In this document: positions 1-64,000 of the stretch, in pieces
Position numbering within the stretch: the stretch's first letter is position 1
Layout: each line of letters begins with the position of its first letter
NCBI GenBank assembly: GCA_027603945.1
Contig: JADIIU010000077.1
Coordinates: 1-64,000 of the forward strand
Source: Terramyces sp. JEL0728
Taxonomy: Eukaryota; Chytridiomycota; Chytridiomycetes; Rhizophydiales; Terramycetaceae
Reading direction: 5' to 3'
DNA: 64,000 nt
The notes under the pieces: generated by a model
Told to the model about the DNA's origin: nothing
Seen by the model: only the letters and a program-made list of their open reading frames with translations
Database searches by the model: none
Position numbers and translations under genes: made by a program

Positions 1-253
1 AACCAGATCTATTAACTTATTGAATAAACATTGTCCATCACATCTGTACTTTAATCTTTTATTTGGCACTAGCATTTCTGAAGAATATATTTGAAACAGT
101 GTTTCTATTCCTAGGACATCCATTATCCTACAGCCAAACCATATTCAAGTTTCCACGTCCAGCAGCAGCACCGAAAGTGCGTGCCAGGTCTTAGACTCCA
201 GTACAAACTTTGTGAACAGCGATTTATTCAATAAAAACAAAATATAAACAGGA

Positions 254-436
254 TTACAAGTTTGAATGCCCAGAAGGACCAGGATATCCAAGGGGTTGAT
301 ACTTGTCCAAGATTTTCTTGATTGATTCAGGATCATTTACATCAACTTTGTCAATTTCTCCTAGATCAGAATCAAGCTTGAGTTTTGAGGTGAGATGTTT
401 TATGAGATCTTTGATTTGGGTAGATAATTTGGTCAT
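254..436 (-). CDS. small hypothetical protein, 60 aa
   Basis: I do not recognise this protein. The ATG at 434-436 (protein start MTKLSTQIKDL) opens a 60-codon frame that ends in TAA at 254-256. The sequence is Lys/Asp-rich and largely helical-looking, with a Pro/Gly C-terminus (LGYPGPSGHSNL). No signal peptide, membrane segment or known motif is visible. An AATAAA-type poly(A) signal lies downstream on the same strand near 222-227. Only 23 bp separate its start from the stop of the next gene upstream on the same strand; I tested whether one intron could join the two and found no in-frame solution. Whether it is a real gene is plausible but unproven. Confidence 0.4.
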   Translation of the reverse strand: MTKLSTQIKDLIKHLTSKLKLDSDLGEIDKVDVNDPESIKKILDKYQPLGYPGPSGHSNL

Positions 437-459
437 GCTGAACAAGACAATATTTAATC

Positions 460-854
460 CTATTTATTCTGCTGACTGACTGTGATGACGGAATAATCTC
501 CATTCTTAGTCAGAGGTGCTAGTCCAATCAAATGGCCAAGATAAGGTCGTTGTTTTCGATCGAGAACTTTAAGATGAATCACCGCATTAGGTGGTCTGGA
601 ATTTTGTGTCTCAAAGGGTACAATATTGGAAAGGAGACTATTAGCAGATGTTGGAATGTGCTTTGTAGTTCTTTCATACCGATTGTACGCTGGAATTAAA
701 GTGAGGCTGACAGGTTACATTCTTTCTCCAACTGTTATTCAAATGCCAAGCAACCAGATTCTCGATTGTTATTCAAATGCCAAGCAACCAGATTCTCGAT
801 TGTTATTCAAATACCAAGCAACCAGATTCTCAATTGACTATTATTGTGCCGCAT
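460..854 (-). CDS. hypothetical small protein, probable two exons (89 aa)
   Basis: The solid part is the 3' exon (460-689). It reads a well-formed basic sequence beginning AYNRYERTTKHIPTSANSL and ending GDYSVITVSQQNK with a TAG stop, and it has no internal ATG. The best 5' solution is ATG at 852-854 (MRHNNSQLRIWLL) spliced from 815 to 689. The resulting 125-nt intron (690-814) contains a 34-nt tandem repeat and is far longer than the 19-23 nt introns of every other gene here. An alternative uses several 20-nt intron-like units within the repeat. I cannot name the family; the basic composition and size would suit a small mitochondrial or ribosome-associated protein, but that is a guess. Confidence 0.35.
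734..835. repeat. 3 x 34-bp tandem repeat with intron-like units
   Basis: Three head-to-tail 34-bp copies lie at 734-767, 768-801 and 802-835. Copies 1 and 2 are identical; copy 3 differs at two positions. On the minus strand each unit reads a 14-nt stretch (AATCTGGTTGCTTG) followed by a 20-nt stretch beginning GC or GT, with AATAAC near its end and a final AG in the inner copies. That is the size and shape of introns in this genome. Only copy 3 carries GT; the other two carry GC at that position. Confidence 0.8.
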
Positions 855-949
855 TTGTATATGAAACTCCGGTTTTGTGCCGACAATTATCCGGAAAATA
901 TAAAAATACCACGTTCGAGTTGTGGTAGAAATCTAAGCGAGACAAGAAA

Positions 950-1822
950 ATGAATAGTTTGTTTCCCACTGTATCAGATGCGTTTCAAAAAATTGATGCC
1001 AAGGATGGTAAAGGTAAAATCGCGCTGGAGGATTCAAAATCCACATCCGGATTCACATTTCTGTGTTTTCCTGGTATTGGAGATGTACGATATTCTTACC
1101 GTTTTTTTGCTGATCGCTACTCACCTAACAATCGGGTAGTTGTTGCGGATCTAAGAGGAACCGGAGACAGTGATTCAGCATTCACAGAGTACACGCCAGA
1201 AGCAGTGGCAGAAGATTACAATCAGATTATTGAAAAACTGGAGTTGAAAAACGTCATTTTGGTTGGAAACTCTTTGGCTGCCAGTTCGGCTGTGCTGGCC
1301 TCAAACAACCCAAATGTGAAAGGCGCCATTCTTTTAGGACCTATTCTCAGAGTGCTCTTATTTTAACGTAGGTTTTACCAGGCGACAAGTATTTTAAACC
1401 GCTTTCTTATTTGCTTTTCGCAAAACCATGGGGACCAAGTGCTTGGGTTTCCTATTGGCAAGGGTTATTCAAAAGACCAGACAAACCAGACAAACACGAC
1501 GAGCACATAAAAAAGATTACTGAAATGGTGTCTGGGCCAAATCAGGTTGGTAACATTGGGAAGTTTGCACGAGCTTCAAAACAGAACGCGTTTGATCACC
1601 TACCAAAAGTCACAGTTCCGGTATTGCTGGTATTGGGTAAGTGAAGTTAATATAGGCGATCAAGACCCTGATTATCCTGATCCGAGGAAAGAAGGAGAGC
1701 TGTACAGAGATCAGATCAAAAATTCTGGACTTTATGTGCTGGACAAAGTCGGTCATTATCCCCATGTTGAAGCGTCCACAGAAACATTTGAATTAATCGA
1801 TAATTTTGTGAAAACCCTCTAA
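950..1822 (+). CDS. alpha/beta hydrolase fold protein, 277 aa
   Basis: Serine hydrolase of the alpha/beta fold, single domain and no signal peptide, so probably cytosolic; substrate unknown. The exons are 950-1351, 1372-1636 and 1656-1822, with introns of 20 and 19 nt, both GT-AG. Visible family features are the oxyanion region FLCFPGIGDVRYSYR, the strand motif ADLRGTGDSD, the nucleophile elbow GNSLAAS (catalytic Ser), an acid in GDQDPDY (Asp) and VGHYPHVE (catalytic His). The second intron precisely restores the GDQDP acid loop, which supports the model. The organisation resembles epoxide hydrolase/haloalkane dehalogenase-like or esterase families, but nothing in the sequence decides among them. 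Confidence 0.85.
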
Positions 1823-1900
1823 TAAATCAAAATCTCTTTCAAACCTTCTGAAACCAAAGGAGTAGTAAGCCACAATGGCCCAACAAAAACTTTACTGAAA

Positions 1901-2716
1901 ATGTCAACACCAGAACAGCAGCAGCAGAATTTTATGGCCAAGCACCAAAGCTTTGTGGGTAAGTAAACCTTTATTGTAGATTCGTTCCTCAAGCAACAGG
2001 CTGAAGTCCATGCTGCTCATATGGCGGCAATTGCAGCTCAAATGGGGGAGAACAGAAAGTACCAGCAACCCCAGAATAACATTCCAGTCCGTACTGTTTA
2101 TGTGCAGCAAGTGCAACCCAGCCAGGGACAGTTTGTCAGTTACAGCGGTCAACAACGGCAGTATCAAAATGCAGCTTCCCCTCAGCAGGTTTATCTCCAA
2201 CCTCAGCAACAGCCATATCGTAATCCAAATGTACAGCAAGGTCCTAATATCATTCGGCAACCTACTCAATTTAATGCATCTAGACAAGAACAAATTCAAG
2301 TAATGAGGCAACCACAAACTGGAAATAAAGTGCCTATATATGTGCAACAGGTGCAACAGGTGCAAAGACAGCCGTCGCAAGAGCAACTTCAGCAGCAGCA
2401 GATGAAGCATTTACAAAGTCAAATTCAACAGAATGTTTTGCAACAGCAGGTGGCCCAACATCAGATGATGCAACAACAAACTCAACAAAAATTTCCTCAG
2501 CAGTATCAGCAGCCCATTCAAGGCCAATATGCTCAACAGGCGCAGCAGTATCAGCAACAGCATCAACAATACCTGAATCAATTTCAGAAAATGTCAGATA
2601 AACCGCCGCCTTATCAAGATGCTAGGGCGATCCTGGCCAATGTTATTCAGCGACCTGAGCAATCGCAGAGTCAGCCTCAGTATCAGGGATACCAACAAAA
2701 CTATTATCAAAAATAA
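1901..2716 (+). CDS. glutamine-rich protein with C-terminal PPxY motif, 264 aa
   Basis: Exons are 1901-1958 and 1980-2716, separated by a 21-nt intron. After a short helical N-terminus (residues ~1-45) the protein is dominated by Gln, often in QQ and QQQ runs, with Tyr, Pro and Asn. It ends with a KPPPYQDA segment, a PPxY motif that typically binds WW domains such as those of Rsp5/NEDD4 ligases. The composition is prion-like/low-complexity and argues for a condensate- or adaptor-type protein; no catalytic domain is visible. A short upstream ORF (ATG at 1875-1877, seven codons) precedes the start and might tune translation. Function not recognised. Confidence 0.7.
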
Positions 2717-2813
2717 ATATAAGTTAACTTTATCTCAGTTATTCGCATTATTGAAGATGTAAAAGTGTCAAGAATAAAAACAATTTATTACAATCGGAGA
2801 TTGAGAGTTGGGT

Positions 2814-4277
2814 TTACTCTTTAGGGTTGCCTTCTGGTCTGGAATTAGATGAATAGGTCGATTTGGTTTCCATATCTTTCAAGAATGAAGGGATAACAAC
2901 GCTCTCAGTAGTGAAACTTTCCACATCGTCAACTGGGTTTTTCAAGAACTTTCCTGGCACTACTTGAATTTCATCGGCATCAGGGACAAACCTAGGTACT
3001 TCTTCGCTCTTTTTTGATCCACTTTTTCTTGATCTGCTTTCATCGAATGATAAAGCAGCTCTAGCTTGATAATTTGTTCCCAAAGTGGCATAATTATCTG
3101 GGGTGTCCACAAAATCGTTTTCAGGATAGACAGAGTCATTAGGTGTAACTCTAATGTTTTGATTGCCAGGTCTGTAAGGAGAGCCTTTTGAGGTTTGGTT
3201 TGGAGGAGTAACCTGCATTCTAGGTAGATTTTGGTCGGCGTTTACAGGAATGGTGGAGGTTTCAACAGGGATAGCTGGGAGATCTTTAGACGATTCCCCG
3301 ACCTTTGGAGCGTCAATAACAATAGCTACTTCTGGCTTGGGGTCTTTCTTTACTTCAACAACTTTAGGATCGTCCTTCTTTGGCTTCTTGAGGGCTTCCC
3401 TTTCCTTCTTTTTCTTGTACAAAATAGTCCCGATATAAGAAACGATACCACAAACAACTATACCAGCTGCAATCACGATAAAAATTATCCAGCCGTTAGC
3501 AAGAGGAGCGCGCGATACTGGAGCTTTAGGTACGACGCCGTTGACAGCCAAGTTGCCCATATAGAATTGACTGAAATTTGGTAAAGCCTGGAACGAATCT
3601 GGAACAGGTTGCGAAAAATTGTTTCCATTTAAAATGACCCATTGCAATGCATTCATATTACCCATGGTATCTGGAATCAGCCCAGTCATCGAGTTGTTTG
3701 CAACATTCAGAGCTTGCAAAGTAATCAAGTTTCCCATGGAATCAGGAAAACTGCCGCTGATATGGTTGTTGCTAATATCCAGGCCGTATAAATTGTTCAA
3801 ATTGCCCATGGAGTCAGGAATACTTCCAGTCAAGTTGTTGTAAGAGAGAGTTAAATAGTTGAGAGTAGTGAGTGCACCAATGCCGTCAGGGATAGGACCG
3901 GTTAAATGATTTAGAGTCAAATTCAGGTTGATGATTTTGGAAAAAAATATGATATCCTTTGGAATCGACCCTGTTAGATTTTGATTCGACAAGTCAAGTG
4001 TCATTATAATGCCAGGTTGCAGGCATTTGATTGCAGAATCTTTGCAGCAATCTGCCGACGGTTGCACAGCCTTTCCAGCCAACCGCGGTAATATTGTCGC
4101 ATAATAGGTTTGGCAATCTGTTCCCGTAGGTTGTGTTTGCGGGGTGTTGTCAGTTGGATTGGCCTGAGGTGGGGCCTGGGTTGGTTGAACAACAGGGGGA
4201 TTGTTGGTCGCTACAGGAGGAGGAGGAGCAGCAGCAGTCGTTGCCGGAGGCACTGGGTTAACAGTTGCTGTAGACAT
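2814..4277 (-). CDS. single-pass membrane protein with plant-type LRR ectodomain, 487 aa
   Basis: Uninterrupted frame from ATG at 4275-4277. In order: a Pro/Thr/Ala-rich, probably glycosylated N-terminus (1-52); a Cys-containing cap (DCQTYY...SADCCKD, ~54-85); about six leucine-rich repeats of the plant-specific type with LTGSIPDSMGNL-like motifs (~90-250); one transmembrane segment (IIFIVIAAGIVVCGIVSYIG, ~266-285); a basic stop-transfer run; and a ~200-residue cytoplasmic tail rich in Pro, Ser and acidic residues. The layout mimics an LRR receptor-like protein but has no kinase domain. No N-terminal signal peptide is visible and I found no upstream exon supplying one, so the topology relies on the internal membrane segment or on a missed first exon. 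The ligand is unknown. Confidence 0.8.
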   Translation of the reverse strand: MSTATVNPVPPATTAAAPPPPVATNNPPVVQPTQAPPQANPTDNTPQTQPTGTDCQTYYATILPRLAGKAVQPSADCCKDSAIKCLQPGIIMTLDLSNQNLTGSIPKDIIFFSKIINLNLTLNHLTGPIPDGIGALTTLNYLTLSYNNLTGSIPDSMGNLNNLYGLDISNNHISGSFPDSMGNLITLQALNVANNSMTGLIPDTMGNMNALQWVILNGNNFSQPVPDSFQALPNFSQFYMGNLAVNGVVPKAPVSRAPLANGWIIFIVIAAGIVVCGIVSYIGTILYKKKKEREALKKPKKDDPKVVEVKKDPKPEVAIVIDAPKVGESSKDLPAIPVETSTIPVNADQNLPRMQVTPPNQTSKGSPYRPGNQNIRVTPNDSVYPENDFVDTPDNYATLGTNYQARAALSFDESRSRKSGSKKSEEVPRFVPDADEIQVVPGKFLKNPVDDVESFTTESVVIPSFLKDMETKSTYSSNSRPEGNPKE

Positions 4278-4444
4278 TTTTAAAAATAAGTGAAAAAATT
4301 GTGGTGGTATTTTTTGTTTATGTGTGTGGATTTGTCGAGTGTTGATTCATCTCCAAACATTGAGTTTCAACACCAGCCGAATTGAATTATTGACTTTGGC
4401 AGACGTGCTAATAAATGGCACATTGACATTCGCACTTTGAAAAA

Positions 4445-6701
4445 ATGGAATCTGAAAATCCCAGCGCAACCACTCCATTACTCCACACAGCCTTTCCCAG
4501 CATACAGCAAGACAAAGATCTGTGGCGAACATTTAGAGTGCGTCTAAGGTACTACGTCCCCATCCTGGGATGGCTTCCAAAGTATAATCTGGAAAATTTA
4601 CAGTCGGATTTGATTGCGGGATTCACTGTCGCATTTCTGATTATTCCACAATCGTTGTCTTATGCACAGGCGTTAGTTAATGTCCCTCCTGTATTAGGGC
4701 TGTATTCCGCTTTTATTCCCCAGCTTATCTATGCAATTTTAGGTACTTCCCGACAAATAGCAGTTGGACCAGAAGCCCTAGTTTCAATTCTCGTTGGGTC
4801 TAGCATAAAGGAATTCACACAATGGAGAGATGCAGTGCCGATAAGTTCAATTGAACCGCAAATTCCAATGCCAGCTCCAATTGACCCAATGTCCAACATT
4901 CAAGCCACAACCTTATTATGCTTGATGGTTGGTATTTTTACATTTGTTCTTGGATTTTTCAGATTAGGGTTTTTGGATTCCGTATTATCAAGAGCTTTAT
5001 TGCGAGGGTTTGTGCTCGCGGTTGCGTGTGTGGTTATGATTGATATGAGCGACGCATTACTAGGACTAAATCCACCCACTGGACAATGTGGAAGTAACCA
5101 CACTATGTTTAGAAATGCGTTTGAAGACACTGGAGGCGACTTTGAATCGCCATTTCAAAAGCTGCTGGATATTCTGCAGAGGTTGCACAACACACATCTT
5201 CTGACAGCTTCGTTATCATTGTTCAGTGTTGTTTTCTTGCTTGGATTCAAATACATTAAACAGCGATACACTGATATCAAATGGCTAAAGTTTATCCCAG
5301 AAATTTTGATACTGGTTGTATTTTCCACCGTTGTGACCCAAATATTCAGATTGGACTGTGCCGGAGTTGCAATTTTGAATTCAGTAGAAAGTAGATTGCC
5401 TGACGGAGTTAATATATTGCCTGTGCCAACACTTGCGAAAATCAAGCATCTGTTGCTCTCTGCAATCTTGATTGCTGTTATTGGCTTTGTAGAGTCTATC
5501 GCTGTTGCCAAAACTTATGCATCAAAGCACAATTACACAGTTTCTCCCAATCGAGAATTGGTAGCCATGGGCACTGGGAATATCATTTCATCCTTTTTTG
5601 GCGGGTTTCCTGGTTATGGATCCCTTGGAAGATCTGCAGTCAATGACGCTGCTGGTGCAAAAACCCAACTTGCCGGTTTAATCACGGGCGTGGTTGTATT
5701 TCTAACAGCAATTGTTCTGTTGCCTTTATTCCAATATTTACCGAAAGCCGTTTGTTCTTCAATCATAGTTGTTGCTGCACTTCGACTCATTGAATTGGAA
5801 GATATCTATTTCATCGTACAGCTACACGCATGGCGAGATTTGGGATTGTTGATGCTCACCTTTTTCTCCACCGTTTTTTTGTCCATAGAAGTTGGAACTT
5901 TGCTTTCTGTTGGGGTTTCATTGATGTTGGTCGTCAAGCATACAACAACGGTTGCCAATATCTAACTTTAGACAAGATTGGTTTTATTGGGCCAAACAAG
6001 TATCATAGATCCAGAAACCGGACAATTTAAAACAAAGTTCAAGAATTTAAAGGAAGATGGCACTGGATCACATATTGAAAGAATAGAAGGAGGGATAATA
6101 GTAAGATTCGAGGAAGGACTGTTCTTTGGAAATGTTGGCCAGTTGAAAGAAAGATTGAAGAGGATAGAAGTACACGGAAATTTGGGGATTCACCCTGGAG
6201 AAGAGCCTAGAATGGAGTATCATGTTAGACAGGAAGAATGGGAAGATGAGGAATCAATCGCACCTTTAGTTCCTACTATTCCTGTCTTATTTGGGGTGGT
6301 GTTTGATATGAAAGCTGTTTCTGATATAGATGCTAGGTAATTATTGCTAAGCAAGTGCAACGCAGACACTATTAGAAATTGTAGAGGAGTACCACCACCG
6401 AAATATCCTGGTTTGCTTTGTAAAATTGCGAGAACAGTGCAGAGATGCTTTCACTAGATCAGGAATAGTTAAAATAATCACCCCTCAAAACTTTTACAGC
6501 AAAATTCAAGATGCTGTAAATAAGCTTAATCAATTCAAGGTGCAATTCCGCAACAACAACTCTACCCAGCCAACTGATAATCGATTGTTACATCCTAGCT
6601 CAATACCGTTTCGCCGGTCACCGTTAATCAATTCCCCAAGAGAAGTTTTTACCTCTTTTGAAGATTACGATCAAATATCTCACTCGAATTATTCACCATG
6701 A
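4445..6701 (+). CDS. SulP family sulfate/anion transporter with STAS domain, 738 aa
   Basis: Exons are 4445-5950, 5972-6336 and 6356-6701 (introns 21 and 19 nt). The N-terminal ~500 residues are multi-pass membrane with the SulP signature around AGFTVAFLIIPQSLSYAQA, the GPEALVSILVG motif and the ETS-like stretch FPGYGSLGRSAVNDAAGAKTQ. The C-terminal part is a STAS domain (VVFDMKAVSDIDASATQTL and following). The family moves sulfate or related anions across the plasma membrane. The second intron sits inside the STAS core; removing it restores DIDASATQTLLEIVEEY, typical of the domain. Substrate (sulfate, molybdate, oxalate or other) cannot be read from sequence. Its start lies 168 bp from the divergently transcribed LRR gene. 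Confidence 0.9.
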
Positions 6702-6719
6702 TAGTGCAAAGAAATAAAG

Positions 6720-7580
6720 TCAATTATATTTTACAGACGATAAATATTGCGTTAGGTCGGCATTGTCAAATATTGTGGATGGGAAAAGCAATACTCCTTT
6801 GATTTTGACTTTACTGGTAATTGCCCAAATAGTGTGGCCTAAGAAATTCTTTGATTTGATTCTTTTCAGAACCATCGTTGCAGCTTCTAAATACCCGCCT
6901 CCGCCATCATAATTTTTGTATTTGTTTTGAATAACCATTCCATCTTTTTCGTAAGAACTGTATTCGTTCCCAGTAGCTATTGCAGGTACAGCTACGGTAA
7001 AGCTGCATCCTTTCAGCAAACGTTCTCCCGTCCGAACTAAATGTTCAAGCTTTTTGGCATACTCCTTTGGTGAATGTGTTTGCAGGAATTTATCCCCAAG
7101 ATCGTATCCGTTCAGGATAAAACAGCCAGTATGTCCAATCGCATGCATTATCTCTTTGCAATGTTTCACTCCTCCATAACAGCTGATTGCTAATCCACAC
7201 CCATTCAGCAACGGTAGTATTCCTAATAACTGTTCTATCATTGTATCCAAAGGTTCGAAATCAAAACACAATCCAGTCACCATGGGATAACCTGCTAGCT
7301 TTTCCAGTATCTGGCTTGCTACATTCGGATATTCACGTCTGGGCAATCGGGCCACATCTCCCTCAACTATCAAGTGAATATTTTTAGTATTTGGAACAGC
7401 CAAGAGCTTTTCCAAATCGATAGAGTAGGAAATATCCAAGTATTCCTCATAGTAAATATAAATACCGTATACAATCATTGTCCGGAACGGCACTGCAGCC
7501 CTCGAATTGTACTCTATCAATTGCTCGTAAACTGAATTCGACAAGTCTTTTGTATAAACAAACACTGAATTATTTTCCAT
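6720..7580 (-). CDS. TIM-barrel protein, possibly GH18-like, 286 aa
   Basis: Single exon, ATG at 7578-7580, no signal peptide. The protein has barrel-like alternation, with a GLCFDFEPLD motif near residue 103 that resembles the strand-4 DxxDxDxE/FDFEP signature of glycoside hydrolase family 18 and related barrels. A LAISCYGG strand and a C-terminal HTIWAITS strand follow, as in chitinase-like folds. If the assignment is right it is an intracellular glycosidase or an inactive relative. Key residues are not fully canonical, so I keep this as fold-level only. It shares a 13-bp divergent promoter gap with the rhodanese gene. Not recognised with confidence. Confidence 0.6.
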   Translation of the reverse strand: MENNSVFVYTKDLSNSVYEQLIEYNSRAAVPFRTMIVYGIYIYYEEYLDISYSIDLEKLLAVPNTKNIHLIVEGDVARLPRREYPNVASQILEKLAGYPMVTGLCFDFEPLDTMIEQLLGILPLLNGCGLAISCYGGVKHCKEIMHAIGHTGCFILNGYDLGDKFLQTHSPKEYAKKLEHLVRTGERLLKGCSFTVAVPAIATGNEYSSYEKDGMVIQNKYKNYDGGGGYLEAATMVLKRIKSKNFLGHTIWAITSKVKIKGVLLFPSTIFDNADLTQYLSSVKYN

Positions 7581-7593
7581 TTAATTTTTGAAA

Positions 7594-8016
7594 ATGTCGA
7601 AAATATTCAAGAGACTACTGTCTGTGGAAATAATTCAGCCGGAAACAGTAGCGTTACGACTCAAGCAAAACAAGTTTGTAAGTACTTAACGTAGTTTCAA
7701 ATATCAGATTATCGATGTAAGGGAACCACACATGTACGACAAGCTACATGTAAAATCTGCGATTAATATTGAATCCAAACAGCTGCTGGGGATGGATAAG
7801 GATATGCTCTTGTCGAAATTGGATTCCGGTGCAGATCAAATCGCAGTGCACTGCCAGCTATCACTTATTCGCGGTCCGTCGTGTAGTTTACATTTGGCTA
7901 AACTGCTTCATGATAAACTGGAATTTAAGAATGTCAGGATAGGAGTGATCGAAGGGGGGTTCAAGAAATGGGAGAGGCAGTACGGGAAGGACAGCAACCT
8001 TTGCGAACCTGTATGA
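7594..8016 (+). CDS. rhodanese/Cdc25-like phosphatase-fold protein, 130 aa
   Basis: Exons 7594-7677 and 7708-8016. A single rhodanese domain of the Cdc25/Ibp1/arsenate-reductase (ACR2) subgroup: the strand motif FIIDVREPHMYDKLHVKSAINIE is followed by the active-site loop HCQLSLIRG, a CX5R arrangement with Cys and Arg both present. That loop suits dual-specificity phosphatase or arsenate-reductase chemistry rather than classical thiosulfate sulfurtransferase. Length (130 aa) matches fission-yeast Ibp1-type proteins. The 30-nt intron is longer than its neighbours because a nearer AG, 17 nt from the donor, would break the frame. Substrate is unknown. Confidence 0.75.
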
Positions 8017-8077
8017 TGAAATTATATAAATTTTTGTGTATTTAATGCGGTTTTGTTGGCGGTTCAATCAGTTGAAG

Positions 8078-8239
8078 CCGTCGGCCTTTCGGTTACGTAT
8101 ACTTGAATGCAGCTGGTTGGAGGAGACTAATTCTTGTAGAAATTAAAGTTGCTCAGATTCAACTTTCCTGCCTTATCTTTCCAATAGCACCGTCGGAATC
8201 ATTTTTGAGGAATATTTATATTCCAATTAGAACCGTCGG
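8078..8239. promoter_or_regulatory. three CCGTCGG elements upstream of the aldo-keto reductase
   Basis: The heptamer CCGTCGG occurs at 8078-8084, 8190-8196 and 8233-8239, all in the same orientation, in the 281-bp gap before the aldo-keto reductase (about 220, 108 and 65 bp before its ATG). CGG/CCG-containing sites are typical targets of fungal zinc-cluster factors. Direct repetition in one short promoter is the only evidence for function. Confidence 0.4.
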
Positions 8240-8256
8240 CCACCAAAAGTTCCGAG

Positions 8257-8263
8257 TATAAAT
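8257..8263 (+). promoter_or_regulatory. TATA box of aldo-keto reductase gene
   Basis: TATAAAT, 41 bp upstream of the ATG at 8298 and just downstream of the third CCGTCGG site. Confidence 0.55.
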
Positions 8264-8297
8264 TTCGCATAAACGTTGGCCAATCTCGAAAAACACA

Positions 8298-9286
8298 ATG
8301 ACATCAAACAAAAGACAATTAGGAGCGAACGGACCTTGGGTATCTTCAATCGGCTTTGGCGCTATGGGAATGTCAGACTTTTATGGCCCTACATCTGAAC
8401 AAGATGAACCTGAACATTTGCGCATTCTAAACGCAGCAATTGATATGGGATGTACCTTTTGGGATACAGCCGATATATATGGGCCATTCAAGAATGAGAT
8501 CCTACTGGGAAAAGTTCTAAAGACTCGTAGGAGCAAAGTTTTCATTTGCACAAAGTTTGGCATTGATCGTAGTGGTGGTGGCCGTACTATTAATGGATCG
8601 CCAGAGTATGTAAAAAAGTGCTGCGATGCTTCATTGGAAAGATTGGGAATTTCCACAATTGACCTCTGTAATTTGATTTAATGATAGATTACCAACACCG
8701 TCCAGATCCAACTACTCCTATTTCAGTTACTGTAAAAGCAATGGCTGAATTGGTCAAGGAAGGCAAAGTTAGATATTTAGGATTATCTGAATGTTCAGCC
8801 GAACAAATCCGCGAAGCTCACGCTGTTCATCCAATCACCGCTTACCAAGTCGAATTCAGTCCATGGCACACCAATATTGAATCTGATGGTCGATTGCAAA
8901 CCTGTCGTGAACTTGGTATTGCCATTATTGCATATTCGCCTCTTGGCCGTGGTTTCTTGACTGGAGCTATTAAATCTCTGGATGATTTGGATCCAACTGA
9001 TTGGAGAAGAAACAACCCTAAATTCAAGCCTGGTTCATTCGAAAAGAATTTTGAACTGGTAAAGGCATTTGAGCAAATTGCAGCAAAGAAAGGAGTGCCA
9101 GTTTCTCAATTGTGTCTCGCTTGGGTACTTGCCCAAGGACCAGATTTCATTCCTATTCCAGGTACAAAGAAGATGAAGTATCTGGAGCAAAACTGGGGAT
9201 CCAACAATGTAACTTTAACCGATGAAGAATATGCAGCTATCCGCAAAGCAATTGCCGAAATCCCAATTGAAGGTGGCCAATACTAG
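8298..9286 (+). CDS. aldo-keto reductase (AKR13/YakC-like), 322 aa
   Basis: NADPH-dependent aldo-keto reductase, soluble, with full family length. Exons 8298-8667 and 8688-9286 (20-nt intron). Visible features: the N-terminal IGFGAMGMS strand, DTADIYG (catalytic Asp and Tyr), ICTKFG (catalytic Lys), YYQHRPD (catalytic His), [21 protein letters not shown], and the C-terminal cofactor motif [15 protein letters not shown]. The intron removal creates IDLYYQHRPDP, the expected family sequence. Such enzymes reduce reactive aldehydes or ketones, including methylglyoxal-type compounds. The promoter carries a TATA box and three CCGTCGG elements, suggesting inducible expression. Confidence 0.93.
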
Positions 9287-9343
9287 TTTCAATATATGTT
9301 TTTGATTTGACTCTACACAAAGTGACTCACCTATTTTAATGGG

Positions 9344-9350
9344 TATAAAA
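9344..9350 (+). promoter_or_regulatory. TATA box of APH-like kinase gene
   Basis: TATAAAA, 32 bp upstream of the ATG at 9376. Confidence 0.5.
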
Positions 9351-9375
9351 CACTCTTCATTCCAAAACTCTGAAA

Positions 9376-10299
9376 ATGCAAAAAGAAGAAATCTTTGAAT
9401 ATTTGAATGGAAGCGGATTGCCAGCAATCTTTAAAAATCCTGTCGATGTTGAACAGCTATCAGGAGGTCTTGCTAACCATGTTTGGAAAGTTGGATACTG
9501 CTACCGTTACATTATCTTGAAGCAATACACGGGGTATCTTAAATACAATCCAGATATTAAATTAAGTGAAAACAGATCGCTTATCGAATGGACTGCATTG
9601 TCAGCTGCATACAAGTTGGTGGATGGCTCGAATAATTGGACAGTACCCAAACCACTACATTACGATCGCGACAACCACGTAATCTTCATGGAATACATTA
9701 ATGCTTCCAATCTGTTTTCGCTTCTTGAAAACGCGAGTGATAGAGATATCACGGATGACTTGAAATGGATTTCAAAAGAAATCGAATCGTTTGTAAACGC
9801 ACTAAAGAATATTCAAATTGATCAAGAAATATTGAAAGATTCGGTCGTGTTGCAGTACTATAACCATGATCAGATAAATATCCCGGCCAGGCTAAAAAGT
9901 ATCGGGGTAGATGAAGCAGACATTAACAATTACGTTCAATCACTGGGCAATACTCAAGAACACAGGGTGATATTTGGAGATCTATGGCCAGCTAGTGTAC
10001 TGGTTGACTTTGAAAACAGGAGAATAGCAGTAGTTGACTGGGAAGCATGTCGCGTTGGTTACCAATACAATGATTTCATCCAATTTATGGGCAATCTGTA
10101 TTTAATGGTAAATGGAGAACCATTTCACAACTCCAACGCTCAAAAACTGTTTGATTTGATTCTTAAAGTCTTGCCAGATAAATCAACCAACGCAAAGCTA
10201 AGATTACTCGATATGATCGTTTCATTGTCCCAGTACGATCATTGGAAAGTAAAGGACTTGAAATCAGCTTTGGTAGCTGCCAATAATATAAAATTCTGA
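9376..10299 (+). CDS. choline kinase/aminoglycoside phosphotransferase-like kinase, 307 aa
   Basis: Small-molecule kinase of the APH/choline-kinase superfamily, intronless. Residues ~28-55 form the N-lobe (LSGGLANHVWKVG then YIILKQYTG with the ATP-binding Lys). The hinge region reads VIFMEYINA. The catalytic loop is VIFGDLWPASVLVD, where the usual HGDLxxxNxxxD appears with Gly and Ser replacements (FGDLWPAS). The metal-binding segment is IAVVDWEACRVG. The missing His and Asn in the catalytic loop are shared by some fungal paralogs and may alter the substrate. Candidate substrates are choline, methylthioribose or another small alcohol; sequence does not decide. Confidence 0.75.
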   Translation: MQKEEIFEYLNGSGLPAIFKNPVDVEQLSGGLANHVWKVGYCYRYIILKQYTGYLKYNPDIKLSENRSLIEWTALSAAYKLVDGSNNWTVPKPLHYDRDNHVIFMEYINASNLFSLLENASDRDITDDLKWISKEIESFVNALKNIQIDQEILKDSVVLQYYNHDQINIPARLKSIGVDEADINNYVQSLGNTQEHRVIFGDLWPASVLVDFENRRIAVVDWEACRVGYQYNDFIQFMGNLYLMVNGEPFHNSNAQKLFDLILKVLPDKSTNAKLRLLDMIVSLSQYDHWKVKDLKSALVAANNIKF

Positions 10300-10323
10300 T
10301 TCTATTTCTTTTACGCGTTCTTG

Positions 10324-12042
10324 ATGGATGTTCAGAATGGGAGCAAGGATACTCTCCGAGTCTCAGTTACTAAACTTGCAAGGAACTCCACTGGATTAAC
10401 ACCCAGAACTTCAACAAGCTCAACTAAAAGTACAACAGAGAGATTATCAAAAACAGAGAGTAGACCCAATAGGAGAACTACTGTTTCCACAAAAAATAGG
10501 CCTCAACTTCACACAGCATCGCTTGCCCCTATTGTACAGGACGTAACTTCTTCACCGCCTGCCTCACCGCGCAAGTCTAATGTTGAAATATTTCCGCTGG
10601 ATTTCATTGATCTAGTTGTAACCCCTTCCAAACAAAAGTCTTTTCATAATACCAGCATTGAAGAGCAGCCCAAAGAAGAAGCAATTAATAACATGGAATT
10701 ACCTGTCTTATTCGACGAGAACTTATTTATTGCTGTTGATGCTCCAAAAATTAGACCGGCTGACGATTCCAGTGCTTCCGAGGACGAAACCAAAGTTTTC
10801 ATTCCTCCAATTGTAGAATTAGAAGAGCTTCCTTTAGACTACGAACCATTGGAGCAGTTTAAAGACTTGAACAACTATCAGGATATGGTAGATAGTATTA
10901 GACTTGACTCGCTATCAAGATTGGAGTATTTCGAAATAGATGAGGAGTTGGAGCAAGCTCTTCATTCTGCTCTTGAGACCAACAAAAGTGTTTACTATGT
11001 AAAGTTGGCGTTTGCAGCCGACCTTTTCTGGAGTTCGTTGCCCAAGATGGCCAATTTACTCTACTTGCAAATAGAAAACTTGGACATCAAGCAAACATTT
11101 TTGCTTACAAAATTTTTAGAAAAGAATACCCAATTACAGGCTTTAAATATCTCGTATTGCGATGGCTGCCCATACTTGTGGAAACTAGTGAATGTGCTGC
11201 CCACAGCAAGTAGTTTGCTCTATTTGGAAATAGCTGGATACATGTGTCGTAAAACAGCAAAGGAATTAGGATTGTTGCTCGAAACCTCACGGAATCTGCA
11301 ATATTTAGGAGTATATTTCCTTCCTGGAGAAAACCACATTAGTTTCTTGACAGAGGCACTGAAGAAAAACAAAAATTTAAGGCATTTCGATCTTTTAGAT
11401 AGCCAATTGACATTGGAAGATTGTAAATGCATTTGCGAATCTTTAAAATACCACAAATACTTGGCTAGTATATCGCTGGCGTACTGTGATGTACCATATA
11501 ATACTTCAAAAGAGTTTATTCCAGTTGTAGAATGCAATACGGTATTGGAAACGCTGTCGATACCAGACTACTCTGAACTGGAAGAGCCCATGAAGTTCAA
11601 TACCACTCTTGCACTTCCTGATGACATGCTGCTTTCCAGCGAGCTGGAGATTATCCGATTAAGAAACTTAGGCTTGGCAAAGAAATGTACGGAAATGGCA
11701 AATGGATTATTGCAAATATCTCGTAAACTGCTCTTATTGAATTTAAAACCGGAAATACTCGCCACCATCTTCAACCTATTCATGTATAAACCAATATCCC
11801 TCCAGGACGCCAACCAATTAACAACAACATTGCTGGGAAAAGACTATATCGGGAGATTGAGGTCGCCATTCAAGTTTACAAATACCGAATTAATTAGACG
11901 GTGCTATTATGCGAGAGAGGTCGAAAGGAAAGACGAGTATAATCACTCACTGATAGAAATGCAAAAAACTTTACAAGACGGGCCAGAATGGTTAAAGCGC
12001 TTTACTTTTGAAAATTACTGTAGCCAGCCAAGTGAATTTTAA
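10324..12042 (+). CDS. leucine-rich-repeat protein with disordered N-terminus, 572 aa
   Basis: Intronless. Residues 1-170 are Ser/Thr/Pro/Lys-rich and disordered (KSTTERLSKTESRPNRRTT). Residues ~200-450 hold degenerate ribonuclease-inhibitor-like repeats (for example LLYLQIENLDIK, LQALNISYC, LRHFDLLDSQLTLEDC, LASISLAYCDV). A helical tail follows. No F-box, membrane segment or enzyme domain is seen, and it is not a close relative of the F-box/LRR family at 31-36 kb. The start is the ATG at 10324. Likely a cytosolic interaction scaffold; function not recognised. Confidence 0.7.
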   Translation: MDVQNGSKDTLRVSVTKLARNSTGLTPRTSTSSTKSTTERLSKTESRPNRRTTVSTKNRPQLHTASLAPIVQDVTSSPPASPRKSNVEIFPLDFIDLVVTPSKQKSFHNTSIEEQPKEEAINNMELPVLFDENLFIAVDAPKIRPADDSSASEDETKVFIPPIVELEELPLDYEPLEQFKDLNNYQDMVDSIRLDSLSRLEYFEIDEELEQALHSALETNKSVYYVKLAFAADLFWSSLPKMANLLYLQIENLDIKQTFLLTKFLEKNTQLQALNISYCDGCPYLWKLVNVLPTASSLLYLEIAGYMCRKTAKELGLLLETSRNLQYLGVYFLPGENHISFLTEALKKNKNLRHFDLLDSQLTLEDCKCICESLKYHKYLASISLAYCDVPYNTSKEFIPVVECNTVLETLSIPDYSELEEPMKFNTTLALPDDMLLSSELEIIRLRNLGLAKKCTEMANGLLQISRKLLLLNLKPEILATIFNLFMYKPISLQDANQLTTTLLGKDYIGRLRSPFKFTNTELIRRCYYAREVERKDEYNHSLIEMQKTLQDGPEWLKRFTFENYCSQPSEF

Positions 12043-12046
12043 TAAA

Positions 12047-13847
12047 TTACTCTTTTTTCTTTTCATTATCTTGCACAATCTCCACTTCCTTTTCGCTCGA
12101 CAAGTTATTGGACCGTCTAGAGTTTTTTGAAGATTTTAATCTTGAATTTTTCATTGCAGCTACTTTGGAAGAATAGCTGTGACGACCAAGCTCTTCAAAT
12201 ATCACACTAAAAGTGGATGAAATTAGTCCGGCATACATCCATCCTTCTTTGTGAGAGTTGTTAATGAAGCATGCTCCGATCCACGCTACCGTCAGCAACA
12301 TCCTATGTGCAATCCGGTAGTTTTTACCGATTAATGGCTTTTTGGCTTCTCTGATTATTTCTTTATGCGCAACAGCCATGATTCCAAGCAAAAAGTAGAT
12401 GGATGCAAATGATCCGCAATAAGTAATCTGGAGACCCCTCGATACAGATAAATCGGTGGAATTGTATCCAGTGTCATAAACAGCCGTATGGCCGATGGAA
12501 TGTCCAGCGACTAAAGTATTGTTTGTATAAGAGACTGAAGCGTTGTTTGCATAGGAATACTGATATACCGTGTCTTCCTCATAAATCACCAAAAGTGTTT
12601 CTATGCATCCTGCAAATGCGACCAAAGCAACGTAGAATGGGATATGTGAGAATTTCCACAGCACTTTCCAGAATTTATTGTCGTTTTCTAAAGCATGTAC
12701 TTTGTTAAAATATAAATACCAAAGAATTTGGACGTTTCCAGTCTAAAGTACAAGAAGAATATGTTCATTGCTATCAGAAAGAATACTAGCACATAAACAA
12801 AGAACGTGTACGAATGCTGCTTTGAAAAATCAGTCAATAGGCTTAGAATAAGCTCGCCAAAAATCAACACAACAAATCCACCAATCCTTTCGTGAAAGTG
12901 CTTGATATTAGTTACTGTGTGGATTTTAGAATATTTTGATCTCCAATAATCCAGTCCCAGTCTACTAAGGAATTCAAAAAGCATGCCGCATGCCCATACA
13001 ATAATCATATTCTTGATTCCATCGTCATATCCTGGTTTGAACACATTCACACTGAGATAGAATACTGCTTGGATTGCTCTAATGATTGGCGAGTAGTACA
13101 GTTCTCTACTTTGATAGGGTACAGAGTTATACATGGCGTATAGTATATACAATTCTATCATCAGAATGGAAATAATGTGGCAGCCCAAGAATATCCCAGA
13201 GGTATTTATATCTGGATCAGGATCAAAAGCTATGTCAGCACTATCTTACCGTATTTCACGCAAACCGTCATCAGTATGACTACCCCCAAAACTATCGCGT
13301 TAAACACCTTTCTTGCCATTCCTTTTTGATAAACCCAGTTATTAAGATGGACAAACTCGTCCCAGTGGAAGATGAATGGAATAATCACGAGCACGTACAT
13401 TCCAAAGGAAACCAAGTTAAAATCATGCATTAACGTCCCTACTTTCCTCATTGCTCCAGCGTATATCAGATCAACAAATAACTCAAACCAAAGTACTTTG
13501 GTGTTGAGGGTACTTTTATATATTTTGCCTTGATATTGATACTGCTTAATCTGCGGTCCCGCTGTCCATCGTCGTTTTAAATCGAAATATTCCACATCTT
13601 CCTCGTCACTCTCTTCATCTGAAGATTCTTCACGCTCTTCGCCCTTTGCTTTGATCAAATCTGTGTACAATTTCTCAATATCAAACTCTTTTGAAGTTCT
13701 AGATTCTACTATAAGCTCCTTCAGTAGGGAGATATGCTTTTTAGATCCAGGAATGATTCCTGTTATATTGGAAATGTGGTATACAATCCCATTAACAGTC
13801 AATGTTTCATAATTGTATTCATTTGGAATGATTATATTGTTTTGCAT
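12047..13847 (-). CDS. LtrA-like multi-pass membrane protein, 586 aa
   Basis: Low-temperature-requirement A family membrane protein of unknown transport or sensing role. Exons on the minus strand: 13847-13250, 13229-12720 and 12699-12047, with two 20-nt introns. An acidic cytosolic N-terminus (EESSDEESDEEDVEYFDLKR, ~75-95) is followed by the family entry motif LWFELFVDLIYAGAM, about nine membrane segments, and the diagnostic HFHERIGGFVVLIFGELI motif. The C-terminus is Lys/Ser-rich. The second intron joins FRLETSKFF to VHALENDNKFW, giving a continuous loop between membrane helices. It converges on the LRR gene with only 4 bp between stop codons. Confidence 0.85.
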
Positions 13848-14351
13848 GCAGCGCGTAAACCAATTTCATCATTCTTACTGACAGGCAATTAAAGTATTCA
13901 CTTATTCCAGCTGAGGAAATAAATACAAAAGTTAAATATCCGTTGTCTCAAGGCCGATTTCTCCGACATGTTTAAAACACCCAAGTTTCAGATGTTACCG
14001 CCAGCCAATTCAAATCATTAGAGCGCAAACCAACTTATTTTATTGGCGGCTGTGTCGTACTATTGACAAGCTAAAGGCTTACAGGGCCTAATTCCTCAAT
14101 TGCTTGCTTTATTCTGCTTGGGTGGCGAAGTTAAACTGAGCCCACAGTTAAACCGAAAGCTAATTGCAATGGTAGTAGCTACCAATACGACTGCAAATAA
14201 ACTCTATTATCGCAGGCGGGTATCTGTGCGTCTTTAGTGTGGAATTAAGCGTTTCTGTTTTAATCTAAATCACCCATCCAAAAAAGACCGAGCGTCACAC
14301 ATGGCTTTGACGTGACCTTTAAATGCTCAGAAAAATAATTTCAACCAAACC
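13848..14351. other. 504-bp divergent intergenic region
   Basis: Separates the divergent LtrA-like and GRAM-TM genes. No ORF with coding character, tRNA or repeat seen. A TGACGTGAC element near 14304 could be a bZIP/CRE-like site but is single and unconfirmed. Confidence 0.5.
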
Positions 14352-15199
14352 ATGACGCTCAGGAGGAGGAATACACATTCAGCAACCCCAAAGCTGACAC
14401 CGACAGTGTGGGCGGATCAAATAGTCTCGGAAAGGTCTCCTATTAGCGATCGTTCTTCTATCGACACCACAAGGGAGGCATATGACTGGGATCAAATAAT
14501 AGTGTCAAGAAACAGCGATTCAACAATTTCATCCAGGCCATCATCAGATACTTCATCACCAAGAACGTATGCTGAATCGGTACACGGCGAAGATTCTTCG
14601 ATTTCTGCAGAAATCCAAAAAAACAAAAAGAATACCAGGAAAATGCAACACCTGTTTGGCGACCACATTCCAGAATACGAAATCTGTCTGGCTGGTAATT
14701 AAACATAACAATAGACTTTTCATGTGCGCTATCAAAGGATTTGTTAATCAGACACGGGCGGCTTTATGTAGGAAGGGAATACGTTGCCTTCCACTCTCCA
14801 ATCGCCAACACCAAATTTGTGATGCACGTTTCAGACATTAAAAAAGTATCGCCAAAAACAACCATGCTCATACCTTCGGCAATGCAAATTGAAACTGAAG
14901 ACCTAAATATCCACCTAATGTCATTCATGTTTAGAGATAATGCAATGCAGACCCTAAACACAATCATAACTGCTTATAGAAACAAAATCACCAAAGTCAA
15001 TAAGCTAAAGACTACTGCTCCAGCAGTTCAAGAAGAAAAGGCGGCAAAGAGAGTATTTCCATCTCCCAGTTCGCCGCTCGCGCCTATCTTTTTGATAGGC
15101 GCTATGCTCTGCATTACTATGATCTTGGTTAATGTCGCAATGCTTGTGAGATCAAGCGCCTTGAACCAGATGATACTGGCAGATTTGTCCTCTTTCTAG
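14352..15199 (+). CDS. GRAM-domain tail-anchored membrane protein, 275 aa
   Basis: Exons 14352-14694 and 14715-15199 (20-nt intron). A Ser/Thr-rich disordered N-terminus (1-100) leads into a GRAM domain (~105-215): LFGDHIPEYEICLA, DFSCALSKDLLIRHGRLYV, YVAFHSPI, VMHVSDIKKVSPKTTMLIP. A C-terminal transmembrane segment (PIFLIGAMLCITMILVNVAM, ~238-257) follows. This resembles fungal Ysp2/Lam and animal GRAMD1 sterol-transfer proteins at ER contact sites but lacks the VASt/StART-like lipid domain, so it is a short GRAMD2/3-like form. Likely an ER membrane-contact or lipid-sensing protein. Confidence 0.8.
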
Positions 15200-15244
15200 A
15201 ATGCGAACCTCATAATAAAATTGTACTATACGATATTTTATTGT

Positions 15245-15701
15245 CTACAAGCTGTAAACCAATCGATCATCCTGTTGTTCAAATCCAAAGTGAACAAAAT
15301 AATCGTCCGCGATTCCTGACTCTGCAGTAACATACATTGGCTTTGTTTCCAAAATGTCGTACTTTTTTGTCCTGGCGCTTTCAATCAGCTCCTCGAGCAG
15401 CATTTTTGCCAGTCCGTTCTTTCTGTACGCTGGTAGTACTGCCAAGACTTTAATCGCAATATTTTCTCCTGTCTTTTTTGATGATATACCTCCAACACAA
15501 ATATCGTTAAAGTAGACTGTATTAGAATAAAGTACCTAATCTAGACTCGTTTTGTAAAAAATCATCTTCGATAGGAGTTTCAAAGCAGTACTTGATTATA
15601 GTCTTCAGCTGGCCAATATTGTTTATCGTGAGATCATCCAGTGCTTTGCGGTCCTTTTGAGTGATCTTTAAATTCTGTATCTTGTCTTCCAGTTTTGTCA
15701 T
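15245..15701 (-). CDS. GNAT N-acetyltransferase, NAA50-like, 145 aa
   Basis: Exons 15701-15536 and 15516-15245 (19-nt intron). A compact GNAT fold matching N-alpha-acetyltransferase 50 (San): NNIGQLKTIIKYCFETPIED, then VYFNDICVGGISS (motif D), IAIKVLAVLPAYRKNGLAKML with the acetyl-CoA loop RKNGLA, and the motif B end DDYFVHFGFEQQDDR. Removing the intron joins NESRL to VYFNDI, as in the family. The expected role is N-terminal protein acetylation, in the NatE context. It is divergently transcribed from mitochondrial EF-G2 with 26 bp between start codons. Confidence 0.8.
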
Positions 15702-15727
15702 TTTTGAAAAAGAATTTTTTTTGAAAG

Positions 15728-17987
15728 ATGAACAGTATATTTGGAATATTCAAAAGATATTCCAGTAGTAAGATTAATGTGGATTCCATTAGGAATATAG
15801 GGATCATTGCGCATATTGATGCGGGGAAAACTACTACGACGGAGCGAATGCTGTACTATGTCGGATACACTGACAGGATTGGAAGTATTAATGATTTAAT
15901 TCAGATGTGGATGATGGATCAACAGTTACCGATTTCCTTAAAACGGAAAGGGAGAGAGGAATCACTATCCAATCTGCATGTATTCCTGTTTCGTGGAAGG
16001 GACATCGAGTCAATATAATTGACACTCCTGGCCACGTTGATTTTACGATTGAAGTAGAACGAGCTCTCAGAGTGCTGGATGGAGCAGTTATGATACTAGA
16101 TGGAGTTGCTGGCGTCGAAGCGCAAACAGAAACCGTATGGAACCAATGCAATTCTTACAGAATCCCGCGTATTGCTTTTGTCAACAAAATGGATCGGCAG
16201 GGAGCAAACTTTCAAAGCGCATTCAAATCTCTTGAGCGATTAAAAGGCTGGGGAAAGCCTATTAAAACCCAACTGCCAGTGTACCGGCTGAAAGATAAGC
16301 TTACTACGGATGACAAACTGGGTGGAGAGTTTGAAGGAGTGCTTGATTTACTGGAGAATGTGATGCTGGATTGGAAAAGGGATAAGACTGGTTCAATCGT
16401 CACTCGCACAGCTGTGGACCAGACCCTCCAAGATGTTTGTTCAACCGAACGAGCTAATTTAATTGAATCTCTCTCTGAGCTAGATGAACGAATGGTGGAA
16501 TGCTTTATGGAAGCAGATGACGATATGTCAAAAATATCTGCAAAAGACATTAGAAAAGCTATTCAAAGGTGTACGGTTGCAGGGGCAGTCATACCAGTAT
16601 TCTGTGGTGCTGCATATAAAAACATTGGAGTTCAGCCTATATTAGATGCTGTCGTAGAGTACTTGCCTTCTCCTAACCAAGCACCTGCAGCAATTGCAAA
16701 CACAGCTCATGGAGAAGTGGAGGTTCAACTAGGCGACAAAGACCTGTGCGCATTAGCTTTCAAAGTAGTTTATGACGACAAACGTGGCCCACTTGTCTAT
16801 GTTCGAGTTTACTCTGGTGTGTTAGAATCGCGATCACATATCCAAATTTCTAATTCCAATAGTGAAAAGGAAAGGGCAATGAAGCTGTTGGAAATGTATG
16901 CTGATGATTTCGAAGAAATTCCATTTATCGAAGCAGGAAATATAGGTGTGGTTGTCGGGCTAAAGAAAGTTAAAACTGGTGATACGTTGGTTGGAGTCCA
17001 AGATTCCAGGAAACTGGAATTGCACAGTATTAATATTCCTCCTCCAGTGTTCGTCAGATCGTGCCAAGTTGATTCGACATCTGAAGAAAAAGCATTAGCA
17101 AATGCTCTCCAGCAGTTGCTGCGAGAAGATCCATCGCTGTCTTTAACCGTGAACGAAGAAACAGGACAAACGCTTTTGAGTGGAATGGGAGAGCTGCATC
17201 TTGAAATTGCTGGAGAACGGCTTTTAGAAGTTTACAAGGTAAAATGCAAGCTTGGTAAAGTAGAAATATCGTATAGGGAAACGATTCAAGCTTCACATCT
17301 AGAGTCCCTAAAGTTCAGCAAAGAATTCTTTGGCAAGGAGTTGAAGTGTGATATCCAATTAGAATTCTCCAAGTCAGGGTCTAACGATATCGAAATAGAT
17401 TCGAGGATCAAAGCAAAGGACATCTATCAGGGAAATGAACCAGATCTTAAACTAGAGGTAGCAATAACTTAAAGCAGTTGATTGGAGGATATCCTGCGCC
17501 ATCTGAAATCCAGAGCGCTATTAAAGAAGGAATTCTAAATGGGCTATCTAGGGGCCCAATACTAGGATTCCCTGTTTCGCAAATAGCAGTTAAAGCTACA
17601 AAAATCGGGTTATATAGTCCGCAAGTTTCAAACATCTCGGCTATTAGAGCAGCAGCGCACACATGTGTCCAAAATGCTCTTAAAAACACTGTCTCGCATC
17701 TACTAGAGCCAGTTATGCAAATGAAGATCAGAGTTCCGCCAGAAACTGTTGGGACAGTCAGCAGAGATTTGACAGGCAACAAGCGCGCACTAATAAGCAA
17801 AATTGAGAATGTGGAAGATGCCGTTATGATTGAATGTACTTGCCCTTTAGCGCAATTGGTTGGTTATTCGAGTGGATTGAGAAGCATGACGCAAGGTAAT
17901 GGAAACTTTGTGATGGAGTTGGAGGGCTACCACGTTGTAAGCAAAGATAAAGAGCAGGACATTATCAAATCTATTAGGGGTTACTAG
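15728..17987 (+). CDS. GFM2: mitochondrial elongation factor G2 (ribosome recycling GTPase), 739 aa
   Basis: Exons 15728-15884, 15905-17457 and 17478-17987, both introns 20 nt. The short basic N-terminus ([15 protein letters not shown]) fits mitochondrial import. G-domain motifs: [12 protein letters not shown] (P-loop), [26 protein letters not shown] (switch I with GIT), [16 protein letters not shown]. The GDVDDGDTVTDF-type switch I and the overall sequence point to the EF-G2/MEF2 branch, which acts with mitochondrial RRF to recycle ribosomes, rather than EF-G1. The first intron interrupts switch I. The second has tandem acceptors (AAGCAG), so a one-residue (Gln) variant is possible. The C-terminal domains IV-V are complete. 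Confidence 0.92.
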
Positions 17988-18041
17988 TGTCAGCGTGAAA
18001 TATAACTTTTTTTTTTCGTATAATTTGGTGCAGATCAAATA

Positions 18042-18816
18042 ATGGAAGGTGATTTACTGAAGGATTTGTCTCAAAGTGCCCTGGAAAAGATCGAGAAGCA
18101 GTTATCAAGCATAGTTCCAGTAAAAATCAAGGACGCTACAACTTTGCTACATATAAAAAAGGACGGGAATAAAGTTGAAAAGAAAGCTTCGCGAACCAAA
18201 GTAAAGATTAGGCCGAGCGATAATCTTGGAGCTGCACCGCTGCCGGAAGGGTATATTTCAAGTCTTATGGCGAAACAGCAAGCAGACCCTAAAATTATTG
18301 CACCAACATCTCATGCTGAAAAAGTTCGGATAGCTCGAGAAAAGAGACCGTATGTACCTAAACCGCAAAAGAAAGGAGCTCAGAATGTCCTCCGTGCTGG
18401 GGGTGGTGAAGTATGGGAGGATCCAACGCTTGTATATTGGGACGATAGTAATACCAAATTAATTTCTAGATGATTATAGACTGTTTGCTGGAGACCTGGG
18501 CAATGAAGTGACGGATGAATTACTGGCAAAAGCGTTTGCCAACTACCCGTCTGTTCTCCGTACATATGTCGTGCGCGACAAACGATCTCTTAAATCAAAA
18601 GGATACGGCTTCATTAGTTTTGGAGATCCAGATGATTATGTAAAGGCGATGAAGGAAATGAATGGTTCTGCTGAGCTAATTATAGGCAAATACGTTGGAA
18701 ATAGACCTATTACGCTGAAACGGAGTAGCTGGAAAGACAGACAGGCAGACCCTGAAAATATCGCTAGACAGAAAGAGCTGGCTGAAGTTGCAAAGAACCC
18801 TATTAAAAAGTACTAA
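18042..18816 (+). CDS. RBM42: RBM42-like RNA-binding protein with one RRM, 243 aa
   Basis: Exons 18042-18447, 18470-18664 and 18686-18816. A basic N-terminal region ends in GGGEVWEDPTLVYW, the conserved RBM42 lead-in, followed by one RRM: RLFAGDLGNEVTDELL (RNP2) and SKGYGFISFGDP (RNP1). A WKDRQADPE tail follows. The second intron (18665-18685) is 21 nt with no stop codon, so a naive translation inserts seven residues (SAELIIG) into the invariant MNGKYVGNRPI motif; removing it restores the family sequence. RBM42 proteins associate with spliceosomal tri-snRNP and mRNA. Confidence 0.88.
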
Positions 18817-18931
18817 TAAAATCCATTGTAAATCAATCTTCTCGATATCGAATATAAGCTGGACCGAATTGATGTATTTCTGCGAGTAAATCTCTAGTGG
18901 AGATTCTAGTGTTGGATTGAATCGAACAAAT

Positions 18932-21900
18932 ATGAATGAGGTCATTGAAAATTTTGAAATGTTTATAGACAGAATACTGGAGCTAGGGCTACTGGAACCA
19001 AATCCAGGTATATGAATAGTAAACAATTAGAATCAAACATTTTACACGAATTCCCTTTAGATGTCAAGTGTATTCTGATTTCAAAAGTCAACCATTTCGT
19101 TCTCAGCCCGCCAGCAAACTGCAACCCTTCAGATATTCTCACATCGCCAGCGCATGTCAACTTTATTATGGAATTCGTCGGACAAGGGTTCAATCTACCG
19201 TTGGAGAACATCAAGACCATCAGTGACGGATTGAATATTTACGCAAATTGGCTACAGATACCAGATTCAAGGCCAATTGTCATTAAGGAATTCGGGTTTG
19301 AAGCGGATTTCACTCAGAAATACTTTCAGACTATTTTCAAACATATTTCGCTGCTATTCCGAGCGCGAACAGCCCTCACAAAAACGAAAGAAGCGTTTGA
19401 CGAATTAAATGAGCATATCAATGAGCAAATTTCACTGTGCGAAAAGATACTATCGGCACTAAGGATATTTGTTCAGGATAACAAGAGTGAAATTACAGAA
19501 GAAACGTGGATGGTTCTGCTAAAAGTACTTTTGGGTACCGGAGACACCATATTAAAAACTCCAATCCAATCAAAGCAACTAGTCACAGCAGGCGCCAAAG
19601 TACCGCACGAAATGTCGGTGGAGCAAGTGAATTCGCTGATTGGGGATAAACTTTGTGAGGCTTTGATTAGGGTAATGATAATTAACAAGACAATATTTCA
19701 TATATGGTTCGAGTCCAAGCTTATTTCAATTGAAATGTTTGATCGATTAAAGGTAAGAGGTGACTGATTGCAGGCACATTTCATGACCTGGACACACAGA
19801 GTGCAGATGATTAACCAATGGTGCATAGAAGTGCTCAATCTAACACGAGTGGTTATTGCGGAAACATTGAAAACCAATATTTATGGAGATCACTCTGACT
19901 ACAGCCTGTACGAAATTTTAACCAAAGAGCAGCGATTCCCCTTGACGAATTTCTGCCAGAAAGAGATTATATATATTATGCCTGGCATAGAACAATTTGT
20001 AAGCTTGCTTTAAGTTAGACATGATCCAAAATCCGGTTGAATTGGAGTCGCTGAATTTTCAAACTGCGATATACGGATTATCGAAACTAGTGGATGAAAT
20101 ACACGCGTTTGATGTGGATATACCTGAAGTAATTATTACTTATAGTAGAAAATCACTATAACGGAATCTATTGTAAATGGGAATACCCTGTTACGTATGT
20201 TTGGAGAGTGGCTGTTTGATGCTGCAGCTGCAAGTAAACCCGGGTATGAGGCTGGAAGAGCTGAAGCACTGGCGGTTCTGTGTCGAATATTCAACAAGCT
20301 GCAGAGATACGAAAAGTTCCATGATCCATATTTGGAAAAATTCTATGTTGTCCTCCAAAAAGGGCTGAAAGCGGATTATCTCTCTCTTACTTCGATAATT
20401 TTGAACAGCAGTAGATTATTCTCAAATGAACTATCCGGGTTCGGAATGCTGTTCCCAGATTACATACAGGCATTGTCAAGGATTATTCCAATAGTTCAAG
20501 CAGCCCCACAAGACTTTTTCGGGCAAAAGATTGATTTAGATGAATTGCGTCGAGGGGCTTATGTGGTTCTCTCTGCAATGGTGTTTTCCTTGGACGGATT
20601 TAAATTTATCGAAATTGACCATTTGCCCTATCAACCACAAAGTAGCGCATTAAGCGCACAGTTTGTCACGATGGTACGATATAATAACTCTAGGCTCAAG
20701 ATCTGTACAAGTTTGATCACGAATCCACGGTAACATTCGAAATGGTAATCGCTCTTTCACAAGTAGCTGAAAGAAAATGTCTTGATATTGTTCTTGGAAG
20801 CTCTAGTGTCAGAACCAAACATCAAAAACTGCCGATATATTCTGAATTTAATATCTTGTTACGCTGTACATGAATCCAAAAACAATCCAGATATTTATGT
20901 TGTGTTTATTAAAATTATCCAGGAGAAATTGATGCTCAGCGATCATTGGTCTCAAGAGATCATTCTGGCAGCATTTGATCTGCTTTCTCTATTTTCAGTT
21001 AATATGCCAATTGAAAATGAAAGTTGCCAGGTAATCAACCAAATTTATTCAGAAATGTGCCAGAGATTTGACTATTAGTATATGTCACTATGTCGAGCAG
21101 TTGCTAAAGTCAGATAACTTGGTACCTATTCAAAGTAGAATAGTAAGAGCTTTTGATTTAATTGCAAAATGGTCGTTACTGGGCGATTGGATTCAGGAGG
21201 ATAGCGGTGCCAAAAAGATTGTTATCAGCGCTCTAGTCAGAGGAGTCACCATACTAGATAGAGAAAATCCATACTCTATGGTAACACCGCGGAGCACAGA
21301 ACCTCCCGAAGTACAAAACAAGTATTTGTCCGCAGTTACAATGGCAGCACTATCCAAATTGTCCGACTCATTCAAAGCAGAAGGTCCATCTTATAACCAG
21401 TCTTCGTTTTCAAATACAATCAACGGATTCTTGCAGACCAATTCGGCAGTCAACTCATCCAGGATTAAGAAACCACTACCAAGGGGCAATCCCACGACAA
21501 AGAAGTTTGGGAGACTTCGACTTAGTTACCAAAATTCCGGTATAAATATGGTTAGCACTGGATCAAAAGATGGTGGTTTTGGACTCCCTACCTTTGCAGT
21601 TTTATCCACCGAAATCCAAATCAAAAGTGCCGCGGAATCAGCTCTGTCCCTGTTGTACATTAGACTTGGAAACTTTCCGCCAAAAATGTCCTGCTTGGGA
21701 ACCACGCAGTTAAATTCAGCCTGGGACGAATACAAAGAATCGAAACGCTTAGCAAATGCAAGACAGGCATTGCAGACCACCTTTCCAGATGAACCAAAGT
21801 CCATGTCGGACTCTAATGGCATGATAAGATATTTTGCCTTCCAAAAGCGCTTGCTCCTAGGATTTGTGGAAAGACCGCAATGGGATAAAGGTTACACCAC

Positions 21901-23410
21901 AAACCACTCTCCGACAATTGCTGTTTCATTCAGGGATTCTAACGGCTATTTCTCGTGGCTAGGTGAATTTCAGTATTTAAATACAAATCCAGAAGTCAAC
22001 ATACGGCATTCCAACTACTGCTCTCCTACTACTTTAGAACCTGCGCAATTGCCGGAAAGTGAGCCAGTCGAAACAGAATCCAAAGTGGTAATTGCCAAAT
22101 CACACTTTGCCCCAACGCACTATCCTACAATATTGAACGCATCTGCAATAATAGAGCTGAATAGTGTAAATGAAGCGAACGTCCCTGTAGTCGACACATG
22201 TTTTAAATCTATACCAGATCTTGCATCCGCCACCAACTATTTTGACATAATTAATTCCGCAAGCGAATTCGAGAGAATACTTCCAGGCAATGAAAAGTAA
22301 AAAATATTAACGACAGAGCATCGGTTGCAACCCCACATCCAGTTGTCAACGCAATCAGCAACTCTTTCATGTAATTATATTTAATGCTAGTCCTCAAACA
22401 TACCGATTCTTTATGGCCACAATTGGCGTCCTGGATTACCAACCAAATTATAATTTAATTCTTTCGCCGTTGCCGATTACCAACCATTTTTTGACTGATT
22501 TACGAAAACTTGACAAAATTTCAGAGTAATTAGCGACTCATTTAGGCGAGACTGTTATTCAATATCAGTACTGTGCTGCAATTCTGGAGATGATAGTTTA
22601 TCGCTGATTTTGGAGTCGTTGGATTCTATTAGTAAGGAATACGAGAAATTCCTATGGTCCTTGGGCAGCCCAATTCATTTACATTCACATCTAGGATACA
22701 GAGGCAATCTAGATTCAAATATCTGTCCAGTAGCACCATACTTTAGTAATATTAATATGCAAGTGATCTTCAATGCTCCATACCTGTTCAAAAAGGACGT
22801 GATTGGGAACAGGCAGTTTTCGTGGAAGAAATTCCACAAAGGCCTGGTTAGTGCGGAAAGTGGTGGGTCGGTTGATGATTTAACTAAAACTCAAACGAGC
22901 GAAAATTATAAAAGACCGCGAGCTCAAACTGTCCTGATAAATCCACAGAGCGAAGCTGGAAAAGACACCTTTGAATGGGTTTTGGAGAGAGACTCGGTAA
23001 TCATATTATGGACGGAAGATTTGCACAACATACTAGCATTTTGTCAGGATTTGCCAGCGAATATCATAGCAATTCTGGTTGTCCACCCTTTAATTAACAC
23101 TAAAGGATTATTCACAATCAAAATCATTGGCAGACCTGGCGTATTGGAGGAAGTATTGGTAACTCTCAAGCTAATGCTAGAATGCAGGGCCGCTGCTAGA
23201 TGACAATGTTATTGCCGAGGAGAGTTTGGCGACACTAGTCAGGCATACGGCAGTGAATATTTACAAATCCAATTTAATTAGCAAGAATGGATATAGGAGG
23301 CCGTAATATTTCATTAACCTAGAAACATGGCGAGAAGACAGGCAATTGAAGAACTATGCAATAAGCACATTGGGCAGAATGGTATATATGCAAATTTATT
23401 TACAAAATAA
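18932..23410 (+). CDS. RALGAPB: Ral GTPase-activating protein beta-subunit-like, 1410 aa, 13 exons
   Basis: Exons: 18932-19007, 19031-19752, 19774-19998, 20015-20128, 20149-20673, 20694-20744, 20767-21030, 21053-22296, 22317-22370, 22391-22525, 22546-23158, 23181-23302, 23323-23410. Introns are 16-23 nt and frame is continuous throughout. The first ~1100 residues are helical HEAT-like. The C-terminus carries the RapGAP/tuberin-type domain: YEKFLWSLGSPIHLHSHLGY, DSVIILWTEDLHNI, then GPLLDDNVIAEESLATLVRH, the typical tuberin/RalGAP end. RalGAP-beta is the scaffold partner of the catalytic alpha subunit for Ral/Rheb-like GTPases. No catalytic Asn-thumb motif is obvious, as expected for beta. The final intron adds a conserved tail (RRQAIEELCNKHIG...YANLF). 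The 16-nt intron at 19999-20014 is exceptional. Confidence 0.85.
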
Positions 23411-23474
23411 ACCTTCATTCATTCACATTGAAATACGTCATGTAACGCGTAAGCAACTAACACTTTTTCAAAGC

Positions 23475-24004
23475 ATGTCGAGTACATATAGAGAGCTGAA
23501 AGCAGAATTCGAAACGTTGATTGGACAATGCAAACAAGTCAAATCGGAAAATGAACGTTTGTTTCAAGATTACCAGGCAAAAGTACTCCAAGAGTTTGCC
23601 GCAATTACAAAGGAAAGAGCGGTGTTTGAAGATAACTGGGAGAAGCACTTGCGTGAAATTCGATTAGGCAAAGCCATACTAGTAGGTTTAACTGATGTTA
23701 GAGAAAAGAAATCCAAGGCGATGAGAAAGAAATAAACGAAGAATCTTTTTGCGACTCGAGCAATACGCTATACACCGAGGACGGCTCTACAAACCACGAA
23801 GATGACCAATACGGATCCGAGGATGATTCACAGGAATTTGCATTGAATCAGCTACACTCATTTCACGCGCAAAAGACCATAAAAAGAAAATTGCGATACA
23901 AGATGCATGAAAAGATGCGCAATCTAACTATTCAAAGTCTTGGGAGTATTATAAAGACGATTGATTTGAATGTTGACTCCAAACAGACCGATTGCAAAGA
24001 TTAG
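23475..24004 (+). CDS. coiled-coil protein of unknown function, 169 aa
   Basis: Exons 23475-23681 and 23702-24004 (20-nt intron). The N-terminal half is a heptad-rich coiled coil (about residues 5-80, YRELKAEFETLIGQCKQVKS and following). An acidic central patch (STNHEDDQYGSEDDSQEF) and a basic helical C-terminus (KRKLRYKMHEKMRNL) follow. No known domain is recognised. It begins 64 bp after the RalGAP-beta stop and ends 18 bp before the convergent trefoil gene. Possibly a structural or adaptor protein. Confidence 0.7.
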
Positions 24005-24022
24005 AATAAAGTAATTTACATT

Positions 24023-25219
24023 TTATTGGTTAAAGTTTGGATGGAATGAGTTTCTATTTCTATTTGAGAAACCGGACACTTCGGATCCACCTGTTGACTC
24101 TGTTGGCGGCATGTATGGCATTCGCGGGTCTACTGGCGGCATATAAGACATGCGTGGATCAATTGGGGGCATGTAAGATGCTCTTGGATCAGCAGCTGGA
24201 GGCATATACGACATCCTATGAGCATAGGGATCGGTGGATGTTGGTGGAATATAAACACTTTGTGGGCCGGAAAAGCCTCCATATCCCATTTGAGCATCCA
24301 TGAAAGCATTTGAGTTTGGATCGTAAATATATCCACTTGGATGATAAGCTGGAGATTGATAAACGCTTGCCGTTGGGGGATAATATGGGGCTGGATAGGT
24401 TTCTGGAGTGTATGTTTCTTCTGGATAGGTTTCTGGAGTGTATGTTTGTTCTGGATAGGTTTCTGGAGTGTATGTTTGTTCTGGATAACTCTGGCCAGCA
24501 GGATTAGCATATGCTTCTTGATGAATCTGGTCCTCAAGATTAGGATAGCCGTCGTACATTTCCTTGGGTGTTTGCGCAATAGACCCTCTATTATTGATTT
24601 CTTCAATTGGCTCGATATTCACAGTGGTTTGAGGGACGGTTGCTTCGGATCTGGCTTTAGCTCCAAATGATGGAACAGCAATGACATTTGATGGATCGAC
24701 TTTTGGCTGTTTCCTAAGCAGTGACATTGGTTTAATTGAAAGTGCGGATGTATCGATTGATCTACCGGCATATTTGGAGTAAATTAAAGAAATTGCACCA
24801 AGGAATATTACAGCACCAATGACAATCAAGCCAATGGTTACCCCGCTTGAAATACCAGTTTCAGCTGAAGAGGTTGCAGCAGCAGTGGAAGTTGCAAAGC
24901 TAGTAGCCGCAACAGAAGTGACTGGATTGGTTGTTGTTGCAGGCTGGACTGTTGATGAAGTTGCGGTAGGTTTGCTTGCACTAGTTTTGACAGCAGCGGT
25001 AGTTTTTGCTGCCTCAGTAGGAATCACATTCAGTATACTGCTAAATACATTTGCTGATAAAGGCTGGAAACAGTTTGGTCCATTGCCATCAGTAGAATAA
25101 CAGCACCCTTGCGCCAAACAAGATTTCTGGTTTTTGGCGTTACAGGACACTTTATCTGCATCGCTCACGGAACATAACTGACCCAATACGGTGGTTAATA
25201 CCAGGAGGACTTTGTACAT
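24023..25219 (-). CDS. trefoil (P-type) domain single-pass membrane protein 1, 398 aa
   Basis: Signal peptide MYKVLLVLTTVLGQLC, then a trefoil-like six-cysteine domain (Cys16, 26, 34, 39, 40, 50; CLAQGCCY...PNCF). A Thr/Ser/Ala-rich, likely O-glycosylated stalk (~65-120), a transmembrane helix (VTIGLIVIGAVIFLGAISLI, ~125-145) and a long Pro/Tyr-rich cytoplasmic tail follow. The tail contains 10-residue repeats (TYTPETYPEQ) from a 30-bp DNA repeat and many YMPP and PxxPR motifs. Intronless. It is a paralog of the next gene. Trefoil domains bind carbohydrates or mucins in animals; here a receptor or adhesin role is inferred from architecture only. Confidence 0.8.
   Translation of the reverse strand: MYKVLLVLTTVLGQLCSVSDADKVSCNAKNQKSCLAQGCCYSTDGNGPNCFQPLSANVFSSILNVIPTEAAKTTAAVKTSASKPTATSSTVQPATTTNPVTSVAATSFATSTAAATSSAETGISSGVTIGLIVIGAVIFLGAISLIYSKYAGRSIDTSALSIKPMSLLRKQPKVDPSNVIAVPSFGAKARSEATVPQTTVNIEPIEEINNRGSIAQTPKEMYDGYPNLEDQIHQEAYANPAGQSYPEQTYTPETYPEQTYTPETYPEETYTPETYPAPYYPPTASVYQSPAYHPSGYIYDPNSNAFMDAQMGYGGFSGPQSVYIPPTSTDPYAHRMSYMPPAADPRASYMPPIDPRMSYMPPVDPRMPYMPPTESTGGSEVSGFSNRNRNSFHPNFNQ
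24391..24480. repeat. 3 x 30-bp coding tandem repeat
   Basis: Copies at 24391-24420, 24421-24450 and 24451-24480; the last two are identical and the first differs at one base. They lie in frame in the minus-strand trefoil gene and encode the 10-residue repeats of its cytoplasmic tail, so copy number may vary between strains without breaking the frame. Confidence 0.9.
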
Positions 25220-25248
25220 ATCTATTAGGAGTTTGATTGGTGCCAGAC

Positions 25249-25256
25249 GTTATATA
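25249..25256 (-). promoter_or_regulatory. TATA box of trefoil gene 1
   Basis: TATATAAC on the minus strand, about 30 bp upstream of the ATG at 25219. Confidence 0.5.
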
Positions 25257-25387
25257 TGCGCCGCTGAGTCGCCTCTATGAAGCCCTTGAAACCTTGAAAC
25301 GCCCTCACCGCGAAGGACTGGGAAGTGTAACACCTTGAAACATTGACCGTGCAACAGAAAGATGCAATTACAGTCACGTAAAAATGT

Positions 25388-26347
25388 TTATTGAGGATAA
25401 GGAGCAGAATACCCAGAAGGCGGAGGAGTGTTATTATAGTTTGGATGATAAGTCTGCGGTTCTACGTGTGACTGAGGATAGGCGTTATAGTTGGTTCCAA
25501 CAGCACTTCCAGCATACTGTTGGTTATAACCATTGTTGTAAAACCCAGTGGCATTTTGGTCATAGTAAGGTTCAGATTGGGGGTAGCCTGTATTTGACTG
25601 TTGATAGCCAGCATTAGATGCAGGATACGCTTGAGTTGGGGGATAATAGTCTGCAGGATAAGAGCCATCTGGATAGGCTGTTGCTGGATATTGAGCAGGT
25701 GCTTCTGGGGTTGGCGGTTGAGGGATGGCAACTGGGCGTTCGATTGTATATGCAGCATATTGAGGTGTAGGTTCAACAGCAGCAGCGCCAAAAGGACTAG
25801 CCTTTGGAACCAAAGAACCACCACCGGCTCCACTATTTGCGTTTGGTGAGAGACTTAATTTGCTATCGCCAGTCTTTCTGGCTTTTGAAATATTATGATA
25901 CATTAAAGTTCCTACGCCAAATGCAACAAAGAAGGCCGCAATACCAATACCTACCCATACACCAGATGAAATACTGCTTGGATTAGACGTTGAAGATGCG
26001 GGAGTGCTGGTTGCAGAAGTGCTGGTGGTTGGAGTAGATGATGGGTCTAAGGTTGTAGTTGCATCGGGTGTCGCTTTTGTCTTTGGTGGTTTTGTGGTGG
26101 TTTGAGGAGCATCAGTTGTAGTTTGTGGGGAATCAAGGGTTGTGGTTACGTCTGGAGCTGCAGGGTTGAAACATGACGGAGTAAGACTGAATAATCCTTG
26201 GTCTTCCCAACAACAGCCTTTCTTTTCACAGCTACTTTGCGAAGTGAATTTATTTCCGCATTCAGACTTTTGTGAATCACTGACGGCGCACTGGTCGCTG
26301 CTCTGACCAAACACTGATACTACGAGGAGTAGCAAGAATCTCTTCAT
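25388..26347 (-). CDS. trefoil (P-type) domain single-pass membrane protein 2, 319 aa
   Basis: Start taken at ATG 26345-26347, directly before the signal peptide (MKRFLLLLVVSVFGQSS). A canonical trefoil domain follows: CAVSDSQKSECG, then SSCEKKGCCW and PSCFNP, with all six cysteines. Next come a Thr/Pro/Ser stalk (~55-120), a transmembrane helix (GVWVGIGIAAFFVAFGVGTL, ~128-147) and a ~170-residue Pro/Tyr/Asn/Gln-rich cytosolic tail (YPQSEPYYDQ, PPPSGYSAP). It has the same architecture and orientation as the gene just downstream, so the two form a tandem duplication. The tails are low complexity but differ in sequence. Function inferred as cell-surface recognition; no enzyme domain. Confidence 0.82.
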   Translation of the reverse strand: MKRFLLLLVVSVFGQSSDQCAVSDSQKSECGNKFTSQSSCEKKGCCWEDQGLFSLTPSCFNPAAPDVTTTLDSPQTTTDAPQTTTKPPKTKATPDATTTLDPSSTPTTSTSATSTPASSTSNPSSISSGVWVGIGIAAFFVAFGVGTLMYHNISKARKTGDSKLSLSPNANSGAGGGSLVPKASPFGAAAVEPTPQYAAYTIERPVAIPQPPTPEAPAQYPATAYPDGSYPADYYPPTQAYPASNAGYQQSNTGYPQSEPYYDQNATGFYNNGYNQQYAGSAVGTNYNAYPQSHVEPQTYHPNYNNTPPPSGYSAPYPQ

Positions 26348-26452
26348 TCTTTCTATTTTCCAAGAAAACTGTTCCAATGCTTCTCTTTTGTTGGAGCCCG
26401 ATCCGCGTTTGTTTCAGACGTAGCCTTTCAAATCAATGTAAAAATATAATAT

Positions 26453-27145
26453 TTATTCTCCAGAGTCCACCTTTTTAGGAGCAGGGGCAGGAGTATGAAG
26501 CGGCTCCATTCGCAAGATTGTCTTGTAAGTCACCAGCATTACAAATATAGTCAACAGGAACCCTAAGTTAGGATGAGTTACTGGATACACTGGTTTTGGT
26601 CGCATTTTTTATTTTGCCCATCCTTACTTCTAATTTATCAACCTGCAGATCAATCCTTTCTTCAGCCAGCTTAAGCTGATCAAGTAAATCTGCTGCTTCA
26701 ACTTGAATTCGTGATTTCTCCAAGTTCATATCCAACCGCACTCCGGCATGCACTCTATTAATATCATCCCTAATGTTCCCTTTGACTTTATCTACATCAA
26801 ACTTGATTCCATCTAGATTCGACTTTAGCATTCCAAAATCCTTTTGCTCTAATAGTTTGATGTCCGTTTGTAGTCGTTTGAGTTCCGACTGCGATTCTCC
26901 CATAAACTTTTCTTGCTCCTTCTTTAAAACTACATTAATCTACGATTGCCTAGCGATTTGGAACTAGCTTGTAGGGATTCCTCAATCACTTCGGAAATCA
27001 AGGAAACAAGTGCTTCTGCTTCTGGTTTCTTGAATCCTTCCGCCGTTAGTATATTTATATATTGAGAAACTTCAAAATTCTGTCTTTCCGACGATGCAAA
27101 TCTGATGGATTTTTGTGCCCATCGTATACTCTTTAGCCATTTCAT
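26453..27145 (-). CDS. MCUR1/CCDC90 (DUF1640) family mitochondrial coiled-coil protein, 217 aa
   Basis: Exons 27145-26950, 26929-26582 and 26562-26453. The N-terminus (MKWLKSIRWAQKSIRFASS) is a mitochondrial presequence. The conserved head ILTAEGFKKPEAEALVSLI is followed by a long coiled coil with the family motif DINRVHAGVRLDMNLEKSRI and a C-terminal membrane helix (FLLTIFVMLVTYKTIL). Family members sit in the mitochondrial inner membrane (MCUR1, yeast Fmp32). The first intron (26930-26949) is best read as a 20-nt GC-AG intron; a 14-nt or 32-nt GT-AG alternative also keeps frame, so residues at that junction are uncertain. The second intron is 19 nt. Confidence 0.82.
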
Positions 27146-27257
27146 GATTTGCAAGTCACGAGTAAAAATAATTTCATATCTATTGAGCTTTAACTGCCAA
27201 AAGGACCGAGTTGGTGAATATCTGATAAATAATTGGTTTATTAACAAGAATTTAATA

Positions 27258-27527
27258 CTACAATTGCGGCAATGGACAACAGGCTGTAATTCCTGGTTGC
27301 GCTGCTTGGGCTTTTGTTTGTTTTGGAGTGTCGGTATACATTCCACCGGCGGTATAAGTGCCCTCAGCTGTATCAGTATGCTTAGGCGACTTTGTCTTTG
27401 GATTCTTTGAGTGTGTGACTGTAGGAGCAGGATAATCCATAGTTTCGGTTGGGTAGGCTACTTTAGTAGTTTTCTTTCCGCTTGTAGCGAGAACAATAGA
27501 TAATACCAGATACAAGAAAGAGCGCAT
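27258..27527 (-). CDS. small secreted protein, 89 aa
   Basis: A clear signal peptide (MRSFLYLVLSIVLATSG) precedes a Thr/Lys/Pro-rich mature region (TKSPKHTDTAEGTYTAGGMY) ending in ACCPLPQL with a vicinal Cys pair. Intronless, with a strong TATA box. No family recognised. Features match the small secreted, possibly effector-like or wall-associated proteins common in fungi. It lies between the MCUR1-like gene and fungalysin. Confidence 0.6.
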   Translation of the reverse strand: MRSFLYLVLSIVLATSGKKTTKVAYPTETMDYPAPTVTHSKNPKTKSPKHTDTAEGTYTAGGMYTDTPKQTKAQAAQPGITACCPLPQL

Positions 27528-27548
27528 GCTAGCATTGATTCTTTTGAT

Positions 27549-27556
27549 TATTTATA
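27549..27556 (-). promoter_or_regulatory. TATA box of small secreted protein gene
   Basis: TATAAATA on the minus strand, 22-29 bp upstream of the ATG at 27527. Confidence 0.55.
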
Positions 27557-27921
27557 AGGCCAACCAAAAGGAAGCTTTCTCCCGTTCCAGATACCGAATC
27601 ACCAATTTTCAGATTGTGTCATTGGGAAGAGGGGGTAGAGGTACTAGTCTGTCCCAGATTATTATAGAGCCATTTCCAAGCTCTGGATTTGTGCTTGCAG
27701 GCTTCAAGGTACTCGTGCCTTTGGGCTATTGAAGGATCTCTTTGTGAATAAGCAGCGGCTCAAAGCTTGCATTTGGTTTGTGCTATCACTGGGGTACTAG
27801 ATCAATGTACTAGATCTTTCAGAAAACAGATTCCATTTGCTAGACTTTAATCATCATTAGAAACAGTTAAAGTAAAACTATCATGCAATTAAAATACAAC
27901 TTGAGGATTAAATTAGGTTTA
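27557..27921. other. 365-bp intergenic region
   Basis: Lies between the small secreted protein promoter and the fungalysin 3' end. No convincing ORF, RNA gene or repeat seen. AT-rich 3' sequence toward 27900 contains likely poly(A) signals for fungalysin. Confidence 0.5.
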
Positions 27922-29847
27922 TTAACATCCAGGCAATTTGTCAAAGTTGTTAACAAATTGCTTGTCATCCTTTGCATTAGCACCAAGACCTCTCTTGGCG
28001 AATCCGTTTGTAATTGCACACTTGTTTGCACCATTGAATAGCTGTTTATCAGCAGCGACGATAGCATCACGAGCATCAACGAATGATGGGTTGCATGGCT
28101 GGATTTTCATACCGGTTACAACGTTTTGGATGTACTGGGTGTTGCCTTTTGTGAGATCAGGTTTTCCGTTCTTTGGGTTAAGGAAGCTATTGTCAAAGCC
28201 GTTAGCAGTGATCATGTTCCACATGACTTCAAACAGCATAGAGGTCCAAACTTCACCGATAGCATGCACTTCGGGAGTAGTTGGGACATCTTGGAAAGAT
28301 TTGGTGTTTGTTTTGGTGTCAGTTGAAAATGGCTGAGAGCGGACACCTTTAACCTTGTCGCCGGTAACATACTGGCCAATTGCGATGTTGTCTTGAGGAG
28401 TATTGGTAGCTTTGAGCTCAAGTGCAATGGCCATAGCATCAGACCATCCTTCACCCAAACCACCAGATTCGAGACCATTCAAACAGTTGGCAGTGGCAGC
28501 GCCGCCAGTCAATCGGCCAGAAAGACCATGCGTAAGTTCATGAAGAACGACAGCATTTTCTGAAGCACCATCCCTGTTTGGCTGTGTAGTGGTAAAGATG
28601 AACATTCTCATGACACCGTTTTGACCGTCAGGCGGGGTTTGGAAGTTGGCATTGTTGGTTCCAGATCCATCTTGAACAAGCGCAATAACAGAATCGCCAC
28701 CTTTACCTTTTCCACTAGCGTTGACTTCTTGGAAGTTTCCGGCTGCTTCGGTGAAACCAAAGTTGTTGAGGATATCGTGATATCGGTTTGCCAAAAAGAA
28801 TGCTCTGGTAATAGAAGCATCGACGTATTGCGGTGGTTCTTGGTTAACATCGTCAACTGGGTTATCGAATACAGCCAGGTTTTTGTTGCCCTGAGCAACA
28901 TTGGCAGCAGCTTGGTTAGGAGCTTGATTAGCAGCGTTTTCAGCGGCAACAACATTATTACCCTGGGTAATATTTTTATTCCCGACCCAGCCATCAACAG
29001 AAGAGGTAAGATCTTCTGGATTGTTTTGAATATTTTGCTTGGTGGTTCTTGGATCCTTGTCGCCGATCTGATTCACCAAGAACTGGGTTGGTGGAGGAGC
29101 TGCCACCGCTTGTCGCTTGACTACACGGCCTTCGCTAGTGTAGGCAATGGATGAAGTCCAATCGGCAGCACCCAAAATCTTGCCATTTTTGTCAACCATA
29201 ACGTTCAAATACATGGTTTTACCAGGAGCGACAATATCGTGCACATTAACCAAAGAGTTGGCAGTTTTGTAAACTGCATCGCGGCAAGTTACATTGCCAA
29301 TAGCAAATTCGACACCCCCAAAGACTTGAGAGTTGCCATCTTGCGAGACAGTCCAGCCAGCTGGATTGGTTTTGACGCCAAGACTGCTTGCGACAGTTTT
29401 CACTGCATCGGCGCAGGAAATGCCAGCGTCACGCTTAACCGGAGCTGCTTCGCTGGTTTTGACCCAGCTGGTGCCAACAGCAATGAGATTTCCAGTATTG
29501 GACATTGTCATTTGAGCAACAGAGTTGACAATATCCAAGCCTTGGGTTTGTTTGAGCATGTAGCAGTGATATAGACCAGTTAGAGAATCGAGATGCGCAG
29601 TTTGCTGAACGATTGCGTCTTGCGAGGTTGCTTGCAGGTTTGCGGTTGCCCAATCCATGGCTTTTGCTGCTAAATCACTGGTTGAAAGCAGAGCACTCCG
29701 TTTGGTGTTTGTATTTACAAAATCGGTTTTGAAGGTATTTGGTGGGGAATACATTGCAGGGAATGAGTTCAATCGCTCTTGACTCTTGCCCTTTCTTTCG
29801 GTGAAGGCAAGAGCAAATCCAGTAATTACAGTAGCCTTGATGAACAT
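27922..29847 (-). CDS. fungalysin metalloprotease (peptidase family M36), 641 aa
   Basis: Secreted zinc metalloprotease made as a preproenzyme; intronless. The hydrophobic N-terminus (FIKATVITGFALAF) acts as a signal sequence, residues ~20-230 form the FTP/propeptide, and the catalytic domain contains HELTHG at 436-441 (two zinc-binding His and the catalytic Glu) with the third ligand Glu466 in GLGEGWSD. Length and layout are those of chytrid and other fungal fungalysins, which degrade extracellular proteins such as keratin, elastin or collagen. A TATA box lies 23-31 bp before the ATG and a paired TGACG element further upstream. Confidence 0.93.
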   Translation of the reverse strand: MFIKATVITGFALAFTERKGKSQERLNSFPAMYSPPNTFKTDFVNTNTKRSALLSTSDLAAKAMDWATANLQATSQDAIVQQTAHLDSLTGLYHCYMLKQTQGLDIVNSVAQMTMSNTGNLIAVGTSWVKTSEAAPVKRDAGISCADAVKTVASSLGVKTNPAGWTVSQDGNSQVFGGVEFAIGNVTCRDAVYKTANSLVNVHDIVAPGKTMYLNVMVDKNGKILGAADWTSSIAYTSEGRVVKRQAVAAPPPTQFLVNQIGDKDPRTTKQNIQNNPEDLTSSVDGWVGNKNITQGNNVVAAENAANQAPNQAAANVAQGNKNLAVFDNPVDDVNQEPPQYVDASITRAFFLANRYHDILNNFGFTEAAGNFQEVNASGKGKGGDSVIALVQDGSGTNNANFQTPPDGQNGVMRMFIFTTTQPNRDGASENAVVLHELTHGLSGRLTGGAATANCLNGLESGGLGEGWSDAMAIALELKATNTPQDNIAIGQYVTGDKVKGVRSQPFSTDTKTNTKSFQDVPTTPEVHAIGEVWTSMLFEVMWNMITANGFDNSFLNPKNGKPDLTKGNTQYIQNVVTGMKIQPCNPSFVDARDAIVAADKQLFNGANKCAITNGFAKRGLGANAKDDKQFVNNFDKLPGC

Positions 29848-30389
29848 TATGGAAATGAGAGATCTGAAACTATTTATATGTCATAATCGTTTCAGCTTGT
29901 GGGCGTAATGAATGAAGTGGGCTCGTGCAAGCTCCTGTCAAGCCCACCTGCAGAACCACTACATATCGGTAAACGCAGATATGACGATCACGTCATGCCA
30001 TATTACCATATATTTGTAATTGGTCATCTTGATTCCACTTTACTTTAGAAAGTCTGAAATGCGCACTAGATTAAAATCCTGTTCGCGAAAGAAGGGCTTA
30101 AGAAAACCATCCGGGGAACTGCTCGTTTGGGCAACAGATTCATCGTCATTGCGTCAGAAGACAAGGACTTTACAGAATTTTCTTTTGTAGACATCCATTG
30201 AGACACATCTATTCAGAAAGTAGTGGTACAATTATGCAAGTATACACCTCACCTATAGCAGCAGCTTGTAAACTTACACTAGAGGCCAGATAGCGACTGA
30301 AGGATATAAACTTAAAGTGCATCAATGAGTGAGCAACCAATTAATTACATAATCCTACATAACGCAAGCTATCGCCAACTTTTTTAAAT
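29848..30389. other. 542-bp promoter and intergenic region upstream of fungalysin
   Basis: No ORF with coding character and no RNA gene seen. At 29982-29995 there is an inverted pair of TGACG half-sites with a 4-bp spacer (TGACGATCACGTCA), about 135 bp upstream of the fungalysin ATG, which could bind a bZIP dimer. Confidence 0.4.
29870..29878 (-). promoter_or_regulatory. TATA box of fungalysin gene
   Basis: TATAAATAG on the minus strand, starting about 31 bp upstream of the fungalysin ATG. Confidence 0.6.
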
Positions 30390-30932
30390 CTCCCGAATGA
30401 AGTCCAGGTGATGATCGCAGAGCTGCTGGATATGAAATCAGTATTAGAGCTCTCAAAGTCCAGTAAATACTTTTACAAGTTCCTACCACCAATTCGATTC
30501 TTGACTCTGCGGATCAACCAGAGAGCTACGATTACGACAGTGTACTGGATTGCTGAGATAACGATGAATTCCAACAAAACTCTGGGAACTAATATTATGA
30601 ACAATATCTAGGTTGTTTATGTATTATACTGCAAATTATGAATATCCACACTTGTCCACAATTACCGAATTACTAGTGCACTCGAGTGCTGTGCAAAAAC
30701 AAGTATTCCAAACTATACATCAAACAAAAATAAGGCTGCTGCAATTGTATGAATGTAAATAGATGGTGAGGATATAGCGATTCTGGCAAAGAATTTAAAA
30801 GAGTCGAATTTGGAGCAATTGGCTCTTAACCAAATAACCAATGCAGGTGCAGTTGCACTTTCAGCGTGCCTTCCCCAATGTAGAATCGACTCTCTGCAAT
30901 TGAGTAGTAATCAAATAGGAGATCGTCATTGA
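30390..30932 (+). pseudogene. relic of an F-box/LRR family gene
   Basis: Two separated remnants share the same order as in the intact paralogs downstream. At 30390-30520 the frame reads LPNEVQVMIAELLDMKSV and then KSSKYFYKFLPPIRFL, which aligns with the F-box of the family. At 30772-30932 it reads IAILAKNLKESNLEQLALNQ followed by NAGAVALSACLPQC, i.e. two LRRs. The first part has no start ATG before the box, the middle ~250 bp is unrecognisable and the rest of the gene is missing. This is a decayed copy at the head of the array. Confidence 0.7.
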
Positions 30933-31073
30933 TGGAAATGGTCGGTAACTCACCTTTAAACTTATTTTCCGTTTGAATTGCAGTTGATTGTTTCATTTAT
31001 GCCCCCATTTTCTGGTTCACAAGTGGGCAAAAAAGTCGGCAAAAAGGTATCACAAAAGAAAAGCAGAAGAGAC

Positions 31074-32705
31074 ATGCAAATAGACTCGTTCCCGCAAGAG
31101 ATTCATCATGGAATTATAGAATGCCTGGATGGAGATGATCTTCTCCATTTATCCTTATCCAATCGTTACTTTTACGAATTTCTATCTTCATTTCGATTAC
31201 TAGCGGCCTGTATAAAGAGGGAATACCACGAGAGTTACATGTGGCCAGTAGCGATACTCTCCAAGGAAACAATCCGCACTGGTTGCAGCATTACTGATTG
31301 TCTGCAGCAGTTGAAACTGGAGCAATTCAATTTTACTGATATCTTCATCAACACGGAAATTGGGTCAAAATTGGCAGATGTAATACCTCAATCTAAAAGT
31401 TATGATGTTGCGGTTATCAATGGAATCAAGAAGAGTCAATTTGATACAATTTTAGGTCATAGAAACCTGAAGACTATTGCATTTGATGCAGGAAATCCAA
31501 TGATACCTCTGTTTATACCAATACTAGAGAATATCAGGAATTTAGCAGCACTAAGATTGTCGGGATTGGATGAATCAAATTTCATTCAGTTGGTAAAGCA
31601 TCTGCCAGATTCAAACATCTGCAAACTAGCAATAATGGAGGTGGATAGCAAATTCAACACTAGATGCCATAGCTCGCTTTTTTCCGTGCTGCATTTGACG
31701 AAATTAACGAAATTGTCAATGTGTGAATGTCGTTTGAACGACGAATCGGCTGTTAAACTTGCCAAAGCTCTTCCAAATACCAAACTAAATACCTTGGAAT
31801 TGAATTGCAACCAAATCACTGACGTTGGTGTAATTGTGATATCAAAAGTATTGCGATACACACAACTTTGTACTCTCGAACTTTTGCTAAATGGAATTAC
31901 TATCACTGGGTTTACAGCACTTGCCGCTTCATTCCCGCATTCAAAATTGACTGCTTTCGATGTAAGCAAGAATCCAGTAAAGAAATGCGAAATCGAATAT
32001 CACGTTTTAACAAACCTTGCAAATTCAAACATTGAATATGTCTGGATTACCCAAAATGAAGAAAGATTTTATGTTCTTCTGATTGAAAATATTAGCAAAT
32101 CAAATCTCAAAAGTATTACTTTAAGGATACCATACAAATTTTTGAAAGGGTTTTTGATTGCTGCCCAGTCATCAAAACTAGAGGAAATGAATATTCAAGG
32201 ATACGGAGGTTTGTTTAGCGATGAATCGGCGGTGGCATTGGCAAAGCATATTGACAAATTGCCTGTAAAAAGAATCGTCTTTAATGGAAGCGTTATCGGA
32301 CCACATGGACTGGCCTCAATTTTGCGCAATCTTACAAAGACTTCAAAGCTGAAACATTTGGAATTATCTTCAAGCCTAGTAAAAATAGACAAATTCAGAA
32401 ATATTGGGGAACTGTTGACAGATACCAGTTTGAGATCGTTGAAAATTACAAATGCTGAATGGAACGATAGCACCTTGGAATCTCTTGTCCAGGGTGTGAA
32501 TGGATCTCTGCTGCGACACTTGGATTTATCGTACAACAATTTCACGCCTTCTGCCATCTTGGAGTTTGTATCAAGAGTAAGAAAATCCAAACTATTCAAG
32601 CTGGAATTCAAGAATATTATTCGTGATAACCAGTTGCGCAAAAGGACAATGCTTCAAATTTTAGATCTGGTCGACGGAAACTATAACTTGAATGTGTTGA
32701 TTTAA
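31074..32705 (+). CDS. F-box/LRR protein, array member 1, 543 aa
   Basis: Intronless. An N-terminal F-box-like segment (SFPQEIHHGIIECLDGDDLL then LSNRYFYEFL) is followed by LRRs of the ribonuclease-inhibitor type spread over the rest (for example TKLSMCECRLNDESAVKLAK and NTLELNCNQITDVGVIVIS). Such proteins usually supply substrate specificity to S-phase SCF ubiquitin ligases. The start is set at 31074 because every paralog begins within a few residues of the box; an in-frame ATG at 30999 would add 25 Lys-rich residues. The C-terminus (ILDLVDGNYNLNVLI) is shared with relics nearby. Targets unknown. Confidence 0.8.
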   Translation: MQIDSFPQEIHHGIIECLDGDDLLHLSLSNRYFYEFLSSFRLLAACIKREYHESYMWPVAILSKETIRTGCSITDCLQQLKLEQFNFTDIFINTEIGSKLADVIPQSKSYDVAVINGIKKSQFDTILGHRNLKTIAFDAGNPMIPLFIPILENIRNLAALRLSGLDESNFIQLVKHLPDSNICKLAIMEVDSKFNTRCHSSLFSVLHLTKLTKLSMCECRLNDESAVKLAKALPNTKLNTLELNCNQITDVGVIVISKVLRYTQLCTLELLLNGITITGFTALAASFPHSKLTAFDVSKNPVKKCEIEYHVLTNLANSNIEYVWITQNEERFYVLLIENISKSNLKSITLRIPYKFLKGFLIAAQSSKLEEMNIQGYGGLFSDESAVALAKHIDKLPVKRIVFNGSVIGPHGLASILRNLTKTSKLKHLELSSSLVKIDKFRNIGELLTDTSLRSLKITNAEWNDSTLESLVQGVNGSLLRHLDLSYNNFTPSAILEFVSRVRKSKLFKLEFKNIIRDNQLRKRTMLQILDLVDGNYNLNVLI

Positions 32706-32817
32706 TAAAAGATTGCATTTCCTGCCAGTGCCGTTGAAATGATGGTTAAGCTTATATGTGGTGTCCAGTGAGTCATTAGCCGGAACAGGACTAGAACTTT
32801 TTTGGCTAAAAATCAGA

Positions 32818-34431
32818 ATGCCGCGAATACCTGTAGAGCTACTGCATGAAGTAGTGGAATATATGGATACTGGATCACTACTGAACCTCTCACTTACAAG
32901 CAAATTTTATTTTAGATATCTGGCAATCTTTGGACGGATAGCGAATGCAATCAACCCATCACATTTAAATCAAATATGGCCGTCACTGGAGCTATCTTCA
33001 AAGACACTAAAACAAAGTTATTTATCTAATCTGGAAAAAATGGTTGAAATCATCTCTAATTGCCCATTTAAATTTCCTCAGATTTCCATTACCAGTTTGA
33101 TTTTTAAAGCTTTGGACAAGCATTTGCCTCCATCGCATGAATTGAAACTCATTATTGGAAATGATTCAAAGGCGGAAGAATTAGGCACTGCTCATTCACA
33201 AAACAACTTGACAATTGTCGAATTCACAGCAGTAAATTTACAAAATTTCAATTTCATGCTGGGTTGCCAAAACATACGATCATTGTCATTTACCGCTTGC
33301 TTCACATTCAACTTTGATCTTCTGGTAGACAAACTAATCAACAGCTCAGTCGAAGAATTAAACTTTGAACGGAATTTTGATTTCAACAGCGATGGAATCG
33401 ACAAGGTCCTTTCTGTACTTGGAGAAACTAAATTAAAACGACTGTCAATGAAAAACTTTTTTATTGGATCAGAATCTATTCATGTGCTCACGCAATCTTT
33501 ACCATCTTCGAAACTAGAGTATTTGGATTTGGGAGAAAATTCAATTACAGACGATGATACAGTTGAAATTTCCAGAATATTGCCGTTAACAGAATTGAAG
33601 GTGCTGAAACTGGACAGGAATAATATTAGTAAAGTAGGATATGAAGCGCTTACCAAAGGACTCGTTAATTCTAAAATTACAATCTTGCATATTTATGATA
33701 ACGAAATTGAGACTTTTGATTTGGAATATTTCATGGCGGAGAACTTGGCAGATACCCAAATTGAAGAAGTTACTGTTTCCACGTTTGATGAACGATTGTA
33801 TCATTCATTGACAGAAAACATCAGCAGGTCCAATGTAAAGACGTTGAATTTGTCCATTCCAGCTTGTTTTTTGCAGCCGGTTTTGAAGTCTGCTCGTTAT
33901 TCAACTCTCCAAACATTGGTAATCAGCGGAAGAGATATCGAATTTGGAGACGCATCTGTTACTATATTATCGCAATATTTAAAGGATTTACCTATAAAAG
34001 AACTTGCACTCAAAACCTGCTACGTTGGCAGCAGTGGAATACGGGCATTGTTCAAGAATCTAGAGCAAAGCAAGGTAGAGCGTCTAGTAACTTCTGCCTT
34101 ACCGGAGAGTGTGGACGAATTTGAAAATATAGGTGAATATTTAGCAAATTGCAATTTAAGACATTTAGGAATCTCCTCTAGCACATGGACGGATGGAATA
34201 CTGGAAAAAATAGCTGCAGGAGTCAACAAGTCAAAACTGCAAAGTATAGATTTATCAAGCAATTCGTTTATTACATATGACGGCATTCTACAGTTTGTTT
34301 CCGATACCAAAGAATCGAATTTGGTTTCCATAGATCTTACGTTTATTGTTGCCGACTACAATTTACGAAAGAAACTTGGCAAGGAGATCCATTCTATTCG
34401 AGAAGACGGAAGACTGCGCGTTTATCTTTAA
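32818..34431 (+). CDS. F-box/LRR protein, array member 2, 537 aa
   Basis: Intronless second copy, 112 bp after member 1. The F-box reads RIPVELLHEVVEYMDTGSLL with LTSKFYFRYL, and LRRs include KLEYLDLGENSITDDD and ELKVLKLDRNNISKVG. A conserved C-terminal segment (NLRKKLGKEIHSIREDGR) aligns with the end of member 1. Sequence divergence between members is high except in the box, the repeats and the tail, so the duplication is old or diversifying. Role inferred as for member 1. Confidence 0.8.
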   Translation: MPRIPVELLHEVVEYMDTGSLLNLSLTSKFYFRYLAIFGRIANAINPSHLNQIWPSLELSSKTLKQSYLSNLEKMVEIISNCPFKFPQISITSLIFKALDKHLPPSHELKLIIGNDSKAEELGTAHSQNNLTIVEFTAVNLQNFNFMLGCQNIRSLSFTACFTFNFDLLVDKLINSSVEELNFERNFDFNSDGIDKVLSVLGETKLKRLSMKNFFIGSESIHVLTQSLPSSKLEYLDLGENSITDDDTVEISRILPLTELKVLKLDRNNISKVGYEALTKGLVNSKITILHIYDNEIETFDLEYFMAENLADTQIEEVTVSTFDERLYHSLTENISRSNVKTLNLSIPACFLQPVLKSARYSTLQTLVISGRDIEFGDASVTILSQYLKDLPIKELALKTCYVGSSGIRALFKNLEQSKVERLVTSALPESVDEFENIGEYLANCNLRHLGISSSTWTDGILEKIAAGVNKSKLQSIDLSSNSFITYDGILQFVSDTKESNLVSIDLTFIVADYNLRKKLGKEIHSIREDGRLRVYL

Positions 34432-34470
34432 CTGCTACCAAATAAACATGTGTCTGTGTGATTATCCCCA

Positions 34471-34557
34471 GAGGGAATTATTCGTTTCCTAGCCAGAGTC
34501 AAGGGTCCAGACTTTTCCTATATAGTTTCAAAGATTTCAAATGAACACAGTGCCTGA
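34471..34557 (+). pseudogene. short relic resembling the C-terminal part of an F-box/LRR gene
   Basis: The frame EGIIRFLARVKGPDFSYIVS is open for 28 codons and aligns by eye with the C-terminal GILQFVSDTKESNLVSIDL and AILEFVSRVRKSKLFKLEF segments of members 2 and 1. No flanking coding sequence survives. Short, so modest confidence. Confidence 0.4.
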
Positions 34558-34691
34558 AAGCAGCGAGACAGCTGTTGAAAGGATCCGATTTGGCTGTTAT
34601 CATGGAATTATTAGCATGCTAATACAAATCCTTGCAATTATTCACAAATTCCATTTTAACTTTTTCAATCTCCAAAACTAACACCTTTCAA

Positions 34692-36266
34692 ATGCTCACC
34701 ACACTACCCAGAGAAATTCATTATCTAATAATTGACTATCTGCAAGGAATAGACATCCTGTACCTATCGCTAGCCAACATCTACTTTTACAATTTCCTAA
34801 ATCCGTTCCGAATTTTAGCTTTAAAAACATCAAATGTTCACTTGATTTGGCCGACACTTGCGCTTGGTCAACGAGTTGTGAAAAAAGAAACGGCAGGATT
34901 CTTAAAATCAATCACGGATTGGGAATTTCACTTTAACGAAATTGTTATTGATGCGACACAGTTAAGTATAGTGAAATCCTACTTGCCGCCAACTAGATTG
35001 CTTCATGTTAAAATAGACAGCAATACAACGGTAGAAGAGTTGGATATCATCAGAGACTGCAATATTACACATCTATCTATTTTGAATCGAATTAGTGATA
35101 AGAGAGTGGTTCAGGAGTTGCTTGAATGCAGATGGAAGAATTTAAAGGTACTGGAGTTTTGTGATTATGGATTAATTGACTGGAAAAGGTTCAGTGAACG
35201 ATTCAGGGCATTTTCAGTGGAAAGGTTAACTGTGCGTACGACATTCAATGTGGAAACGATCAGTTACTTTTCTATTGCGAGTTGCAAGACATTTATTTCC
35301 AATTTGAATCTTTCAGGATGCCAACTAAATGACCAGATAGTATCAATATTGTCTGATTACCTTCCCGAATTCAAGGTTCTAGATCGCTTGTACATGGAAG
35401 TCAATGAAATATCAAATGATGGAGCTGTGTCTATTGCAAAAAGGTTACCTGGCAGTTCAGTTACCTGTCTGTTTCTCCGAAACAACAAAATTGGCTTTAA
35501 AGGTCTAGAGGCTATTTCAAAATCACTGCCCAAATCTAAACTCAAAGTTCTTGGGATCGACAACAATTCATTCGCCAACGACGATTACTATATCTTATTT
35601 GATCATATCCCAAACTCACCGCTGGAGCAATGTGCATTGTATATAAGCGAAGACCGGACATTAAAGTCGATTGCAGAGAACATTAGTTTGTCAAATATCA
35701 AAACAATCAAGTTTAATCTTGACAGCGTATATTTGGAACAGTTTTTAGTATCTGCAACAAAATCAAAGTTAACTTCACTGATTTTGTATGGAAAATACAA
35801 TGCAAATAGCGAATGTATCCTTTCCAAGTTTATCAATCAGCTGCCAGTTCAGCATTTATACCTGTCGGAGATCAAAATGTCCAAAGCTTCAATTGAAAAG
35901 ATTTTCAGCAGATTAGCTTTTACTTCCTCCATCACACATTTGTCGCTTTTGGGGTGGATGGATGATGATGGATTCAAAGCTATGGTGAATCACTTGCCGC
36001 ATACCAATATAAGAGGGTTGTTTGTCCAAAGCACAATAACCGACCATTCACTCTTATCACTGGCAAAGATCGTATCTCAAACCCAGTTGCGAGAACTGCA
36101 CATAATGTTTGGTAATATCACTGGCGAAGCAATCAAAAAGTTTGTTGAACAAGTGAAAAGCTCTCTGTTGCGGAAAGTTGATTTTCGTGGAATTTCCGTT
36201 GAAAAGAGAGTCGCAAAAGAGATTAAACGCATTGGCCCAGACTGGATGCAAATAAATCTTGAATAA
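34692..36266 (+). CDS. F-box/LRR protein, array member 3, 524 aa
   Basis: Intronless. The F-box is TLPREIHYLIIDYLQGIDIL with LANIYFYNFL. LRRs include LNLSGCQLNDQIVSILSDYL, DRLYMEVNEISNDGAVSIAK and CLFLRNNKIGFKGLEAISK. The C-terminus (VEKRVAKEIKRIGPDW) aligns with the other members. The start is the ATG at 34692, matching the position of the box in the paralogs. Likely an SCF substrate adaptor; targets unknown. Confidence 0.8.
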   Translation: MLTTLPREIHYLIIDYLQGIDILYLSLANIYFYNFLNPFRILALKTSNVHLIWPTLALGQRVVKKETAGFLKSITDWEFHFNEIVIDATQLSIVKSYLPPTRLLHVKIDSNTTVEELDIIRDCNITHLSILNRISDKRVVQELLECRWKNLKVLEFCDYGLIDWKRFSERFRAFSVERLTVRTTFNVETISYFSIASCKTFISNLNLSGCQLNDQIVSILSDYLPEFKVLDRLYMEVNEISNDGAVSIAKRLPGSSVTCLFLRNNKIGFKGLEAISKSLPKSKLKVLGIDNNSFANDDYYILFDHIPNSPLEQCALYISEDRTLKSIAENISLSNIKTIKFNLDSVYLEQFLVSATKSKLTSLILYGKYNANSECILSKFINQLPVQHLYLSEIKMSKASIEKIFSRLAFTSSITHLSLLGWMDDDGFKAMVNHLPHTNIRGLFVQSTITDHSLLSLAKIVSQTQLRELHIMFGNITGEAIKKFVEQVKSSLLRKVDFRGISVEKRVAKEIKRIGPDWMQINLE

Positions 36267-36278
36267 ATGCATCCCTTA

Positions 36279-36419
36279 TTTGAATTTGGGTCTGGTTCTT
36301 TGCAACAGCTTGCTTTTAGAGATATATTTCAGAGTAATGAAAGAAAGAAAAAGGAAATGGCGCTTGGCCGTGTTAATGAGATCCTAGATGGCAATTACAG
36401 ACTGTTTGTCACCTTCTAG
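36279..36419 (+). pseudogene. C-terminal relic of an F-box/LRR gene
   Basis: A 46-codon open stretch ends with KEMALGRVNEILDGNYRLFV and a TAG stop. It aligns with the last 45 residues of array member 1 (LQILDLVDGNYNLNVLI). It starts 12 bp after the stop of member 3 and has no 5' part, so it is the surviving tail of a deleted fourth copy. Confidence 0.65.
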
Positions 36420-36496
36420 TTACAGTCATGCTTGCGACTGCTGTTCGGGACACAGGAACGTCCAATATAACTGTAGCAATGATAATGATGCTTTTA

Positions 36497-37636
36497 TTAT
36501 GCTTTTCTTTTAAACACCTGAACTACATCAGAATCCTCAATGGTGTGATTCAGTCCCACCCTTTGCGGAACGTGCTTTGCAGAAGTTCCCCATACCAACG
36601 CAAACTTGAATTCATCAACCAAACTCTTATGGATACCTTTACATACTTGTTCTACTGTGACTCCTCTCTTTAGAATTAGCCCGCCATCAAAGTCTGGATA
36701 TTCCCCCCTCTTTTTCGTATACACTCTAATCAGATCCAAGTGATGCCACAGTTGATGAATAAGGTAATCCAAATTAATATCTGCCTCGCAAGAGACTACA
36801 ACCGTATTGTCCTGTCTTGCCAATCTATCAACTTCTTCAATTGAAATCTGATCTATCTTGTTGTAGCAATAAATGCACTTTATATACTTTCTATTTCCCA
36901 ATACCACATCAATAAATTGATCAACAGTTGCGTCTTCTCTAATTAACACTTCCGCATTATGAATTTTGTAATCGTGCAAAATACTGTAAACAATTTTTTG
37001 GTTCAAATGGGTTAATGGACAGGTAGCATTGAAGAAAATGCCTCCTCCCTTCTTTACTTTAAAGTAGATATTTGGTCTTCTGGTGTTGATTCTAATTCCC
37101 ACTGCTTCCAATTCCAATTCAAGCAGTTCTCGTTGTTTAGGTCCTTTTGTTGCATCCAGCATCATCTACAGTCAACTTTATGTACCAAAATCAAGTCTGC
37201 AGTCTGAGCAACAGCAATTACTTGTCTGCCTCTACCAACACCCTGCGCTGCCCCTTCAATGATACCTAGTTACAACAAAAGTACCTGGTAAATCCAGCAG
37301 CTGAATTTGGGCTCCATTGTACTGAATTTTACCGGGAATGCAAGTCAGAGTGGTGAACTCGTATCCAGCAACTTCAGACTTTGTTTGAGTGCATTTGGAA
37401 AGTAGAGTTGATTTACCTACACTAGGAAATCCAACCATTGCTACTCTGGCATCACCTGATCGAACTACATCGAATCCTTGGCCTTTTGGTCCTGCTTTTC
37501 CAGTTGGTTCCAGAAGCATGGTTCGGTATTTTGCCAGTTTTGCTTTAAGCAGACCCAAATGGTATTCGGTTGCCTTGTTTTTTTGTGTACGACCGATTTC
37601 CCTTTCAATATCTGCTATCTTTTCCAAGATTCCCAT
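36497..37636 (-). CDS. DRG1: developmentally regulated GTP-binding protein 1 (DRG1), 366 aa
   Basis: Exons 37636-37285, 37265-37186 and 37165-36497 (introns 19 and 20 nt). A near-textbook DRG/OBG-type GTPase: helical N-terminus [21 protein letters not shown]1 [10 protein letters not shown]3 [25 protein letters not shown]4 YNKID, and a C-terminal TGS domain ([20 protein letters not shown]). Length equals the family standard (~367). DRG1 with DFRP1/Tma46 assists translation and resolves stalled ribosomes. The two introns fall within and just after the switch II region. Confidence 0.95.
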
Positions 37637-37685
37637 TTCAAGATTTAAAAAAAATTGCAAACTTCAAATACGTGATTCTATTTTA

Positions 37686-40600
37686 TTACTGAATTTCCCC
37701 ATATTTACTCTTTGCAATTTGTCTGATGGCAGCAGCGTTTGAAGACCCAGAAGATTCCACTAGTTTGGTGAATTCAGAGTCCTCATCTTGCAACAGGATG
37801 TGAGGAGCATCATATTCCGACAACCTCCCTTGATCAAGAACTAGAACCCGATCAAAATCTGCAATAGTGTTTAGTCTATGTGCGATACTAATGATCGTGG
37901 TATCTCGAAGCGACTTTCTGAGGACACTCTGGAGCAATTTGTCTGCTTCTCCGTCAATCGAAGAACTGGCCTCGTCTAGAATCAACAGCTTAGGTTTCTT
38001 CACCAGTGCTCTCGCTAGACACAGCAATTGTCCTTGGCCAGCAGATAGATTATTTCCCTTCCCGGTTAATTCGTGGTCCAGCTTATCGGGAAGTTGGGAT
38101 ACAAATTCCTTCATTCCAACCATGTCTAACGCTCCCCACAATTCTTCGTCCCCAAACGATGAATCGAGACAAAGATTGTATCTGATTGTCCCGGGGAATA
38201 TATTTGCTTCTTGTGCAATGATATGTAGGTTTCTTCGCAGTGCATCCAACCCCATTTCTGCAATGTCTGCATTAACCAAAATTACCTCTTTCATCAATAA
38301 TGATACTGCCGCTCTTGGGTTCGAGAATTCTAAAGAAAGCTAGGGCAAGAGTCGATTTCCCTGACCCTGTTCTCCCAACAATCCCCACCTTTTCTCTGGC
38401 TTTGATCGAAATCGATAGATTTTTGATTACATCGGTGTTTAGTTTGCTGTGGTATGCCATAGTCAAGTTTTTGATATCTACCGTCCCATTTGAAGGCCAG
38501 GTCTTTTCCTGAGGATCCTTTGGCAATTCTCTTGGCCCTTCTTGCGGAGTTTCTTTCATGTACTCGACAACTCTTTCAAACGAATTCATCTATGTCAAAC
38601 ACTCGGTTACATATGATTTCCAAAATGCCATGTATAGAATGAGATCCATCAGCAGTAAAGTACAGCTTTCTGATTGAGTTAGCGCCAAACCAACTAAAGC
38701 GCTGAAATAAGTTGAGCGCTCATTCTTTAGCAGTGCAGCGGATATGATCCCAATTGATATAACAGAATTTATCATGGCTACTCTGAACTTGTACCACAAT
38801 TGGTTGTATTGAATCATCGCAACCCATCTGCTGAATTTACCAAAGAAATTGTAGAATCGCTGTTCAAACAAGCTGGATCCAGCATCAAAGAAAGTTATAG
38901 TTCCAAGACCGGTAAATGTCTCTGCTTTAATTGCATTCCCCGATGCTTGATAGAGCGCAAAGTATCTTCGAAAGTCTAACGTTGCTTTGTCATATATGTC
39001 TCGAATGTGCCAAATAATCGAGTAAGCAAACAACAATAAAACTATATCAAACGAGAGATACCTACTAGTATTGGACTAGCGAAACACACTAGTATGTTTT
39101 TGCCTACAAACGAGAGACCTATAACAATAGAGTTGTACATGGATATAAATAACTCATGGTCTAACGCAAACAGATCAAGTGTAAATCGATTCAAGATTCT
39201 ACCAGAGGGATTTTCGTCAAAAAAGTATTGCGGAGCGTTGAAAATAGATTTGAGACTCTGAGCATAAAAATACTTGTAATTATCTAGGCCGCCGAAATAC
39301 CATCCGATATTTAATAGATCTAAATTAATTGAAAAATACAGAAAACAATCAATCGTGCTGCTGTACTGATAAGTAGCAGTTCTATATAGTAAGTGTTTCT
39401 GGAAGAATCATTTGCCCAGGCTGTGATTACAATTAACCCAATAAACTCAACGGCAAAGTTGAGCACATATCCAATCGCAATCATTGGGAACCACAGAGGG
39501 CTCTTGATACCTCTGAATATCATCTTGTACAGGGAAAATGGAATGTTATCCTAATGTAAGTTTTAGATGCACATTTTGTTTCTTTTCGGGCTGGACAAAC
39601 TCTGGTATTTTTGTAATTTCTTTGTTTAATGGTCTGCTCAATTCTTCAAGTTCATTTACATACGCAATATCATCTTGTTCTGACTCGACAGAAAAGTTTG
39701 CCATCATTCCTTTGAATACTCCGTTTTCAGTATCCATCAGTTCTTCAAACGTTCCATTTTCAATCACTTTTCCTTGATCCAGTACCAAGATCTGGTCCAT
39801 TTGCTGCATATACTGCAGTTGGTGTGTGGCTAGAAGGACAGTCTTTCCAGCAAGTTCTCTTTTGATTGCTCTCTCGAACACTTGCTTTCCAACATACGCA
39901 TCTAGGGCTGCGAGAGGATCATCCAAGAGATAGATATCAGCGTTTGCATACAAACAACGAGCAAGTGCTACTCGCGCTTTTTGGCCGCCAGACAAGTTGA
40001 TCCCACTCTCACCGAGCTTTGAATGAATGCCGTCTTCAAGCAAATTCAAGTCTTTGACTAAACCACACGCCTTTACAATTTTTTCCAGATTTCCGTAATC
40101 CAAATCTTTTCCAAAAGTAATATTCGTTTTGATATCGTCTGAAATAATCCACGGTTCTTGGGTATAGTATGCAATGTCCCCGTTAATGATCACCTATTCT
40201 TAGTTTGACTTACTTTTCCAATTGGCTTCAAACCAGACGTCAACCCTGCAAACAAAGTGCTCTTTCCTGCACCAACAGCGCCAACTACTCCTACCAAACT
40301 GCCTTTCTTGATGGTCAGCATCAAGTCCTTTAATTCAAAGGTGTCTGTATTTTCCTTTAGAGTAAATTCTTCCTGTTTCTTTTTTGTAATGTGTCGTTTT
40401 TGTTCAAGTTGGTAATCGTGCAATTTCTTGATGTACTTGGAGTCGTACCATTTCCAATCGACCTTTTTCAGCTGAATCGCAACATCCGCGTCTTTGCTTG
40501 TTTGACTGAATGACTGATGTTCCTCTGCCCATAGGAAATTAGACATTAACTGATAACCTTCATAAGTTCCAAGGAATTGTGAAGAAATATCCTTCAGCGT

Positions 40601-41760
40601 CTGAATCTGTGCTGCAATCCCATCGAGGTAAAGAAAGGTCGGGAATACAACAGTTGGAGTCAATTCATTGCCTAATAAAGTATAGATAACAAAGGTAAAA
40701 CAACAGAGAACCGTGCTAAGGGCTTGGATAAGGGATAATTTGATTCTGGTAATCAAATAAGTTTTAGTACGAATAACTGCGTGGTCGTTAATATTTCTCA
40801 TTACTCTCTTTGAAAAATATTGTTCGATGTTTGAGAATTTAATATTCTTGATATCTGCAATTAAATATATCTTACTCTTGAAACATTCGCCCAATAAGTT
40901 TGCCCTTTTATCTGCCAGAATGTTCACGCCGGTATCCACACTTACTCCTTTCACTTGCAACCAGCCAATCGGAATCAGGAGAATAAAGAACAGAATGATT
41001 GGGTAAATTGCTGCAACACCAATTAAATTCTCCAGAAAGATCAAATTCAGCATGATTAGCAATATCGGGTATAGGGAATTTTTCACAATGGTTAATCCCG
41101 CGTATACTCTATCAACATCGCGGTCATAGAGGTTCATAATATTCCCGGCTTCGTACTTCTGAAATTAGAACTGCTTACCAGTCTACTGAATGGACTTAAC
41201 TTTAATGTTTTCTTGTATATCAAGGCACACATGGCTGCCCAGTATCTGTTTTCCAACTTTTGGTCAAGTGAAGCCGTGATGGACTCTAAAACCGGTTTGA
41301 TGAGCGAAATCACAATCAAAACGGCAAGTGAGTATCCAACATTGTTCAGCCATAGCGGGTCAGTGCTAGATGGATCCAGATAACTTAGAAACTCGATTAA
41401 ATCTCACATACCTGTGCAATTAAAAGAGGTTTAACGGCACCCATAACCAAGGTGACTAGCTGGAGCGTTGTCATCAGCAAACTGCGATTAATCTATATTT
41501 ACATTTGGTGTTTGAACATATGGAACAAGTACACATACAATTTCGGCGGTTCTGCACTCCCCCGCTGGTACCTTTCAAGATGGTCCATTAATGGCTGCAG
41601 AAATACTTGGACTTCTTTTATATTTTCAGGAAACTCTATATCCAGCTGTATCAGTGAAATTTACATCATCCTTGAGTGTTCCAGCTCCCACTCTTTTCAT
41701 TATCGGAGTCATCCATGCATTGGTGATGAGACTGAGGAAATCTGTGGGGATTTTCTTCAT
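37686..41760 (-). CDS. ABCC (MRP)-type ABC transporter, 1290 aa, 11 exons
   Basis: Exons from 5': 41760-41665, 41645-41503, 41481-41412, 41391-41179, 41158-40214, 40193-39573, 39550-39340, 39319-39062, 39041-38611, 38589-38286, 38266-37686; ten introns of 19-22 nt, all frame-consistent. Order TMD1-NBD1-TMD2-NBD2. NBD1: Walker A GAVGAGKST, signature LSGGQKARVALAR, Walker B LLDDPLAALD. NBD2: GRTGSGKST, LSAGQGQLLCLAR, LILDEASSSID with Glu present; NBD1 has Asp at that position, the usual ABCC asymmetry. There is no TMD0, so it is a short MRP4-like exporter of organic anions or conjugates. The start has an in-frame stop just upstream; a missed 5' exon cannot be excluded. Confidence 0.9.
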
Positions 41761-42173
41761 TCAAGAATTTCGTTTGTACCACTTTTGCCTTTTTAGTGAG
41801 CTCCCGTATTTGGACACAACCACATGGAGACTTATGCAAGTGACTGACCAAGTGATTCGCAGGATATTAAGTGCGAGTGATGGTTATTGCAGTGTGAAAT
41901 TTCGTCAACGATCCATGAGATGCCAAGAGCACTTTTGCCCGATTTTGGGGTCTTTGTGTAATAGCTCCGCCCAAAAAGGAAAGATCATAGCATAGGAATA
42001 ATTCAGTTTGTTCAAGATTGATGAACAATGGAATTTCCCATGATTATGCCGAGTGCGAGGTGAAGCGTAAATGGATATTCTTCCTTAATGTATTGATGAG
42101 TGGTATGCAAAGTAAACACTTGGATATCGAGTGCTTGAACTAAGGATAAGCATTTTTACAGTAGGAGTATTTA
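41761..42173. other. 413-bp region between the ABC transporter start and the unknown gene's 3' end
   Basis: Contains the promoter of the minus-strand ABC gene. I found no ORF with coding character and no RNA gene. A short in-frame-looking stretch just before the ABC start (reading NEENPH in another frame) could hint at an unrecognised first exon but is not supported. Confidence 0.4.
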
Positions 42174-43805
42174 TTAAAAGTAAAATGGATTTACACCTGA
42201 AATTACAGTAGTCTCGAGCACCTTTGCATCCATCTGATACCCAGATTTCATTCCAACCGCGTACGCATAGTTGAAATTTATAATCGCAACCGTTTCAGAA
42301 ACAACTGTTAATTCCACCAGTTTATAAGGGTAGATTTCTTGAAGACTTGATATTGGATCAGTGTAGAATACTTGGTACGTGTCGTCAAATTGATCAATTC
42401 GGAATACTTCGTCGTTTCCTAAAATGTTGACTTTAAGCGTCATTTCAGGGGTAATCTCCCCAACGTGAACAAGATCTTTGTTGTATGGGAGCAGCAGATT
42501 TGTCGGTCCAGCGGCAACATTGGTATATGGTGTTCTAGTGGTATTAAACAGCCCAAAAATAGAGCCTTGGAAAACTTTTATGGTAACTGTTTCGTCGATT
42601 CCAAACGAATATTGCTCATTCAGCCGCTCACTCTTTCTTCCGTTCAGCTGTACATATTTGTCTCTGCCAACACCTTCCGATATGACCATACCCAGCAAAT
42701 TTGCTCTTGCTGTAATAGATTCATTTGGGAAATAGATACAATCCGCATTAAACCAATATTCTCCTTTCTCCAGTGTATTCAGATCTACACGGAAGGATAG
42801 GGCCAGCAAACTACAGGGATCACTATAGATACCAACTAATGTTGCTTTCCACTGCATGAATTCATCAAATGCCTGTTTTTTCGCAACGTGTATTTTGTCT
42901 GATATCTCCTTTGTAGCTGAAATAAAAGTGGTACCATCAAAAGCTTGTTGTCGAGCATATCTGGACATTAAGTTGTGATTTGAGGCAGTAATTTCGTTAT
43001 CTACATGATTAGCATTGTATTCTCCAGGCGGCCGTGCATCCAGCTCAATATGCAAACGCTTGCTTGATGGGTTTGGGTAATAATCCAATTTTCTTTTGAA
43101 TGGGGTTGGAGGTTTGTTGTTTCTACTATCAAGATTTGATATTTTGGAGTAATATGTGCTGGGTGAGACTTTCCAATTGGCATCGCAGCTCCATCTGTTT
43201 TCACGGATTTCATTAAACGCACTTGAATCACTTGAAGTGTACGAAAATACGCACGAATCAATAGAAATAGTATCGTCAAGGTAATCACCATTTCTACAGC
43301 GAATGCTCTGACTTGCACCTTCGCCTGTAAATTGCAAGGGTGGAATTTCAAAGTATGTATCGTCATCGCTGTGCGAGTCAGAAAACGTCCGGGATTTGGT
43401 ATCTTTTACAACATCCAGCGCAGTACTGGGTAAATTTTGACGAGGTGGATATGTGTGTGTATCAAAGTGTGAAGAATTCAGGCGTAGGAATGCACTTTCA
43501 TCGCTGGATGTAACCGAATCTGTTTGGGAATTAATCGAGAATGTATCCTGAATAAAATAGCCTTGGGGTGTAGTTTGTATTGACAGAGATGGATCTCTAT
43601 CATTTTCTGATCCGTTGACTGAGGATCCTTCTACTAGCCTTGGAACGTAACTGTTTAAAGTTATCTCCATTGCATTCGATTCACTGGCCACCGTTGTGTT
43701 GTCGGAGCTGTGATCTGCGCTCAGTGTGCCGCCATCCAAAATAAAGTCCATAAGCTGGGTTTGCAGAAAAGTGGGAATTAAATCGTTTTCTGTTTTAAGC
43801 CACAT
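42174..43805 (-). CDS. unknown NLS-bearing protein, module copy A, 543 aa
   Basis: No known domain recognised. Intronless; start at the first ATG (43805), with 43751 (MDFILDGG) an alternative that better aligns with the paralog's start. The first ~250 residues are Ser/Asp-rich and disordered, with two motifs shared with the copy at 44933: GYFIQDTF and DYLDDTISIDSC. A basic cluster follows (FKRKLDYYPNPSSKRLH), resembling a bipartite nuclear signal. A ~230-residue globular C-terminal domain follows (EKGEYWFNADCIYFPNES, PYTNVAAGPTNLLLPYN, DQFDDTYQVFYTDPIS, ending SGVNPFYF). It is transcribed away from a tiny secreted-peptide gene 265 bp distant. Confidence 0.75.
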   Translation of the reverse strand: MWLKTENDLIPTFLQTQLMDFILDGGTLSADHSSDNTTVASESNAMEITLNSYVPRLVEGSSVNGSENDRDPSLSIQTTPQGYFIQDTFSINSQTDSVTSSDESAFLRLNSSHFDTHTYPPRQNLPSTALDVVKDTKSRTFSDSHSDDDTYFEIPPLQFTGEGASQSIRCRNGDYLDDTISIDSCVFSYTSSDSSAFNEIRENRWSCDANWKVSPSTYYSKISNLDSRNNKPPTPFKRKLDYYPNPSSKRLHIELDARPPGEYNANHVDNEITASNHNLMSRYARQQAFDGTTFISATKEISDKIHVAKKQAFDEFMQWKATLVGIYSDPCSLLALSFRVDLNTLEKGEYWFNADCIYFPNESITARANLLGMVISEGVGRDKYVQLNGRKSERLNEQYSFGIDETVTIKVFQGSIFGLFNTTRTPYTNVAAGPTNLLLPYNKDLVHVGEITPEMTLKVNILGNDEVFRIDQFDDTYQVFYTDPISSLQEIYPYKLVELTVVSETVAIINFNYAYAVGMKSGYQMDAKVLETTVISGVNPFYF

Positions 43806-44070
43806 CAGGTCGAGGTGGTACAAAACGCAACTTGAAGAAAGCAACGCATGATTGCATCCGTGTAGGTCCGGGTACCTTTTGGTTTCTGGAAAAACAAAAG
43901 AAAAAGGATTTACCAGTGAATGATATCAAATGAAAGTGCTTCTGTTTCCGGTCCGGCGTTCATTGCGAATTTGATTTGCACTTTTACCTGCAGTTGCTGT
44001 TTTCTTCACTTGCAATGTGGCACCTTGGCAACGGGTTAAATGGGATTCAAAGACAGTTTTTTTCTCCAAT

Positions 44071-44289
44071 ATGAACATTATTAAACTGGTTGGGTTAATC
44101 GCAGCAACCGCATTCGCACTAGCAGTTCCAAAGTCAGATAAAGTTACCCCTGTTAAATTGCCTGGTGGTGGAGCGACCGTTGGCGTTGGATATACTGATA
44201 GTAAACTGCTGTCCGATGATGGACAGACTGGCGATTTGACTCCTGTTGAATGGCCAGGTGGTGGTGCAACAGTCGGAGTAGGTAAATAA
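44071..44289 (+). CDS. secreted peptide precursor with internal repeat, module copy A, 72 aa
   Basis: Signal peptide MNIIKLVGLIAATAFALA, then two copies of a Gly-rich unit: DKVTPVKLPGGGATVGVG and DLTPVEWPGGGATVGVG, separated by a 16-residue spacer. The protein ends GK. Repeated units behind a signal peptide resemble precursors of secreted signalling peptides or pheromones, though no Kex2 site is evident. Start at the ATG 44071; the 30 bp upstream are pyrimidine-rich. It is a paralog of the gene at 44530-44658. Function unknown. Confidence 0.65.
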   Translation: MNIIKLVGLIAATAFALAVPKSDKVTPVKLPGGGATVGVGYTDSKLLSDDGQTGDLTPVEWPGGGATVGVGK

Positions 44290-44529
44290 GATAGAGACGA
44301 TACCATCATTCATGTTAAATAAAATTGTGTACTGGATATACTTTAGAGATTTCCTTATAATAGCAATAGTTGAAGCATGGTTTCCATTTCACAGTCGGAT
44401 GTAGTTGGGGCATCATCCCGAGAACGAGATGTGTAAGCAACACTAGGCGTATGAAAGTAAAAGCAAGTAAATTGAAATACACAGTATATTATATATAAAA
44501 GTCCAACTGATTTGTACAAGTAATGGTTC

Positions 44530-44658
44530 CTATTTACCAGGAGTTCCTTCTCCTCCTCCAATACCATTCACTTTGGTTGGGCCAACTTTATCTCTCGATT
44601 GTAAAGGTGCAGCTGATGCGAGCACTACTAGTAGCCCTACAATGCTGAAAACATTCAT
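44530..44658 (-). CDS. secreted peptide precursor, module copy B, 42 aa
   Basis: Signal peptide MNVFSIVGLLVVLASAA, then RDKVGPTKVNGIGGGEGTPGK to the stop. The residues around the processing site align with copy A (MN...VGL...SA and DKVxPxK...GGG...GK), with a single peptide unit instead of two. It is tail-to-tail with copy A (240 bp between stops) and head-to-head with the unknown gene at 44933. Its small size keeps confidence moderate, but position and similarity to copy A support it. Confidence 0.55.
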   Translation of the reverse strand: MNVFSIVGLLVVLASAAPLQSRDKVGPTKVNGIGGGEGTPGK

Positions 44659-44932
44659 TTGATTGAAAGAAGTGCGAACCCGTGAGATTTCCTTTGAAGA
44701 ATCTGCGCTCAGCCACACATGAGAATGGAAATTGCACGGGACAGCAAAGTATAGACCAAAATCGTAATAAAAACTGATTCTAAATAAAATATTCAATGTC
44801 CTTCACTGACGGAACATTGCCGCTGCATTTGATAACAGCTTGACGCACCCTGACCAATACTCTATTGACCAAATGTGTGGCTGAATTGGAAAAAGTGTCC
44901 AATAATTCTTGCCATTTCGCTGCAGAGATAAA

Positions 44933-46357
44933 ATGGACTTTACTGAAATATGCACCTCGGCAGCAGGTTTGCCAATGTTGGCGGTTGATTTGGACCACAA
45001 CTCTGAAAACAAAGCAGCCAAACCTGATCGAAAAATAAATGCAATAGTTATACGGAACACCTTTGTTCCAAGTCTAGAAGAATCAGCAGCCAACTGTTTG
45101 GAATATGATTGCGAAAACAACAGTCAGCATGCCGAATCAGTTTCCACTTCAGAAACAACTCTGTCAATACCAATTACAACAGAATATTTTATGCAGGATA
45201 CATCCAATTACTCAGATGAAGACTGTCCTTCTCAAAATTTAACTGTTGGAAAAGACGAATACCTCGACGATACAATCTCAATAGCTTCTTGTACATTCTC
45301 CACCACTTCCAGTGATTCAGAGGCATATCATGAACTCTGCGAAATCAAATATAGACCCGACCACCCTGTTCCTAAAGTTAGAATAATATCACATCCGACA
45401 CCAACCCGGAGCAAACGAAAAATCAAAGATACTGTATTGGTTAGTTCAAAACGGCATAATTATGAAACGGATTCGGATGATGGAGTGACAATTGAACCAA
45501 TTGATTTGAAGAACAATATCCCCTTCCCAATGGTGCAAAGATTCCTTGACAATGCAAATAGATTTGAAATCCCAGTGGATGATTCACCTTGCGCTACACA
45601 GCAAACTAATTCCAATGTGTCGTCTCTGATTGCTACAGAGAAAATCAAAGCCAAAATGGATTTCCTCAAATGGAAAGGCACCGTGGTAGATTTTTACAGT
45701 GCTCCATTCACATTGCTATCCCTAAATGTTGTTGTAAATCTTTCCACTTTGGACAAAGGAGAATATTGGTTCAGTGCTGACCATATTTATTTCCCTAACG
45801 AAGCAGAGAAACTTGATGTAGATAAGTCACAATTAATAGGTTTAATTTTTTCAGAAGGTATAGATAGAGACAAGTACTTAGTGATGAATGGAAAAGGAAG
45901 GGAGCTTTTGCGGGACAATTATTCGTATATTGTGAACGAAACAGTTAGTTTGAGGGTATTCAACGGGAAAATGTTTGGCATATATGATATTGCGAAATCG
46001 CCTTACACGAATGTTGCTTCTGGTCCTGAAGATCTGATACTTCCGTACAGCGAGGATTTCATTTTCATTGGTGAAATCACAAATGAAATGACTTTTAAAG
46101 TCAAGATCTTGGGGGATGATCATGAATTTCCAATCGACCACTTTGGCGACACATATCAAGTTTTCTTTGTGGACCAGATCTCCAAAAGACAGAAATGCTT
46201 TCCTTACAAAGCCGTCCATCTCAATGTAATTACTGAAACAGTTGCGCTTATTAATTTCAACTATTCATTTGCTATTGGGTTGAAAGACGGGTCGCGAATG
46301 GACGCTAAAATCCTGCAAAAAGATATCATTGCTGGTATTAATCCAGTCTACTTTTAA
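44933..46357 (+). CDS. unknown NLS-bearing protein, module copy B, 474 aa
   Basis: Paralog of 42174-43805, opposite strand, with roughly half of the C-terminal ~230 residues identical by eye. Start at ATG 44933 (MDFTEICTSAAG). The acidic/Ser-rich N-terminal half retains EYFMQDTS and EYLDDTISIASC. The basic cluster is TRSKRKIKDTVLVSSKRH. The conserved domain includes DKGEYWFSADHIYFPNEA, SPYTNVASGPEDLILPYS, DHFGDTYQVFFVDQIS and the end GINPVYF. No enzyme or DNA-binding family is recognised; nuclear location and a regulatory role are inferences from the basic cluster and acidic N-terminus. Confidence 0.75.
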   Translation: MDFTEICTSAAGLPMLAVDLDHNSENKAAKPDRKINAIVIRNTFVPSLEESAANCLEYDCENNSQHAESVSTSETTLSIPITTEYFMQDTSNYSDEDCPSQNLTVGKDEYLDDTISIASCTFSTTSSDSEAYHELCEIKYRPDHPVPKVRIISHPTPTRSKRKIKDTVLVSSKRHNYETDSDDGVTIEPIDLKNNIPFPMVQRFLDNANRFEIPVDDSPCATQQTNSNVSSLIATEKIKAKMDFLKWKGTVVDFYSAPFTLLSLNVVVNLSTLDKGEYWFSADHIYFPNEAEKLDVDKSQLIGLIFSEGIDRDKYLVMNGKGRELLRDNYSYIVNETVSLRVFNGKMFGIYDIAKSPYTNVASGPEDLILPYSEDFIFIGEITNEMTFKVKILGDDHEFPIDHFGDTYQVFFVDQISKRQKCFPYKAVHLNVITETVALINFNYSFAIGLKDGSRMDAKILQKDIIAGINPVYF

Positions 46358-46616
46358 TAAATACTTGTATCAATATTACTTTGCTAGATCAATAGTTTAA
46401 TTTTCATAAAGTACCATGTACATGAATAAGTTTCAAGAGATTAGTTATGAAATATCATGGTTGTACTGGGACATAACTTGATTATATTTCGGAAGGGTTT
46501 GTCCACAGAGTTCGTCATGTCGGCAACATTGGATTCATTTACTGCAAACTACAAGCCAAGGAATCCAAAACAGAAACAAATACAATGTAAATGTGCTAAA
46601 TAACAGTATTTATTAT

Positions 46617-47039
46617 TTATTTCTTGGAAACTCCACGGACCTTCTTTGGTCTCAATGGCTTTGGTTCTCCTTGAGATTGAATGATTCTAGAAACTCTAGC
46701 AAGGGCAGCATCAACCAAGTCTGGTCTGTATTTTCCAAGGATGCTCTTGACAGATTTAGCAACTTGTCTAACGTTTCCTTTCAAAGTAATGTTTACGTTT
46801 GCAGATTGAACTTTTGATCCTGCATTTTGCTTCTTGAGGGTCAAAACTACTCCTTTTTCAGCTGGGGTAATGGTAGCAGACTAGAATTAATCTTAATGTA
46901 CTCTTGGAGAGAATCCGGATAATTTGAGGGATTGCTTGTTGAGCAAGTTTCCTGCTTCCTTTGAAAGTTGAATTCCATTACGTTTGACGAGGGAGGAAGT
47001 ATTTGCACGGTTCAAGAGCCAAGTAAGATCAGAGGACAT
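46617..47039 (-). CDS. RPL28: large-subunit ribosomal protein eL28, 133 aa
   Basis: Exons 47039-46902 and 46880-46617 (21-nt intron). Family sequence throughout: SSDLTWLLNRANTSSLVKRN at the N-terminus, KEAGNLLNKQSLKLSGFSPR, then GVVLTLKKQN, KSILGKYRPDLVDAALARVS and a basic C-terminus (KPLRPKKVRG). Length fits the family (~137). The intron joins SPR to SATITPAEKG, as in eL28. A cytosolic 60S structural protein; the gene is expected to be highly expressed and its intron is as short as the others. Confidence 0.93.
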
Positions 47040-47529
47040 TTTTAAAAAGCAAACCATCCTTACTCAGTTTCTCGTTTTTACAATTTTTTTTTCCGGTCAA
47101 AATCGGCCAATCAAGTTGCGAGAAAATATTAGTACAGTCAAAGGTACTTGGAGTCCAAAAGATAGTTAAAGGCTAGGCGTCATGTGAAATAATACGTTGA
47201 CATACCAGATGGCCAACATTAGACTGGCAAAGATTATTGAAAGAGAGCTTTGAACTATTCAGTATGGGGATAAATTGCCTCAAGATTGGCTTAACAGACA
47301 ATTCTAGTCATTGCCAATTTGAATTAGCAAAATCCAAGATTGTAATGCCCAGAACAGCGACTACTCTAGAATCGAGATTCCTTTCTCGGTTGATCCTTAG
47401 ACCCTTCTTGTCCAACACCGTCTTCCAGCAATGCCGCTTCACATATAATTGAATCGGTGACTAATTCACACGTTATCTATAAATTTTGTCCAATGCAGAA
47501 TTTTTTTCAAAAAAAATATAAACTTTGAA
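47040..47529. other. 490-bp divergent intergenic region (eL28/carrier promoters)
   Basis: Contains the promoters of eL28 (minus) and the mitochondrial carrier (plus), each near T/A-rich tracts. A 34-codon ATG ORF at 47347-47451 (MPRTATTLESRF...) has a mitochondrial-presequence flavour but no downstream exon could be joined to it, so I do not call a gene. No RNA gene or repeat recognised. Confidence 0.45.
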
Positions 47530-48501
47530 ATGACCAGCAAACATGATTTCTGGGTTAATTTTGGAGCCGGAGGAGCAGCAGGTCTAAGTAGCTAATATTA
47601 ACATAGTTGGTGCAACAATAACGTGTCCGCTGGAAGTAGTCAAGACAAGACTACAGTCATCCCTCTACAGATCACAAGAAGTAGTGTTACAATCAAGAAA
47701 TCCAATTCGAATAGCTGGCCATCATATGGTTGGCGTAGTTGGAATATTACATAATATTTATAAAACTGAAGGAATAACTGCATTGTGGAAAGGGTTGGGA
47801 CCAAATTTAGTTGGAGTTGTTCCAGCTAGAGCAGTGTATTTCTCTGTCTACAACAAAGGCAAAGCAGTCTATAGTAATTGGCACGGAGAAGAAAACTCTA
47901 AAGTGCACATGATTTCAGCACTTACAGCCGGCTTCGCAACAGCTTCTTTTTCAAATCCTATTTGGCTGATTAAAACCAGAATGCAATTACAGTCAGAACA
48001 TGTACTTAAAACTGGACTGGTGCAGTACAAGAACTCTATAGATTGCGCAATCAAAGTATTTAAACAAGAAGGAGTGATTGGGTTCTATAGAGGGTTTTCA
48101 GCTTCAATGCTTGGACTAGGAGAATCTACATTTCAATTTGTCATGTATGAATATTTTAAAAAGAATATCTTGGAAATTAAACAGCAATCCAATTCCGATT
48201 CTACTCTAAGTAATTTCTGTTTAATGTAGATGTTGTCGAGACAACTGTTGCTTCAGCCTCGTCAAAGTTTATAGCTGCAGTTACAACGTACCCACATGAA
48301 GTTATCCGAACTAGATTACGACAGACACCCCAGAATGGAGTTCGCAAGTATACTGGTTTGGTGCAATGTGCTAAATTAATTTACAGAGAAGAAGGTATGA
48401 TTGCTTTGTATGGCGGAATGGCAGCACATTTGATGAGAGTTGTTCCAAACGCTGCAATTTTATTTGTTTCTTATGAGCTTATAATGTCATTTATAAAGTA
48501 A
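47530..48501 (+). CDS. RIM2: mitochondrial pyrimidine nucleotide carrier (RIM2/SLC25A33-36-like), 310 aa
   Basis: Exons 47530-47587, 47607-48209 and 48230-48501 (19 and 20 nt). Three mitochondrial-carrier repeats with signature motifs PLEVVKTRLQ, PIWLIKTRMQ and PHEVIRTRLR. The second-repeat motif PIWLIKTR with Trp and the long first loop containing SLYRSQEVVLQ are typical of the RIM2/SLC25A33/36 pyrimidine nucleotide branch, which imports dNTP/UTP into mitochondria for nucleic acid synthesis. The first intron is inside the first helix (GAGGAAGLIVGATITCP), and both removals restore conserved sequence. Confidence 0.92.
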
Positions 48502-48576
48502 TATAATCCATTCATTTACCTGCCCTAGTTAGTGGCAATCTGCAATGAAAATGATATGCGACAAAGAAACAAACCT

Positions 48577-50283
48577 TTATTGATTTTGATTGTCGGTACT
48601 CGCCGCTTTCAAGTATTGGTAATCAACTCGACAGTTCAGCAAACCATTTCCAACAGTATCATTCAGCTTTCTCTTCAAACAATGAAAACTAACCGCGTTT
48701 CTCCAGTGAGCTGGATTGACACACAAAGTATGCACCTGTGAATTTTTGATTGCACAAACAAAGTACAAAAGGCCTTCAACTGTAACTAGCTGATTCTCCA
48801 ACGCAATACTGATTCGTTTCAATGTTGAATTCAGTATACCTGGAATGAGGTTCAAGAGTGCGATATCCATCATCCGAGATCGATTGAACGACAGCGCAAC
48901 CAAATTTGTATTGGGCAAACTAGTGGAAATATCGCGGCATAAATCTGCAGGCAAGTGAATTCCATTCAAGGTCAATTCTTTCAAAGATGAAGATTTAGTC
49001 AAAGCTCGAAATATTGCCAATACACTCTCCTCGTCGATTTTCGAATCGGACAAGGAAAGTTTTTGTACTGGTATACTGCTGATGTATCTTGACAGTATCA
49101 TTGCGCTAAAATTAGCTCCACTTCCGACAATTTCCATTTCTTTGATATTTGAGGTGTTCAGTGAGCGTAATATCTTTTCTGAATAAACAAAACAGGAATC
49201 GTATTTGATGGATGAAATGCTTGAAGTTGGCAGATTCTTTGCCAATGCCATTTCACTTTTCTCGCCTATTCCTTTGATTAACAACCGTTGGATCTTTGTC
49301 AAGCTGATTTTTTCGTACAGCAAATACATGTCATCAGGCTGAAAGTTGTTGTGCGTAAAGTCGATTTGTTGAATATTGCTCTTTGGAAGGGCTGCAGCAA
49401 ATAATCTTAGTGATTTAGCAGTCAAATTGTTGAAGGAAAGATTCAGGTCTTTTAAATTGGATTGAGCGAGCACTTTGGCAAGTGCAGTTGCTGCGTTGTC
49501 TGAAATCCCATTCCCCTGCAAATTCAATGTCTCAACCTGACAGTACGGAAGGATTATTGCAAGTTGATTGACAGCCAAGTCATGGGCCATTCCATTCAAA
49601 CACAACCGCTCAATATTGGTTTGTGGTAAAATTGCAAATAGCATTGACCAATCGTTGGTATTCGGGTAGTCCTTTAATACCAGTTCAGTAATTCTAGTAT
49701 TTGGCAGCCCTTTGCAAAATAGATTCCAGTTCAAATTAACGCTTTCTAGTTCCAATGCTTTTAGATTCTTCATATTTTGCATGGATTGAATGTTTTCGTC
49801 ATTGATGGATACGCCAGTGAAAGATAAGCGTGTTACTTTGCTGAAGGAGAATAAGGTGGAGTTTTCCCTCGTGGTCTCTCTGTAATTTGGAACGTAATGA
49901 TTCATTCGTTCTGCATGAATTGGATCTTCAATAACGAGGAGGTTCTTGGCTGGAGGTAAGAAGCTGTGCACTTTGGTATACAGTGGAAAGTCAATGGTGA
50001 TGCAATGGTAGACAAACCTAAAATTATGCAAATGCTTTAGTTTTTGAATTTGGAAATAATAATCCTTTTTTAGCACTTGATAGGATAAATCCAGAGTTGG
50101 CCAGATGAGAGTTTGTTTCCCATCAACCATGCACGACATTAGTATCCGGAATGTTTTCAGGAAAGCATAAAAGTACTTGTTGCTAATTGAGAGAGTGAGG
50201 ATATCGTCGCCAGAGAGGTAGTCTACAAACCCGAATTGTAGCTCCAAAGGTAGCGATTGCAATTGCATTGTAAACCAGGCCAT
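48577..50283 (-). CDS. F-box/LRR protein, dispersed family member, 568 aa
   Basis: Intronless; ATG at 50281-50283, with a second ATG five codons in (MQLQSLPLELQF) that matches the paralogs better. The F-box (SLPLELQFGFVDYLSGDDIL then ISNKYFYAFL) is clearly the same family as the array at 31-36 kb. LRRs follow, e.g. KDLNLSFNNLTAKSLRLFA and VETLNLQGNGISDNAATALA. It sits ~12 kb from the array and on the opposite strand. Inferred SCF substrate adaptor. Confidence 0.82.
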   Translation of the reverse strand: MAWFTMQLQSLPLELQFGFVDYLSGDDILTLSISNKYFYAFLKTFRILMSCMVDGKQTLIWPTLDLSYQVLKKDYYFQIQKLKHLHNFRFVYHCITIDFPLYTKVHSFLPPAKNLLVIEDPIHAERMNHYVPNYRETTRENSTLFSFSKVTRLSFTGVSINDENIQSMQNMKNLKALELESVNLNWNLFCKGLPNTRITELVLKDYPNTNDWSMLFAILPQTNIERLCLNGMAHDLAVNQLAIILPYCQVETLNLQGNGISDNAATALAKVLAQSNLKDLNLSFNNLTAKSLRLFAAALPKSNIQQIDFTHNNFQPDDMYLLYEKISLTKIQRLLIKGIGEKSEMALAKNLPTSSISSIKYDSCFVYSEKILRSLNTSNIKEMEIVGSGANFSAMILSRYISSIPVQKLSLSDSKIDEESVLAIFRALTKSSSLKELTLNGIHLPADLCRDISTSLPNTNLVALSFNRSRMMDIALLNLIPGILNSTLKRISIALENQLVTVEGLLYFVCAIKNSQVHTLCVNPAHWRNAVSFHCLKRKLNDTVGNGLLNCRVDYQYLKAASTDNQNQ

Positions 50284-50341
50284 TTACGAGGATTTAAATA
50301 TACTAGTGGCTTCTCTAATTGCTTTTCCATTCATTTACCGT

Positions 50342-50731
50342 ATGGTAGATTGCACTTGGCCACCATTTGACACCTGTCATGGGAACTGCATTATTTTGGG
50401 TTCCGCATTGTGAAAGAAATTATTTTTAATTCCACAGACCTTGTAATTCGTCAACGCAGGCTAGTAAATCTGTAGCTGAAGCGCTCAATGGTGGATCCAA
50501 AATTATCTCAAACTGTAATCTGCAACAAATCGCTTCTTTAATTCTGTAATTCGTTTCTCAGATCAAAGATTGTGTTTGTCATAGCAGTCTAATTTGAGAG
50601 AAGCATCAAGACAATTCAAACGCAAGCTGGTATCTGGATTCCGCTTGGAGTCCAATTGGAATGGTGACTGGGATGCTATGTGGATTGACGAATTAAGTGT
50701 CTTTGAAAATTTCCATAATTTTTGTAAATGA
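50342..50731 (+). CDS. possible small gene overlapping the NPRL3 start (model uncertain)
   Basis: The last exon (50599-50731) is convincing as coding: it reads EASRQFKRKLVSGFRLESNW through WIDELSVFENFHNFCK with a TGA stop that overlaps the NPRL3 ATG by 4 nt. Upstream, one frame-consistent model is 50342-50409, 50438-50545, 50562-50573, 50599-50731 (106 aa), but it needs introns of 28, 16 and 25 nt and a 12-nt exon, all unusual here. No family recognised. The region may instead be a decayed gene or part of the NPRL3 5' region. Confidence 0.3.
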
Positions 50732-52136
50732 TCTTGGGAGTGCTTTTCGTTTCCTATTCTTCAAGGGGTCATCAACTAGTGTTTGCTTATCCAGAACAGA
50801 ACGACGATAATTTCCTTGGATTTGATCATGGTTTCCTTGCTGGTAACTCCAACTTAACTCTGATATGCTTTCACCCAAAGTCGCACTCTGTGACAAGCAA
50901 TTCCACATGCGCGTAAATAAAATAGACTTTGTAGGCCATCCTACGCTGTTGAATGTGGATAGACCTGGAACTGGACTAATTTACTCTCGCAAAGTGCAGA
51001 AATCTATCCTGAAAACAACCAAATTATCACCACTGACAATGTTCCACCTGGTATTTGCACTTACAAATGTTGGCAAAAGCGATATAGACTTGATTTACGA
51101 ACATATCATACTCAAATTGACGATGGGGTTCAAATACGAGCAATTGCGAAGAGGGTACATTAGAAAGGAAACCGAGTTGATTCTCAACTTGAAAGATGAA
51201 AAGGAAAAGAAAACAATGCTGGAGATCAATAGCGACATATTGGACAAAAGCTGTCTTGCAAAGACGCTGACTAATGTATACCAGAGTATCCTGGACAAGC
51301 AAGCATCTCATTTCAAAATCAACAAATCAGTATCAATATCAATTCAAGGAGATTTGAAAAACTTTACAGATTTAAACACGCCTACCATCCGGCCATACCA
51401 TGGGATTTTGCTTTTAAATGATCCCGAACATATACTGATGACTTTACCAAAAGATAGCTCGCCTTTATTAATATCCCTGGTCCAAACCGTCACCCCAACA
51501 ACCAACTTTGAACAGCTGCAATCAATATTAAATTGCTCATTATCCCAATTGTACAAACACGCTGCCCATCTCCATTATTGGAACCAAGCAAGAATAATCC
51601 AAATTATATCCACAAAAAACTTTTATGTGCTGTCTGAATCGGCTAGTTATGACAAGATTCAGGATTTAAAGATGGAGTTTAGTAACAGGTTTGCTCCATT
51701 AGATCTGACAAGCTTATTGAATAGAATTTCAATACCCAGGCACTACAATTCTATTATCCAAAACAAGGATCTACGGCATTTGTACCTTGAAGCAATTACA
51801 TTTCTACTGAGGCACTCACTAATAGTACAATTACACATGTACTTGCTTTTGATAATCCCAGAAAACATTGTTCAAAAAGTAGATCCGACTCAAAACAAGC
51901 AAGTGATTATCGCTGATCCATCAAACCCAACGTTATTTGAAAGTGAGCTTGTAAATCAGTTTATCAAAGAGCAGCATAACCCACAAATCAAGAATTTGTT
52001 GAGTAGGCTAATTCCGTACATGAATGGAAAGTTCCATTTGGATGAAATTACGTTTCAAGAAAATTTGACTAGGAAAGAGCTTAAGCTTGTTCTTGGGCAC
52101 TATCGCGATGAAATTGTTACCACTCTTCATCAATAA
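50728..52136 (+). CDS. NPRL3: NPRL3-like GATOR1 subunit, 462 aa (or 456)
   Basis: GATOR1/SEACIT component that restrains TORC1 when amino acids are low. N-terminus ILGVLFVSYSSRGHQLVFAY matches the family longin-type start. Then VALCDKQFHMRVNKIDFVGH, the conserved core, followed by PLTMFHLVFALTN and, near the C-terminus, the HLDEITFQENLTRKELKLVL winged-helix end. Exon 1 is 50728-50842. The next exon starts at 50863 if the intron is 20 nt and ends in TG (keeps the family-like LADMLSPKVAL), or at 50881 with a canonical 38-nt GT-AG intron (loses six residues). The rest is a single exon to 52136. Confidence 0.85.
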
Positions 52137-52176
52137 ATCCTTTCCGGCATTTTGCTCTATATTGCTTTGCAGGTAG

Positions 52177-52356
52177 TTAGTGTCTTCAATCCCTGAGCGT
52201 TCCACTAAAAAGACTGCCAATCTTGTCTGTGACTGTAATCTGTCGGAGATAGCAAATATTAATGGCAAAGCTGCTTTTGTAAACCTAGTTCTTACTATCG
52301 GCAAAGAACTGATAAGGCAATCTGTTTTTTCAATTGCGGTTAAATTACACAGTTAA
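52177..52356 (+). other. orphan open coding-like segment, 59 codons
   Basis: The frame begins after a possible acceptor (GGTAG|TTAGTG) and reads VSSIPERSTKKTANLVCDCN, then SEIANINGKAAFVNLVLTIG and ends KLHS before TAA. The composition is protein-like but there is no ATG and I could not join it to NPRL3 or another exon in frame. It may be the last exon of an unseen gene or a relic. Antisense frames over the same bases are less convincing. Confidence 0.3.
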
Positions 52357-52583
52357 ATATTACCAGAATCAGGAAATTAAATGCGGACGGGTGTGCCATA
52401 TCTGCAACGAGAGCTACTTTATCAAATTTCCAACAAAGCACTAGGCGAGACACCTTGATCCGGAAAAGCCCGACTTAATCACCTTCATCCATGTGATTGA
52501 TTTGCAACTCATTTTCACGAGCGGGAAAAATTAAAAATCTCGACACAAAAAATTCAAAAAAAATTTACCTTCATCAACTACAA

Positions 52584-54054
52584 ATGTACAAGAGAATTTT
52601 AACCAACTCTACAAAATCTGTAATTAATTCCTCATCGTAGCTCAATGCGCGCTTCTATTCTGCAAAGCCACAGGTATTTTTTCCTAATCCAGAACCTCAA
52701 AGACCGTCTAGCAGAAATTATCCCTGCCAAACAAGCAGAAATTAAGGAAGTAAAAGCTAAATACGGTAACAAAGTATTGGGTGAAACTACTGTTGACATG
52801 GTACTATTTAATTAATTATAGGCATACGGTGGTATGCGTGGAATCAAAGGTATGATTTGGGAAACCTCTGTATTGGATGCAGACGAAGTAATTCATTGAT
52901 TAAATATAGGGTATTCGTTTCCGTGGATATACCATTCCTGAATGCCAAAAATTATTGCCATCTGCCGAAGATGGTGAAGAACCATTGCCAGAAGGCTTAT
53001 TCTGGCTGTTGGTAACTGGAGAAGTCCCAACCAAAGAACAAGTTAAACAATTATCCGCTGACTGGGCCGCCCGTTCCGCCATCCCTGACTATGTTGAAGA
53101 TATTTTAGATAGATGCCCAAATACTCTTCACCCAATGTCCCAATTCAGTTTGGCGGTTTTAGCTCTTCAACATGAAAGCAGTTTCGCAAAGGCTTATGCC
53201 AAGGGTGTTTCAAAGACACAATACTGGGATTACACTTATGAAGATGCCAACGATTTGATTGCTAAACTACCTTTAATTGCAGCCAGAATTTACAAAAATG
53301 TATTCAAAGATGGAAAGCTTGGAAACATTGATCCTAAACTCGATTACTCTGCAAACTTTTCTCACTTGCTGGGATACTCTGACCCTAAATTCGTTGATTT
53401 GATGCGTCTTTACTTGACCATCCACTCTGACCACGAAGGTGGTAACGTCAGGTAAATGGTTTTAATATTAGTGCTCATGCTACCCACTTGGTCGGCTCTG
53501 CTCTTTCTGACCCATACTTGTCCTTCTCTGCTGGACTTAATGGGCTTGCTGGGCCACTCCATGGTCTTGCCAACCAAGAAGTGTTAAGATGGACGCTTAA
53601 GATGAAGGATGAAATCGGTCTTGGTGCATCTGACGAGGCTATCCGTGAATATATCTGGAAGACTTTGAAGGGCGGACAGGTTGTTCCTGGATTCGGCCAC
53701 GCAGTTTTGAGAAAGACTGATCCACGTTACACATGCCAGCGTGAATTTGCACTTAAACATTTACCAACCGACCCAATGTTCAAACTAGTTTCGCAACTAT
53801 ACAACATCGTACCAGGAGTATTGACTGAACACGGAAAGACCAAGAACCCATGGCCAAATGTCGATGCCCACTCTGGTGTGTTATTGCAACATTACGGATT
53901 TGTCGAACAAGATTACTACACTGTATTGTTTGGTGTTTCCCGTGCTCTTGGTGTTATGGCTGGATTAATCTGGGACCGTGCACTTGGCATGCCATTAGAA
54001 AGACCAAAGTCTTTAAGCACAAAATCTATTATCAAAATGTTTGAAAAAAAGTAA
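52584..54054 (+). CDS. CIT1: mitochondrial citrate synthase, 455 aa, 6 exons
   Basis: Exons 52584-52619, 52641-52673, 52693-52800, 52822-52887, 52910-53451 and 53472-54054; introns 21, 19, 21, 22 and 20 nt. The N-terminus [20 protein letters not shown] is a mitochondrial presequence split across two mini-exons of 12 and 11 codons. Catalytic residues are present: His in [13 protein letters not shown], His in [10 protein letters not shown], Asp in NVDAHSGVL. Condenses acetyl-CoA and oxaloacetate in the TCA cycle. There is no peroxisomal SKL-type end (it ends FEKK). The upstream ATG at 52645 is out of frame. Confidence 0.95.
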
Positions 54055-54187
54055 ATTTCTGGACTATTTTATCTTTCAATAAAGCTCTTAAATGTTGATT
54101 CAATCAGAATATTACGGCTGATGGTTTGCTGTTGTAAAGCAGCAATGCCAGCCTCAAGACATTGACGTTAAATATGATATTTATTAT

Positions 54188-57100
54188 TTACCAAAACGCG
54201 CACCATCCAATATAGCACTGGCATAGGTTTTCAATAGAAGTTGCTTGCAAAATCAGCCGCTGCACCTGTAGTTGGACATCCAAAGTAGTGTTCTTGAAGT
54301 CACGACCAGTGAGTTTGTTGCTGACCCTATTTATGACCGTCAATGCTCTGGTATTCAATGCTTCTGGTTTCAATTGGACTTCGTCTAATATTAAACTCAC
54401 TTACCTCCAGAAATAATTTCGTTTTCGTTTCTTTGTTTGCGTCCCTTATGGCCTTCTGTAAGTAGGTCAGAATCCAGTTTGACTGACCGAGATCCTCTTC
54501 CATCTTGACGAGGACTCACATTTTGAGAGGAAAACAATCTCCAGTTGATAAGAGGATCGTGGACGAATGCTTCCAACACCGCCATCAAACTGTCCTTGTT
54601 TTCTCGAAGTACACGCATAACATTTTCACAGGTAATTCTAAAGTTTCCTTCGATACCACTGATCTCCATTGCGTTAATCAGCATCCTCGTCAATCTAAAC
54701 GGAATCCTTTCTGGGAACTTGTCTCTGTGCATTGCTACTTCGAAACAATCTCCAAAATCGATGTGGATTACCTTTCCAGTGAATCTGTTGACCATCAAAT
54801 TGGAAGGATGTCTGTCTCCTAAACCTAAAATATATCCAACCATAGACATTGAAGCGAGCGATCTGGTATAATTTGTTCGGCGGTCCAACCACACTTCAGA
54901 ATTTTTGGATTTCAACCACAGCACCTTGTACAAATCTCTTCCAGTAGTGTTCTCCAGAGCGTATTCAAACACCTCCACCTTTTGCAATAGTGTCAAATTA
55001 TCATAATCAGGCGCCATTTGAAGCATTAAACGGTGCTCAATGTTCAATAGAATTCTTCTACTCTCTCTGTAATCTCTAATCAGGTTATGCAGGGTATCGC
55101 AATCAGGCACCCAGCCAATCAACCCAGAGTTTGGTGAAAGTGGGATAACTGGGTACCCGTGGATATTCAAGTGTCTCTTGAATGTTTCAGGATCGTTGTT
55201 GAGTAAAGTATTGACCAGTCCGAATAACTGCATCACACGTTCGTCTTGTCTTAAATCTTCATGCCCCTTCAGTAAGAATTTGTATTCTACGCCATCGCTC
55301 CCTTTGATATTTAATCTTCTTGGTCTCTGTTTTGAAGTCATAACACTAAGGGTTGGCACGAATGACTGAATTTTGATTACTTCTGCACCGCTCTTGTATG
55401 TGCCTGGCATCGCTAAATCCAAATCGCGCACTGCCAAAAGTTTTGGTGAAACATACTGTAACTCAAGAGTAGTAAGCTGCGGTAATTGCTTTTGAATCCT
55501 CCTGAAAACCTGGTAATACAAGTCCCACGCCTGATTCAAGTCGTCAATATTTCCTGTTCTTTGATAGTTTCTGCACCAGTCAAGTGCATCAGCTAAATCA
55601 CGCCCGTAAGTCTGATTGAAGGATACTTCGCGCAGAGTTTCAGGTCCCTGGAATTAATGCAACTTACTCTTTCTAACATTTGATGCAGCGGTTCCAAGGT
55701 AGCATACATCCCTTCAATATTCTGGTCGGTAAAGTACAGCTTTGAAGCCTCTTCCAAACCTTCATGCCACATTTCTTGCCAAAGTATGGCGACTCGGATT
55801 AGTTCCTGGCTGACAAGCAAGGCTTGAACTACCAGGTTGGCACTGTGCATTCTCATCTTGTCCAAAATGGCCAGTGCAGCTTTCTTTCTGGATACTGATT
55901 GGGACTTTGAAGCCACGGTAAGAGAATAGACGAGAGCTTGTGGATGTTCTTTTCCAACGTCAGCTAACAGCTGGTGGATTAGTCTTCGGACCAAAGGACT
56001 TGGTGCGTGAATTCTTGCAATTAACTGCGGAATAACTTCCAGCCAAGTATCAATGCTAACGGCAGTAAACCCCTCGGAAATTGCCATATTCACATCCTGC
56101 TGATACCCGTATTTAAACCACAGAGTAAGCAAACGCAGTGTATCTTGGAGAGAGCTGGACTTTGACAGCGCGATGGATCTAAAAAAGCCTTGGACGGAGG
56201 GTACAACATGTCCAATTATGATATTCGTAGGCATGTTTTCATGTATCTTTTCATGGTACGAAACAACTTCGAAATTTGCAAAAGCCCAGGCATGCCATGC
56301 TTTGTACCAATTGCGATCATAATGTGTAGCTGCGAGGTAAGATCTTAGCGTTTCTGGCAAAACTCCCTCTTCCTTGGAATCGTCTTTGAGTGCATTTTGC
56401 CATTCACCAATCTTCAAATAGCATCGGGCCAATAATTGTATCATTGCCAATTTGCCTGGATCGATATTTTTGTTTTCTACATACAAATTGACATCGTTAA
56501 GTGAGTGGATTCCAAGCTTTTCCACGAGATCTTGTGTGAATATTCGCATTTGGGTAATTGCTCTGGGGTGATTTCCTGAAGTCCATAAATGCTTCAAGCA
56601 TGCATAAACAACTTGCGGAGCGTTATTCTGCAAGTCCTAAATAAACAAACCACTCACCAAGCTGGCAAAATCTTGTAGTGTGCCTTCCCTCAGCAGCGCA
56701 TTCAATGTTTTGTAGGACAGAGACAGCCTACCTCCTTTTCTACAAAGGTTGGCAAATTTGATCCAAATCTCCATATCTTCCTTTGGGGAAACAACCAAAC
56801 TTCTGACTTTGAGAATTCTCTGCCAAACGTCAACCGTCTTTATGCATCCTTTGATTCTCTTTACCCAGGTATTTCTTATGAAAGCTTGCGATTTCGGATT
56901 GTCATGCAGTTGCTTGTACTTGATAATCTCTTCAAGCTCGCCCAGCATTTGAATACGCACAACAATGCTAGATTAACTATTGATTACTTGTAAGCGCGGT
57001 TATAACTTTCCCCAACCAACGCTGTCAACTCTGTATCAAGTAAATCTCGAGTCTTTTCGATAAAGTGCGTGGCTTCAGGATATAAATTACGATGGAGGGC

Positions 57101-60100
57101 AAGGATAGCCTTGAAAAATGCTCCATCTGGAGATTCGTCTTTCATCATCTTGATATAGTCGTCCATATCATCCCATTCCCCCATTCCCCATGCTGCAGCG
57201 GCGGCCAGCGGTGCAATTGCTTTTTTCACTTCTGTATTTGCATTTCCCCATTTTTCATGAGCAAGCTGGAACAGAGAATCCCACTCACCAAGATTGTGCA
57301 AACAGCGCATTCGTCCTAGAGTCGCATCTAAAGAATTTGGATCTTCAAGTTGTTTCTTTTCATAAGCCAATAGACCATCTTCCCATCTCTGCAATTTTTC
57401 ATACCAAGACTCTTTCAATTCAACATCTGCAATTGTCAAGACTCCGATTGCTGAATCTGGTTGCTGCAGTTGGTTGTTAATGCTGATGAGCGATTCGATG
57501 GTATTTGGCAGTGGCTCAGTAATGAACTCAATTTCTTTGTAGTGCAAAGCCTTTGCAAACGCATGGCATCTAGTTGCATACAATCCGAGCGTACTGATAT
57601 GAATTGGAAGCGCTTTATCATCGTGCTCCATAAATTCTGCAAGATTGAGCAATGTTTGAAGGATTTCCGGCGGGATGTTTGGCGCCGTGAGTGCAGTTTC
57701 CAAAGCGCGAACAAGTTCGTCTTGGAATTGATCATATAGTTCGCCCCAACAAGATAAGAACGCAGCATTAAACAGTTCTCTGGACAATGTCGGATATGCA
57801 CTAGCAAGAGTTGCACAAGCACGGAGAGCGTGCGACGGCGATTCCTTAAGCAGCTCGACACTGAATCGTCGTATCCATTCTTGCCATTCATCTTTGTTTG
57901 CCCTCTGTGAAGCTTCCCATGCTTTCTTGAGTTGATTTTGGTTGACTGGCAGTTTCTTTGTCGACACCTCCATGTGCGATTCGCTGGATTGATCGACTAG
58001 TCTGTCATCCTTGTCATTAAAAATTAACGGAAGCGGCTCGTTTGCAAGTATTTTGGAAATAACAAGATCAAATTGAGAGTGCTGGATTTGGTTGCGGATC
58101 ATTGCCTTCTTGATTGTTGTAGTGTAGACCAGGAATTCATTTTTCATCTGATAAGCAATTCGAGCCAGAGTGTCCATTGCAGCAGCCCTAATTTCGATAC
58201 TTTGTGAACTAAGGGAACGAACAATTGGATGGATAATCCTAGAAGATTGATCACGGATGTTGATTGTACGTGATAGTTGACCCAAAAGCTGGATTGCTGA
58301 ACGTTTCAAATTCACAGGATTTTCGGGAGATTCAAACACTTTGACAACCGCCGGAATTACAAGGTGCAAATATTCCTCCAAATTCTGTCCAAATATCAAC
58401 AAAGCATTCAGTAAGCGCTGTGAAGGTTGCTGTTTTTCTGTGGAATCATTTTCAAAAATGAGCAGCATTTGCGGCAGCAGTGTTGGCAGATACACTTTAA
58501 ACTCACTTTCCAAAGCAATTGCTATTGACTCGACTAATGATAGAGCAGTAGTTTGGATATTTGCCGATAGCCTCCAGTGATCTTGGATCAAAGTTATGAT
58601 ATCGGGGATGTAGTTTCTAATATGCTGACGTACAATTGTTACCAGCAGCCCCAATTGTTGAAAGTAAAACTCTAGCATTCCCTGTGGGCAAGATTTCATC
58701 ATCGAAATCAGCGAAGGAATAATTTGGTGCAAGAATGGCACACATTTCAAACCAAGCGTTTTGAAAATGTACATAACAGCGGTAATTACGGCAGAGTGAT
58801 GGATATTCAACGAGGGATCTCGCAGAATCTTCATCAAGGCTCGTATTGCCACTGCTGGATAATAATCGTCAGAAGACGGTCCAACAAATAAGATGTTTGA
58901 CATGCCATCTCCAGGTTCAGACGATTCAATTTCTGAAATTGCGGCTATTTTGTGTCTGTGAGGGTCCAAAGCACCCAAAACACCCATTACACGCATAGTT
59001 TCTCTTCTGATGGGATGTGCCTGTTCCGTACGCAAAATAGTAATCAAAGATCCCAGCAAGTTTGGATACTTGATGTATGGTTCAACAACGTATCCTGTAT
59101 TGCTTGCCAAGTGGGATAGAGTCTTGAGTGCAGCTTCCCGTTTGCTGGCCGAACTTTGGTCTTGAAGTGTGTCAATAATAACCTGCATTAAATCGTCCAG
59201 GTAGTTGGCTAAATCTTGACAACCAACATGTGCTAATTCACCGATAGCTGCAAGCACTTTGGACGCTACACCAGCACTCGAGTCTTTTGCTTTCGGCAAG
59301 AGAACTTTGAGGACAGACTCTACATATGGCTCAACGAGCTTTGGTGTTGACGAAATCAGCAAACCGATTAATTTGGCTGATTCTTCACGCTGACGGCTAT
59401 ATTAGCCAAAGTTACCTTATTCCAGAGTATTCCAATTCTGCCAACAATTTGATCAACAGCTTACGCAGCGAAGGCATAATATATGCTGGGTTGAAAGTCG
59501 AAAGCCTTCCGATTATCCCCATGGCAACTTCTCGGATAGCAAAGGTCTCGTCATTTAGTGCCATGAATAATGTTCTGACATGGTCAGCTTGCGCCAAATG
59601 ATGATCAAAGTTCTTGTCCAGCGACATTAGAACTGTTTGTCTAATTGTGGGGTCTTGATCTGAAATTCCAATGCTAAGTAGTCTTTCAAGAATATCTGAT
59701 ACAATTTGCAACGCATGGTTATTGCTCTGAAAACAAGATGGATCCTGCGCCAATAACTTGCTCGTTGTCAATACTGCCGATTTCCTAATCACTGGATTGT
59801 CATCATCCAAGTATACGATGGCACACTCTCTTACTAATTCATGTAATGCCAGCCCTTTGAAATCAAAAGTCCCGAGAGTCTGAATGGCTAAAATAATAAG
59901 TTCGTCATCTCTTCCGTCCAACTATAGTTAATAACACTTGCCTGCAAATCTTTGGTAACGAAAGAAACGTTTAGCTGCTTTACTCTAGTTGGAGCGCCTG
60001 GGTGAGAAAATGGTCTGGAGCATAGTATAATTGATAGGATGTTTAGTAATCGTTCTTGAATTGTAGATAGCAATTGTGGAATATTTGTAGACAAATCTAC

Positions 60101-61494
60101 CAGAGCTTTTTGCAGAGACTCGGTTAATCCGCCGGCAAACATATGGTCCAGCAATTCATGCATGTACTTTGTAAGCGATGGCCCAACAGCCACAGCAAGC
60201 ATACTAATACACTGATACGTTGGAACCTCGTTGTGCGCTCTGTTCTTTCCTTTTGCAATCAATGACTCTTTGATATTGGACAAAATAGCATCCAAGTATG
60301 GCGCAATTGGAGATCCAACAACAATAGCTACTTTGCCAATTGATATGAAAGCTACATTAATGCAGGATACCAGTCGAACGCTCCTTTTCTTTTTTCAGCT
60401 GCGATAGCAAATAAGACATGCTTGGCGACAGGTAATTGGATATGAATTGTTCGGGGCTGAATTTGGCTAAATCTGGAATCATCAGCATCACAGTCTTTCG
60501 AATAAGTTGCTCACGATGTTCCTTGTATCGCAGCACTATTTCAGCGACCTCTACATATCTCCCATCAAAGAAACTTGTAGTTTGATTCAACAGCTCTCTG
60601 AGAGCCAATAAAGATCCATGGATAGCATCAGAGTTTGACAGCTTGAATCCTTTTTGTATTTCATCAAAAATTTTCCTGTACCACTGTCTCTTTAAGCTAT
60701 TTTCTCGCACTTGTGAGAGAGACAGCATTGCCGAGAGCGACTCTGCCGCACCATCTCTAATCGCAACTTTGGGATCGCGTAATCCAATCCATAGTAAATC
60801 CAGCATCTGGGGAATGTAGGGATAGATTAATGTAGGTGCATTTATGGTTAGTTCAGTTAACACTAGGACTGCTGAATACCGTCGCGATTCGTTTCTGTCT
60901 CCAGTAACTTGTTAGCATAAAAATACCTTGCAGCCATTCCAAAGCTCTTTTTACCTCAAATTCCACAAACTCTGTTGTTAAAGTGGATGCTGAAGTTGCC
61001 AAGTGACCTGAATCAGCTAAACAGTACCGAGAGCTTTGGCAGCTAATATGGTTATGTGCGGCTCAACGCCAGGCAATAAGCTTCTTAAATAATTCGCAAA
61101 TCGAGTAACTTTGGTTGTGTTCTCTTCCCCTGAATCCAAATCAATAAGTTTATCTGGTAAAAATAAAACTACCAATAGCCAATATCCCGCCGACTTTATC
61201 GTTCAAATCCGGAGAATGAACAAGCTCAAATATCCGCTTGTTGATGTCATTGCTGAATTTTGTGAAGTATTCCACTGAGACTTCGCGTGCTGTTGAAGCT
61301 ACCTATTGTTAGCTTTTGATTACGAAATCTTTCAGTTCATTCCCTGCTCTTATTCGTATATCTTCATTTTTGTTTCGCAGATCCTGGATGATTCTATTCG
61401 CTTCTGCCGTATGCGAAGGTAGTGTTGACATTGGATTGTCCAAGTCAGTGGCAAAAAAATCAGAACGAGGCTGGTTAACTGCAGTAAAAAGCAT
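54188..61494 (-). CDS. TOR: target of rapamycin (TOR) PIKK-family kinase, 2362 aa, 12 exons
   Basis: Exons from 5': 61494-61324, 61302-61173, 61153-61028, 61007-60927, 60907-60371, 60351-59942, 59921-59416, 59396-56988, 56967-56658, 56636-55668, 55647-54405, 54384-54188; 11 introns of 19-21 nt. N-terminal HEAT repeats (to ~1150), FAT domain, FRB (~1838-1935), kinase (~1985-2290) and FATC ending [10 protein letters not shown]. Kinase motifs: [27 protein letters not shown] (~2160), HIDFGD (~2178). FRB keeps Ser1858, Phe1862 and Trp1924, the rapamycin-contact positions, so FKBP12-rapamycin binding is predicted. The intron at 59922-59941 is GC-AG. It is the catalytic subunit of TORC1/TORC2 growth control. 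Confidence 0.96.
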
Positions 61495-61706
61495 ACATTT
61501 ATTCGGCCAAGATTAGTAAATGCTTTGCTAGTAGTCAATAGCAAAGTTGGAATATAGTCTCATTGGGTTTCGAGGATAAACCATGATACGACACACTATG
61601 GGAGCAGAATAGTGCAATCGACATAGAAAGCAGCGTATTGCAATAAACATCTCAGCAGGGTGGGATATATTTGTTTCAACTTTAGTGATCTTTTTCCAAA
61701 TCAAAA

Positions 61707-62492
61707 ATGGCAGAAAGAAAAGTCCTCAACAAATATATCCCACCCAGCTACAACCCAAACGTGCAGCTACGATCCGGAGGCAGTAGAAGAGCAAAAGTCC
61801 GATTAATGGCACCATTTTCAATGCAATGTAACACATGCGGAGAGTATATATACAAAGGAAAGAAATTCAACGCAAAGAAAGAAAAGGCGCTTGGAGAAGA
61901 TTACTTGGGAATTGTTATTTACAGATTTAAAATTGCATGTCCATGCTGTGCCGCAGAAATTACTTTTAAAACCGATCCAAAGAATACAGATTATGTAGCA
62001 GAAAGAGGAGCTCAACGTAACTTTGAACCATGGAGAGATGAAACTAGATCGCACCAGGAAGTGAAAGCAGACAAACTAAAGGAAGAGGAAGATAACCCAA
62101 TGAAAGCACTGGAAAATCGAACAGCTGAAAGTAAACGAGAAATGGATATTTTGGACGCACTTGATGAAATAAGAACTAAAAATGCAAAGCTGGATCGAGC
62201 AGATTTTGATGAAGCATTAAACAGAATTCACGAGAAGGAAACCCCAGAAGAAATTGAAGAAAAGGATTATGATAAAGAGGATGAGGAGATTGCCAGACAA
62301 GTGTTTCATGATGTAGATGGTGAAAAAGTGCGTAGGCTGGTTGACGAACCTTTTAAGAAACCTGAACCTAGACCTGTTGATCTGGGCAAAAGGAAGGTGT
62401 CTGCAGTTAATTTGGGGATTAAACGAAAGGCAGCTAAAGTAGTTAAAGCGACTAAATCGCTGGTAGTGGATTATGGCTCTGATTCTGATTAA
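61707..62492 (+). CDS. YJU2: splicing factor YJU2/CCDC94, 261 aa
   Basis: Intronless. The conserved N-terminal domain is complete: MAERKVLNKYIPPSYNP, VRLMAPFSMQCNTCGEYIYK, GKKFNAKKEKALGEDYLGI and the second zinc-binding pair CPCC, with ITFKTDPKNTDYVAERGA and FEPWR. The C-terminal half is charged coiled coil ending VVDYGSDSD. YJU2 is a step-I splicing factor that promotes branching at the spliceosome's catalytic centre, of interest in a genome whose introns are ~20 nt. Its start lies 212 bp from the divergent TOR start. Confidence 0.93.
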   Translation: MAERKVLNKYIPPSYNPNVQLRSGGSRRAKVRLMAPFSMQCNTCGEYIYKGKKFNAKKEKALGEDYLGIVIYRFKIACPCCAAEITFKTDPKNTDYVAERGAQRNFEPWRDETRSHQEVKADKLKEEEDNPMKALENRTAESKREMDILDALDEIRTKNAKLDRADFDEALNRIHEKETPEEIEEKDYDKEDEEIARQVFHDVDGEKVRRLVDEPFKKPEPRPVDLGKRKVSAVNLGIKRKAAKVVKATKSLVVDYGSDSD

Positions 62493-62567
62493 TAAACTCT
62501 ATATTCCAAGCTTTTAAAGTGCCAGCTGATCATTTGTCCCTTGATATAGCTGAATTCAAAATGAGAT

Positions 62568-63825
62568 TTATTTGGCTTTTTGCAAGAGTAAATCAATCAT
62601 TCCCACAACTTCCATCCCGCCTTCACTCCCTTGATCATCAAACAAAACAGTATCGCCTTTACATAGCTTGACATGCACTGCAACATCAAGTGATTCTTCG
62701 ACAAGTGGAACCATTCCTGATCGGTCAGCAGCAGGGCCAGGAAGAGGAACACCACTGCCCAAAGCCCGTTCAGTCTTTACAAACAAACTCAAATCACCTT
62801 GAATAACGTGCAATTCCATTATTTGCTTGTCCGTAAAAGTAAATTCCAACGACTTGATCTTGCCAAACTTGTACAGCGAAAGATTGTATGTTTGTTTTGT
62901 TGTTGAATCGTATAGGATAATCAGGAACCCAGAGAAACTGAATTTGGATACTATTTTGTCACCGTGCGGTAGTTTTGACACTATTTTGCTTGCTATACCG
63001 CAGTCAGATAGCATTGGCACGTTAGCTACAGACACCAGTAAGCAAGAGCCTTTTGATTTTTGGAAACAGTTTGTGTGTACCCATATCCAGCTCTTTGGGA
63101 AATTGAATCCGTGATCCTTTTCAATGTATCCTTCTCCATCCAAAATAATCGAATCTGTTTCTGTTTCTGTGATAAAATCTACTTTTCCCTTTAGTGTGTG
63201 ATGCAGTGATACTATACCATGGTAGCATTCCAATAGAGGCAAGTATCCGAATGGCCCCATTACTGATGGCACCATGTGGGAAGTGGGAAATCTGACGGTG
63301 TTTTCAAATTCACACTCGCCTTTAACTGCAAAATGAATCCGTTCGTATTTCGCTTGTTCAATCACTAATTCCGGAAACAAGATCTTTCTCTCGGATACAA
63401 CTTTATCAAGGAACAGTGTTTCTTCCTTGCTTGTTGGAAATTTCAAATCTTTAGGATCCAAATCCACACTAAACCCTGATTCAGTAAACACACTGTTCTT
63501 GATTTTGATCTTGTACCCAAATTCCTTTTTGTTTTCATATTCCAAATCTTCAGGAGGATAGGTATAGTACAGACATTGGGTGGTTTTAGGATTGCGGAAA
63601 GCCATTACGAACGCATGAGGAAATGTTACTGATTTCAGCTGTGATTCTTGGTTTGGGTAAGGAAGGAAAATACCCACAATGAATATTACAGAACTGGGTT
63701 AGTAACAGGTACCCTTTGGAGTGTGTTTGTTTGTAGTACCATCCTTCAAAATATGGTCCTGATACTTTGTTTCCATGGTATTGCTCTGAATGGTGAATGA
63801 GTCTCAAGTTGTTGAGTGCAAGCAT
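62568..63825 (-). CDS. tocopherol cyclase-like protein, 412 aa
   Basis: Exons 63825-63713 and 63693-62568 with a 19-nt intron (63694-63712; GTACCTGTTACTAACCCAG, a perfect TACTAAC branch site). The N-terminus carries the family hallmark YHGNKVSGPYFEGWYYKQ, and FNFPKSWIWVHTNCF in the middle is the second conserved block. The family includes plant tocopherol cyclase (VTE1) and bacterial proteins of unknown substrate. No plastid or signal peptide is seen, so it is probably cytosolic. Tocopherol synthesis is not expected here; substrate unknown. The intron splits the hallmark block from the first beta strand. Confidence 0.8.
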
Positions 63826-63953
63826 TTTCAAAAAAGTTAAACTTGGGCTTTGCAAGAATATCCCATAAAAATACCGCCAATAGAATCTCTAAATCACAAC
63901 TAGCAACCCGAATGTAGAAATATTTACGTTTATTATTATGTTGAAGAACACAA

Positions 63954-64000
63954 TTAGGAAGATTGGTATTTGGTGACGGCTTTGGTTCCTTCAGATACAG
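63954..64000 (-). CDS. histone H2B, 3' end (partial, runs off the window)
   Basis: On the minus strand the last 15 codons and part of another read VSEGTKAVTKYQSS followed by TAA (63954-63956), the invariant C-terminus of histone H2B. An AATAAA signal lies about 20 bp downstream. The rest of the gene is beyond position 64000. Confidence 0.85.
   Translation of the reverse strand, partial: VSEGTKAVTKYQSS

Follow-up and report, generated by a model that had tools for sequence, protein, structure and literature searches.

The question

In the genome of the chytrid Terramyces sp. JEL0728 (Rhizophydiales; 15.0 Mb, 231 contigs), two large and two small open reading frames (ORFs) lie as mirror images of each other, which raises the question of whether they represent a duplicated functional unit, and of what kind. 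The window, i.e. the whole stretch of DNA that was analyzed, comprises 64,000 bases of contig C77, which is 64,023 bases long; the entire genome was searched.

Anatomy of the block

The ORFs were read from the window, and the positions and mirror order given in a preliminary description were borne out: large gene A (-), small gene pA (+), small gene pB (-), and large gene B (+) (Table 1). The two divergent pairs have ATG-to-ATG distances of 266 and 275 bases; the A-pA distance would be 320 bases if A begins at codon 19, the start used by the database protein P0001. Each large gene had been regarded as forming a head-to-head unit with its peptide gene that was duplicated in inverted orientation, and this is supported by the ORF order together with the paralogy of A and B and of pA and pB.

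Table 1. Coordinates of the genes and sequence elements in the window and at two further loci
Feature	Position	Strand	Remarks
ABCC-like transporter gene, several exons	37686..41760	-	co-directional behind A; PF00005 in two pieces
Large gene A, 543 aa	42174..43805	-	ORF; NLS-like N-terminus, DUF1684-derived C-terminal domain
Divergent promoter region A/pA	43806..44070	.	
GCAACG-N8-GGGATTCAAA	44028..44051	+	also, in looser form, upstream of the C65 and C142 peptide ORFs; weak evidence; absent from pB
Peptide gene pA, 72 aa	44071..44289	+	ORF; signal-peptide-like start, G-K end
pA repeat 1, VTPVKLPGGGATVGVG	44143..44190	+	
pA repeat 2, LTPVEWPGGGATVGVG	44236..44283	+	
AATAAA shortly 3' of the pA stop	44318..44323	+	read from sequence
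Peptide gene pB, 42 aa	44530..44658	-	ORF; signal-peptide-like start, G-K end
Divergent promoter region pB/B	44659..44932	.	
Large gene B, 474 aa, paralog of A	44933..46357	+	ORF, alignment
C142 large gene	L022 5167-6306	-	family member
C142 peptide ORF, 44 aa	L022 6789-6923	+	signal-peptide-like, divergent to C142 large gene
C65 large gene	L023 14-777	-	contig end cuts gene
C65 peptide ORF, 46 aa	L023 1163-1303	+	divergent to C65 large gene

The large proteins and their relationship to DUF1684

Protein alignment revealed 43% identity between A and B over 395 aa (E 2e-104) and 53% identity in the last 239 aa, so that the large genes are paralogs with a conserved C-terminal domain of about 230 residues, as had been proposed. 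The DYLDDTISI motif was also recovered, aligned as DYLDDTISI and EYLDDTISI. In the C-terminal domains pS was 0.73 but pN only 0.26, and therefore both genes appear to be maintained as proteins.

The basic NLS-like cluster noted previously is present as KRK-x9-KR in A and B and as KRK-x9-KKR in the C65 copy, an arrangement of the bipartite NLS type. The nine residues of the linker are variable, while KRK-x9-K(K/R) is retained in all three proteins. The same N-terminal rule yielded single basic clusters in C149a, C149c, C170, C142, and C50, and none in C149b, C149d, and C98. A nuclear location is predicted from these motifs.

The family has nine members at five loci: A, B, C142, C65, four genes on contig C149 (a-d), and C170. 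In a tree without C65, A and B were separated from the rest with a support of 100/100. When 77 residues of C65 were included, the support was 87.5/90 for A and B and 98/99 for A, B, and C65. Because A and B group inside this larger clade, the mirror duplication seems to be younger than the split from C65.

The preliminary description had called the large proteins unknown. This holds insofar as Pfam is blind to the domain: none of eight family members matched PF07920 (DUF1684), even at E 10. It does not hold for profile comparisons, which together with a bridging paralog revealed DUF1684 relatives. The bridge is C98, a DUF1684 protein of the same genome, which was matched by a C149 domain with an E value of 5.9e-7. 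Comparison of profiles (hhalign) gave 96.9% for DUF1684. Scores of 71.6 (fungal) and 43.2 (bacterial) were far above the maxima of 22.4 and 20.8 obtained with 40 shuffles each, and the match was collinear across 213 columns. As judged by these comparisons, the C-terminal domain is related to DUF1684, the family represented by the solved sequences 2LNU and 2LOK/4DLH/4FJ4, but has diverged from it very strongly. The large family therefore has relatives.

Two differences from DUF1684 were found. In the A/B type the domain is fused behind a long N-terminus, whereas the bacterial DUF1684 proteins compared have lengths of about 245-330 aa. Furthermore, the NPPC-x7-C motif (DFNRAYNPPC-x7-C) has been lost in the large family. 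Cx7C occurs in 54 of 54 bacterial DUF1684 proteins, a sample retrieved with the part of the motif that ends at the first Cys; it was not found in the last 70 residues of any of eight family members, and it is likewise absent from the fungal DUF1684 proteins C98, P0003, and P0004 and from C50. These results suggest that DUF1684, which is mentioned by a single paper of the literature searched, has been put to new use in a eukaryote.

Recurrence of the divergent pair with a transporter gene

The preliminary description had assumed that the pairing of large gene and peptide gene is retained. Within this genome, the same head-to-head pair was indeed found on contigs C142 and C65 (Table 1). The C65 large gene may be broken or contain an intron, because the contig ends inside it and the frame changes along its length.

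A family mostly without neighboring peptide genes had been considered to argue against the pairing, and in this genome the outcome was mixed. A peptide gene accompanies four of the nine large genes, at three of the five loci, and no convincing one was found for the remaining five, the four C149 genes and C170. No signal-peptide-like ORF was found within 1.2 kb upstream of C149a, c, and d, or in the 585 bases upstream of C170 that are present on the contig; C149b has two weak signal-peptide-like ORFs, both of which lie inside other large ORFs.

The description as a two-gene module turned out to be too narrow, because a transporter gene of a single ABC clade adjoins the unit at all three loci with a peptide gene. 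PF00005 (ABC_tran) was found in ABC pieces at all three. The C77 piece matched ABCC4 with an E value of 2.5e-7, chiefly in the nucleotide-binding part, and among solved sequences the cassette ABCs are nearest to ABCC4 and ABCC1. On C142 the ABC gene lies co-directional behind the large gene, so that the order ABC, large gene, peptide gene is that of the window; on C65 it follows the peptide gene. The ABC proteins of the two other cassette loci are the closest paralogs of the window protein (57% and 39% identity), and the next paralog has 31%. The three cassette ABCs form a clade of their own, split at 100/100 from the five other paralogs compared, which were taken from 29 matched places in the genome with several places per gene. 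No ABC match was found on C149, and the only one on C170 is about 15 kb away.

The large-gene tree joins C142 with C170 (90/76), apart from A, B, and C65, and thereby conflicts with the ABC tree. Either the cassette would be ancestral, with losses on C149 and C170, or an exchange of genes would have taken place.

An ABC exporter would not be needed for a peptide that has a signal sequence, a point against the reading as a signaling cassette with a transporter.

The peptide genes

The small pair had also been regarded as paralogous. The alignment of pA and pB is weak (12 of 30 residues, mostly in the signal sequence; E 1e-5 as a single comparison), and pA was the only other match in a whole-genome search with pB (E 0.07), in agreement with paralogy. 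All four peptides comply with a home-made signal-peptide rule, which was relaxed by one residue once its initial version had failed to pick up the C142 peptide.

Signal-peptide-like ORFs were found divergent to 10 of 50 ORFs of at least 250 aa, A, B, and C142 among them. With a background of 7 among the 47 remaining large ORFs, the divergent arrangement alone is weak evidence. On the sequences at hand, composition is stronger evidence for the peptides than position: when 51 signal-peptide-like ORFs (40-110 aa, in 168.6 kb) were ranked by the Gly content after residue 18, pB, pA, and the C142 peptide took the top three places and the C65 peptide was seventh.

The best single argument for real peptides is the internal repeat of pA, which consists of 16 codons present twice, with 13 identical residues. 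The two copies had a pS of 0.66 and a pN of 0.10 (Fisher P 2e-4), a test that is flattered by repeat borders picked after inspection. The part encoding GGGATVGVG contains seven synonymous and zero amino-acid changes. With its mostly synonymous divergence, the repeat resembles a peptide precursor under selection.

The Kex2-processed repeat proteins (KEPs) include, according to an excerpt of PMC7329392, fungal alpha-pheromones and ustiloxin-type precursors. Like these, the pA/pB-type peptides have a signal-peptide-like start, and pA has a repeated core apparently under selection. In contrast to KEPs, a repeat is present in only one of four cassette peptides (pA, two copies), and no dibasic site (KR/RR/KK) of the Kex2 type was found between the copies. 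Neither pA nor pB matched any Pfam family at E <= 5, including yeast alpha-mating factor (PF04648/PF05436).

The mature parts of the peptides are hardly alike. The similarity between pB and the C142 peptide was matched by 1 of 500 shuffles, and that between pA and pB by 45 of 500; in the four remaining pairs, 83 to 261 shuffles did as well. Only one of six pairs was thus clearly better than shuffles, an observation that counts against the reading as a signaling cassette.

C-terminal amidation was considered, as pA and pB end with G-K and the C65 peptide with G-RK, and was dropped. Cu2_monoox_C had four matches in the genome. The one protein that was scanned with Pfam contained a weak DOMON domain, below the cut-off, and is presumably dopamine-hydroxylase-like rather than PAM. 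PAM is described as missing throughout fungi in an excerpt of PMC6529398.

Upstream of the pA, C65, and C142 peptide genes, GGGATTYRAA was found 11-29 bases from the ATG. The score of this 10-mer was reached by 2 of 60 shuffles for the three sequences and by 9 of 60 when pB was added; for word lengths of 8, 12, and 16 it was reached by 55, 20, and 17 of 60. The pattern GGGATTYRAAN{8,38}ATGAA occurs at 21 places in the genome, of which three are there by construction. By eye, not one of the remaining 18 resembles a signal-peptide ORF, and three borderline cases fail the rule. A longer motif occurs at four places, three by construction and the fourth within a coding ORF. No new peptide gene was found with the motif, and it was set aside as proof.

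Interpretation of the cassette

The block is best explained by a core that was duplicated as a mirror image and belongs to a chytrid cassette for secreted-peptide signaling, with a transporter and a nuclear, DUF1684-derived partner, because a peptide precursor, one transporter clade, and a nuclear-type partner recur together; we give this reading slightly less than an even chance. The core would comprise a short prepropeptide gene, encoding a signal peptide and one or two Gly-rich core peptides, and the divergent gene for a protein with an NLS-like N-terminus and the DUF1684-derived domain, with the ABCC-like transporter adjoining. The peptide would be secreted, processed, and act as an extracellular signal, and the large protein would be nuclear and control or answer the peptide program via the shared promoter. 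The transporter may serve the release or clearance of the product, and cassette copies may diverge into matched peptide/partner pairs. The earlier proposal, in which a secreted peptide and a nuclear partner share their regulation, survives with the transporter as an addition and with its scope reduced to part of the family. It is a bolder and rather unlikely proposal that chytrids possess a self-contained peptide-communication cassette outside the known fungal pheromone systems. Each copy would encode a peptide and a transporter of its own, together with a nuclear partner built on a repurposed DUF1684 domain, and duplication, in the window as a mirror image, would diversify the copies into pairs of peptide and matching partner that might act in self-recognition or mating.

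Literature on chytrid peptide pheromones and mating, secreted peptides, ABC clusters, amidation, and Terramyces contained no description of such a cassette among the matches listed, mostly titles. It looks like an undescribed cassette for peptide signaling or a peptide weapon, and it offers a small, direct target for testing either in a zoosporic fungus.

As a weapon, the cassette would encode antimicrobial or RiPP-like peptides, the ABC protein would export them or protect the producing cell, and the large protein would be the regulator of the pathway or an immunity factor. That a transporter accompanies the peptide gene at three loci is consistent with this, as are the short, Gly-rich, fast-diverging mature parts, and fungal secreted repeat precursors comprise toxins as well as pheromones (PMC7329392, excerpt). 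However, no modifying enzyme was found among the ORFs of the few kb of the cassette, and the start of the large protein is NLS-like and not secretory. We consider a weapon unlikely, albeit the next best explanation, and favor a signal.

ABCC pumps often move thiol conjugates. It is therefore conceivable, if improbable, that the DUF1684-derived protein and the pump form a thiol or stress module for redox reactions or detoxification, with the peptides as minor or incidental neighbors. In line with this, an excerpt of PMC9426492 assigns the archaeal DUF1684 protein HVO_1043 to a thiol-relay group by its Cx7C motif. This is the very motif that the family members and C98, P0003, and P0004 lack, and the recurrence of peptide genes at all three ABC-bearing loci also argues against such a module.

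The database protein P0002 (HDV01_007094) joins pA to B across a GT...AG intron of 682 bases in our own reading, so that pA would be the first exon of B, B would be secreted, and a separate peptide would not exist. We think that this model is wrong, and give it very little credence, because pA has its own stop followed by AATAAA 29 bases on, and because the peptide ORFs on C142 and C65 are free-standing and point away from the large gene. The intron would also span pB, and B starts with MDF from its own ATG, the same as A from its database start. Caution is thus advisable, as the current database model hides the pA peptide through fusion to B.

That the small ORFs are chance frames in divergent promoters, as the background of such ORFs might suggest, is highly improbable in view of the glycine ranks, the synonymous-biased pA repeat, the similarity between pB and the C142 peptide, and an AATAAA that soon follows the stops of the pA, C65, and C142 peptide genes, though not that of pB.

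Gene models of the large family and the cassette

In the database, the small peptide gene pA is joined to the large gene B over 682 bases (gene model P0002, window 44071-46357), and the peptide gene is thereby masked. For the paralog C149b (L019 6148-7735), an ORF at 7133-7735 (-) represents a possible upstream exon, the N-terminus of which is similar to that of the paralog C149c (EGWVKT..TKY..). Therefore, the listed C149b start may be too late. Downstream of the cassette copy on contig C65, near-identical pieces of its ABC gene lie in tandem (L042 124-987 and 2862-3431); either the gene was duplicated in tandem recently or the assembly is faulty here.

Domain matches and other genes

The chytrid genome contains four matches to the copper type II monooxygenase C-domain, and the one at C28:119296 is preceded by a weak DOMON domain, below the cut-off. 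PAM itself is absent throughout fungi according to PMC6529398.

Positions of domain matches and related proteins
Feature	Sequence	Position	Strand	Remark
Copper type II monooxygenase C-domain	C28	117402-119742		
Copper type II monooxygenase C-domain	C51	10164-10601		
Copper type II monooxygenase C-domain	C63	42035-42463		
DUF1684 protein	C98	246-515		Exceeds Pfam cut-off
Intermediate protein	C50	42009-42635		Between C98 protein and large family
Leucine-rich-repeat proteins	Window	30999-36266	+	Three consecutive
Leucine-rich-repeat protein	Window	48577-50283	-	Only one checked against Pfam LRR
Leucine-rich-repeat protein	L020	51-1493	+	Close to a C149 large gene

Leucine-rich-repeat proteins of similar appearance were found in the window and in the vicinity of a large gene on C149. 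Also in the window, at 24023-26347 (-), two adjacent proteins appeared by eye to be paralogous; in both, the short N-terminus looks rich in Cys and the tail rich in Pro and Tyr, and there seems to be a membrane span. Rhodopsin-type GPCRs (PF00001) yielded 35 matches in the entire genome, including seven in tandem on a single contig (C69:57423-65046).
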